NCBI GenBank assembly: GCA_027596075.1
Contig: JADGJC010000265.1
Location: forward strand, 1 to 57,301
Source: Rhizophlyctis rosea
Lineage: Eukaryota; Chytridiomycota; Chytridiomycetes; Rhizophlyctidales; Rhizophlyctidaceae
Direction of reading: 5' to 3'
Length of the DNA stretch: 57,301 nt
Part shown: positions 1-57,301 of the stretch, in pieces
Position numbering within the stretch: the first letter of the stretch is position 1
Layout of the letters: each line of letters starts with the position of its first letter
Translations under genes and position numbers: made by a program
The notes under the pieces: generated by a model
Told to the model about the DNA's origin: nothing
The model's database searches: none
Seen by the model: only the letters and a program-made list of their open reading frames with translations

Positions 1-75
1 CTTCCTTTATGAATGCTCGCCAATTTAACGTTATTACTTATCATCAACTGCAACTGGCTTGCGCAAAACGGCGGC

Positions 76-331
76 TTAGGAGAAGAATTTGCTCCTGAAT
101 TCAGTCCCACGCGGTCCCAGTTCCGCCAGTCGCTGTCGGAGATTGGTCTCTCGGTAAGTTGTCTCCCGCACAATCTCTTTAATTTCGGGACCAGGCTCCC
201 CCGTATACCGGAATGCTGCTAACGACAGCGTCCCTCCCGGGCGGGTCTTGACAGGGGCAGGTACGTGCACTTCTTCAACTTCTTCCACAACTTTACGCTC
301 ATGGTAATGACATCTCGGTTTCTGAAGGATT
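76..331 (-). other. frame-shifted continuation or separate small ORF
   Basis: A minus-strand frame stays open past the stop of the T5orf172-like ORF and reads a hydrophilic, protein-like stretch (motifs such as VVEEVEEVHVPAPV and RQRLAELGPRG) to a stop at position 76. No ATG lies at its front in this frame, so it is either the true C-terminus of the upstream gene after a single-base slip near 300-330, or a chance open frame. I do not recognise the sequence. Confidence 0.25.
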
Positions 332-1159
332 CTCCATTGCTGCTGTCGTAGGTTCTCCAGAAGAATCAGCAGATCCAATAACCCTCGCTCGATATCTATC
401 ACAGCTCTCGATGCAATGGTCGAGTGCATCCCTGATCTGGACCAAGGGGCAACAGAAGTACTCTCGATTGTCTTCCGACCGGTAGTAGTCGAGGACGTGG
501 TGAACCATGGACTCCACAAGCTTCGAATCACAGCAACGGCGGTCGTAGACTATTGTGACGCTCCCGTCTGGATTGCCTGTATTGTAGGTAGACAACCTTT
601 TGTGAAGGTCGCGTGTCCTACCCACTTTATACAGCTGCGTGGCGCCGTAAAGTGAGTTTTGCATGATGTGGACGCGTTCTCCGGCAGCATACTTATTCGA
701 CAGCCTACCCAGCAAGGTCGCGGTCTTTTCTTTCTCCTGCTGGATCTCCATCTCCTTCTGTTTCAATTGGGTCACAGACCACTCACTGTACAGGAGGAGG
801 CACTTGGAGATGCATTGCGAACTCGCCGACCGTTCGAAGTGAGCGGCCAGCTTCATGAGGCCTTCCACACTGAACAAAGGTGTGCCAACGCGAATTGCGT
901 AATCAATATTTAACAACAGGAGGTCGGCCGTCGCGCGCGTGACCTCGTGACATGTTACCGCAAGATATTTGCTGGCCTGACTTGCGGTTATGCTCGGTTT
1001 TCCTGACTTGAGGCAGAGGTAAACTGCAGAGCAAACATTATTGTTGTGGAGGCCATGACCCGCGCAGTAGGCCAAGAAAGCCTCCACATCATTGACAACG
1101 TTGGCCGTACTTGTTTGCTTTTCTTGTGGTTTCTTGATATGAATGTTCCTGCTGGACAT
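299..1159 (-). CDS. T5orf172 / GIY-YIG-like protein
   Basis: 286-aa single-exon protein. Residues about 165-240 carry a T5orf172-type (GIY-YIG superfamily-like) module: a YKVGRTRDLHKRL core followed by NTGNPDG and a later KLVESMVHHVL...REYF segment, the spacing seen in this family. The N-terminal 130 residues form a helical region that could correspond to an MSV199/Bro-type DNA-binding domain, joined by a charged coiled stretch (KQKEMEIQQEKEK). In large DNA viruses and phages this architecture occurs in DNA-binding or nuclease-like proteins of poorly known function. The ATG is followed by a basic N-terminus. The next ORF on the same strand starts 50 bases upstream of it, so the two sit in a tight array. 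The C-terminus may be shortened by a frameshift. The family assignment rests on motif recognition only. Confidence 0.68.
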   Translation of the reverse strand: MSSRNIHIKKPQEKQTSTANVVNDVEAFLAYCAGHGLHNNNVCSAVYLCLKSGKPSITASQASKYLAVTCHEVTRATADLLLLNIDYAIRVGTPLFSVEGLMKLAAHFERSASSQCISKCLLLYSEWSVTQLKQKEMEIQQEKEKTATLLGRLSNKYAAGERVHIMQNSLYGATQLYKVGRTRDLHKRLSTYNTGNPDGSVTIVYDRRCCDSKLVESMVHHVLDYYRSEDNREYFCCPLVQIRDALDHCIESCDRYRARVIGSADSSGEPTTAAMENPSETEMSLP

Positions 1160-1208
1160 CTTGCGAGCTGCGTTTAGACCAATCTTTGCTCTTACTATAC
1201 CGCGCTAT

Positions 1209-1424
1209 TCATAATGGGTTTTCCGTGTCTGACGAACGTCGTTGTTCCTCAACGACACGAAATTGGCTGAGGGGGTCAGGAGTTGAGATCTCAGAAGGCT
1301 CCTGCGCACCTTTGTCCTGTGACGTCCTGGGTGTCGTTTGTGGTATGAGGTTCCGGTGGTGGTGCCGTGGCGGGGTATTGATGGGGCGTTGAGGGACAGT
1401 GCTCTCGATAGTCACTTGATCCAT
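1209..1424 (-). CDS. small hydrophilic ORF, unknown
   Basis: 71-aa ORF starting with a real ATG, between two larger ORFs of the same strand with spacers of 49 and 80 bases. The product is rich in Pro, Thr, Ser and Arg with a histidine cluster (RHHHR) and has no membrane segment, signal or motif I know. The AT-rich stretch upstream holds one copy of a 16-base repeat that could be a promoter element. Position and spacing fit the compact array; the sequence itself gives no function, and it could be a chance ORF. Confidence 0.35.
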   Translation of the reverse strand: MDQVTIESTVPQRPINTPPRHHHRNLIPQTTPRTSQDKGAQEPSEISTPDPLSQFRVVEEQRRSSDTENPL

Positions 1425-1477
1425 GGCTTGTCATCAAGGCCCTGAAAAAAAACATTTGGGTTCTCCGACATCAATCA

Positions 1478-1534
1478 GATTATACAAAAATTTTGACTAT
1501 ACAACTATACATCGCTTTGATTATACAAAAATTT
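1478..1534. repeat. 16-bp direct repeat, promoter-like
   Basis: GATTATACAAAAATTT occurs at 1478-1493 and again at 1519-1534, 41 bases apart and without mismatch. The second copy overlaps the last codons of the coiled-coil ORF. Read on the minus strand, each copy gives a T-rich block followed by TATAATC, upstream of the 71-aa ORF. AT-rich boxes ahead of closely packed genes are usual in large DNA viruses; a promoter role is inferred. Confidence 0.45.
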
Positions 1535-2375
1535 ATCCTGACCGCTATCTTCTCTGATTTTGCTCAAAATATCTAAATAGTGGAGAGCAGTTTCACGCAA
1601 CTCCGCGGCAACAGCTTTTGGGTATTTGGCTTTGGCAGTGACAAGTTCCTTCGCAATCTCGACGGTCACTGGCTCCTCGTGGTATTGAGTTGGATGCGCG
1701 CCGTCGTCAGAGAATGTCTTCAACCCAGCCATCGCTTGTCGAAACTTTTGCCGCCCAACTTCGATGGATTCCCCATACCACCTTTCCCGGACCGCCTTGA
1801 CCTCGTCTTCCTTTCCATATTCCGAAACAAGCTTTTCCGCCCTTGCTAATTTCAAATTCAACACCGCCTGCACGTCCCATTGGCCCTGCCACACGCCCCA
1901 CATGTATTTGAATTCTGCAACTGACGTTGGGTCACCACTTTCCGCAACGCCTAAGAAATTCAGTTTAAGAATGAATTCAATGAGGTTTGCCAGTGAAAGA
2001 CCATTTCCTGACCCACCTAACATGTCTAATTTCAGCTCATACTCGATATTGATAGCGAGCTGGCGGAGAACCGCAGAAGACTCGTACTTCTCGTATTGTT
2101 GCGTTATGACGAGGAGCTTCTGTTCGGTTTCGGTCAGCTTTGCCGTTAACGTCTCGATTTTCTCTTGGAGTTGGGTGAAGTTGGGTGATGCGATCCTGGT
2201 TGTCGAAGATGATATCCAACCAGTTGGCAAAGTCATCCAAGCCGCCTGCATTCAATTGTTTGACGCGATTGACTAAGAGAGTGATTTTGGTTTGAATGTC
2301 GGGTGGCGCTTCTTCTCCTATTTTACTGATTTTTCCGATCAGCCAGTCTCGCTGGGCTTTCACATCAGCCATCAT
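1505..2375 (-). CDS. coiled-coil protein with a frameshift
   Basis: The N-terminal part (from ATG at 2375; about 60 residues, including the segment LDDFANWLDIIFDNQDR) and the C-terminal part (from about 2,200 to the stop at 1505) lie in frames that differ by one base. The switch falls within 2,160-2,205, where a near-duplicate ACCCAACT-type sequence occurs. After the switch comes a clear coiled coil (LQEKIETLTAKLTETEQKL), then a mostly helical, charged domain. A splice is unlikely because sequence continues directly across the switch without GT-AG. I do not recognise the family. It may be a decayed gene or an intact gene with an assembly indel; the joined product would be about 290 residues. 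Confidence 0.55.
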
Positions 2376-3068
2376 GATTTAGTAGACTAGCTAGTCCACT
2401 GATCACAACAATTTTTTTGGGAGTCGCGGGGTGGGAGGGCCGGCTTATAAATAATTTTTTCGGAAGTTGCTGCGGCGGAGCCCCGTAATCACGCGCCCCA
2501 TTACAATGTCACTATGAGTCATTGACACGTGGACTCTTCGACAAGGTTCCACAAAGTTTCACAACGACGGCGATTTCCCATCATCATCCTTCAAATCCCA
2601 CACAATTTACATGACTGCGCCACATGGCCTAGACACCCTTCCCGATTTAGGGGTGACTGCGCCACATTATTTGGCCTCCGCATTTGCCGCAAATTTAGGA
2701 GTGACCGCGCCACAATTATCTGGAACAATTCCGGCGATGCGCATGAGTCATTGCTTAATTCATGTCATGTCCCTCTACTGCGCCACACTAGGACACCCTG
2801 GCATATTGTAAGCCACGCTGACATAACGTAAGCCACGCCGACTGACGTAAGACAACGTAAGCCTTACGTAAGCACATGGTGCGAAAGCCACAAATTCCCG
2901 CCTCACCAAGCGGTGGCTGGCACGGTCGGTCACAATGAGTCACCCAGCTACGCCACAGTTGGTCACCCGACCAAGACCAAGGATGATGGGCGCTGCCTAG
3001 GACTGAACCAATGATACACCGAAACGCACACACCACGACTCCATTTTTTGTTTCCCGGCAGGTAGATC
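2376..3068. promoter_or_regulatory. divergent intergenic region with direct repeats
   Basis: No convincing gene. It separates the minus-strand array from the plus-strand thioredoxin ORF and so should hold both promoters. A 13-base motif TGACTGCGCCACA appears at 2612-2624 and 2654-2666, with near copies at 2702-2714 and about 2776-2788. From 2809 to 2880 there are several CGTAAGCCACG(C)-type repeats and a palindromic CTTACGTAAG. AT-rich boxes near 2,410 and 2,450 lie just upstream of the minus-strand start. The regulatory role is inferred from position. Confidence 0.4.
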
Positions 3069-3809
3069 ATGAAAGACGTCATTTTTTACAGCAATTACTG
3101 AAAGAACTGCAAACAGCTTCTAGATTTGATGTCAAAAGCCCCTTTCAAGAATGCTTTTATGTATATTTGCGTTGATGGAAAAAAGGGGGATGATTTACTT
3201 ACTGTATTGGATATTTCATTCGTCCCTTGTCTATTTATTGGAGGTCAGATGATGGTAGGGGCGCAGTGCTTCCAGTGGTATGAATATCAGATGTCCCTAA
3301 GTAAACCTAACGCGACGAGCAACGGCGTTGGGGCGAGCCGGGTACCAGATGGGCGCGACCGTGACATGCGGGCGCCTGTGACGGAGCCGCTGATGCCCAC
3401 GGCTGGGGCTCGCCAGGGTTCGATGCCACCCATGCGTCAGGCGGAAGAGCAATTCGAACCGTTCGCCGCGGGTAATTCGGATTTCCCATTGGCGGACGAC
3501 GGCGGTTTCGCTCCCTTGGCGGCTTCGGGAGGAGGAGGGTCCGACTTTGCCGATTTCAATGACGGAAGCGGGGGTAATGGGGTGCCTATTGGGGATACTG
3601 GTGCCGGTAGAGGAGGGTTCGATCCCAGCCAGTTCCAGGACAGTAGAGCGATGTCGAGGCGCAGGATGGAAGCCCCACGTTTCCCTCAGCCCGAGGTCAT
3701 GACAAAGGGAGACAAGATCTCGGATTCGAACATGAATGATGCTTTGGAGAGGTTTCAGGCCGACCGAAACAGGGGGATCCAGCCGTCCCTAAGTGAACAG
3801 CGGAGATAG
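3069..3809 (+). CDS. thioredoxin-like protein, UGA at active-site Cys
   Basis: From the ATG at 3069 the frame reads MKDVIFYSNY, then TGA at 3099-3101, then KNCKQLLDL and onward to a stop at 3809. The N-terminal 90 residues match a thioredoxin fold: beta strand, active-site loop, helix, CVDG strand, and the cis-Pro loop DISFVPCLFIGG. The active site should be C-x-x-C; the second Cys is present and the first is the TGA codon. The remaining 150 residues are low-complexity, rich in Gly, Asp and Met, and end in a basic tail. Similar small thioredoxins with extended tails occur in large DNA viruses. The TGA may be a nonsense mutation, a base error or, less likely, a selenocysteine codon. Translation restarting at the ATG at 3129 would give a product without the active site. 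Confidence 0.6.
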
Positions 3810-3893
3810 GGCAGTCTTCGTAGACTAAGCAAATGGAATATCCAGATTAGCTTTATTTATCTTAGTCAACAGCCATTATCCTTCTGGAGCTGG

Positions 3894-3939
3894 GCCACCG
3901 CCGCAGAGCGCCCCCTCTGTGTGACGCGGTGGCTTTTTT
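3894..3939 (+). terminator. stable hairpin followed by T6
   Basis: GCCACCGC at 3894-3901 pairs perfectly with GCGGTGGC at 3926-3933. Inside it, CGCAGAG at 3902-3908 pairs with CTCTGTG at 3915-3921 (one G-T pair), leaving a six-base loop and a four-base bulge. Six T follow at 3934-3939. It lies 85 bases after the thioredoxin-like stop codon. Hairpins at transcript ends are known from some giant viruses and hairpin-T from bacteria; neither is usual for fungal genes. Confidence 0.5.
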
Positions 3940-3978
3940 GTGCGCCCATATGGTCGACCCTGACTGACTCTCACCATT

Positions 3979-4058
3979 CCACCTTTTCCCACCTTTTCCC
4001 ACCTTTTTCCCCTAAGACAAGACAAAACAACAAACAACAGGTAACAAACAACAGGTAA
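3979..4058. repeat. short tandem repeats before the 667-aa ORF
   Basis: Two perfect or near-perfect tandem arrays lie side by side: about three units of CCACCTTTTC (3979-4012) and two 14-base units of CAAACAACAGGTAA (4031-4044, 4045-4058). They end 58 bases before the ATG of the 667-aa ORF and may lie in its promoter or leader. Confidence 0.6.
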
Positions 4059-4116
4059 CGATAGTTAACCGGTTGAACTCCCCTTCCAGTATCGGTCTGA
4101 CCTCCAAGTTTGCAGA

Positions 4117-6120
4117 ATGGCGTCATACAAACGCTGGAAGGCCTACCTCCGGTACAAGCTTCTCTCGGACGAACTTTTTACTGTCATTCGTGGCGAAGAT
4201 CTGTCAGGACTGCAGAGTTGGCCGACACACAAGCGTGAGACATACCGTCAACGGCTGCTCCGCGGCTACATCAGGAACAAGAAGTGCATGGAATATCGGG
4301 TCCGCTTCAAATGGGAATACGTACGGGTTCCAGACAAGAATCACGACAAAGCCATCCGGTCCGCGGTCGAAAATGTATCTACCTCCGAACGTCTCCTGTG
4401 CGAATACTACGAAGCCCAAATGCAACAACAACCGACGGTCACGACAGACATCTCGGATGAATTAGAACGGTCAAAGTCACCAACACGGCCTGGTAGATTA
4501 TTGAAGAAGCGATCTCGTGCGTCAAAACCGATCGTCGTCGAAAAGACACCTCCCAAGAAAGCGACATTCTCAGAAGCCGATCTGCGAATGTTTGAAGAAT
4601 TTGAGGAGCGTACAGCCATTGAAGTGGACGGCCTGTATCAGGACGTCTTCTCGCGAATTGCGTGCATCATTGAAGAGTTGTTGAGGGGGGAGACTGGAGA
4701 GGGGACCGGAGATGGGACTGGAGATGGGACTGGAGATGGGACTAAAGATAAGACTGGAGATGGGACTGGAGATGGGACTAAAGATAAGACTGGAGATGGG
4801 ACTGGAGATGGGACTGGTGGGTTCGCTCGTAGCGAGACCGCGGGTGGGGATGGCTATCCGGGGTTTGCGCAAGAAGCTGTGGCGGACACCGTTACGGATG
4901 CAGTGATAGACATGTTTGGGATGCAGTTCAACAAGGATGGGACGATGGCTTCGTGGAAAGATAGGTTGGCGAATGCGTACAAGAGAATGGATAAGGAAGG
5001 TGGGGAAGAACTGCGGTCTGTGATTGAAGGAATTTTTGCGGGCATGAGGACCAATTTCGTGACGGCATCGAGAGATGGAGGGAAATGGAAAGGTGTCGCG
5101 GTGGCGGGGGTTAACTACACGGATGAGGAGATCGCTAAAGCAACATCCGAGTTTGACGCGACATGGGTCCGGAACGGTATTCCATCCCAACCAATCCCAC
5201 CACCAAACGTTACCCATTCCTCCGTCAAATTGAACATTCCTACGAACATCAAGAACTTCTTCGACCATCATGATGTGCAGCAGAACCTCGTACGTTTCCC
5301 AACTTTGAAGGATCTATCGGACGGTCTCGAAGCCTGTCATGGGCGGGAGGAGGACTTGCGAGAGGTTCTGATGCTCCAGAACTTGTCCGCCAAACTCTTC
5401 CAACCAGTCGGCCCATACTTCCGTCATTCTATCGGGAGTGAACTCCTCCTCATCCACACTACGCGTCGGCTCGCCCGGCAGCCACCCTTGTTTTACATCA
5501 GGGAGCTAGCCATCACGGACTGGGGAGGTGGGAATTGGCGGGACCTTGCGGCCTACAAGTTGGTGGCATGGAGAAAGGAGCACAGTCCGAGAGTGGCGAA
5601 AGCGGAGATCAGGAGGCGGTATCAGCAACGTTTGCAGGATGAATCGCTGTTTGCAGCTAGTAGTGAGAGCTCCGTCCTGCATTTCTGTAAGTTGACGAAA
5701 TGGGTGCGGTCGGGAAGGGTGGCTTGGGCAGATGTTGTATTGCGGCCAACACGCTTCTTCAAATCTTTGAACGACATCGACCTTGGCGGCACAGTGGAGC
5801 TTGTTGAGAGCGAAGAAGTACTACAACTGTTGCAGAACATCATGCACACATCCCTAACCCCTAAATATTCCTGCTCCGGACGACCCGATTGTGCACATTC
5901 TGCTGAGCTACTCCTTTGGTTCAACCGCGCTGTGCAGGGAAGCATCGCCATTTGGCTCCTCCATCTTGCTTCCAGTTCCCCCCTGCGCGTAACGCTCCTT
6001 CCCGAACGACGTTTGCGTGTAAGTAATCGTCCTCGTCTGATCTATAAGGAAAACCGTAATTTGGCAACCACTTGTGAGATCTGCAGGTTTATACCTACCA
6101 TGCTACAACAAGGCTATTGA
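4117..6120 (+). CDS. 667-aa ORF of unknown function
   Basis: Long single-exon ORF starting MASYKRWKAYLRYK, with a basic, helix-rich N-terminus (residues 1-100), a basic proline/lysine linker (RPGRLLKKRSRASK, KTPPKK, about 127-150), then a repeat-expanded acidic GDGT/KDKT segment (about 193-234), and a larger globular-looking region to the end. No signal peptide or clear membrane helix. The C-terminal part has scattered Cys and Trp and a late CEICRFIP motif that is too short for a zinc finger call. I do not recognise a family. The absence of introns over 2 kb contrasts with host genes downstream and supports membership in the virus-like block. The stop at 6118-6120 lies only about 90 bases from the end of the opposing damaged gene. 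Confidence 0.6.
   Translation: MASYKRWKAYLRYKLLSDELFTVIRGEDLSGLQSWPTHKRETYRQRLLRGYIRNKKCMEYRVRFKWEYVRVPDKNHDKAIRSAVENVSTSERLLCEYYEAQMQQQPTVTTDISDELERSKSPTRPGRLLKKRSRASKPIVVEKTPPKKATFSEADLRMFEEFEERTAIEVDGLYQDVFSRIACIIEELLRGETGEGTGDGTGDGTGDGTKDKTGDGTGDGTKDKTGDGTGDGTGGFARSETAGGDGYPGFAQEAVADTVTDAVIDMFGMQFNKDGTMASWKDRLANAYKRMDKEGGEELRSVIEGIFAGMRTNFVTASRDGGKWKGVAVAGVNYTDEEIAKATSEFDATWVRNGIPSQPIPPPNVTHSSVKLNIPTNIKNFFDHHDVQQNLVRFPTLKDLSDGLEACHGREEDLREVLMLQNLSAKLFQPVGPYFRHSIGSELLLIHTTRRLARQPPLFYIRELAITDWGGGNWRDLAAYKLVAWRKEHSPRVAKAEIRRRYQQRLQDESLFAASSESSVLHFCKLTKWVRSGRVAWADVVLRPTRFFKSLNDIDLGGTVELVESEEVLQLLQNIMHTSLTPKYSCSGRPDCAHSAELLLWFNRAVQGSIAIWLLHLASSSPLRVTLLPERRLRVSNRPRLIYKENRNLATTCEICRFIPTMLQQGY
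4690..4817 (+). repeat. in-frame 12-bp minisatellite (GDGT)n
   Basis: Tandem copies of a GGAGATGGGACT-type 12-mer, interrupted twice by an AAAGATAAGACT variant, encode alternating Gly-Asp-Gly-Thr and Lys-Asp-Lys-Thr. Units are almost identical, so the expansion is recent. Length being a multiple of three keeps the ORF open. Confidence 0.85.
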
Positions 6121-6212
6121 TGAAACCATACGCAGGGCAACAAGTCGCGCCAAAAACTTTTGTAGCGCACCAGACTCGGCAGTGTAACCCTCCAGTTCAG
6201 TACTTTCCTCTC

Positions 6213-8119
6213 CTACTTTCGGCCGTGATTTACCCACAAATGTCGCATCAGACCGGCATTGGTCTCATCGCCAAGAATAGGCTGAAAACTATTCGGTGGC
6301 TCATCGTCCCAAAATTCCGACCACTCTTTGTGTGAATCATGGTTGGTGTCGAGAGCTTGACGAAAGGAGAAGGATTCCATGAGTGCTCCGATGGTTCCGA
6401 GTTTGTAATACCCTTCCCCAAAGAGCACCAGTCTGCGTAATGCCGGCGAGCCGTTGACAATCCAGTGAAGGAAGGTGAGGACTTCTGTAGAGTAAAGGAG
6501 GCTTTTGTTGATGGAACCGCTGTTGTCTTGGTAGAATACGTCGTTGTGGCCCGTTACTTGGAGGTAGGTCAAGTTCTTGGCAGTTTGTTGTTCGGTGACA
6601 ATTTGATCCATCCACTTGTTGATTGATATATTGTGGGCTCGGCGTCTTCGGCATGAGATTGGTCATGTGGGGGGAGCATTAAGAGCACGTCTTTCAGCGT
6701 GCCACCGAAGTTGCGGAATACATTGGCCATCCACGTATCGTCGATGGTCATGTCCGGATCGTATGTGAGGGTCACGTCAAAGAAGAGGGAATGTAACTGG
6801 AAACCGGTGGCGCTAAGGATGGACCATACAGAAGGTGGGCAGTATCGTAGGCGCAGATGACAAAGGCTAGCCGCGATGGTTTTGAAGGCGATTGGTGAAA
6901 ATGTCACGGTTTTTAACGCGGCGGTATTCAAGTCAAGGGTAGCTAAGGAGGTGCCAAGAATCGCAGATGGATTTTGGAGAAGGGGGCTGTATCTTACTCC
7001 TGGGTTATGGCAAATACAACGAAACGTTTGCAAGCCATTCGTCGACGTGAGAATCTCGTGTGTGATACGTGGCCCATGCGGGTCATCTTCATGGTCACGA
7101 AGTGTTACTGATTGAAGGGTTGGGATAGTAAGAAAGGAACAAGGTTCGATGGAGCGCGATGTAGGTGTCCAAGTCTCAATTCCTTTAAAGCACTCGCACG
7201 CGCAGCGAAGCGTACAAAGGCGTCATTCGCCACTTGAACTGGGGTAGAGTTGAGACTGAGGGTGGTAAAATGCGGCGCAGCTTCGATAAATAGATCGAAG
7301 AGCAAATCATCGATGGATCCTCCCTGAGTGAGATGACAGTTGACCTGTTATTCGCTGCTCATGTAAAATGGAAGGATAGGGATGCCGAAATCACCTTGAC
7401 CCGTCACGCTGACCGTACTCACCTCAATCCAATCATAGTGAACTTCCACTTTCATGCAGATATGGCGCGCAACCGGAGTGCAAATGACATCGAAAATCTA
7501 TCGGTAGGATTGAACGTTTACAGGCGTGATTTGCGCCATGAAGAAGTTGAGACTCTTCAGTGCAGGAAAGGCGTCGACACTAAGAGCCTCATGCAGGGCT
7601 TTGCCGGATGTCTCAAACTCGGCTCCATCAGTATGGAGTTCATTGCGAGCCTCCTGCTCAGAAAGAACGGTGATATGCCTGATCAAACGGTGATACGGGA
7701 TTTGAAAATTTGGAGGAGTAGCGGGTGTATGTTGCTGAAGCAAGTCTTTTGCTTTTGACAGAGCGGCTTGCTGTGTGTAAGCTTTACAGAGGGTTGGGTT
7801 GAGGCGCACCACTTTAGGAAGGTAGGTATCGTCTTTGGAGTCGTAAGGTCGTTTGGACGGGGGATCTGTCGCGTCGGCAGTCAGGTAGTATTCCACATTC
7901 GAGCGACCAATGCTGAGCAAGAACGGCCCTTGCAAAATCCTTATTGACCCAGAGTAGGGTTTCGTTAGAGACGGTCTTGCTGAACTTGACAATGTTGTCG
8001 GCAATGAGGTCGGTTGGAATAGGGGGGGCTTCCGCCGGCCGCTGGCTGGATGATGCGAAAGTGGAAACAATATGGGGCGGGGTTGCATGTTGATTCTGCA
8101 TCGTTGTTTGATCAGACAT
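6213..8119 (-). pseudogene. damaged F-box/leucine-rich-type protein gene
   Basis: From an ATG at 8119 the frame gives a Ser/Pro-rich leader and then PIPTDLIADNIVKF...NKDFARAV, which looks like an F-box-type N-terminus. Downstream segments in other frames read as regularly spaced hydrophobic repeats (LKELRLGHLHRAPSNL; TSLATLDLNTAALKTVTF; ALRRLVLFGEGY) to a stop at 6213. One likely intron lies at about 7,320-7,400 (GTGAGTACGG to CTCACTCAG). Besides that, the frame must shift by one base near 7,900 and near 6,640, and meets a TAG near 7,495. With three or more lesions it is either a decaying gene or a poorly polished region. In a live version it would be a substrate adaptor of an SCF-type ubiquitin ligase; that is family inference. 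Confidence 0.5.
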
Positions 8120-10207
8120 TTCGGTATATGGTTCTAAGCAAGGAGCCGGCACGAGTGCATTGAGACTTTGCGTAAACACGATATGCAATGAGAGACTCTC
8201 GAAAGACGCAAAACCGCACCCACCTTGTACGTCCAGTGCTGATGCGCACATACTCTAAAGCAGTATGAAGAAGGAGACTAATTCTGGAGAATTGTGCTGA
8301 ACCCGTATTTTTTTGGCAAATGTCTATGATCCAAACTCTCGAGGGAAGTGGTTCCCGGAGGAGCTCCCGACCTACATACTGATGACCCAGTGTTTGTTTT
8401 CACGAACGTCCTGCGCCACGGAGCAGCGTAAATCATTAGACGCTCGTGAGGACGAACATGCAACCACAAGAATCTGACAGTTACCTATTTTCGCAAAATT
8501 GGCACCGCCACACCATTCCTTTCCAAACATATTCGTGTCAGATCATGATCAATGTCGCTCATAAGAAAAATTTAAGACACAGTCTCTGTTTAGCAATTCA
8601 CTTGTAAATAGTCGGAAATCGCCGATGTGGGCGAATACTGCTGACGGGAGATGATGAAGATAGATGCATAGGCCTTGCTGATTGACCTAAGTCACCTAAC
8701 AACTTTGATAATTGGTGACGACTTCCAAAGCCTTCGCACGCAGGTCCCTAGTTCCCTCATCAATTCCTATCAAATGCTGCATCGCCGGCATTTGCCTTTG
8801 ATATTGCCCTCGAATATCTTCTCATCAAGTACAATCAATGAGAATTCAACCAACTTCAAGGTTGCGGCTTTCTTTACTTCTGCGTGAGGTGCAAAGCTTC
8901 CTCAACATGAATTTGAACTACCTGTGCATGGTTCAGCAGGGAAGTGGGGGATCTCCAATGGACCTAAAGAAAACGTGATCAATTGATTGATGTGAAAGAC
9001 TGGGAACTTAAACATTGATCTTAAAGCTGTGAGAAGGTGTCAGCTTCCTGGTGCTTCTCATTCCTAATACGGTTCTGGCGCGGGAAGATACCATAACGAC
9101 TCCAGGCTGTAACAGCTCAATCCCAAGTACAGCTCCGGGGAACTGGCCGGAGTAGGACCCAGCGCTGGTCCAGCCCCAGCACTGTCAACACCTATCCCAC
9201 AACGATGTCCACTTGCGCTGGAGATCAGCACTGACACCATTGCAGCCCCAGCGGCTTTCCAGGCCCCATCCAATGCCTATCCAGACCCTCTCCAGCGCTG
9301 GAGACCACTGCAGGAGGACAGTGGTGGGGTCCAGCACCCGGCCAGCACATGTCCAGCGATGTCCAGGACTGTTGTACAATGCTGGGCCAGCACAACCACT
9401 GGACCAGCGGTGGCCCAGCAGTGGTCATACAATCCTGGATGACCACTGGTCCAGTGGGGCATCGGACAATGGACACTCCTAGTACGTGGTTCCCAGAAGA
9501 GTGTCAACTCCTTCATCTTGAATTGGTAAGTGATGTTTTTTTTGTAGTCCACTCTGTGTCTATCGAGATAAACATCAAGTAACATGTGTTTCATCAATCA
9601 TGATCCGCATCGGCGGATTCAAGCAACCGTGACTTACGTAAGCCAGACTTGCGTCCTGGATGCAGGTCACATTGGCCATTGAATTGATTCCTCTATGCTA
9701 TGCTTGCTATACTATGCTATGCTTGAACTCCAGTAACTCCCGATCATACCATCATAAAGACCCTGATTCACGATCCACTTCCCTCTCCAACTTCGAACTA
9801 CGATCGCGATGGCCCATCAATCTGGCTTACTGTCCCATTCCCAACTTTCGGTTCGATGAGAACTAACCTCATCATCCCTTTTCCGTTCACTGGATCTGTC
9901 GGGTCGCCTCTTTCGCTGGCATATTAACTTTCCCAAACCGCAAAAACCTACACACCCTTGATATTACCGTTTCGCTACTTTGGGAGCCGGTGTCAGCTCG
10001 TTGCTCCGGGTTTTCATTTTGATCTCTTGCCATTGCATTGCTCTCCTCCCCCACGGGAGTTGTCATTGCATTGCTCTCCTCCCCCACGAGAACCATCCTG
10101 TCAGATTCAGTGGATTCCTTCTGCAGCAGCTATTTTGCCTGACCATCTGTGCATGTTGCCTGGCAATTTTCATCCCACATTCTTCCCATCCCGTCACATC
10201 ACGCCAA
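8120..10207. other. intergenic, minisatellite but no gene seen
   Basis: Short ORFs only, without recognisable content. The segment contains the CCAGC-rich minisatellite described separately and, at about 9,630, a palindromic CTTACGTAAG also present near 2,865. The last 300 bases before 10,208 should hold the promoter and leader of the receptor-phosphodiesterase gene; TATGCTATGC-type repeats occur at about 9,695-9,725 and two copies of a CATTGCATTGCTCTCCTCCCCCACG block at about 10,032 and 10,063. Confidence 0.5.
9064..9480. repeat. degenerate CCAGC-rich minisatellite
   Basis: About 400 bases with irregularly spaced CCAGC, CCAGCGCTGG, TCCAGC and CCACTGG(A/T)CCAG elements on both strands, giving overlapping chance ORFs in several frames. 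Many units are self-complementary, so the array could fold. It looks like an old, diverged tandem array rather than coding sequence. Confidence 0.6.
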
Positions 10208-13200
10208 ATGGCCTACGATGTTAGATGGCCCTCCCTAAGTCGAATATGGGCGCTTATCTTTATTCTCCGACCAACACCTGCTCTGGGACATGACCCTCCA
10301 CCACCATCTCCCACACAAGCATCAGCACCTATTCTTCACCGCCGCCAACTTACCACCAACCTCACAATAGCCTTTCCAGTCCCCACCTTATCGCCGGGCT
10401 ATCTCGCCATTTACGATACGATGCGCATGGCTGTTGATGACGTGATTTCACAGGGAATCCTACCAGGAGCTAACGTAAACTTGATCGTGAACCAAACTGG
10501 GACTACAAGGGGTTCCCTTATATCGACGGTCCTCACAGAGATAGTTCGACAAACGAGTATCGCCATTATCGGTAGGTTTCTTGGACCATATCATGGCAGC
10601 CCGAAGTCAGACATATATTGGTGCTGCCTTCTTTTCCTGCTATCTGACTGGACTTCTTACAGCACCGGGCGCCCAGTCTATAGACATAGCATGGACGGCA
10701 TCCTTGTACAACGTTCCCACATGTGAAGGATCCAGTAAGTGGTCGATTAATCTTTGCCACGAGCGGCTAAATAGTGACACCTGCTTTCGAATTCCTCCAT
10801 TTGTCCGCATATCATCCAAACTCGCTTTATTCAGTCTCTTACGTGGATCTTGAGCACGCCACCACTCCATCTCTTATGTCTACAGTACCATCACGGTCGG
10901 AATGGTTGAATAGTGTCGGAAGGTTTATGCGGACGCAGGGGTGGACGTGGTATGCACTTGTTGGGGTATTGCCGGATACCACAGGTAGGATGAGATTCGC
11001 TCGCATATAAGTCGGCAACAGGAGCTTTTGCCTCAAATGACAGCCAACACAACGGCACTACATTTTGATCTCATATTTTCGCCGAACCTACCCAGAAACA
11101 TCATTCCTCCCAAACCTCGCCGTTTCAGCCGTAAATAGTGGAATAACACCCACATGTATCTACTCGATATTGGTCACCTCTGATTCCACGTCCGCATCCA
11201 CATCCCTCTTGACACCCTCGCAGTCTTCCACAAACTTCACCACAGCAACACCTACTCCTATAGCAAGCTTTAGCGCCACCACTAGTATATTGAGCAACTC
11301 AACTGATGATCAGTGGACGGCGAAATTTCAAAAGGTTTTGGGAGAGGTGGTGATTAGTAAGGCGGCTGTGGTTGTGTATGTGGGACAGGAGAGTAGGTTT
11401 TTGACCATGATGCGGACTGCTAGGTATGTTCGGTTGAGGTTGGGAGGAGTCAGGACCCATTTGAAAATCTGGCGGTCTTTCATAATTGCGGAACGGAAAA
11501 GCGTGAATGGTTTGGACGAGGTGTTTGTGGTCAGAAGTGGAGAGGGGAAAGAGTTGCAAGAACCGACAAGAGACAAGAAGTGCCAGTCAGTGCTTATATG
11601 TTACACGGGACCTCAGGCGACGTCTCGGAAACTACGAAGCTTGTAGATTTGTGGGAGTCAATTTGCGGAATACCCCAATTGCAACACTCACCCATCACAC
11701 CCACTCCCATCCAGATCACTAAATCTTCTTACCGCCGACCGGATCTGGATAGTGCCTGGACCAGTTTTTCGCTACATACTCAACTCCACGGATTCCGACC
11801 TCCCTTCTTTACTCGAAGGCGTCATCGTGGTGGGCACAGCGGGTGGCACAGGTGCCGTGTTTGACAGTGTAGCAGCCCGATGGAATGATACAAGCGTCAT
11901 AGCACGGTAGGTACTCATCACGTGGGTTTCCAGCGGACTGAGACGCAGACCCGGAGATTGCTCTTGTTGATTTTCAGGTAAACCCTGTTTTTCCGTTCCA
12001 GGTATCCAGGTATCCAGCTGTATCCTTATCCCACACCACCCTTAATGTAAGCTGTTTGATATTCATGGCATGCAATACGTCTGCATGTGTGTGCGCCGTC
12101 CATCTTGACATTTTGTGTCGCACATGTCAGGTATTACCGCACGTGTATTGAAGTTCTTCTAAATGGTTATCATCGAGTGAGTTCCTGATGCAAAGAACAA
12201 CTTGATCCCACCCAATATCACTAATTTTCAGCCCCTCCACAGAAACTCCTCGCAAACCCCAGCCTAAGCCTGGCCGACCTTTCCAAAGGCTACAACGGCA
12301 CCACTGTCCAGACCATCTCCGTTCCCTCCGACTTCATCATGCCCGATCTCCTCACCAGCACAGGACCTGCAATATTTGACCCAAATTACGGCGACCGGGC
12401 AGGGATGTTTGATTTGTTTTATATGGATAGTGATAAGAATCCTGTGCGGTTTGGTGGGATTGGATTGGATGGAATTCCGAATATCACGGGACAACTTGTA
12501 TTTAGGGGCGGCGTTGTTACGCCGCCGGAGGATATCATTGGAAAGAAGAAGTTTGGTGAGTTCTTCTTGTGATTGTGAGAGTGAAGTTACTGGACGGCGT
12601 TGTTTCTGATATGCGTTTTGCTCTAACTTCATGCAAACAATGTTTGACAGATTGGGCCGCAAAAATCCTAGCACCAGTATTAGTCTGCCTAGCAGTATTA
12701 GGGATGATCCTAGCCGGATTTTGCATCCGACGGAGAAGAAAAGGACGGCAGGAACAAGAGCTTTTGAACTTGAAAGCCAAAGGCCTAGTGAACGCCCCAA
12801 AAATGGAAGTAAACGCACCCGCCCAACGCGCCATCGAACTTTTAAAGGGAATACAAACCCGACGGAAGAACACGCTATCGCCTGGAGATATTGAGTTCCT
12901 ACTAGGCGTTTTGACGTCCGGCGAAGGGGGATTCACGCCAGATATGATACGGATGACGGGAGGGGCGAATATCGATGAGGAGTCCAGAGCATTCATTAAT
13001 GATATGGTGTTGGGAAGTCGAAGGACGGGAAGTAACCCGTATAGCACGACGAGTGGACAACCTAGTGCGGTTTGGCCACCTCCTGGGAGTGGGGTTGGGG
13101 TGATGAGTAGAGGAGGTTCAGAAAGTAGTGATCGACACGCCATGAGTCTTCATGCCCAACACTCCACATCAATATCCCAACCCCCGGGCACTACTACAGC

Positions 13201-15826
13201 ATCAACAAACCCCATCTCACCCCCTACGTCAACCTCACCCGGTCCCCTACGCGCCCTTTCCCATCGTCAATCTCTAAGCGACTTCACCCAACCCAACACC
13301 GACTCCGCATCCCTTCTCCCTGCCCTGCCGTCCTTCACCTCCCCAAAACCTAGCGAAAGAGAGATCAGGAAAATGAGTGTCACAAGGCCAAGAGGGGAGA
13401 ACTTGAGTTTCAGTTCAGAGCATCCGCCCAGTGCTGGACATTCAGCACAGCCCTCGACGCATCAGATGCCGTACATGTATGCTAGTGGGTATTTGGTGAC
13501 GAGTGACCATAGGCCCAGTCATGATATGACGCCTCATCCTATAAAAGGTGGGTTTTTGCGACTAGTTTTTTTCCCAGTGGCGTGCATGTGTTTCGGGAGT
13601 TTTCTGTGTCTTCGTCCGACGTTTTGCGCAACCCCTTGCCCCCAACATCTCATGTGTCTCCTCTGTCGCAGGCCTGGAAACACTCGACGTTCAAAAAATC
13701 AGAGACTACCTCGACTTGTGGTACCATAGCTGGAACTTTGATATGTTCCTGTTCAATGAAATGACCGGGGGTCACCCACTATATTTCTCGGCGCTCTATG
13801 CATTTCAGGCTAGTGGCGTTCTAGCACAATTCCAGGTCGATCTGAATAAATTCAAACATTGGATCTTGGTAAGTTATTTCATCCCACTACTTCCTGAGTT
13901 ACCTTACCTGTTACTGATCGCATTCGTGATCGTCACTGACCCCGAACATGGAAAAAGTTGATAGAATCCAATTACCACTCACATCCATATCATAACGCAA
14001 TCCATGCGTCGGACGTGTTGCATGGGCTGGGGTATCTAATTTTGGAGGATCCGATGGGCCAGAGTTATTCGCCTTTGGAGACTATGGCGGGAATGCTGGC
14101 GGCGGTAGGGCATGATATTGATCATCCGGTATGCTGCTGATGGTTTGTTTCTTTGAGAGTGGAAAGTTGGGCTAGGTGTTTTGTTTCGAGGACAACGGAC
14201 TAACAGGATGGACTTACGCGGAAATGGCAGGGGTTGAACAATAACTTCATCGTCAAGAGCCATCATCCGTTGGCGCTGTTATATAGGTAGGTTTTGGTTG
14301 GAGGGCGGGGTGCGCATTTTAAGTGGCTCTCGGACGGATTAATTGGGCAGCTAATCATCTTCCTTTTGGTCAACCTCTCAATTCACCAGTGATACATCAG
14401 TCCTTGAATTCCACCACGCTGCGCATTTTTTTCGAATATCCCATAAGTCCCCACACAACATATTTGCAGATTTCACGGCGGAAGAGTATGAAGAGATTCG
14501 TAAAATCATTATCCGGTTGATTTTAGCTACTGATATGGCAAAGGTGGGATTTAAATCGAGTCAAGGATGAACACCAATTTTGGCTTACGATCAAATCCAA
14601 TGCAATATCAGCACTTTGAGTACCTTTCAAAATTTCGATCAAAACTCACCGCCTCTACCCCACATTCAAACGCAACAACCCCGACAATCCTTCCAATCAT
14701 CAACTCCCATTCATCCGTTCCACAAGCACCTCCAGCCCTATCTCTCCAACATCCCGAAAACCGTCTCGTAGTCCTTGAAATGGGCATGAAGTGCGCCGAC
14801 CTCGCCAATCCCTCAAAAACCTTCGCCCTCTCCAGCAAATGGACTGAAGTGATCATGGAAGAGTTCTTCCGACAAGGCGACAAGGAGCGCGCGATGGGTT
14901 TACCAATATCTCAATTCATGGACCGGACCGCAACAAATGTCGGGAAATGCCAAATTGGGTTCATCGATTTCCTGGTAGCGCCTATGTATGAGGCGTGGAA
15001 TTTGTTCTCTGGGGGTTCGGAAAAAACCGGGAGAATGTACGCGGAGGTGCTCAAGAATCGGAATAAGTGGGCTGGGTTGAGTAATTCAGCACAATTGAAG
15101 GAGCAGGAGAAGAGGGAGCAAGGCGGTGGTGGGGCATCTGGGGATGATAGAGATAGAGACCCATCTACATCAGTATCCTCACCGCGAGATAGTGCCAAAC
15201 CTCCAGATCGAATTTCGCGCTCCAAAGGCAACAGCTCGCGGACAGCTCCCAGCGGCTTTGGAGGGCTTGGAGAAATGATTGGTGGGATTGTGGGGTCTAT
15301 ACCCGGGCCTTCGCAACTATTCGGGGGCGGAGGAGGTGGTGCGGATCGAGCAGGAAGTGCTTCTCCAGCTTTCGACCGAAAATCCAGATCTATTGATACT
15401 TCAACAAGTAGTCTTTCTGTCCGACAGATCGGGGGTATCACCATTCGACGCAAGAAGGAGGCAGGGTCAATGAGTGCGCCGGAGCGGGGAAACAAGAGCT
15501 TGGAACGGAGGAACAAAGAAGGTGAACAGAGTGGAAGAGAGCGAAGCCGGGACCGCGAGCGTAGACATCGAAGCGAGAGGCATGAGAGGGGTGGACCGAG
15601 TGAAGCGGAAGTGGAGGAAGGGGTAGGCATGGACGAGCGTGTGGGACATAGTTATCATTTGAGTGCACGAAGTCTTCAGGATGGAGGGAAGGGGCTGAGA
15701 GAAAGTGGCGCGGAAATGGGAAGTAAGAAGATGAGCCAGGCTGCATCTGAGGGTTTGGAGGGCGGAGTTTCAGGTGTTGGGTCCGACATCTTTGAGAAGG
15801 GCGATAAAGGAGAGTTTTGCGGTTAG
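10208..15826 (+). CDS. ANF-receptor/TM/cyclic nucleotide phosphodiesterase
   Basis: Predicted 1,399-aa type I membrane enzyme. Exons: 10208-10571, 10663-10734, 10835-10984, 11096-11423, 11715-11906, 12002-12046, 12131-12176, 12243-12555, 12651-13547, 13672-13868, 13958-14128, 14231-14286, 14390-14543, 14612-15826; all junctions GT-AG and in phase. Order: signal peptide (1-27), a type I periplasmic-binding/ANF-receptor-like ectodomain (about 45-495; VPTLSPGYLAIYDTMRMAVDD, STVPSRSEW, WIVPGPVFRYIL), one membrane helix (about 509-529) followed by RRRRK, a 270-residue linker, then a class I PDE domain (about 803-1130). PDE residues present: HNxxHxxDV (880-888), HDIDHPGLNNNF (920-931), TDMAKH, CADLANPSK and the invariant Gln in QIGFIDF. 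The tail is charged and disordered. It should hydrolyse cAMP and/or cGMP under control of an outside ligand; specificity cannot be read here. The 291-base fourth intron could hide another exon. Confidence 0.85.
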
Positions 15827-16515
15827 TCCGGTGAGATTTGGAATTTGTCGGTCGGGTGTACCTGAGAGGTTGGGAGAGTTATATGGATTTCGTTGATTTT
15901 GAGGGCCGGTAGGTATAGCGAAAGGGAAGAAATGCGGGAAGGCATGATTAGGGCAAATGCTGGACTTTTGCCACCCCTTTGGTGTTGACGCTTACTTTTA
16001 ATCTGGATGATTGCTTTTTTCCGTTTTGCTACTTATGTAATGAATAATACTTCCTCTCTTGGCTGCTGGCTTATCTGAAGTTTGCCCGCATAAACATCTT
16101 GGAAGGAAAATGCTCGAAGAGTGCGGAGTCTTCATGAGAAATATGTCTTTTGGGGCTTCGTCATCGTGCCTTTAAAAATTGATTTCCGGGCATGGGCATG
16201 CAGGTAGTTTTCCCCACTTTCACTCCTTCAAGCCTCGAATTGGAGGCTAATCATCACACCCGATAATTGCGACTCCTGGCGCATGAAGAGAGAATGAAGG
16301 ACATGTATCTACAGCTAGGTTGTCCGGATTGCGCGCACACCGCAATCGGCCAGCGGTTCAGATGTTGACCACAAAATCCTTTGCAAAGTTTTGAGAGCGA
16401 AATCTCAGGAGTGAATGGTTGGCCTTGTTTACAAAATCTCTAGCTTGAAAGTCATTTGTCAATGAAATTCGCCTCGGCAAGAGGAAGGAAAATTTTGCCT
16501 TAGCTGTATCAACCT
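15827..16515. other. convergent 3' intergenic region
   Basis: Lies between the stops of the receptor-phosphodiesterase and the class C GPCR. It should contain both 3' untranslated regions. I see no ORF or RNA gene. Confidence 0.6.
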
Positions 16516-19500
16516 TCATATGGCACTTGAACTCCTCAAACGATTAAAAAGATTGGTAGTAGATCCCTTTCCCCTTGTCTGCCGAACTCCATCGCCTCCG
16601 CCTCCTTCACCCATCTCCATCCTCGCGGACGCACTAATAACCCCACCATCCAAGGTCGACCCTGTGCCAGCTTTCCCCATCCCCAACCCACCAAACCCAG
16701 ATGCAGTCCCTGAGGAATTCTTCAAGTCGTCCAAATAAGTTGGCGGACTCATACTGGCTGTCATGTGGGGAACTTTGCCGTCACGTAAATCACTTCTGAT
16801 CGCACTCTGGTTGACTCGACTGACGCTATCACGGATGCTAGGAGCATTGATGATGTTTGCTGCCATGAGGAGTTTGGGGACAGCAAAGATAAGGGTTGAA
16901 AGGACGGTTGCTAGGAAAGTCCCTAAGCCTATCAGAAGGAGCCTGTTGTGTTGTGAAAAGGAAGGAAAAGATCAGAAAGTGACCAAGGAGTGCATCAACC
17001 AAGAACGTATCAGTGAATCCTTACGAAATTTGAGCTTCTTGGACCACTATTGGAGGATTAGGACGTCAGCACTAACTTCAAGAATGCCCAGCTGACTGTA
17101 GGTAAAAGCAAACTACGTACGTTGTAGCACTGGTACAATGACAATGGTCACCACCGAAATCAGAAGAATAGCAGATGCCGTGAATAAGCTTTCATTGAAG
17201 CCTGTAAATCAACCGAACGCGATATCAGGATCTCCGTTCGCTTCGAACTGCATAATGAAACTCACTGGAAATGACATTGCGAGTTCGGACTGCAAAGATG
17301 GCAGCTGCTACCATGATCAGACCATTATACTGTACGGATGTCGTGTTTGGTCAGTGGCCAATAGAGAACTCACTAATGGATGCACAAGGAAGCATTTTTG
17401 ATCTTGACTAACCAGATACAGCAAGGCCGTAGGTACCGGGTGCAAGACTGGACAGTCTTCCTGGGTCAATACGAAATTTGTATTTGGCAGCGTTGTCGTT
17501 CGTGATCCATCTCGCTTCACAACCAAGAACTGATAGAGCTGTGCAAGAAAGCTGATTAGCTCTTGAGATTTCTCATCTTAGAGACGCACCCATCCATCGT
17601 ACCAAGCACAGTACTATATTCCCCAAGTCAATATATAGAATCCAGAGCATGAGCACTTTAGACTTTATAACCACAAGCTCCCCTTTGCCGGCGCCCCGGA
17701 AAATACGGTCGATGCGGTAGGATTTCATTGCCAACGAGCCAAGGAGGCTCGAAAACCCGACCGAAAAGAACCAGTCTATTTGGTGATTTGTTGTCCCTGT
17801 GCAATCATGAATGTGGTAGGCATAGTGACTCACATGTTCCGAAGCATTGAAACCATCCAAGTTTCCCATCAAAACTGATGCGCATGATGACAGATAGAAG
17901 CGTTCCTATCCCACCTGTAGGTTGAATCGCATGAGATTGGGTGCATTTCGCACCAGGCTTTTCAGCATGGGGCTTACCCAACATAATAATCAAACTAGGC
18001 CCTACAGCCGCTGCCCGAATGACTTCCGTATTGCGATACCAGAAGAATCCCGCCATAAGAAGTAACTCAACAATGATGCCCAGGATGGAAACGGCAAGCA
18101 TCCCTCGGCCGATTGTTGATGTGTGGAAGATTTGACTACTGGGCAGGTAATTTTGGATGGAAGCGGGAGGTTGCTCAGCTGTGACAAGATCGGTGCGACA
18201 GATGTTATCGATGTTGGCGACCCATGTGTAGTTGACCGTCACATGGTTGTTTGATATGTTGTCAATAAGGGTGACGTTCCACTGGTCTTTTGTGCACGGT
18301 GGTCTGCTGTCCCAATTTACCGTCTATGGCAGATGTACAACTTATTAACCTCCCTGATGTCGCTGTGCAAAAGTGATATGGCTCACTTACGTAGCAAGCT
18401 TTGTCAATCGCACGTTGTACAGTCCAGTTCTGAAAATAAATGACAGTTCCAGACGACTCTTTCATATCAATATTCTGCCCCAGTGACAAACCTTGAAGAT
18501 GATCCTCAAGAAGGCAAGGTACTAATAATGATGGTGGTAGTTGGTCTACCATCAAATCGAAGTTCACATTTGGCTTACCATTGGATCATCTTGGGAGATC
18601 TTAGACCACCCAGGCTTCTGCTCCGCTGGATATCCCGCAAATGTAGCGTGATCTTAATGAACAATCTCGTACGTCAGTGTCCTCAAATACACATACAAGA
18701 GGAAGCGTCCCAGCTCACCCATCAGTCCGTAGTCAAACATCCTCGCGCCGACCTGGTTTCATGTCAAGGACTTTGCACACAATACCCTTCCGCTCACCAA
18801 AACTTACCGATAGTTCTGGCGCATACCGTGCAGACTTCCAAGCCGAGGTTCCATGCGTATTTTGCGGAACATTCACTGCGAGACCTTCATTATTGCCAAT
18901 TGCAAGCAACAAGGCCTCATATGAAATGTCAATATCCCGTGCACTTGTGGGGATACCAGCCAATATGGCCTGTGCATATGATGTGCCAGTTGGTGGATAG
19001 ATTTCCTGGCAACTGGCTTGCAAGCAATTCTCCTCATCAAAGCCTGTTGAAAGTGAGTGGGCATCACCGTGTAGATTCACTATGTGTGCCACTGTGGCTG
19101 CTTACCTTGAGTTACGACTGGCCCATTCCAGGCAGGGTGATCAAGAGTCGGGAACCACTCCGCATCATCATCAGCCATCCATAGATCGAAATCTGTTCGG
19201 TTTCGAGGCACCAAATTCTGCATCAGGTCCGGTTTGCTTTTCCACTTCACGCTGTGTTGCACAACGTTCAGTGTCCCGTTACGTTGTGATGAATCCTCCA
19301 AGGTAGGGTTTTGCAAGGCATACATTGTCTCATTCAGAGCCTTTTCAAAGTGTTCATCCATGCCACAACGACCATCCGCTGTGAAGAAGGAACCTGCATT
19401 CCAAAGCAAAAATCAGCGTTGGTGAAGACGTCAAAAAGGCTGAGCACTGACCAACACTAACCTCCCCAAAATGCACTCATTTTTGCTGCCAAGACCGTCT

Positions 19501-21942
19501 GTCTGCCCGTTTTCGGCGGCAGTGTGTATATCTGCCGAAAGCCTATTGACAGCAAGCGCTAATCAGCACCAAACACCTTCCCAAATCGAACTTGTCCGCA
19601 AAACACTCACCTTTACTATACATTACATCCAAATATCTATTGAACTCACTCATGTTCCAATTTTTCCACCATGCGCTGCCCCAATCTGTCAGTGGAGGCG
19701 GCAGCCTTAGCTCGCTCAGTCGCAAGTTATCGGTATTAACTTTCCATGCCGCAGGTGAGAACACGTGGCCGGGAATGGCGTACAGGACGTTGTTGGTGTA
19801 TACTAAGCTTTTGACTACCGCTTCCATCTGCCTAGGAGTTGTTGGTTAGCAATATGATCAACAACGTACAAGGGGGGAGAAGGTCCCACATCCAATGCCG
19901 GGTCGAATCTGAGCAGAGGACATGAATCATGAATTACAACACAAGGCATGAGAAGCACCTAACACATGTACATACCCGGTAGTTCTATAATCTGGTGATG
20001 TTGTCATGACATGTTCTCAGTTAGCGACGCAAATTACGCTAATAACATCATGGCAAGTTCTACATACATTTCAAAGCAGACTCGCCTGTGCTCAGAAATG
20101 AATCAGTTATTGTTCATCAAAAGAGTGCTCTGATCCAAAGTCCGACGCTTGTACACACTCAATGGCTGCAGCACAGCTTTCTGATCTTTCAAAATCCCCA
20201 GTTCAGAATCAGTAAACAAGACAACGTCTGGACAAAGCCATCGTTCCGCATTCGTTGAGCAGTTGAAGTCAACCTTAGCGACGGCTTGAAAATCTAATGG
20301 GGCGACAAGTCAATTTCCCATCCACTCTCTGCACCCAGCTTCACCCCCAAAACTCACTTCGGAGGTAATCGTTAGGACCCCAATACTTCAACGGAATCTG
20401 CTGTCGCACATAGACCACCACATTAATTCCATCCCGATCCCGCTTGATCTTGACATAAGTCGCAAATGCAGCGAGGTAGAGATTTAGATTATCTTGGTAG
20501 AACGGTGCCCAGATGTACAAGATTGTTTTGGCAGTCGCCATGTTGCCGATAATGTAAAAGTCGCCGTTGAATACCGCTGGGGTAGAGACTTTTCAGTTGA
20601 TGGGTGAGAGAAACTGAATTTGTATGAGATCAGAACTTACTGCAAGCGTATAGAGGCGTCGGGTAATCTATGGCGTTGAACGTCATGGTGGGTGCCTGAT
20701 TGCATACCGTAAGTCTCGTTTCTTGGTAGGAGAGGATCGAAACAAGCATACATACACCGTAATCTCCACCCCACATATTGTCAATAAGGAGATTGTTCTC
20801 TTCATATTGAATCCCAACCGACAGGTTCATAGGGACTGCACCAGTCGTCGTACTACGTATTTCAATTTGAGCAGAAGATCAAAGGAGAAAAGGTTCATGT
20901 TACATACTCTCGCCATGCATGTATTGATATATCATTAAGATTCGAGACTGTGAGGGAATGTTGATGAGGGAAATCATACCAACTATCTCCTTGCGATACT
21001 TACAGCCCCGTCTAGCCGGAGCGTAGCACGACCATTGTGGAAACACGCCAGTATCTGGTCGAAATGAATCATTCGAAGTCACAAACTGTAATCCGTCATT
21101 GCTGAGCTGTGTCGGTACACCATTGACATAATAAGGTGGAGTGACGTAGCGAGGCGCAAGGACAAAGTCGGCGGGCTGTATGAGAAAAAAGCAAGTCAGG
21201 CAATATCAAGTCATTTCTCGGGCCATTGCGAAAATGATAACATCTAAAATTGATACATACATTCCCCAAGTACGCGAAAACATAGTAAACGGTACCGTTA
21301 GTCTGTCAAAACACACATCCACGTAAGTAGTTCCTCTCAATGATGAACATCACAATCAAGATATCACATACCCCAGGAGGAGTCTTGATAAGAACGGACC
21401 TGAACTCCGCATTCGCCGTGCCATAAGTAGTGTAATAAGAGTCCAGATCGATAGTAAACGTATTCCAGGCATTCAAACTCATTTGCGACACCCCAGCAGC
21501 AGATGGAAGCGGTTTCTCATTCGTTGAAGCAGCACTGGAAGTACTGAGATCAAAGTAGAGTTGATCAAGGGTCGAGTTTGATGACTAAGTTCGAGTGTGA
21601 GCGCGCAGGTTTTCTTGAAAAAAGATCATCGGTGATCAGACTTACGAATATATTCACCGTCAGGGTTTTATAGGTCGAATTACTGCTTGACACGTAAGGT
21701 GTTGACACGGCGCGCATCTCGAATGCGTCCCATGAGCCTTCTCCAACCACTTGGTAGACCTCGGCCAGGAGGGGATACGATGAGGGCAACGGTGCAGGGT
21801 AGGCGGATGGAGCGATGACTTGATGTGACTGAGCCCAGCTCCAATCCTCGAAATGATTAATATAGTTGCATTTGAGGAAGTTGGCAAAGGTAGGTCCGGT
21901 GAAGTAAATGACCACGAGGTCGAATAACCAAAGCCGCTGCAT
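16516..21942 (-). CDS. class C GPCR with solute-binding ectodomain
   Basis: Start ATG at 21942 in a CACCATGC context, then a signal peptide (MQRLWLFDLVVIYFTG). Exons in transcript order end to start on the minus strand: 21942-21646, 21584-21372, 21302-21261, 21175-21004, 20947-20908, 20852-20756, 20695-20641, 20576-20358, 20293-20159, 20085-20068, 19991-19976, 19908-19890, 19827-19611, 19542-19462, 19393-19106, 19043-18808, 18752-18719, 18652-18579, 18474-18391, 18323-17978, 17914-17834, 17775-17590, 17538-17420, 17329-17266, 17201-17121, an unresolved stretch, and about 16942-16516. Residues 1-250 form a beta-rich, Ser/Thr-rich region; about 306-720 look like a type 2 periplasmic solute-binding domain (PDVVLFTDSELGILK, LVYTNNVLYAIPGHVF); 780 onward is 7TM_3, with WYRNTEVIRAA after TM1, SYRIDRIF after TM3, TRNV and FNES around TM5-6, and FAVPKLL after TM7. 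The Ser/Gly-rich tail is cytoplasmic. It is probably a surface chemoreceptor for a sugar or similar solute. Confidence 0.82.
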
Positions 21943-24300
21943 GGTGGGTGTTGCACGATTACTTCCAAGAGCGGGAACTGTGCACGTCAAAAAGACCAGT
22001 GCAAGCTAGACATGTGTGTGTTTCATTGGGATTGGATTCCGCTGAATTGCGCCAATTCGTGTGCGCACGATGAGATGTTCAACAAACAGTCAGTTGTGCT
22101 TGTATGTGGAGAGCCAGGACAAAAGGAGATGACATTTTCCAAAGAACGTCGTATCTGGGCATAAACCGCATTCACGATCAATGAGGATACTAACGATCTG
22201 ATCGGTGAGTCAACTTGCTGTCACGACGCCTCTTTTCATTTCAGGAACTCTTTTCGGCCCGCAACCATGAATTCAAACTATCGTGTACAGTGATGTCGAT
22301 TGCGATGGGTCTTCCGTCTTTTCAGCTGGAGAACTGAACTTTGGCTTACGTCACCTTCTGCTTCACGTGGGTCCTATAACCGGATGCCCATCCTTTGGTG
22401 GTGCGCAATCATGAAGGAAGACATTTATACGCCTGAGAGATGCCTGTGAATCAACGACGCCGACGCTTCGCGCATCAGAACTTGATGTGCCATTATAGGT
22501 GTACGAAGGCAGTAGGGTTTTGCCCGCCGGCGTCGTATCTTCGAAATCTAATCTGCAATTTGCTGCTCATGCAGAGAACGAAACCTGCCCTCCCCCAGAC
22601 GAAAGCGACACAAAGGGAATAGCGGCCGAACGTACTGAATGTCGCTTTCTTGTTGAGAACTTCTACCCTCCCATTCACATTTTGAACACCTCGGATTCCT
22701 GAAGTTCGCAAATCATCCAATGCTGTTTTGATACGATTTGAGGTACCTCCCTCCTATGATGCATGTGTCTTCTTCACAACTCCGGGCCACTGAGTGCTTA
22801 GCTCCAAGCGCATCACAAGCTGCTGCATTACGTACATTTTGTTACAATTTATTTCTCTTTTTCCATGTCCGATTTTTCGGTGAATTGATTCCAGGTCATA
22901 GCTCAACCAGCAACCCAACCAACTGAGTTGGGGGCGAGCGAACTTGTTCAGGACAGAACTTAGCAACGTTTGCAGATGCGGTCTCAGGGTTTCCCCGACT
23001 TGCCGCAAAGTATGATGATAGTGTGACGCACAATCCTTTTTTTGCTATCTTAATCTCAACAATTGCAGCTCACGTCCAAGTCTCATTAGGGAATGATGAC
23101 GGTTAGCTTCATTGAATTGATTGAGCCCCACCATCTGTCAAGACTTCCCTTGAATCGGAGGAGTGAGTGCACTGCGTCATATTCTAAGGGGGAACACTGG
23201 GAACAAACTGACTTGGAAGTAATCACGCCTGTCAAATGCTCGCACAGATTTTACGGCTCCACACTTCAGGTCAAGTCCTGTGCGATGTGCTGACTTGTAC
23301 CCCCGCTATTCCAGTGTCCTTTTTTCGTCAATCCACCTCATCACCCTTCGTCCCTCACTATTTTCCTGCTCGGAAAAAAGAACCGTTCGGCATCAGCAAC
23401 AAATCAAACATGAACCAATCACTGAATGGGTCACCCTCACAACGGAAACATCGATGCATACAACGGATTACTGCAACATGTTGAAGGTCTCTAGCCCGGC
23501 TGTGGCCTTATCTGGCAAACTTCGCAATGTGAGTCCATTGATATTGTTTGTCATCGCACCCTGCTAGCTACCGCCATCTCATTTAAAGCCCGGCAAATAC
23601 TTTACATGGACAAGTGCCCATCGGTTGTAAATTTGATACCAATACCACGCATAAGACACTAGCAAAAAGATATATTCTCACCTCCACGCGGGTCAGCGGA
23701 GGGAAAGTCATCACGATATTATCGTGTCAACATCAGTTGCTGGAACTTCTCTCGCTCATGTATACTCGTAACTTTTCAAATAACCTGCCCTTTCCCAATC
23801 CGTTCTGCCGAAGTTTACCTTTGTTGCCATGTCTTCTGCTTGTAATAGATCTCCCATAGAAGGACGCGGGACATTGTAATGCGGCCAACTGCCCCCATCA
23901 ACTGTACATGGTTCAACGTTTTTTTTTTTTGGTGCCAACACTTGTCAGATTACCATCGATGTGGCCATATTTCAAGAATTGAATATCAAAAAAAAAAAAC
24001 GGACTACCGTATGAAGGATCTGGCAATTCAGAAAGACTGGTCGGAATTCAGGAGCCACCAGGCAATGGGGGACAACTTGACACAGATTTTTCGTCGCAAG
24101 GGCACATGCAAGCATGTATGTTGGGACATAACTATCGCATTCATGTTTGCATACTCGTGTTTACGAAGCAATCAGGTATTCCATATACCGATACCCAAAA
24201 AAACACAAAGCATTCTTCCAAAAAGAATATATACGCAGTAAATCAAAGGAAAGCACCACCCCATATAACCCCACACAACCCCACACAACCACCCCTCCCC
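21943..24300. other. intergenic, no gene seen
   Basis: About 2.4 kb between the start of the GPCR gene and the end of the glycosyltransferase gene. ORFs are short and unlike proteins. A T11 run near 23,920 and an A12 run near 23,990 lie 60 bases apart and could pair. A C-rich CACACAACC repeat occurs at about 24,265-24,300. The part next to 21,942 should hold the GPCR promoter. Confidence 0.5.
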
Positions 24301-26687
24301 TCACTCCCTACAAACATACCTCTCCCCAAAAACCCCACTAACAGCCCCCCTCTTCCCCCTCCCCCCAACAACCCCCTCCTTCAACCAACACCTCCCAACA
24401 TCAAACGTCCAACTGACACACCTCCCCTCATCCCTCTCACACTTCCTCCGACACTCCTCCCCACTCCCACTCGGTACGTCCTTATAATCCCCCCCTTCCC
24501 TATTCACATCCATCTCCATCTCGTTGCTAGCGGGAATGTGCAAGGAGGGACGGAGGTGTTGGAGGATTGCGCCGTAGGTGGTGAGGTTTTGGGAAGGTGT
24601 GTTGTAGAGGTTTTGGATTTGAGAGGGGAGGAGGTGGTGGAAGGTTAGGGGTTTTTCGCAGGGGTCGCGGGGCCAGAATGAGGTTCGGGAGGGTGGGTCG
24701 CCGTGGAAGTGGGCGGCCGGGTGACGGGTGAGGAGGACTCCTGCGTCACGGAGACATAATGCAGTCCTCACATCACCCGCCCAGCAGTCTCGATATTTCG
24801 TGATGCATTTTTGCAGGTGAGGCGGATCGGTAAGGAGTTCCAACGCCGCGCGAGACATGAGGATACCGGAACCGCCGTGGGCAAAGAGTGGGCCGTCGCC
24901 CATTTTGCGGACGTCGTCGCAGCCGGTGAAGATGTTGGGCGCGCCGAAGTAGAGGGGTGTGGTGGGGTCTTCGGTTGAGGTGAAGTGGGCGAGGTTTTGG
25001 GGGAAGACGTATGTGTCTGATAGTAGGGATTTGCATTAGAATAAAGGAAAATCAAATAGGTAAGCCTCCAAACCCACTCAAACAAAACCAACCCACCATC
25101 ATCAATCATCAAAAACCACTCCACACCCTCTCCCTCACTCCCATCCAAAAACTTCCTCCTCATCTCCCCAAACCCAGGCAAATTCTTATGCGCATCCGCC
25201 TGCCACCCCTTATTATTCTTATCAACAACCACCCTCTCCTCTCCAGGTTTCATCCCCTTCAACTGATCCTCCATCTCCTTCTTCCAATACTCCGCCATGA
25301 AACTCGGGCCCTTCGTGTCCGGTGACGCGTTGCCGTTGTGCGGGGTGTAGACGTCGATGACGGGGTAGGGGCCGACGCTGGAGGAGTCTTCGGCGATGAG
25401 GAGGAGGTGCGGGGCGTTGTGGAGGAAGGTGAGGAGTTGGATGGGGATGCGGGTTAGGGCTATGTCGTGGCCGGTTTTGAGGGCTATGGCGATGTTGGAG
25501 AGGGGGTGGCGGGTGGGTGGGGGCGGGGTGGGGTTGGGTGGGGCGGGTGGTGCGAGAGGAGGTGGTTGTGGGTTTTGTGCTGGTTGTGGTTGAGGGGTGT
25601 CTTGGACGTTGTCGGAGTTTTGATTTGGCGCAGGAGGGGGTTGTTGTGCGGCTTTCTGTGGGTCGGAGTCGGAAATCTGGTCCAAGGCGTCTTGTACGGC
25701 TGCTTGATGATCTCCCGCTTGTGCACCTTGTCCGTCGGCCTGTGGATGTTTGGCGGCGGGGTCCTCAATTTTGGCTCTCGCAGCTCCCGAACCGGCGCCC
25801 ATCTCACCCTCAACGCCTCCGTGCTGTTTGGTCGGGTCAGGGACATGGTTGCCGGCTTTGAGCGGGGCAACATTCTCGATTGGAGGTGCGTTGTTGCCGC
25901 TTGCGTTGTTTGGTCCCTTCACCGCCTCGTTCACGACCTGATCTTGTTTCCGAACAGGGGCATCATCCGCTGGAGCACCAGAACCAGCACCCACCGCCAC
26001 ATCCGCATTCTTAGGAACCATCTCCCCATTGACGACACCGCCCTTGACGGGTACTTCATGCACTGATCCCTTTTGTGCGGCATCGGCTGCAACGTCTGCT
26101 GCGCCATCTGCCAGTTCATCAACCTCAGCTTTACCGGCCGCCGCTCTTTTGTTTGCATCAACGCCAACACCGATTGGAGCGTTATCAACGACTTCCACCG
26201 GAACTTCCCCGTCTCCATCCTCTGCAGACTCATTGCTCGCCTCTTTCCCAGCTCTACCAATATCTCCTTCCATCTTAACCTTACCGCCAGCGCCATTCGC
26301 ATCAGCATTCGCTTCGCTTAGCGCCCCATCATTCTCTTTGACCCCACCACCTCCCTGCTTCCCATTCACCACTCCCGAATTTTCAACGTCATCCGACAGC
26401 ACATCCAACCTTCTCAACTCATCCCCATCCTCTCTCCCACTCCATCCATCCCACCGACTGACGCCATCTCCCCACGCGGTACCGTCCCTCTTCCCAAACC
26501 TCGTCACGGCGATCAACACAATCACCATGACCGCAATGATAACCAGACGGTTCTTGAACCATGGCTTTAGAAACGCGCTCTTATGGTGTGCTGGGTATTT
26601 GAAAGGTGTGTATGGGCGGTGGTGGTGGGAGGAGCGGGTTGCGGGGCCGGGAAGGAGCGGGGAAGAGGTGAAGAGGGAGGAGGGCAT
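24301..26687 (-). CDS. GT31/fringe-like glycosyltransferase with PAN-like tail
   Basis: Two exons (26687-25097 and 25016-24301) joined over an 80-base intron in phase 1 give 768 residues. A basic N-terminus precedes one signal-anchor helix (about residues 47-62, RLVIIAVMVIVLIAV), so it is a type II Golgi protein. A long, low-complexity Ala/Gly/Asp/Pro stem follows (65-395). The catalytic domain begins about 396; splicing creates the metal-binding DDD in WFLMIDDDTYVF, followed by YFGAPNIFTGC, and then HGGSGILMSRAAL, all typical of family 31 beta-1,3-glycosyltransferases (fringe and core-1 relatives). The last 50 residues hold CRRKCERDEGRCVSW...CWLK, a PAN/apple-like Cys pattern. It probably extends or branches O-linked glycans with a UDP-sugar donor; donor and acceptor cannot be read from sequence. 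Confidence 0.82.
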
Positions 26688-29029
26688 TGTTTGTGGAGGG
26701 TGAGGAGATGAACGCTATGTGGGGCGAGTCCGTGGTGCGCTTACAGTGAAGCTGCTTCAATGGATTGTGTGTTACCGGTAGAAAAGTATAAGGGGAGCAA
26801 GACGAACGAGGTAAGAACTTTTTCAACAACTTCGCTCCGACGTTCAGCTATGTACGTGAGTCAAAGGGGATACAGCCAAGTGAGCGCAGACAAGATAGAA
26901 GATCAGATCAAGAGGCGCCAGAGGCGAGCTTTGTGAAGTAAGCTACCAGCCTGATGGCAGCCGATGGAAATGACGGATTAGTAGGAAAGGTAGACAAGTG
27001 CAACTGTGATGGGGGGATGGGAGTTTGTGGCGATGCGGAGATGCACGCATACAAGCTACTATACCTGATGATGTGTCATGTAAATATCTGTGGGTGGTAT
27101 GAAGTTGTATGACCAGCACTGCCCACATCTGCCCGCGTGTCTCTGACGGGCTTGCTCAATAGGTGTGTCAAACGGAGCCAGTGATTGAGGAGGTGTCAAG
27201 CTGATCGACTTTGAGCTGGTGGGGGATTGAACTTGTATGTCTCACCGCGCGCCGCCCTGCGCCACACAATCATCTTACATCATCATCAAATCACTAATTA
27301 ATCATATTTCATTCATCACATATGCGATCACACAGCATGCATTCCCCTAAAAAAAAAGAATGGGGGTGACACTGGTGACCTTCATGCAAAGGAAACAACG
27401 ACACCTCGTCTTCAAGTTGTTCTTTCACAGTTGTCACTGTGCCTCTTTGACAATTTTGACCATACAATGACGATGCAGCGTGAAAGTGCACGCAGATAAG
27501 TAGGAGAGATTATCATGAAGATCAATCCAAACGGATGATGTATGCGTCGCGTTAGACCAAGTGCCAGCTATTCAAAGCTGTCAAATGGCTTTGAGCTGGC
27601 CTCCGTGATTGTCGCAGTGAAGAGACAAATTTGATCACCCCACAGTAGTCATCGAGTTGTGCACACCCATTGGCTCTGTTGTTGCGACCGTGAACGAGGT
27701 GAGGATCACCGTCACTTTCAACGCATTCAGGTACTGGACAGAGCCACTTATTATTTGCATCTGGTGATAGAGTCAAATGGCTGAATGCACCGAGGTCCCA
27801 CTGTCAAGCGTTGATGGAAGCACGCGCAAGTTCACCAAGGTAGAAATGGTAGGGACAAAAAGAAAGGCAGAATAAACTCCGGAAAACATCGACGGTGGTC
27901 TGACCGTAGCCATGCAACTCATGTGGATCAACCCCCGCGTCTTGCACGTTTCTTGACCATTTGATACAGACCGGTTCGATCACCTGTGTTTGAATGGTAC
28001 AAACTTTCTGATATTCTGTGACAGGTATGCGATAGAGTTGGTACACTCTGATGCGTTGCCGGAATTGAGTCCGCGGGAGGTGATTGCTTCAGCGTGTTAG
28101 GGTTTTGGGAGCGGCGGCAAGTAAATTCCATACTGCAGTATTTACTGATGTCTTAGGTCACGCGCATGTTGAGCGCACAATCCAAGATTGGACTTTGGAA
28201 TCAAAATTGCTTTGGTCAGACGCGTCGACTAGGGCTGAAGTAGTATGATTTGATCTATGGTGAGAAGGAACTGAGTGAACTGCAGACCTGTGGGACTCCT
28301 ATGTTATCTTCCACTAGGACTCACATTCACAAACCATACGACTTGTTATTCGTACTGAGACAAAAGAGCCGGATTGCACCCAGAGTTTATTGGGGGACAA
28401 TCAAACCGGCCGAAGTCATTCTCGGCAGGAGCAAAAGACCATTCAGAGCTGGTAAAAAAACGATTGTGTAAGAATTCGCGCCAATGCCACCTATTCGATA
28501 TCGACTCAAACGGGGCGTCCCGCTACCATATTGGGGTGTTGAGCAGATGGGTACGGACTGTTGAGATTGATCGTCTACGTTCCGGCTCTCATTTCTTTCC
28601 AAAAGCGCAAAGTCATCTGCACACATTTTGCACGCCAAAAGTCTCCTATGCCACTCTGACTTGTTTGTTTCAGACAGAAGTCAATGTTTCCTCAACACGA
28701 GCATATATCGACAAAAAGAGAACAAACACTCGGTCGCACCTCCCATGGAAGAGGCAATGCAGTTCGGGCATTGCGACTCACTGTCTTCCGATTGCATCGC
28801 GTTTGGTTATGAAAAAAAATAATTGTACGGAATCAATGTCCGATACTTCAATAATGACATGATCAACTTGAAGAGACTTCAAAGCCTAACAGTTGTATTA
28901 TATTGAGACGGCTTTAGTACTAGGGTACTAAATAAGGTTTATACGCACTTGCATTTACAAGGATCTATCATTATTAAAGAACAGCGGGGTATCTACTCCT
29001 GCCAAAACCGATCCAAATCCCAAACCGCC
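26688..29029. other. intergenic, no gene seen
   Basis: About 2.3 kb between the start of the glycosyltransferase and the stop of the BTB gene. Only short ORFs, several on both strands, none with a recognisable motif or consistent splice structure. A GTCAAATGGCT-type motif recurs at about 27,582 and 27,772. Promoter of the glycosyltransferase is expected just above 26,687. Confidence 0.5.
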
Positions 29030-29935
29030 CTATCTTCCACTCTCAAACCGACAAACACTCAGCGCAGCCCCCATCAACACCTTATAATCCCCCTCCCCAA
29101 CCTCCTTATGATGCCCCACCCAAACCTGCACAAACCACAACGCATGAAACGCACACGTAGCAGCCTGCTCCCTATCCTCATAAAAACTATAGTGATAACT
29201 CTCAACCCCCCACGCACCCCTCATCACCCGCGCACACAACTCCGCACTCCCAATAGCCTTCGCAATACTGCTAACCATCTCGCCGTTCATCTCGTTGTTA
29301 TTGGAGGCTTTGCGGACTTGTTGGACTAGGAAGGGGATGCCCATTTCTATTAGTTCTGGGTGGGAGCGGGATTGGAGGGCTGTGAAGAGGGGGGTGGAGA
29401 GGGTGGGGGATTGGGAGAGGGTTTCGAGGGTTGTGCGGAGGGAGGTTTCGACTATTCTGCAGGCGTCTTCTAGGGAGAGGTATTTTAGGGATTCGAAGAG
29501 GTCGAGGCGTTCTTCGAAGTCTGCGGACTGTGGTGGTGGGGGATGGAAGTTAGTGTGTTTTGTGGGGTGTGGGATGGGGGTGGAATGTGGGATCGGTACC
29601 AGAGCTAATGCTCCTCCATAGATGTACTCCAAAATGCATTTCATGACTTTTGGTTGGATGGTGGGCAACTTGATGCTGTTGGTTTTGCCTTCCACCCAAT
29701 CGCCTGATAGGGCCTTCTCGAAGAAGACGCAACGGAGATTGAGGATTAAACTATTGTCGATGGGAAGGAGTTGAGCTCTCACGCTTGATGGCAGGACATA
29801 TAAACGTGCGCACCTGTGAGCTTGGATGACAGTCTCGTCTGGGCCCAACAGGAGCTGCACATCCGCTGAAGTGCCATTAGTTAAAAGCCATAGCAAGGAG
29901 TCGTTGACGTGCCGTTGCAAGGTGGTGTCCACCAT
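29030..29935 (-). CDS. BTB/POZ domain protein
   Basis: Start chosen at the ATG at 29935 because the context GCGCCATGG is strong and the BTB domain begins soon after. Exons 29935-29814, 29750-29600 and 29527-29030 give 256 residues; both introns (63 and 72 bases) are multiples of three, so the unspliced frame is also open, but splicing restores the canonical order. Residues about 20-95 form the BTB fold: TSADVQLLLG, then AHSLILNLRCVFFEKALSGDW formed across the first splice, then ILEYIYGGALAL. The rest is helical, like the BACK region. Such proteins dimerise and often recruit targets to cullin-3 ligases; no Kelch repeats are present. There is no clear second functional domain. Confidence 0.75.
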   Translation of the reverse strand: MVDTTLQRHVNDSLLWLLTNGTSADVQLLLGPDETVIQAHRCARLYVLPSSVRAQLLPIDNSLILNLRCVFFEKALSGDWVEGKTNSIKLPTIQPKVMKCILEYIYGGALALVPIPHSTPIPHPTKHTNFHPPPPQSADFEERLDLFESLKYLSLEDACRIVETSLRTTLETLSQSPTLSTPLFTALQSRSHPELIEMGIPFLVQQVRKASNNNEMNGEMVSSIAKAIGSAELCARVMRGAWGVESYHYSFYEDREQAATCAFHALWFVQVWVGHHKEVGEGDYKVLMGAALSVCRFESGR

Positions 29936-30662
29936 GGCGCCGGAGTTGAGGGGGCCGACAGCGGTCTGATGGAGACGACGAATCAGAAAAATGGGAATCA
30001 AAGCCACTGCTATGAGTTCCCATATACCACCACTACATCCGCGGGGTCGCGTATCCGGTTGCTGACAGACTGAAAGAGGGTGAGACATTAAGACGGTCTA
30101 CGTTTAAAGTTCATAGCGTCGGTACATACCAACATGGTCTGAAGCGTTCAAATCAGTTTTTGTCGCAAATGCACGTGAGCTTAGATGTGGAAATCGACGG
30201 AATCCAATTGGAATGAGGTCACTACTTATTGAATGGGCAGGCTGAGATGGAGCGCGGATGTGAAGGGAAGCAGGAAACAAAACCTGCGACCTCATTTGCA
30301 GAAATGCCGCTACGGCACCTCGGATGCAGGAGGTGGATCCCTAGAACCTAAAACAAATCCGCTTGGTCCATCATCTCCTTTTCTGGGGATTGTTTCTCCT
30401 ACTCCTCCGACCCCCGCCAGTCCCGTCTCCGACATTGGAAGCCCACCACGCACCCGACCAGAATCGCTTATCAACCGTGCCACAAGGGGCCTACTGCGCC
30501 TCACATATAAACATCGTGGCGTGAGTATGTCCATATCGGGTTAGATGGGAATTCCCCAACCCTTTGCGCCTGTTGGCTGCTTTCCCACGGACCAAAGTCA
30601 TCGTCTCCACATCACATCCTTGCACAAGCTGCCCGTCGTTGCGGCACTTCAATAACTCTTGC
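29936..30662. other. divergent spacer between BTB and NMO-like genes
   Basis: About 730 bases between two divergent starts. A plus-strand ORF at about 30,233-30,544 reads a Pro/Ser-rich chain and could be an upstream exon of the next gene, but no splice is compelling. Both promoters should lie here. Confidence 0.4.
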
Positions 30663-31748
30663 ATGATGTCGTCACGTCTCCAAACACGTCTAACAACCCT
30701 CCTCAACAACCTCCACTCAATATTCTGTCCGCCTATGGCAGGCGCGTCCTTGGGCACGCTGGCGGGGGCAACAGCTGAAGCGGGGGGGTGTTGGGTTTCT
30801 TGCTGTTGGTATGTCACCATCCTGCCAAAATTGCTTACAAGATACACGACCGACGCCGAGTGGGTAAAAAGAGAGTCGGCGTTGGCGAAGGAATCTGCCG
30901 GTACTAGCCCGAAGGGAAAAATGGGTATAGGTGTTATTACTTGGGCTGAGAAGTATCCGGCGGTTGTGGAGGCGGTTAGGTATTGGGGTGTGAGCTGGAG
31001 GTGGTTTGGTTGTCGGCTCGTACCACCATTCTGGAATGGTGCTCTGTCGTTTGGTCTTGCGGACAAAATCTGAAGTGAGATGGTCTCCCCTCAATCTCAT
31101 GAGAGGATGAAACAGCATTTACAGTCATGAGTGGTATCAGCAAAGGGCTTTCGACACCAATGGTACTTGACATCTAGTTTGCCAACCCAACCAACCTCCT
31201 CACACCCTTCGTGCCCGCCTTCCCAAAACACTAATACCTAACCGTGCAAGTGACATCCACCCCCAACGCCCTCACATTCCTCTCTCAACTACCCCCACTC
31301 GGCCCAGACACCCTAGTCCTCCAAGGCACCCAAGCCGGCGGTAAGGGCGCCAAAACCGGAACCGGCAGCCCCCTATCCATCCTCTCAACCGAAACCCTCA
31401 CCACCCTCCTAACCTCATCTACCCACATCCCCATCCTAGCAGCACGAAGCATCACCGCCGGCCACCACATCACCGCATGCCTAGCACTAAGGTGTCCTCC
31501 TTGGCACCGGGTCATCAGCTACGGAGGAATCCGCCATTCATCCAAACACTAAGCACCTTTTTTCACCTGCAACTACGTCTGCGTCCACGGTACGTACCAC
31601 GACGCCGGACCGATTACGCCGGTTGGAGTGGTCGGCGGAATATGGTTTTAGGGTGGTGAGGAATAGGATGGTGGGGGCTGTTAAGGGTGGGGAGGATGTT
31701 GAGGGGTGGAGGTGGGAGGTGGCAGTCGGGGAGGGGATTTCGGGGTGA
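30663..31748 (+). CDS. nitronate monooxygenase-like, frame broken
   Basis: Start at one of two adjacent ATGs (30663 or 30666). Reading gives FCPPMAGASLGTLAGATAEAGG, the N-terminal FMN-site pattern of nitronate monooxygenase/2-nitropropane dioxygenase. A G7 run at 30782-30788 then breaks the frame; removing one G in thought would continue the family pattern GFLAVG. Later parts are AEWVKRESALAK...GIGVITWAEK, an SFG motif near 31,050, VLQGTQAGGKG at about 31,320, PILAARSITAG at about 31,430 and GTGSSATEESAIHP at about 31,510, in the family order. Probable introns lie at about 30,810, 30,970 and 31,080-31,230. Family members oxidise alkyl nitronates with FMN. The gene is either intact with one or two assembly indels or recently broken; exact exons are not resolved. 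Confidence 0.6.
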
Positions 31749-32801
31749 CGTTTGTAAGGGGGTGGTAAACTTAACTTCTACACTCCTTTTCTTTTTTCCT
31801 TGGCTTTTATCTTGCTCTTCACTTTTGGTGGTTTCTTGAGAAGGTTGTGGATGTTTTTGACAGGGTGGTGAGGAGAGTGTTGGGAAGGTTGCGAGCTGTG
31901 TGGTGGAGACTTGATTCGTGTCATGTTGTGAGTGTGCTGAGTTTTTTTTTTGAGATCCGCGTGTTGAATTTTAATAAGGGGTTACAAATTGTACTCATGA
32001 CGTGACGTCAGATTCGTCAGTGCAGGAAGGAAGCTTGCGGTTATCACACATATTCACATATTTTGCAAAATGACGTGTGAAGCAATGGGATTTTGATGTC
32101 ATCAACATTTACCTTGGAATCTAATGCTGAATGTTCAACACCAAAATCCCATCTGGACACTCCGTTACAGGAAACAAGGTGATGTCCATTGCTGCGCCTT
32201 TCCGATTCACCTCTCAGTGATTGCCAAGAAAAAGTAGTGCATTGGATGCGCCAACTGACATGCATCCAAACCAACCCATACCCATCAAACACGCCTCATC
32301 AAGTACAATTACGTTAAAATTGATTATATTCGTGGACGGATTTTACAATAGTTTCTGCAAGGGAAGGGGCATGATACTGCAAATGGTGGGTGCGAGATTG
32401 CGAACCCTGATGGTCGCCAATCCGCGGAAATGCGCTGTGATGGGACAAAATGATATGGTCAAAAAGCGGCACATATGTGGAATTACTGCAATGATATAAT
32501 TACCGTGTCCGAAATCGGGGCAAAAGCGAATGGAAAAAGATTCGCTGGGTTTGCTTTTTGAGAGTTCATGATTGTGGAACGTGTGGGGAAGTGTGCTTGT
32601 GGCGCTTCTGAGCGAGGTGAATGAATGATGTTTGATTGGTATGTTTAACACAATTTTTGAAGTTTCGGGAAAGCACGGAATATGTACCATTGAGTCCGGG
32701 TTCATGAGGGTGCTTCGTCGTCCCGCCGGTGTTTAAGGTTACACTCAAACGTCCTGGAAGCCAAACATAGCATGACGGTCAGCAAAACCCTGTTGACGTT
32801 T
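31749..32801. other. intergenic, small inverted repeat
   Basis: About 1 kb between the stops of two convergent genes. No gene recognised. TGGGATTTTG at 32086-32095 and CAAAATCCCA at 32142-32151 form a perfect 10-base inverted repeat around a 46-base loop. Confidence 0.5.
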
Positions 32802-33239
32802 TCAAGACTTTCCCCCCAACAGCAATCGGCTCGCCCGCACAACCCTGACCACGCGCCTCATACAAACAAACCACCCAATACCCACTTTCTCTCTCAACTT
32901 GACTTTCTTCCTCCTAAATTCATCATCGCCAAGCTCCGCATCAAAGTTCGCACCAGCGCATATCCACGCCATCGTTTCCGCCTCAACGACGGTCGGGCCG
33001 ACACCCAACCCAACCTGAACCCAGCCGCCGCGGTGAATGTAAAGAGCTGCGACGTGCTCGTCGTCGGCTGGGGAGGAAGTTTTGAACGAGAAGGGGATGT
33101 TGTTGGTGGTGAAGTAGGATTTTAGGTCGATGGAGTATTTTGACGCGAGGGGTTGGCGTGGATGGTCGAAGGATGGTTTTGCGTCTGGGTTGACGGTGGA
33201 GTGGGGTGTGCTGGCAAGGTTTGTGGGGTGTCCGTCCAT
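32802..33239 (-). CDS. small protein, weakly dsRNA-binding-like
   Basis: 145-aa single-exon ORF, start taken at the ATG at 33239 (MDGHPTNLAS); the frame is open further upstream but in low-complexity sequence. Residues about 30-100 (SIDLKSYFTTNNIPFSF, ALYIHRGGWVQVGLG, VEAETMAW) resemble in order the helix, strands and GxG/xAExxA pattern of a double-stranded RNA-binding motif, but the conserved lysines of the second helix are not there. The C-terminus is very basic (RRKKVKLREK, MRRVVRVVRASR), which could bind nucleic acid or target the nucleus. The assignment is tentative. It is divergent from the FPP synthase gene with 437 bases between starts. Confidence 0.5.
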   Translation of the reverse strand: MDGHPTNLASTPHSTVNPDAKPSFDHPRQPLASKYSIDLKSYFTTNNIPFSFKTSSPADDEHVAALYIHRGGWVQVGLGVGPTVVEAETMAWICAGANFDAELGDDEFRRKKVKLREKVGIGWFVCMRRVVRVVRASRLLLGGKS

Positions 33240-33676
33240 TGTGTGGTGGTGTGACGCTGGTTGTCTTTTATTGACAGCTGCATGGTGGCAGCGATGACTT
33301 GGAGATGGAGGAATGTGCAAGGAATGGGAACAAACCTGTTTATTTATCCCTGTCAAATCAAGATCAACAATCGAATCAGCCGGTGGTTGAAACCAAAGAT
33401 AACATTCCCCAATTTGGTTAAATGACGCGGCAATGGGCAGATGGCCCCACCCAATTTGACGGCGCCCAAATCAGGCCACAATTTGAGCCCCTCCTTCTTG
33501 GCTGGGTTCTCCTGGGTTCTCTCCTTCCCATGAGTTTACTTTTTGTTAGATCACTCCGTCAAAGACTGATAAGGCAACACCGTCTGCCATTCCTGAGACC
33601 ACTACATATAACCAACGCCTACCAGCAAGCTTATCGAAAGTTTTCTCCTTCCCGATCTCCACGTGTGCTGTCAACC
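33240..33676. promoter_or_regulatory. bidirectional promoter region
   Basis: 437 bases between divergent starts of the 145-aa protein and FPP synthase. It holds a near-duplicate TTCTCCTGGGTTCTCTCC block at about 33,507-33,525. No TATA box is clear. Confidence 0.45.
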
Positions 33677-35277
33677 ATGGTCCAAGCAAACACCGAAAAG
33701 GCCCAGTTCGAAGGCGTGTTCGACACTCTGGCCAGTGACTTGTTGCAAGAGATGGAGGCATATAAGCTTCCTCAAGACGGGATGGAGTATGTGAAGAAGG
33801 TGAGCATTGTCCGTCAAACGTGTGATGAAGTGGCTTGGTGGCGGCTAACAAACGCCTGAAAACGGACAGATGTTGTATGCGACTGTTCCTGGAGGTAACA
33901 ACACCTGCAGCTGTTGAAAGATAAGAACGTAACCCAAATGGCTTTTTCAGGCAAGAACAACCGGGGCATGACCGTGCCGTCCGCCCTCCGGTCCATCTTG
34001 AAGAGGGACCTAACAGACGACGAGAAGTTCCGTGCCGCCACCTTGGGGTGGTGTGTCGAATTGGTATGCCGCTGGACGGTGATAGTGAACGACAAAGACC
34101 GATCATTAACACCCAATCTCAGCTCCAAGCATTCTTCCTCATCTCAGATGACATCATGGACGCATCCATCACCCGCCGTGGTCAACCTTGCTGGTACCGA
34201 CAGGTATAGGCACCTTCATTTTGGAAAATCTGGGCGAGTTGAATAGAAGCTGAGAGATGCACACAGGAAGGAATTGGCATGAAAGCCATCAACGATGCTT
34301 TCATTTGTGAGATGGGCATCTACCGGTTGATCAAGAAGTACTTCCGCACCGAACCATACTACCTTGACCTAATTGAGTTGTTCCACGAGACCACATTCCA
34401 AACCGAACTTGGCCAATTGATGGATCTGATCACCGCACCGGAGGATGAGGTGGATCTGAAGAAGTTCTCGATCAAGAAGTATGTGTCCTGCAAACGGTAC
34501 TATTGCTGAGGGGCGTATCTGACCGACTTCTCATACCAGGCACGCCTACATCGTTGAATACAAAACTGCTTACTACTCCTTCTACCTTCCGATTGCCCTG
34601 GCCATGCGCATGGTTCGTTACATTCAAACCCCAAAAGCAACTGAGTATGGAGCTAACATATTTGTGATTAGGGTGGCATTACATCTGAAGCAGCATACAA
34701 ACAAGCATTGGACGTTTTGTTGCCTTTGGGAGAGTACTTCCAAGTGCAGGTAATGAATGCAAGCCACGGAGGTAAATAAATAAACGTTGCTCATCCTGCC
34801 ATTCAGGACGATTATTTGGACTGTTACGGAGCGCCGGAAGTCATTGGCAAGATTGGAACGGACATTCAGGACAACAAGTGTGGATGGTTGATTGTTCAGG
34901 CATTGGACCGCGCGTCTGCGGAACAGCGCAAGATCTTGGATGTGGGTGACTAGTTCTAACGAGACTGATACGTCGGTTTTTTGAGCTCAATCGTGGTGCT
35001 TTATATAGGAATGCTACGGTCAAAAGGACGCCGCAAAGGAAGCAGCGGTGAAGAAGGTTTACATTGATTTGAACGTTGAGGAGGTGTACCGGAAATACGA
35101 GGAGGACAGTTACACCCGCATTTCGACACTCATTGAGAAGGTTGACGATTCTTTGCTTCCTCGGGAGATGTTTGTGACCTTCATGAACAGGTGGGTGGAA
35201 GCTCTGCGAAGGTGCGAAGCACAGTGCTCATCTGGCTGATTATTCTTTTCATTAGGATTTACAAGCGTAAACTATAG
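33677..35277 (+). CDS. ERG20: farnesyl diphosphate synthase
   Basis: Ten exons: 33677-33799, 33870-33894, 33951-34063, 34123-34203, 34267-34478, 34540-34612, 34672-34749, 34807-34941, 35009-35190, 35256-35277. All are GT-AG and in phase, giving 347 residues, the usual length. The enzyme condenses dimethylallyl and geranyl diphosphate with isopentenyl diphosphate to farnesyl diphosphate for sterols, dolichol, ubiquinone and prenylation, in the cytosol. Visible motifs: VPGGKNNRG for substrate binding, the first Asp-rich motif DDIMD within [15 protein letters not shown], and the second, DDYLDCYG, starting exon 8; the C-terminus ends IYKRKL. The residues before the first Asp motif are bulky ([10 protein letters not shown]), as in farnesyl-producing enzymes. 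The second exon is only 25 bases. Confidence 0.96.
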
Positions 35278-35504
35278 ACATGTCGTACAGTGTATGGTTC
35301 CGGTAGGGTAATAGTAGAGTAGTTTGAGGGTAGTTCACCATATAGACTCACCAAACGTAAATATTATTATGTATTTCTTGGATCGGTCTGGTGTTCCTCT
35401 TTCGACTCCGGATATTGCTTGTATCGTACAGTGGAATCATTTGGAAAACAGATGTTTGTTGGGCGCCAAACACTCCTCTGCAAAAGATCGATCAGTCCCG
35501 ACAC

Positions 35505-35951
35505 TTATCGACGTCCAACCCAAAACAACCAACCTTCCAACCCTTCCACATGATCCACCACCACCCCCATACTCCTCAACGACGCCGCGCCACTACACTC
35601 CGCCACAAAATTAGGCGGCTCCTTCACGCCCATCACCACTCGCCCGATCTTCGCCTCCAGCAAAAGATTCGCACAGGGTGTCTTGCCGGATAAGCGGAGA
35701 CCACATGGCTCCATTGTTGTGTATATTGTTGCGCCGTGGGCGAGGGTAGGGGAAGGGAGTTTGAGAAGACATACTTCTTCTGCATGGGTGTTTCCGGGGA
35801 GTTCGCGGGAGTAGCCTGTTGAGAGGATTGTGGGGTGGGGACCGGGGGAGAGTAGGAGGGCGCCGACGCAGTAGGCTTGGTCGGAGGATGGGGACTTGTT
35901 TGCTTCGGCTATGGCTTGGAGCATGTAATCTCGGTCTTGGTTGGTCGTCAT
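35505..35951 (-). CDS. cytidine-deaminase-fold enzyme, RibD/Rib2 type
   Basis: 148-aa single-exon protein, start at the ATG at 35951 directly before the conserved domain (MLQAIAEANKS); the upstream open frame is basic leader-like sequence. Zinc site: HAEE at about residues 65-68 (His ligand and catalytic Glu) and PCGLRLSGKTPC with both Cys ligands. The G-Y-S-R-E and MEPC spacing matches the deaminases of riboflavin synthesis and related fungal one-domain proteins. The riboflavin enzyme deaminates a diaminopyrimidine intermediate; here the substrate is not certain. It is convergent with FPP synthase, 227 bases between stops, and divergent from RPS28. Confidence 0.8.
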   Translation of the reverse strand: MTTNQDRDYMLQAIAEANKSPSSDQAYCVGALLLSPGPHPTILSTGYSRELPGNTHAEEVCLLKLPSPTLAHGATIYTTMEPCGLRLSGKTPCANLLLEAKIGRVVMGVKEPPNFVAECSGAASLRSMGVVVDHVEGLEGWLFWVGRR

Positions 35952-36228
35952 TGTTGAGGGTTTCTTATGCTTGTCTGTGTGCGAGGCGGATGGGTTTTCT
36001 TTACAGTGATGCCAGGAAAGGGAAAGGAGAGGGGAAAGGAACGGCAATGTTCCTCCGCGTGTGGTGGCACTGCTTCTGCGGCACAGCATTTCAAAACGCC
36101 ACAGCATTTATGTGGCTTGCGGTCAGCTCCGGTTTGGGTGCTGGCTGGTTGGGCAGAAACGGCAGGAGCCTTCACATCCTTTTGTTGGACCCCCTCTAAC
36201 GCCGCTAATAGCATCTAGTAGCATCACA

Positions 36229-36901
36229 ATGGTGGGTATCATGATGCTGCGATGTTCATGCGTTAGAGAGGGAGAGCGTTGGATGGGGTGGAGAAATGCT
36301 GAAGGAACGGATGCGGGGGATGGATGGATGGATGAGGAGTGGATGGATGGTGGGAGGAGTGGGAAAGACTGACGATCACATGCAGAATGGACATTTGCCA
36401 GGCAGAGGTGGTAGAGGGGTAGTGGTAGACTTGCAGGAAGTTCGACCTAAGAGGGCAGGAAAGGGCCGTTCGACATCGTTTAGGGAGTTTCGTGCCGGCC
36501 GGAGGAGATCATTCATGTCTTATGGCGAAGCTCTCTCTGACTCTCTTCGCTTTTGATTTTGCAGGACGCCAAGGCCACCGCCCCTAAGCTCGCCCGTGTT
36601 GTCAAGGTCCTCGGACGTACTGGCTCCCGGTAAGTTTTTCCTCATTCTCATTCTTCAAAAGCCGAATGTGTCCTTACCCGTTTCCGTCCACAGTGGTGGA
36701 GTCACCCAAGTCCGCGTCGAATTCATGGACGACTCCAACCGTTCCATCATCCGCAACGTCAAGGGTCCCGTCCGTGAAAACGGTACGTCTTCCCTTCCCC
36801 CATTCCCCTCCCTTTTCCCACAGGTCCCTTAACATACACATCCCACCACAGACATCCTCACCCTCCTCGAATCCGAACGTGAAGCCCGTCGCCTCCGGTA
36901 A
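36229..36901 (+). CDS. RPS28: 40S ribosomal protein S28 (eS28)
   Basis: Four exons: 36229-36231 (the ATG alone), 36565-36629, 36694-36782 and 36852-36901, giving 68 residues, the normal length. Sequence features [18 protein letters not shown] and [15 protein letters not shown] are diagnostic; the protein ends REARRLR as in the family. It sits near the mRNA exit of the small subunit. The first intron is 333 bases, long for this genome, and begins directly after the start codon (ATG/GTGGGT); no alternative in-frame ATG exists before DAKATAP. Long first introns in ribosomal protein genes often carry regulatory sequence; that is general knowledge, not seen here. The gap to the deaminase start upstream is 277 bases. 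Confidence 0.93.
36318..36350. repeat. GGAT simple repeat in RPS28 intron 1
   Basis: GGATGGATGGATGGAT followed by an interrupted second block of GGATGGATGG. It is a short, imperfect tetranucleotide array inside the first intron of RPS28. Confidence 0.8.
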
Positions 36902-37944
36902 ACGCTCTACATATGGATATCTAGGGATATGGACGGGGCTGTCGAAGGGGGGTTCCGTGGGTGGCCTTCTCGGGTCGTCCGTTATGGAGTTTCCTGGCAG
37001 ACATGCGATGTACATTGCGGAGACGGAAAACAATGGATGCTGTAAAATATTTGATTGGTCTTTTTCCTAATTGATGGTGTCTTTGGTTTGGGGATGGGGA
37101 GAGGCGCAGATTCTGGAATAGTGGATTTGGATGAAGATTCACCCACCTAGGGGGGAGGGACTGTTCAGGAGGAATAAATTGCGGAAGGAGTCGATGATTG
37201 CTGATTTTGAGCGGAGAGGGATTGTCGACGTTCGTACTCACAAGGTATGTACCTCTTTCTTTTCATTCTTCTCGCTGGGCCCAACACACACACGCATACG
37301 CATGACGACACCACCACGCACAAAAATGATGAACAACCGTTTCCTTTGGCTGGATGAATCCCCTGATTACAACCAACAACTCGCTAGAATCTTCATTTTC
37401 TGATTTTGTGCACGAAGTGGGGTGTGCGGCGTGTGTGTGTGTGAGGGAAGGGAAGGAGGTCTTGTTGGAACTTTGGTTTCTGACTTTCTTTTCCTTGTTT
37501 AGATTTTTTTAGGACATATCCACTACCGGCTTTCATCATGGGCGAATTTATGTTTGGGGCAATGATGGGGGTGTTGGGGTCGTTGCCGAGCGTGGGAGGC
37601 ATGTGGTCGTGGTGGGAAGACTCTCACCAAGCGGAGTCATGTTTGATGGGAGGTTGTCCAAGGGGTTCCAATGTTTCAAGTTATGCAAGCACCCATGGTC
37701 GGGTAAGTATATGTCAAAAGCTTCTTCAACAATCATGGGGGCGTCATAGGTGGATCCACTGCGAATGTTATTTTTCCTTTCTTCAATATTATCTTATCTC
37801 GCGCGTCGCTCTTTTCATCAGACTGGAAGCGTTCGTTACCATCCAAAATTTCAACGTCGCCGAGCATCATAAATTATTTTCATGCCTTATGTACAAACAA
37901 ATATCACAATTTACAGAAACCATTCCCAGCGTACTTCAAATCGA
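36902..37944. other. intergenic with a possible small spliced ORF
   Basis: Begins with the RPS28 3' region (TGTAAAATA near 37,040). A plus-strand ORF from ATG 37131 to 37244 (IADFERRGIVDVRTHK) ends at a good 5' splice site (GTATGT) and could join a second open block at 37513-37701 (STTGFHHGRIYVWG) that also ends at GTAAGT. No further exon or known family is clear, so I do not call a gene. Confidence 0.3.
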
Positions 37945-39115
37945 TCAAAATTCACCGCCGAAGTCTCCTTCCTCCTCCTCCAACCCATCGTCCCCAAACT
38001 CTCTGGGCTCCTTCGGCTCCACGTCCTCTCCATACTGTATTGCGTTGTCGATGTGCGCCAACACAAGTGATATGGAGTCTTCGTCTTTGATGTTCAGCGG
38101 GATGAAGGAGACCATGTTGTATTCGTCAATCTGTAAATGTAGACGGTAGGTAAGCAGTGCGCTATAAACTGTGCAGAGGGCATCATAGGAACGTACCAAT
38201 CGAACCAATGCTTCGTTCAAGTCGTGGAACTTTGGTCGCATGCTTTTGTTTGCGTCTTCGAGAAGGAGGGAGGGGTCTGGTTCGAAGTATCTGACATCGA
38301 GAATTCAGCATACCTTTGTAAACAATCGTCAATCTCGATCTCCTCACCTCTCCATCTCCGGCTTCTCCGCCTGCACACCCAACAAATCCATCTTGGTCAT
38401 CACATTGATATGTGGGATCTCCAACTGGACCATAGCAGACATGGCGCTCATAACACCCGCGAAGAACTTTGAAGGGTCCTCGATGAATTGACTGTCGAGA
38501 AGGTACAGTCCGCAAACACGGTAGCCTAAGCGCTGGAATGCTTCGACGATGCGACGCATGATGGGATGGTGAGTGTAGAGTTCGATCTGGCCCGGGCAGT
38601 CGATGATGAGGTAGTCGTCTTCGTAGTTTGAGAGTTCTTCTTCTAGCCAGTCGAGGTTTTGGACGAGGAATCTGGTGGGGATGAAGGTGAGGATTTGCTG
38701 CCTAGTGACTGATTATTGACGGTGACGGTGGACATACTCCAAACAATATATGAGTCCACCGTTTGGTCCGTAACGCAGCTCTTCCACAACGTCCTCAAGT
38801 GTGATAAGGTCCTTGATGTCTACCGGAACGGGTCACAACAGCTTTCGTGAGCAGCAGAACAGGGGACTGTGACGTCGTTGAGTGTGTTGTACCTCACCTA
38901 TTGACGGCTTGTATTCAAAGTTTTCCGCCGCGGGATCTAGGTTGACAAGGTGGACTGACCGACCAATAGTCTGACAGTGTGTAACTATGGTGGAGCAAAA
39001 CGTGGACTAAATGTATCAGTATCTAAATGGTCAGTGTATTGTCTTATAAACGGAACTCCTGGAAAAGTAAACAAACCTTCCCGCTGCCGGCGGGGCCCAT
39101 AACGAGTTGCGCCAT
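37945..39115 (-). CDS. GPN3: GPN-loop GTPase 3
   Basis: Six exons (39115-39077, 39006-38898, 38819-38738, 38671-38348, 38290-38197, 38130-37945) give 277 residues, close to the family length. N-terminal P-loop GPAGSGKST spans the first splice; the Gly-Pro-Asn insert that names the family is present in [11 protein letters not shown]; switch region [13 protein letters not shown] and the NKxD equivalent TKMD are intact. The C-terminal tail is acidic ([11 protein letters not shown]). GPN3 acts with GPN1 in assembly and nuclear import of RNA polymerase II. The acceptor of the third intron was chosen as CCCCACCAG because it gives the conserved E-F-L-V-x-N-L-D-W. It is divergent from the proteasome gene with a 337-base shared promoter. 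Confidence 0.95.
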
Positions 39116-39452
39116 TTTACCCCTGGAGATGGATATTAGCATTCAGTCCGCGAGTATGAGACACGCTGTTTGAGCCTTACATTTTGTCCTGCGTAGTATG
39201 AAGTTGCGACGGGAAGTTGACGATGGAGGTAATGAAAGAGTGGGAGGAGCAAAACTGAACGGTAAATTTCAGGTGAATTTGGGAATTCCGAAACAGATTC
39301 GGAAACCCGCAGCTGGTGGCTTGCATGCGGCTTGTCATGTGACCGCGCGTGATCTCGAGCCAGGCATCGCCCCGTCTCTCCAATCCTGCAACCCTGCACC
39401 TGCCCAAACTCCACTCCGATTCCCAACACCCAATTCGACATATCAAAAAACA
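39116..39452. promoter_or_regulatory. bidirectional promoter GPN3/PSMB4
   Basis: 337 bases between two divergent housekeeping starts. It should contain both promoters. No TATA box is evident. A minus-strand open frame through it is a chance frame. Confidence 0.5.
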
Positions 39453-40648
39453 ATGGACCACTTCCCAGGAAATTGGGGTCAGCCCCGCTCTAGAGACGAC
39501 ACCGTGCTATCCTCCACTGACTGGTTCCCTGGTCATCGCGCGTACGATGTTCGTTCTCACGCTTCCGCCGACCCTGTCTCCAGAACACAGTGCGTGTCGG
39601 CTAAGTATGGACTGAGGGTTGGAGGAGGATAGGAGAGAAGTCAGGATACGCAGGCGTAAGGGATAAAATGCGCTCGCTGTCTCCCGCTTCACGCCAGCAA
39701 ACCTCTGCAGTGCCTAGTCAAAGCCCGCTATTGACTCCACCCTCTTACTAAACGCGCATGCATTTGACTTTCGCAGACAACCTATGGTTACGGGTACCTC
39801 TGTTCTTGGAATCAAATTCAAAGATGGTATCATGCTTGCCGCTGACACATTAGGTATGTGCCGTGCTGCTAAAACCATACACTTGACTCTCATTCACCAA
39901 CCCTAACCTATAACAAATGTTTTGTTCGACAGCATCATACGGATCACTTGCACGATTCCGTGACGTGGAACGCATCATTAGGGTCGGCGAGTCAACACTC
40001 ATTGGTGCGTCTGGAGAAATTGCTGACTTCCAATATATCGAACACACTTTGGAGACGCTGATGTAGGAAAATCAACTTCATGATGGAACTCTGCGTGGAT
40101 GGGGACTAATACTGGAATGATCAATAGGATCAAAGAATACGATGCGGACGATGGTCAAATCCTCCGACCCAGACACATTTACGAATACCTCAGCCGCCTC
40201 ATGTACGAACGCCGAAGCAAAGTTAACCCGCTATGGAACTCTCTCATCGTTGGGGGAGTGAAGGATGGCGACCGCTTCTTGGGTTTCGTGGATCTGCAGG
40301 GGACGACGTACCAGTCATCAACAATCGCGACTGGGTACGGTGCTTACATTGGCCAGCCGCTACTTCGCAAGGCGGTTGAGGGGAAGGAGGACACGTTGAC
40401 GGAGGAGGAGGCGGTGAAGGTTTTGGAGGATGTTATGAGGGTGTTGTTCTATAGGGATGCCAGATCGCTGAATAAGGTGAGGAATGAGGCATCACGATGG
40501 AAACCTGTAAGTCATATTCGTGTTCTCATGTTTTGCATAGATCCAAATAGCTACGGTTACGGCCGCAGGCTCGAAGATCAGCGCAGCATACGAGCTCCGT
40601 ACTGAGTGGGAGTTCGCGGAATCGGTCAAGGGTTACGGAGCTCCATGA
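39453..40648 (+). CDS. PSMB4: 20S proteasome subunit beta-4 (beta type 7 / Pre4)
   Basis: Five exons (39453-39589, 39777-39853, 39933-40062, 40128-40476, 40541-40648) give 266 residues. After a propeptide with [10 protein letters not shown] comes [19 protein letters not shown], the start of the mature chain, which lacks the catalytic N-terminal Thr environment of active beta subunits; this is normal for the non-catalytic beta-4/beta-7 position. Other landmarks: [41 protein letters not shown]. It sits in the beta ring and contacts across the two halves of the core particle. The ATG lies in an ACAATGG context. Introns are 64-187 bases. Confidence 0.95.
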
Positions 40649-41166
40649 ATTCTGTAAATATATTGTCTCATGGCGCCCGTCTTGCATCGAGTCTGGTTGG
40701 CAAATTGGGATGTGCAATCATACTGATACGTGCTACTTCAAACTGCACAACGGACCAATGACTTCATGGCACTTGGTTTAAAATTTGGTCTATGGTAATG
40801 CTCGACGTGCCACTTCGATACAAATTCTGAACAACAGAAAAATGGAAGCCCTCAATGACGTTCGTAGGGCGAAGGTTAGACACCATTTCATGTCCGCTGG
40901 CATAAAGCACTACAGTGACTGCACTGCGTTGCACTGAATAATGACCGGCAGTGGCGCAGCGTCCAGATGGATCCGTCCTCATCCCGATTAGCGTTCACAT
41001 GCAGCTTCTCCTCACGAAATTCCCATCTTTTGTTCACTTCCTTGACACTCTTGGCTTTCGTTGCACCCTTTGCCATCCGATCCAATTTATCAGGAAACTC
41101 AACTTCTCGCTTTTCTCGCTCAGTCCATTTCAGCTCCTTTTTCGCCACAACCACCAGTCCCGCAGA
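40649..41166. other. intergenic spacer
   Basis: 518 bases between the proteasome stop and the next start on the same strand. A minus-strand open frame at 40,888-41,154 reads a Lys/Glu-rich chain but lacks an ATG and was not accepted. Promoter of the repeat protein is expected here. Confidence 0.5.
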
Positions 41167-42098
41167 ATGCTAGCCCTCCCCGTAGAACTCATTGCCGACA
41201 TTCTTTTTCACGAGCAAATCACCGCCGAAACCGCCTTCCACATAGGCGTTATCCTTGCTGTCCGTTTCAACTACCCACTCCTCCGTGACCTCATTATACC
41301 ACTTCTCCCCAATGCGTCTTTCAATGAAGCCTGTGCCAAGGGTCAGATTGATCTCCTCAACTGGTGGCTCGAATGGAAGAATGCCAAACTAACCCGAAAG
41401 CTGAAATATAAGCCATTCGTTTGCATCACCACTGCCAGCACCAACGGTCACGTATCAGTCCTAAATTGGTGGATCGAAAACGGCTTTCACATCAACTCCA
41501 AAGAGTGTTGTAATAGTTCCCTGTTCCCGGCATCTGGGAATGGCCACATCCCCGTATTAGAATGGTGGAAGAATAGTGGGTTGGAGTTGGACAATGGCAT
41601 TTCCAGTATGATTAGCGCCTCACACAGTGGTCGTGTTGATGTGTTGGAATGGTGGAGGACAAGTGGCCTTCCGATTCAATATGTAAATGAGAGAGAACGG
41701 TACCCTCTCGGAGTACTGGATGTAGCGTCGGAAGGGTGCCATATCAATGTCTTGGATTGGTGGGTCAAGAGCGGTCTAGACTTAGATTCAGCATACTCTG
41801 AGATTGGGATGGGAAGGTTAGTTTGGGGGCTGCCTTTAGAGAACCATCGTGCTCTAGCATTCCATCTACTTTTCCCTCATCTTATCCAATTCCCATTACT
41901 TCCAGGGCCTGCAACAAGGGACATATTCCAGTGCTGAATTGGTGGAAGTCCAGTGGGTTGGAGATACGATTCCGATGGACTGGTGGGGACGATTATGTTT
42001 GGGATTGTTTAAGTAGTGCAAAGAGGCGTCCGGCAGTTGCGCAGTGGTGGAGGGAGAGTGGACTGCTGACACCGGAGGAGCTGGCACTTCTGCCCTAA
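41167..42098 (+). CDS. ankyrin-like repeat protein with VLxWW units
   Basis: Start taken at ATG 41167 (MLALPVELIADILF), since the upstream open frame lacks similar content. Exons 41167-41816 and 41906-42098 give 280 residues. The N-terminus LPVELIADILFHE is F-box-like or a capping helix. Then at least six repeats of about 40 residues follow, each with the core (G)(H/Q/R)(I/V)xVLxWWxxSGL: DLLNWWLEW, VSVLNWWIENG, IPVLEWWKNSGL, VDVLEWWRTSGL, INVLDWWVKSGL and IPVLNWWKSSGL, the last restored by the splice. This degenerate ankyrin type is common in chytrid fungi, amoebae and giant viruses. Possible role: protein binding, perhaps as a ubiquitin-ligase adaptor if the N-terminus is an F-box. Confidence 0.82.
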
Positions 42099-45000
42099 GT
42101 CAAGGTGCGTATTTCCAGCTTGGACTGTGTATGATAAGAGCAATGTTCCTGACTACACACCCCACAAGCTCTTGTTTTAAGATAGACGCCGGTTCGGGGT
42201 GAGCTTTAACCCTGAAGAGCTGGCATTTGCTTGTGGGGCCAAGACATGGGCCGGCGTCACGATCCTTACCTGAAAGTCCTGGTGACGTGCGAAAGTCATC
42301 CTGTCATGCGCTGCCCGTCATAAAGATGGACTGAGCTGCAATAGATGAGAGCTTGCTCCCGTGCCGTGACTTGATTTGCAAATCAATGCCCCGAATACCA
42401 CATTTGATTTTTGCCTTCGTACGCGCAACGCGCCCTCCTTTCTACCGATCTTTTAGAAGCAGTACATGGCAACCTTCTGAGACCACATTTCACTCTTGAT
42501 TACTCTCGTTTGCGCCCCAGGTCAAGTGCAAAGGAAATGAAAAAAGGGCAGTTACGCAAAACTGTCGCGCCAACCGCCCATATAAGGGATATCTCTCCAA
42601 CCAACACCACCTATTCTATTCTATGACCTGCAATAGCATGTCCAACTGAGGATCAACCCTCCATTGAGCACGTAAATGTATCATGAATGGAAAGAAGGTG
42701 AATGGTGGCAAGTTTCATACTTACCAATACCTTGTCCGACTCTCTAATTGAGTAGTGGCCCTTGTGTCGGCTAAGGAAATGATTGCATCGATGCAGTGAA
42801 ATGATTCCAGCACATCAATAGATGACCCGCTTGGAATTCCTTTTCGCCTCTGCGATCGCAGTTGAGTTTATGATTGATGCCGCATGTTTTCTATCATATT
42901 GTCCAGAGAAATGCGCTGAGGACTATGAAAGTCATGCACTAACTCACTTTCAAATTTCGGAGGATTCAGAATCAATAATATAAGAGTCCCGCACAGTAAA
43001 CCAGCTAGTGAATCAGCCATTTTTTTTCCTGGCGTTGCACTGATGTACAAATGGATGGTAAAGCAGAATGGGACTTGCTTGAGGAGTCTTCTCGAACGTT
43101 GTAGATGGTATCCGACGATTCGAGGGTAATGGTCTTTCCCGTCAAGACGAAGATTTGCATACCATGAGGACCTTTCGGCACAACAATTTTCATGCTAAAA
43201 AGGATGCAGCAATACCAGATATGGGACAATTTGTGGGGAATGCAAATCCGATTTACGAATCGCAAACCGAAGATGTCGCCAATACAGGAATCTCAAGCTC
43301 GCAGTATGCAGCATGAGGCCTGAAGTCCGCCCATGTATAATGCTGGTATTTAAAAGCCGATCAGTTTGATCAGCGCAGAGGAAGAACGAACAGAGGAGTC
43401 CCAGCAACATTATGAGCGAGGGAGTCTTCCGAAGCGCTTCCTCTGCCATTGGGTCTCCGTTGATTTCACACATCTGAAACAGAGTTTGGCGAATGAAACT
43501 TAAAAAGGGTGTGTGGAGGAGAAAAGGAAGGCAGTGCATGATACTTATGATGAATGGATGATGAGCGACGGTCAAATTTGTCATAGAACTCTCGCTTCTC
43601 GTGATATTCCGTTTATCGGTTGAGGCTTCTGGGCCACCATGAACCCGTCATTTCAATTAAGATTTATGGGTAGAGGTGGAGGGGAGTAAAAGTATGTTCC
43701 GGCTCTAAAGGACGAGAATTTGACTGCCTGACAGTCGTATCAAAAGTAGCAGACAATTTTTGAGTATGCCATGCTTAAATCTTCCGGTCCATGGCGTTGC
43801 ATGCAGCTTGCTGTGGAGGTATGTCAGCCCTTGATGAGACTGTGGGGTGGGCAGTGGGATGAACCACTGTGAAAATGCCGGCTGGCATGATTTGAGCAGA
43901 TTTGACGATTAGCCACTCACGGATGGAGTGGAGGGAATCTGAGTTCCGAGTCGATACTATAGATTGAAGACTGTGAAAGGATGAATAAGTGCTCGGACAG
44001 CTTCACTTCGTTTTTGGAGTTTTGCGAATGGTTGGAAAGTGCTGCAGAATTACGAGATCCGGTTACGACATCTTGATGGGTTCAGACACATCGAATACTG
44101 AGCACTCTTAAGGTGCGCTATGAAGAGCACGAAAGTGCGATAGTAAGGTGCCACTGGAGACACAAAGGAGGTGGCAAGAGCAAATCAATGAGCCAACCCT
44201 GACCGAGAAGCAATGTTTTACTGATATTGGACTCTGGGTATTGAGATGATCGCTGGGTTGCAAACTTCATTGGCATGGGCTGCAAAATGGCCCAAAAACT
44301 TCAAGCTGCATACTTCCGTCGCTGCTAGTGACGAAAATGTCATTCAGACTGTACTCCCGTCTCTTTTGCCTCGCGCGAAAACTTGGAAGCAAATGAGTTC
44401 GGCCTGGTCATCCTTCTTTGGTACATCATCTCTGCTCTCGGCCGCTATGCAGTGGTTCGGAAAACCGCAAAAAGGCATAGGTATGGTGGATGATGACATT
44501 CTGGTTGCTTCAGAGGCCAAGCCGGGTGTAAAGTTCGTGCATTTTACATAGTTCGCATGTTGCCAGCAGACCAATCTAGGACCCTTGCGTCATTGTGGCC
44601 TGCTATCTCCCTGAACTTCAGTCTTCGAGAACCTACGATTGTGCTCACAATGGCTTTGGGTCAAATTGCGGATCCGAACCTCGTCATTGATGAAGGTGCA
44701 CTCACTTTCCACAAAACGGAGCAAAAACGAAGCCAAATTACGTTGAGACACATCTCCGCAATGCCACATTAGTGGGCCAGCATGTCTGAACAAGAAGACA
44801 TTATTGTGGACGCCGAAATCCTCTGCACAGTGCCAACACACACACGCAGTTCGCAGTTCGGGCAGGTAATAGTGGTAATGTGATACGCGTTGTGAAGAAT
44901 ATGACCACGAAAAAAATCCGACGTTGGTTGGAACGAAACCAGGGCTCGATCAGAATCCCAGGATACAACCACTGAATGAACATATGTCAATACAGACCAA

Positions 45001-45211
45001 TACACGTTGTAACTTTGGGTATTTTTCTCAAAGGTGGGTCTCCTCAAGTCACTTTGGTCAAACTGGATGATGGAGTAACAATTTCAGAAAAGTGATGACG
45101 GCTAATTTCATGACCGACTCAACTTGGTCGACACTTCAAATTCCAACGTGCACGTCCTTATCCGCGTCTCCCTTTGCGTCCAACAAGATTGACACTTTAA
45201 CGTCATCTGGA

Positions 45212-45368
45212 TGCAGGTTGGGTGAAGGGTTGGGAAGCAAAAATGGACTCCCTACTATCGGGGGCCCAACAGACGTCCCAAACGGGAGCCCACCGGGCAA
45301 AAGTGAGAAAAGTTGAGAAACACCCAACCTGCATTAGGTTCGCCCCCCGAATCGGGCGTCTGTTGGGC
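45212..45368. repeat. two interleaved perfect inverted repeats
   Basis: TGCAGGTTGGGTG (45212-45224) is the exact reverse complement of CACCCAACCTGCA (45321-45333). GCCCAACAGACG (45264-45275) is the exact reverse complement of CGTCTGTTGGGC (45357-45368). The order is A, B, A', B', so the two hairpins cannot both form as nested stems; the arrangement is pseudoknot-like or the relic of overlapping palindromic elements. Flanking G/C tracts extend the second pair with mismatches. Confidence 0.7.
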
Positions 45369-45451
45369 GCCCAATTCTAGGTATGGGCGTTTTGGGATGA
45401 GACTTCATCGAGAGGAACGAAAAGCAACGTTCAAACATCACAAAACGGCGG

Positions 45452-45746
45452 GGTATGTGGCGGACACTGACGCCCAGGCATGAGGTGCAGAACACTAGCC
45501 CGTTGCCTCCCCTTCGCGGTCCTCGCTGTGTCTTTAACAATTTGGACTGAACGACGATGAGAATGCCAGAAAGTAACCTGCTTTCGTAACACTCAGGCAC
45601 TCACGATTCTGAACGTACTAGACCCTACCTTTCGTCACCGAGATCACGAGCTTGTCGGAAAAGTCGGAACTGCCCGAGTGCATTTAGTGACCACATATTC
45701 TTCCCGTCTCTTTTAGTCGATGTCATCAACGTATCGCCAACAGTTT
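45452..45746 (+). repeat. diverged repeat, copy 1
   Basis: Shares a colinear set of landmarks with the block at 48416-48832: GGTATGTG (45452), CGCTGTGTCTTT 72 bases later, a CTACC...TTT...CACG stretch and ATCGCCAACAGTTT (45733-45746). Between landmarks the sequences are diverged, with an insertion in copy 2. Confidence 0.45.
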
Positions 45747-46717
45747 CCAAATCAGGGGCGAGTTTGTAAAATCAGTAAAATAAGCATAGCAGACGACGGT
45801 TACCTCAGCCAACTTGAACTTCACATGCGGAATGTCATGACCCATTGTACATGCTATACATGTTCTGAATCGCATGTATGTTCAATGTGGGGGCGTTGGT
45901 TTCCTCATTTCCTTTTTATTGATTGCTCCGGTCTCCTCCAAGTCCTACTCAGCAGCCAATTGCTGAGATGTGGTAAAAAAAAAAGGGAGAACTGACGTAG
46001 ATTACTCCGCTGTACCGACGGACCGACCGTTGTGCAAGATCGTCCACAATAAGTGACCAATGTGTCCAAGTGATCCTTTCGGAAAGTGGTCGATCATGAA
46101 CAGTTGCAATGCCGCGCACTTCATTAGATAGATCCATGTTAGTCGACGACAAGTACCACGCATCCCAAAGTAAAATCTTTACTTTAATCGGCGAGGGCAA
46201 AAAGGTCAGACAGGCCAGAGAGAGCGTAGGACCACACAAACTTCTGTTACGACATCCGCCATTTGTGCGTAAGCCTCGTTGCAAACTGTTTTGATATGGT
46301 TTATGGGAATGCAAAAGCCGTAGCGAAGTTCAGGGCAGAGGGATGAGGGCGGCGCAAATAGGGAACCAAATCAAAAACCTTCTCAAATACTCGTGTCGCG
46401 TCTTCAAAGACCAAAAAAGGTAAATCCATCAACAGCAGACACTATGGACGATTCACTTGCTCAACAAGCTGACCGGAGTGAGCAACATAGCGACACGATT
46501 CTTGTGCAGCCTAATTTTGCGGACGTTTTTCTTGATGGTAAGCGCTGGCACGATGCGGGACACATTGAGACTTCGATCTAAACTGCGACGAGGATTTCAC
46601 GGAACATCATAACGATGCAGAACCCACAACTGTTTTGTGTTACATGCCAACCATTTGTATGAGACGTAAAGATTTAATTCCAAATAGCACAGATCTCATG
46701 AGATGTCGATCTTTGCG

Positions 46718-46932
46718 CAAGTCACACTGCACACGTTTTTGAATGCTTGGCGTCGTTGGGGACCCGGGGGGGGGGGGGGGGGGGGGGGGGGGNNNNNNNN
46801 NNTTTTTCTCTTTAATTTTTTATTCCAAATTCCAAATTTTTATTTTTTTGTCTTTTTTTGGGCAAGTCACACTGCAACATTTTTTTAATTGTTGGGGTGG
46901 TTGGTTAAAACTTCCCCCCCCCCCCCCCCCCC
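46718..46932. other. assembly gap with duplicated, degraded flanks
   Basis: A G27 run (46766-46792) abuts ten N (46793-46802); a C19 run lies at 46914-46932. The 13-mer CAAGTCACACTGC occurs on both sides (46718-46730 and 46863-46875), followed on both sides by similar T-rich then G-rich sequence with different homopolymer lengths. This looks like one locus represented twice by poor reads that failed at a G/C homopolymer, not like true biology. Confidence 0.8.
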
Positions 46933-48415
46933 GGCATTTGTATTGACATAGCTCTGCTGCTGTTTGTTTTGTTCTAGTCATTAGCAGAAACAGAGTCAAT
47001 GCCAGACCATGGGTATTTTCCTCACCGCATCCCAGCGATGTCACCATTGCAGGCGAAGAGCCGAACGGGCCAGAAGAGTAGGAGTTCAACAGAGAAAATT
47101 TGAGCATAATAGCACCTGATTCGCCCCACCGGCAAGGCCACCTGATGCGCAACAGCAGTGAAGGACACCCCAGAGCGATCATCATGAAGCTATCATGAAA
47201 AGACTGGTGGGCCCCGGTCTTGCGGAACTACGATACAACCGGGCAGGGCGCGGCGAATGATGTTGCTCTTCATTTATCAGACAAGGCATCACTCGGCAGC
47301 CGAGACAGTTCGCCAAACGAGGTTTTAAAACCACGAAAGGATAACATGTGATGGCTCCAGAGCGTAAGGACAAGAGCGTGGTCTTGAAGCCCTCTATCCT
47401 TTGTCCAATCCCGTGAGAGCTAGAGTCCTTTTTGCCAAATATATTTCACGTATTGTCAGTCGATGGAAGAAACCATTGGCACTCCACCCATGATTCAAAT
47501 ACTAAAGTTGTAGAGCAGTTGTCACATGGGTGCGATGCATCTGTAAGCCGAGAATGTTGGTCCTTCTTTTCCTCATAAGCATCCAATCTACCTATCGTGG
47601 CGCTTGGTATCCCCAGATCGAACCTACACGCAAAATTCCGTCGCGTGTGCTCAGAGTCTCAACACAGTCTCTCATTGGCATCCCACACTATCTAGGCGGT
47701 GCTCTTTTTCTGCGAGAATGCATGCGTGTGCCATACTGACCTGGAAGGTAGGAAGTGGAATGGTAAAAGAAATTGAGTGGAGGTGGTCAAGAAGACTGGC
47801 CAATATTGCAGGTATCGCGAGTCTTATCCATGAAATGTGAAGATGAGAGACTTTTAGGTCCATGCAGTGGCAGAAGATATCTCGATGGCGTTCATGGCAT
47901 AGTATCTGAATTCAGCGCTCGAATATCCGCACAGCACGCTACTTTGAGGGGATGCATCTCCACCAGGATGGCAGTCTGCATCTCTTGAACATACTTGAAT
48001 GCAAACCGATTTTCGCGTTGATAGCGTTATGGTCACTTTTTGTCACCTTCAACGCTTTGCTTCGCCTCAGTAGCTAATCGCTCGCAAAAGAGATAAGGAG
48101 ATTGATGAACCTGGGACTGGACTGGTTTGGTAAAGAGAGCAACCAAATACCCAACGATGGACAGACGTCTAGCAAGCTGGATTCAGCAATGAGTCAGATT
48201 GTACGGTCCAAGTGGATGGTGTATACAGAATTCAAACCGATGATTAGTACTACAAAATCTGTATTCTTTGATTGATTCCAGAAGGTCAAACTTGCAGCTC
48301 TCCAGACTGAACCTAGCGGCTTCAAGGCACATCGAGTGCCATCTTCCCCCACGAGCGCGAAATGGGCATAAGCCGCAAAAAAGGCCTGGAAACAACAGGA
48401 GACCAGCAACGTTGC

Positions 48416-48832
48416 GGTATGTGACCCGACGATGGGACGGCTCAAGATGAAGGAAGGGACACCCGCCTCCACTTCGACCTGTCCCACAGTGCGCGCTGTG
48501 TCTTTCACGATCTAATTGATATCACAACTGACAATAGCAAATGCCATACATTGGCCTCATGGCACCCCATGAACTTCTGAAATTAGCGGATCCTACCCAC
48601 TTTATTCCCATGAGCACGTCGGCAGTTTCCAAATGCGTCTGAGTATCGTCGGTCCTCCCCTACTTCTTCTTCTTTGAAGCCTATCAGCGCTCACTCCTCG
48701 CAGCTGGAAAGCCAAAAAAAGGAAGCGAGTAGCATAATTATGCATGAATGTGACCTTCGTAATCAATTGTGAGTTTAGTACATGCAACAAAATGTCTATC
48801 GTCGATCTCTTTCAACACATCGCCAACAGTTT
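48416..48832 (+). repeat. diverged repeat, copy 2
   Basis: Second copy of the element at 45452-45746: GGTATGTG (48416), CGCTGTGTCTTT 78 bases later (48494-48505), and ATCGCCAACAGTTT at 48819-48832. It is about 120 bases longer than copy 1, with the extra length in its right half. No coding content recognised. Confidence 0.45.
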
Positions 48833-49800
48833 GGAAAGCAGGGAAGAGAAGGCGGGTTCTTTCTTAGAGAAGTATTTCAAACAAGAACAACGAAGTTACC
48901 GGTAGCGTTGTCGCATTGGACAGGCGAATGTTGTGAACTTGTTGTGCGCATCCTGTCTCGTTAGCTAGCGCAGGTGATTTGCCATCATACCATCATTTAT
49001 GTTTCCCAGCGGCCTGTACTCACGATCCTGAGCCATTCCCTGTCCATTCCTTTTTTCTGCTTGCTCTGCCTCTCCTAACGCATATCAGCGACCTCCTTGC
49101 AGAGATTTGTGGCGCCAACAAAAAAGATAGGTGCGCGAAATCATCGAATACCGACGGATTTGATTGTTGTGCAAGCTGTCGGGATTGAGGTGCTGACGTT
49201 GTCCAGTGTGTTATTTTGGGGAACGGTCAACGATGGAGAGTCACCATAGCTTCAACGTCATATGATACTTCATCCCTTATCGAAGGAAGGTGCTACTGGG
49301 CCCCATGTTCACGCTCAAGGCAAAGCCTGTGTGGCTACATACCTCGTCGGCCTCTTCAACATGAAGCCATTTACCTTTTTCTGTAATCCTTCCATCATGT
49401 TGAGAGGCCAAAGAAGGAAAACAATCTGGACAGAGAATAAGATAGCACAACCCTTCGGTACGATGTCGCGTTTTGTGCGTGGTCTGTTGCAAGAATGAAT
49501 TCCACTGAAGTGCAAGCATACACAAGTTCAAGACAGCTCAATCAATGGAGGGGGCCATTCTTGGCAGTGCTCGTACACCAGAAACTGGCCGGGGTATTTT
49601 TCATCTACATTCTTGTGATAATAATGGTAACAAACAAAAAGGAATCGGTCCAAGAAAGTGGCTCAAGGCATTTGTGGATGCTCTCCACACCCATCTATTC
49701 TCTACTACCATTATTCGTAGACTACTTCCCAACCATTTACAAAAACGTTCTACTATGAAGCCATTCCTATCTACACCGCACTTACATACCACACCCAACC

Positions 49801-50691
49801 CTAAACCCAACACAAAATCTCCCCATGAACCATCGCAAACCACGCATCCTCCTCCCTCCCCCATCTTCTCCACCCCTCCGAAATAACCTTCAACTCCTCC
49901 TCAGTAGCCAATCCCTTCTCCTTGGCCGTCGTAGCAATATTCGAGTGGATCATCCGATCTGCCCATGAGGTCGGGAACCACGCCATATCTTCCGGACCGG
50001 TGAAGAGGTATGTCCCGACTGATTTTGTGATTTGGGAAGGAGCGAAACCGGCTTGGCGGGCCCAGAGGTGCAAGCGACGGCCTGCGATGGGTTCGCCGCC
50101 GTTTGTGCGGGCGACTGTGTGGGGTGGATGGGGAGGTGGGGTTTAGTGGTTGTAATATGAGGGAGAGACATTGCAGTGAGGTGTTGGACAATTACCTGTC
50201 TTATACAACTCATGCCACCTCCTCATCTCTTGCGTCTCCGGAAACCACCCAAAAAGATCAAAATCCGCCTCCCTAGCACACACAATCCCACCCTTCTTCG
50301 CAACCCTCCTCATCTCCCTTAACGCCCCAACCGGATCATGAATATGCTGCAACACCTGATGCATATGAACAATGTCAAATTCTCCATCCCCGAACGGCAA
50401 TTTGTACACATCCCCCTCTTGCACTTCCACGTTCGTCAACCCGCTGGCGGAGACAGCGTCTTGCGCGGCGGGAATAGCGGAAGCGAAGTCGATACCAATG
50501 ACAGAGCCTTGCGGGACGAGAGCGGCGAGGGAGACGGTTATGGTCGCGGGGCCGCAGCCTATGTCGAGGATTTTGTGGTGGGGTTTCAGGTGGGGCAGAA
50601 GGTATGCGCAGGAGTTTTGGGCTGTGCGTTGGGAGTGGGCTGTGAGGGCTGAGGTGTGGTGGCCGTGGGTGTAGGTTGCTGGTTGAGACAT
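49801..50691 (-). CDS. class I SAM-dependent methyltransferase
   Basis: Two exons (50691-50196, 50114-49801), 81-base intron in phase 1, 269 residues. The Rossmann-like fold shows motif I ILDIGCGPATITVSLA, acidic post-I loop VIGIDFA, motif II GDVYKLPFGDGEFDIV and motif III LREMRRVAKKGG, as in ubiquinone/menaquinone-type and small-molecule methyltransferases (UbiE/Coq5-like class; 'methyltransferase domain 11/25'). Then a helical C-terminal lid (LHLWARQAGF, DRMIHSNIATTAKEKGLATEEEL). Substrate unknown. It has no targeting signal. The gene stands alone in a repeat-rich region. Confidence 0.88.
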
Positions 50692-53119
50692 CTTGTGTAC
50701 GAAGCCGAGTATTAAAAAACCTTGAAACAGTGGAAGCCGTTACGTTTTCGACAGTAAGCTATCCAGGAAACACTGAATCGGTTGTTTGCTCTTATGCTGA
50801 TAAAACAGAAGAGGGGTTAGCTTCTTGATGTGCCTTTTATAACCAAGCGGTGCACGATGAGAGTACGGAAGATGGGGGAAATGATTCTTCCCCTCTGCGC
50901 AGCAGGTTGAGGCAACGAAGGAGTAAAATTCTGGTTGTATGATTCCACGCGTTCAATTAACACCCGATTAAGCAAGTCTTGATCTTATCTTGATGAGATT
51001 TCTTGCATCTGATTGGCTGGCATGACGTTAATACTCATCTTCATCAGTCCCACAAGAACGCGCCCAATCGCAAGGGTCCAGAATCTAAACTTCAGGGTCC
51101 TACTTCATTGCTCTTTCCACGATACTCATAATGCTGGCGATGAGAACAACAACATCCCTATAAGTGGGCCATGTACGTAGCTTTTATCAGCTTTCACCGA
51201 TTTCTGATGGTGGGCCGAAGATTTCAAACTCGATAGATCAAACAGTAAGCTCTTCACTACTTGTGGGTCGACATTTAAAGAGACATCAGGAAATGGGGAG
51301 CAAAGTTAGCACGCCTTGCATGAATACCAAAAAGATGTGCCTGGAGATGGGTCCAACAACTTTGAGAGGCAACTGAAGGCAGTGTGGAGACGTTTCTTTT
51401 ACACCTTTCTATCAGGCTTCACTCGCACGAACGCTTTTGGAGCGGACCACTCGAATAGAAAATTCTCCCTGCAATCAAAGCCTCCATTTATTCATATGTC
51501 TCGTCCGAGGCGATGGAATTATTTGATGACATTGCCTGTTCTTTCACATGGTTTCTTTTTGCAATGCCCCCCTCAGTCAACGTACCAGCTTTCAAGGTAA
51601 CGCGCAGCAATAGCAAAAGAAAGGCGTCTGAAATATTCGGTTTGGTTTTAGCATCCCCGTATTGTCGGCGGAACCCAACCAAGGGGCAATGAGATACCCC
51701 AATTTGCTTACATGAGGATGATAAGTCCAAGGTGTGCACTGACGGCACCTCCCGTATTCCGACTCCATCGTCGTAAAAAAGTAACTGAATCTGGAGAATA
51801 ATCTCTCATGTCTCAATGAAAATGTCCCCAAATACGACAATGTAATAAGGAATGCTCTCAGCTACTACGTACAACTCATTCACGTTAAGAAGAGATGGAA
51901 AATGTGAGCATTGAAACCGCACACACCAACCGATTGAGCACCACACCATTGTTTATCTCATAAACACAATGGTGAAGATGACACAAAAGACAAGCAGCAT
52001 CACACGTGTGGCGGAAATGGCAAGACCATATCTCAGGGAGTGTATGCTAGCGATTCCACATCATCCACTCTCCCCATAAACCTCAAGCAACGTCACTTGT
52101 TGTTGTGGGAACTGAAGCAGACCCTCGAGCGTCAAATCACCAATTGCCCATACTGTCGAGGTCAAATAACACACATAACGTTGCTCATTCCGACATCTGG
52201 CGAAGGGACCGAATCGAGCATAGGCAATTACCCACTTTCCCTTTTTCGCCAAGCCTTCGAACAACACAAAAAACTTCAACGATATTTGATGGTTGGTTAC
52301 CGATGAAGACGGAATGTTGTCAAACAAACGAAAGTTGAAGTTAGTTGAAAGTACTTCCGAGAGCAGAACTGTCTCGCGCGCATGTTGTTCGAGTGCATTG
52401 GAGTTCTGGAACATGTCGTCCTCGGTCCCTTACTTTGAGCGCGTTTCGACGGGGCCCTTCCTCGTTTCTCTTAGCCTGCTCGCTTCTTCAAAGGCGGCAG
52501 GAACAAAGCCCACATTGAAAAAGCTAACCGGGGACGGACTGCCCATTCAACGATCAGATCGCATGATCTGACCAGCATCGACGTTCCTTCATATGACTCC
52601 TCCTGCTTTCTTTGCATCGCCAACTGCTCCAAAAAGAGCATTTCGATTCTCACCAGCTCCCTTGTACACAGGAACGTAAAGAAGTTATTCATCCAGAAAA
52701 GTTGAATCGGAACGACGAAAAAAGGAATAGATCGAAAACAGTTCTTTGAGCGTCTGAACAGCGCCCAAGGACGTCCAGATAGAGCATTTTGTGGGATGAT
52801 CACATCAAACCAATCTTCGCAACAGAGCAATGTATGATAAGAGGTTATCTCCTAATACTCAATCTGACCGAGAGCGAGAAAGGTGACGTGGATCGGAAAA
52901 AAAATTCATTGTCCAACGGCGTCCCATTGATGTAGCAGCTGCCACCCAAGAACAATGCCATTCCCAACCGCAATGGGACTCGTTGATAGTCCGTTTATCA
53001 TGTCCTGCATAAACGCCCCCAAAAATGCAACCCCAATCAAATCAAACAAAAAAAACCAATGGTATCACATATATTCCTTCCCCTCCCCTCCCTCCTTCCC
53101 TCCTACACACCCCACCCTC
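50692..53119. other. intergenic, old repeats, no gene seen
   Basis: 2.4 kb between the methyltransferase start and the V-ATPase stop. ORFs are short and unspliced. Sequence texture resembles the 44-49 kb block (diverged fragments around 51.6 and 52.1-52.5 kb), without a coding remnant that I can name. C-rich tracts at 53,085-53,145 run into the end of the V-ATPase gene. Confidence 0.45.
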
Positions 53120-54579
53120 CTACCAAATAGTAATATAATTCCCCACCCTCTCCTTCTGCTGCTGCGCAATACACTCCGCAATCCACACGATATTCCTAAT
53201 CTCCTGCTCCTTCAACTTCAAAAACGCATAAAAAATCCCATACTGGAATTGCTGCAAAAAGCTCCGCTTGAGGAGGTGCACCTCGTATTCGAAGAACTTG
53301 TCTTCCAAGCTGCGGTCGGAGCCGACGGGGATGTCGAAGAATTGGCGGTAGTCCTGAGTGGGGTGTTAGTGGTGGTGAATGGGGATGAGGGGGATGAGGG
53401 AACAGGGAAGGGGTTTTACAAGACTTACGCCATAAGCGTCGACGGCGATCCGGACTTGCTCGATGTCGTCGGCGCGCGCAAGTTTTGCGGTGCCGTCTGG
53501 GTGGAGTTTGCCGCAGGTCGGGAAGAGTTTGGCGCGGTCGTCTTTTGTGAGTTCGGTGTTGAAGGAGTTGATGGTGATGTTGATGACGCGGCGGTCGGCT
53601 TCGAACTGGGTTTTCATGAATTTTTTCCGTCAATATATCGCAAATTGACGAACTTTGGAAGGCATCTAATGAAACAGTCGCCAACCTGCAAAATCTCCCC
53701 CATAACTTCCGCCGTCGGCCCACCAATCTCCTGACAAAACTCATGGAAATCCTCCAAATACGCCTTATACAACGTGTTCCGGATGATCTCGATGTTCATT
53801 TCGTCCAAGTCATGGGCGGAAAGACATTTCTCAAAATACGGAGCTGTCCAGAAAACAGCATTAGTCCATCCATCCTCCGCGTTTCCCGCCCCATATAGTT
53901 GAAGGATACACATACCCAATGGGGAGTCAACAAGCACGGTGTTGTACAATTCCTGTACATTGGTGGCTACACATAGCGCGGCAATGGTATCGAACATGCC
54001 GAGCGGGTGGCACCGGTCGAGGAGTTCTTTGGTATCTCGTTCGTGGAGGGTTCCGGTGATGAGGAGTATGACGTTGTCGATCATGTAAGCGTATCTGTGC
54101 AAGTGAAGAAGCCGTCGTGCGTCAAGCCAGGCAAAAGGAAAACCACCCACGGAAGAGTGGGTTAACACGGAAAAGGGGAAAAAGATTTTGGCACACGCAC
54201 GTAATAAAGTCCAGAAAAGTCGATAGAGGTTTGACAGCGTTGTTCCGTATGTATTTGAAGTCTGCTACGAGCCTGTCGCGCGCCTTTTCGGCGATGACGG
54301 TTGTGGCGATGGGTGAGGGTTCGTTTTGGAGGAAGTTGCCGTAGTCCGTTGCGGAGAGTTGCAGTCTCAAGTCTGTTGAGAGGTAGAGCGTGTTTGAGTG
54401 TGAAGAAGTTTGAGTTGCGACATGAAAATGGCGGCCGGAAGGTGGCCGTTTGTCACACCTTCGAGAGTCTCGCATTGGGTGAGGTTGGTGTATTGGGAGG
54501 ATGTTAGGAGACCGGCTTTGAGACCGCGCACGATGGCCTCGAGGTAGCCGTCGTCTACGTTGAAGAAGAGGGCTTCCAT
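53120..54579 (-). CDS. VMA6: V-type ATPase Vo subunit d
   Basis: Six exons (54579-54459, 54372-54201, 54094-53916, 53843-53686, 53605-53429, 53353-53120) give 346 residues, the family length. Diagnostic stretches: [19 protein letters not shown] at the start, [29 protein letters not shown] formed across the second splice, [15 protein letters not shown], the splice-made [12 protein letters not shown], and the C-terminal [17 protein letters not shown]. Subunit d caps the rotor ring of the membrane sector and couples it to the central stalk of V1 in proton pumping into vacuole, endosome and Golgi. All introns are GT-AG, 68-107 bases. Divergent from AIP1. Confidence 0.96.
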
Positions 54580-55010
54580 GGCGAGGAGAGGTGGGTCAGT
54601 ACGGATGTGACGGTTCACGAGTCACAGTGAGTGGAGTGTCGTTGTCCGAGTGAAGTGGGTGTTAGAGAAGAGTTCGTGGGAAGTAGGTGGGCGGATGGAA
54701 GTGATGGGATTAGGAGTTGAGTTATGCGTGCAATCGAGTCTTGACACGAGGTTGGGTCGAGGGTCCCATGTGGCGCATTCTAAATCATTGATGGCGTCTC
54801 TGATGTTCATTCTGTCATTGTTGATTAGCTCGATTCATCCCGAGAATAGCCATACATCACCGCCTCCATGCCTCACTCTCCACCCCCCCTTGCCCTTCCA
54901 CAGCTTCCATCACCGTCATCCCCTTTTACCCCACCACACTCCATCTTCCCAACCCACCCTATACCCATACATCTGCCATCTGCACAAACCGAACTATTGC
55001 CCACTATACA
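54580..55010. promoter_or_regulatory. bidirectional promoter VMA6/AIP1
   Basis: 431 bases between divergent starts. The AIP1 side has a C-rich tract (about 54,870-54,960) before the ATG; no clear TATA box. Confidence 0.5.
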
Positions 55011-57301
55011 ATGTTGTTCACACGGAGTAAGCGCTTCAACCCTCTCCAATCGTAGCCCGCGACACGTCTGTTTACTCACCCATCACCGATCTTACCAGAG
55101 GCAACATTTGCCGCTCAACCCAGTACTACCCGCGGTCAGGCCGTCCACTTGGGGGCTGACCCCAAGGGTAAGAACTTCTTGTACACCAACGGTCGTGCAG
55201 TCGTGATTCGTGACTTGGCGGTAGGTGGCTCTATCTTTTGGCTCACAGGCCACGGTTTCCGTCTTGGCCAGATGCGGCGGGAAGATGCCACTTACTGACT
55301 GCTACTCCCAGAACCCTTCCATTGCGACTGAATACACACAACATACATGCCAAGCCACCGTCGCCCGGTATGCGCCAAGTGGATACTACATCGCGTCGGC
55401 TGGTAGGGTTTTGCAGGGTCTCGAAGTTGGGGCCAACCGATACTAACTATGAGACCTCTGCAGACGTGCAAGGCAACATCCGTATCTGGGACACCTTGGG
55501 AGGCGAACAAATCCTCAAGACGGAGACAAAGGTGTTCTCCGGCAGAGTGAACGACCTGGCTTGGGACTTTGAAAGCAAACGCATTGTGGCAGTCGGTGAA
55601 GGAAAGGATCGGTATGCATGCACCTCATAACTCACATCCAACTGAAAAAGCCCATCTAACCCTCCACTCACCCAACCAGCTTTGGCCACGCCTTCCTCTT
55701 CGACACCGCCTCCTCAGTCGGCGAAATCGGCGGCCACAGCAAAGCAATCAACAGCGTCTCCCTCCGCCCCTCCCGCCCCTTCCGCGCCGTCACCGGCTCC
55801 GACGACATGACCGTAAACTTCTACCACGGCGTCCCCTTCAAATTCAACCGCTCCTCCACCGACCACTCCCGCTTCGTCCAGTGCGTCCGGTTCTCCCCTT
55901 CCGGCGACCACTTTGTCTCCGCCGGCTCGGATGGGAAGATCTTCCTCTACGACGGCAAGACGGGGGATAAGGTGGAGGAACTCAGCGCTGCTGAGGGGAG
56001 TCATACCGGGGGTGTTTATAGTGTTTCGTGGAGTCCGGATGGGGCGAGTTTGTTGACTGCCAGTGGGGACCAGACTGCCAAGTTGTGGGACGTGAATGCG
56101 AGGAAGGTGGTTAGTACGTGGCGTCCTGGAGAAGGGTTTGAGAATCAGCAGGTTGGGAGTTTGTGGTCTGGGGAATGGCTGTTGACGTTGTCGCTTTCGG
56201 GGGATTTCAACTATATTGATAAGAACAGTTGGAAGCCTAGTCGGATTGTTAAGGTTAGTGGTGGTGGCGCGCCTCATTTTGCTTTCCGTTATGCCTTGGT
56301 AGACCTAATCAATCATTCCTTGCCTGAACAGGGCCATCAACGCGCCATCACCGCTCTGGCCGTGACGCCCGACAAGACGCTCTTCAGTGGGAGTTACGAC
56401 GGGCGCATCTGCGCTTGGAGTGACGGTGCCGCCGGTGCAGTTGTCCCCGCCGGAGCGGGACACACCAACCAAGTGACGGGTCTAGCCGTGGACGGTGGCA
56501 AAGTGTATTCCAGCGGAATGGACGACACCGCTCGGAGTTTGAGTGTTGGTGCTTCCCCGGCTTACGAGTGAGTGTTGTTTTGTTCAAATTCCCTTTCCTT
56601 CTTTGCTCTCTTCCATTTTCGGAGTTTCTGATGTTTTGGTCCCCTTTTATTTTCCTGCATTTAGTGCGACAACGATCCCAACCTCAGGCGTCGCGAAGGG
56701 CGTTGCTGCGCAAAACGGGACGGTGATTACTGTTTCGTCGAAGGATGAGGCGAAGATTTCGAGTCAGGGGCAGGAAGGGACGGTGAAGTTGAAGTATACC
56801 CCGACGTGTGTGGCGATTTCGCCCGGTGGCGAGGAGGTGGCTATTGGTGGGGAGGTATGTTGTCAACGCCAAGGGAGGGAGGAGGTTGCATTCATTTCTT
56901 CTGCTTTGATGGGTTTGAGAGATGTCTATGTCACCCCCCCAGTGAGAAACAGCCAACCCCATACCTTCTTTCCATTTTCAGGACAACAAAGTCTACATCT
57001 ACACTCTCTCCACCACCACCCTAACCCCAAAACAGACAGTCGACTCCAACCGGGGCGCCATCACGTCCCTCTCCTACTCGCCCAACGGTCTCCTCCTCGC
57101 CGTAGCGGACACGAATAGGAGTATTATCGTCTATGATGCGAAGAGCGGGGATGTTAAGATTACCGGATGGGTGTTCCATAACGCGCGTGTGAATTGTGTC
57201 AGTTGGAGTCCGGATTCGAAGCATGCAGTTAGTGGGAGTTTGGATACTAATGTTGAGGTTTGGAGTGTTGAGGAGCCTATGAGGCATATTAGTATTAAGG
57301 G
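55011..57301 (+). CDS. AIP1: actin-interacting protein 1 (WDR1), partial
   Basis: WD40 protein truncated by the window end. Exons: 55011-55026, 55099-55220, 55312-55402, 55464-55611, 55680-56253, 56332-56567, 56665-56854, 56982 onward (GT-AG, in phase; about 565 residues seen of a usual 600). Opening motif ATFAAQPSTTRGQ...GADPKGKNFLYTNG is specific to AIP1. WD repeats are recognisable: VQGNIRIWDT, SDDMTVNFYHGVPFKF, SDGKIFLYDGKTG, SGDQTAKLWDV, SYDGRICAWSDG, GMDDTARSLSV, TNRSIIVYDAKSGD, SLDTNVEVWSV. With cofilin it severs and caps actin filaments in cortical patches. The ATG at 55011 (ACAATG) lies in a five-codon first exon. The last blade and C-terminus are beyond 57301. Confidence 0.95.

Follow-up and report, generated by a model that had tools for sequence, protein, structure and literature searches.

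A putative single-span receptor phosphodiesterase with an extracellular domain and a class I catalytic domain

Analysis of a 57,301-nucleotide stretch of DNA (the window) revealed a gene on the plus strand, at positions 10208–15826, that probably encodes a single-span receptor phosphodiesterase (PDE), in which a ligand of the ectodomain would regulate the PDE via one membrane helix and a linker. The whole chain matches PDEase_I and ANF_receptor, each above the Pfam curated cut-off, with a strong membrane segment lying between the two. The initial annotation had proposed a single chain comprising an ectodomain, one transmembrane (TM) helix and a class I PDE, and the gene model, a linker encoded by the TM exon and the colinearity of PDE paralogues all support this. 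As read from the sequence, this is one plausible gene with a defined domain order, catalytic motifs and a linker common to PDE paralogues, and it would be expressed as one mRNA.

Gene model and catalytic domain

The gene consists of 14 exons (10208–10571, 10663–10734, 10835–10984, 11096–11423, 11715–11906, 12002–12046, 12131–12176, 12243–12555, 12651–13547, 13672–13868, 13958–14128, 14231–14286, 14390–14543 and 14612–15826) totalling 4,200 nt and encoding 1399 residues, with consistent phases and one terminal stop. Rebuilding of the model from the raw sequence reproduced the 14 in-phase GT-AG exons and the coding length annotated earlier, with all 13 of 13 introns GT-AG and no internal stops. 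The donors of 11 of the 13 introns lie within the top 5% of GTs, those of introns 6 and 7 falling in the top 10% and 12%, respectively, and a CTAAC-kind motif is present in six introns. Weak acceptors are found at introns 1, 8, 11, 12, and 13; that of intron 10 (AAAAAG) is poor, and the join at this intron is gapless in the alignment to PDE8A.

The class I PDE catalytic domain (Pfam stretch, residues 879–1128) is encoded by exons 11–14 (13988–15010) and matches PDEase_I with 269 bits (E = 5.1e-80) over model positions 1–228 of 238. The motifs PYHNAIH (878), HDIDHPG (920), SVLEFHH (947), TDMAKH (991), CADLANP (1056) and CQIGFIDF (1108) are all found, of which we take PYHN..H, HDIDHPG and CADLANP to be the metal-binding His/Asp motifs and the Gln of CQIGFID to be purine-binding. 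The metal motifs and the nucleotide-binding Gln align with those of PDE8A and 6fg5, and the complete class I domain described in the initial annotation is thereby borne out. The nearest solved catalytic domains include 6fg5/6ezu and those of PDE8A, PDE7A, and PDE4D, the three mammalian enzymes not being known to carry a receptor ectodomain. The predicted domain would be expected to hydrolyze cAMP and/or cGMP. It is followed by a C-terminal tail that is mostly low-complexity and charged (15011–15826).

Ectodomain and membrane helix

The signal peptide annotated earlier can be read from the sequence at the N terminus (residues ∼1–29; 10208–10294), but it is marginal, as no 19-residue window there reaches a hydropathy of 1.2. 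The N-terminal lobe of the ectodomain (residues 70–188, exons 1–3; 10415–10962) matches ANF_receptor with 29.7–34.8 bits against a cut-off of 25.4, the Pfam alignment of the spliced protein covering model positions 4–125 of 353 (E = 1.5e-7 with the whole protein as the query and 1.2e-8 with residues 1–537). The assignment of residues 45–495 to the ANF-receptor type thus stands for residues 70–188, on a curated Pfam model, but not for the rest, as residues 195–540 matched no Pfam family at E ≤ 10. The remaining ectodomain (residues ∼196–504; 11096–12555), a possible C-terminal lobe, includes an S/T-rich insert at ∼222–265.

An NCBIfam scan of residues 1–537 returned no family, and a PDB chain search with the ectodomain gave no match at E ≤ 1. 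Against a bacterial type I periplasmic-binding protein (PBP) profile of 30 sequences (28 loci, LivJ and LivK, with L140 and L166 left out for length) the ectodomain gave E = 25 and an hhalign probability below 1%, and it was undetected with a narrow LivJ/LivK-type profile (81 sequences). Residues 263–504 scored 1.1 bits against the bacterial type I profile (hmmsearch), a value attained by 6 of 2,000 shuffles, and the hhalign score of 18.4 for the possible C-terminal lobe was surpassed by 5 of 100; the score of the N-terminal part was attained by 22 of 2,000. The second half of the ectodomain is hardly supported as a flytrap lobe by these comparisons, and the ectodomain as a whole may adopt the full flytrap fold. 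No ectodomain paralogue was found in the genome at E < 0.1. One frame (C496:6182–6298, E = 0.17) was rejected as thioredoxin-like by eye, and another match outside the gene lies at C460:101324–101611 (E = 1.08). An exon-by-exon scan of the genome with ANF_receptor and Peripla_BP_6 produced 0 matches each and is uninformative, because the exons of the candidate itself were equally missed.

One outstanding hydrophobic segment is present in the protein, at residues 509–527 (12665–12721), with a mean Kyte-Doolittle hydropathy of 2.67 compared with 1.48 for the runner-up; there is thus no 7–8 TM sensor of the Rh-PDE/GPCR-PDE type. The segment is followed by RRRRK (residues 530–534; 12728–12742), a likely cytoplasmic stop-transfer signal, in keeping with the membrane helix and basic run annotated at the outset. 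Of 12 N-glycosylation sequons, eight fall in residues 51–504 and four in residues 528–1399; this bias, and the location of RRRRK after the helix, fit an ectodomain outside the cell and a PDE inside.

A PDE-associated linker and alternative readings

The TM exon also encodes a conserved linker (residues ∼555–625; 12803–13015), found by profile searches, which is followed by an S/T/P-rich spacer (residues ∼626–802; 13016–13547). Five further PDE genes of the genome have a matching segment ahead of their PDE domain, and in two of them (C108 and C242) a single open frame holds the hydrophobic segments, the linker and the PDE. With a profile of these two linkers the candidate scored ahead of all 2,000 shuffles (E = 3.8e-4, as against 0.005 for the best shuffle), and a profile of the candidate, C108 and C242 found C371 (E = 5.8e-10), C62 (9.3e-9), and C334 (1.8e-5), whose linkers are on the PDE strand, ∼0.2–0.9 kb upstream of each first PDE match. 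When the profile was made from the five other linkers without the candidate, the TM exon frame of the candidate came first of 6,465 sequences, at an E of only 0.033. The linker scores low in any single test; with the candidate linker as the query, C242 was not among the matches listed, and a search of the PDB with the linker gave no match. An AlphaFold2 model of the C108/C242 multi-span PDEs had a mean pLDDT of 43.1 and was discarded. As the linker shares the TM exon and adjoins the PDE in the paralogues, in one frame in two of them, the TM helix, linker and PDE appear to belong to one gene. Being common to PDEs with unlike inputs, the linker is a candidate transmission element, and its role may be comparable with that proposed for the Rh-PDE linker in the available part of PMC7644710.

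The join of exons 8 and 9, connecting the ectodomain to the helix, is the weak seam of the gene model. The acceptor of intron 8 (12556–12650) ranks no higher than the top 23% of AGs, translation continued past the exon 8 donor meets a stop after five codons (...GKKKFGEFFL, stop at 12570–12572), and an in-frame ATG at 12611, upstream of the TM helix, could begin a separate TM-PDE protein. These features would suit a pair of neighbouring genes, the first for a secreted PBP-like protein that terminates shortly after exon 8, the second for a single-TM PDE with a signal anchor, initiated at the ATG in intron 8. Such an arrangement is possible but strained, and we consider it quite unlikely: the stop-to-start gap would be 38 bases only, the intron has a strong donor (GTGAGT, top 1.7% of GTs) and a CTAAC 28 nt before its end, and the end of the ectodomain would coincide with the point where a membrane anchor follows.

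With a single receptor-PDE chain as the preferred reading, the nature of the ectodomain and its influence on the enzyme can still be construed differently. The ectodomain could have an extracellular fold other than that of a type I PBP, the ANF_receptor match being local and by chance, as its limited span of the model, the NCBIfam result and the lack of anything significant from the bacterial profiles would allow. This is very unlikely given that the match, at E = 1.2e-8, exceeds the curated cut-off and spans the joined exons 1–3; moreover, the best sub-threshold bacterial PBP alignments sit, by our reading, where the PBP fold expects them, with scores that few shuffles attained for either part. 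Compatible with that reading, and unlikely to a lesser degree, is a chain in which the PDE is constitutive and the ectodomain serves anchoring, localization or adhesion. The backing of the flytrap fold for one lobe only, the S/T-rich insert and long low-complexity spacer in the chain, and a gating of just ∼2-fold in rhodopsin-PDE (in the available part of PMC7644710) point this way. Against it, six PDE genes that differ in their N termini keep the linker next to the PDE, as would be expected for a transmission element.

Comparison with known receptors and a possible mechanism

Receptor guanylyl cyclases combine an ectodomain of the binding-protein type, one TM helix and a cytoplasmic cyclic-nucleotide enzyme. 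The candidate has a plan like that of these receptors (natriuretic peptide receptors), whose SBP domain is named in the part of PMC5168858 available, but they make the messenger, whereas the output domain here is predicted to hydrolyze it. At E ≤ 1 the chain contains PDEase_I and ANF_receptor only, with no Guanylate_cyc domain, and the order of ANF_receptor, TM helix and PDEase_I agrees with the earlier proposal of a receptor-cyclase plan with the opposite output.

A receptor that destroys its messenger has precedent in kind in GPCR-PDE (PMC6033456) and rhodopsin-PDE (PMC7644710) fusions, as far as the available parts of both texts describe them. In choanoflagellate Rh-PDE, likewise, a single membrane protein contains both a sensor and a class I PDE, with a linker between them modelled as helical, but the sensor is an 8-TM retinal one, and the PDE domain was superposed on PDE9 (PMC7644710), as compared with one TM helix and an extracellular domain in the candidate. 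The oomycete GPCR-PDE bigrams also place a C-terminal PDE on a membrane receptor module, typically of seven TM helices, with no ANF ectodomain named in the available part of PMC6033456. Among the literature matches listed (titles and abstract openings), no receptor with an ANF ectodomain, one TM helix and a class I PDE was described. To our knowledge, where a single-span receptor has a cyclic-nucleotide enzyme, that enzyme synthesizes the messenger, and fusions with a degrading enzyme have sensors of the light or GPCR type. What appears to be new here, at the level of sequence, is the linker common to PDE paralogues and the receptor-cyclase plan with the opposite output in an enzyme-linked receptor.

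The architecture suggests ligand gating of the PDE; dimerization, the ligand and the direction of regulation are presumptive. A Venus flytrap-like ectodomain (type I periplasmic-binding, ANF-receptor) would bind an extracellular small ligand or peptide, and its closure, probably in a dimer, would shift the single membrane helix. The PDE-shared linker could relay this shift to the catalytic domain, a class I type akin to PDE7, PDE8 and PDE4, altering the rate of hydrolysis of cAMP, and perhaps cGMP, near the membrane. Tentatively, and just short of what we would call probable, the protein may be a ligand-gated receptor PDE that mirrors receptor guanylyl cyclases and forms part of a modular set that combines a common PDE linker with different inputs. 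The inputs in this proposed set are a single-span ectodomain, multi-span membrane domains and large soluble regions. If this is correct, one protein would suffice to convert an external ligand signal into a drop in cAMP or cGMP, and such a single-span receptor PDE would be testable in a heterologous cell and useful as a tool.

Fungal class C GPCRs also carry an extracellular domain of the binding-protein type but differ by their seven TM helices, and the candidate has no 7tm_3 match. The genome is rich in them (65 exon matches), and one adjoins the gene on the minus strand at about 16.5–22 kb. Derivation of the ectodomain from this neighbour by local fusion is unsupported, the ectodomains of the neighbour and of C35 being SBP-like by eye and not ANF-like. 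In gut-fungus class C GPCRs, according to the available part of PMC5168858, type II SBP domains occur in almost half and an ANF domain in none. Two scans of viral contigs gave no relative, and a Bac_rhodopsin profile produced 0 matches over the genome, where the controls were equally silent. The genome also contains matches to IFT46 and Chitin_synth_1, which make a zoosporic fungus plausible as its source.

Gene model and catalytic domain

From the raw sequence, the candidate receptor-phosphodiesterase (PDE) gene was reassembled at 10208-15826 on the forward strand. The 14 exons join in phase, all 13 introns have GT-AG boundaries, and the 4,200-base coding sequence translates into 1399 residues with its only stop at the end; the exon structure of the initial annotation was thereby reproduced. 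If retained, nine of the 13 introns would introduce an in-frame stop, and the other four (introns 1, 2, 9, and 10) are of frameshifting length. Splice sites were scored by leave-one-out weight matrices built on the candidate's own introns, which placed 11 of 13 donors within the top 5% of GTs in the window; among the acceptors, those of introns 1, 8, 11, 12, and 13 scored weakly and intron 10 (AAAAAG) poorly. Support for the intron 10 join nevertheless comes from the protein, whose alignment with PDE8A runs gap-free across the junction. A strongly hydrophobic stretch (LLQQLFCLTICACCLAIFIP) lies in frame directly upstream of the first ATG (10118-10177, forward strand) and contains no start codon; the true N terminus might take in this stretch via an upstream exon.

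The full chain matched two Pfam families at E ≤ 1, PDEase_I and ANF_receptor. The PDEase_I match (269 bits, residues 879-1128), taken with the motifs, bears out the proposed catalytic domain, and by domain and motif the candidate is classed as a class I PDE. Among solved structures, this domain is nearest to 6fg5/6ezu (entitled simply Phosphodiesterase), PDE8A, PDE7A, and PDE4D. As the last three are cAMP-specific according to their depositors' names, cAMP is the likelier substrate.

Ectodomain and membrane helix

A single clearly membrane-like segment, at residues 509-527 and followed by RRRRK, was located in the rebuilt protein as predicted, and eight of the 12 N-x-S/T sequons fall in the ectodomain. 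The ANF_receptor match covers residues 70-188 and scored 31.3 bits in the full chain and 34.8 bits in residues 1-537 (cut-off 25.4). It spans exons 1-3 but was absent when the exons were scanned one by one, and so also supports their joins. The ANF/type I binding ectodomain of the initial annotation is supported at residues 70-188, whereas residues 195-540 matched no Pfam family at E ≤ 10. Residues 1-537 matched no NCBIfam family at E ≤ 1, and a sequence search with the ectodomain returned no PDB chain at E ≤ 1.

A narrow LivJ/LivK profile (81 sequences) did not detect the ectodomain, and a wider-ranging one, built from 30 bacterial proteins, placed it at E = 25, with scores reached by 7 (residues 46-504), 6 (263-504), and 22 (46-196) of 2,000 shuffles. 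Using hhalign with the same 30-protein alignment, probabilities were 0.4 to 1.0%, and the score of the C-terminal part was exceeded by five of 100 shuffles. The best local alignments to the bacterial profile sit, by our reading, at the positions expected of a type I binding protein. The ectodomain is read here as a divergent flytrap domain with a putative second lobe.

A linker common to PDE genes and the case for a single chain

One uninterrupted exon (12651-13547) encodes the membrane helix, the RRRRK motif, and residues 555-625, the last of which match a linker common to other PDE genes of the genome. When residues 541-640 were compared by phmmer with sequences from contigs C108 and C242 and 2,000 shuffles, C108 ranked first (E = 0.0013) and C242 was not among the matches listed; conversely, with a C108 and C242 profile the candidate came out ahead of all 2,000 shuffles (E = 3.8e-4; best shuffle 0.005). 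A three-member profile (candidate, C108, and C242) was run on 2,696 six-frame ORFs of 11 stretches, nine of them PDE loci and the other two from C496. Beyond its own members it identified C371 (E = 5.8e-10), C62 (9.3e-9), and C334 (1.8e-5), each with the linker on the same strand as the PDE and some 0.2-0.9 kb upstream of where the PDE is first matched. No match at E ≤ 5 was found in C102, C5, C27, or C431, and those in C496 were at chance level (E = 1.1 and 3.7). A profile built on the other five linkers, without the candidate, placed the candidate's exon frame at the top of 6,465 sequences, though at only E = 0.033, and the candidate's full chain second (E = 0.15), the next sequence being at 7.3. 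The linker is present at six of the 10 PDE loci examined; an eleventh contig, C235, also has a PDE match and falls outside this count.

In C108 and C242, one open frame holds hydrophobic segments, linker, and PDE domain, in that order (4029-6884, reverse strand, of C108 stretch L040; 5900-8800, forward strand, of C242 stretch L041). Two and five windows, respectively, exceed the hydropathy threshold, with approximately six segments each by eye, and Pfam at cut-off names no sensor domain in either. The C62 gene (about 2088-7457, forward strand, of stretch L044), in which the linker precedes the PDE, has upstream frames resembling, by eye, a large kinase/ATPase-type multidomain protein. In C5, GAF domains lie upstream of the PDE domain on the same strand (2036-3660, reverse strand, of stretch L045), the arrangement of animal GAF-PDEs, to which this gene is likened.

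Because the linker shares the exon of the membrane helix, recurs in PDE loci, and is colinear in C108 and C242, helix, linker, and PDE belong to one gene. This part of the proposed single chain is upheld, and the join of ectodomain to helix rests on intron 8. Two proteins split at this intron would be permitted by a read-through stop (12570-12572) followed by an ATG at 12611, and the intron 8 acceptor is mediocre. The donor is good, however, and with only 38 bases between that stop and the ATG, two proteins are unlikely. In a single chain, ligand binding would most likely close the ectodomain and so move the helix, whereupon the linker would re-pack and change the activity of the PDE, probably a dimer. 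For the linker of rhodopsin phosphodiesterase (Rh-PDE), a model as a helical, dimeric coiled coil has been described and likened to a HAMP domain (PMC7644710); the comparison with the fungal linker is one of role, and kinship is not claimed.

Known systems and genomic setting

The candidate would act as a receptor guanylyl cyclase in reverse. It is not itself such a cyclase, since the chain showed no cyclase domain, nor, having one helix, is it a rhodopsin-PDE or a GPCR-PDE. Three enzyme-rhodopsin types are named in part of one account (PMC8815786), and the word phosphodiesterase is absent from the accessible portion of a choanoflagellate GPCR paper (PMC12716839). No protein of ANF-helix-PDE architecture was found in the literature among the matches listed; database entries may well already exist, since the sequence search was confined, among eukaryotic genomes, to this one. 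Gut fungal class C GPCRs are reported, in an excerpt, to be without ANF domains (PMC5168858), so that the occurrence of an ANF-type ectodomain in a fungal protein is notable in its own right.

PDEase_I matches occur on 11 contigs of the genome (44.1 Mb, 634 contigs) and Guanylate_cyc matches on seven, and IFT46 and Chitin_synth_1 are matched as well. Class C GPCRs are greatly expanded: 7tm_3 gave 65 matches at exon level (E ≤ 0.001), one of them in the window. The natural reading is of a flagellated fungus rich in surface sensing. Zoospores of Blastocladiella have a rhodopsin-guanylyl cyclase by which cGMP is raised during phototaxis, and a cGMP phosphodiesterase activity has also been reported (PMC4046227). 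Control of cyclic nucleotides in zoospores is therefore a reasonable setting for the candidate, but nothing more.

Convergent to the candidate is a class C GPCR-like gene (16500-22000, reverse strand), whose 7tm_3 match at 17519-17776 scored 31.7 bits, or 40.8 with its neighbours; a second frame scored 20.3 bits, below cut-off. Its ectodomain resembles, by eye, a type II solute-binding protein. A deaminase frame at 35505-36107 on the reverse strand matched Pfam Inv-AAD (invertebrate AID/APOBEC-deaminase; E = 1.3e-27) and dCMP_cyt_deam_1 (3.7e-14).
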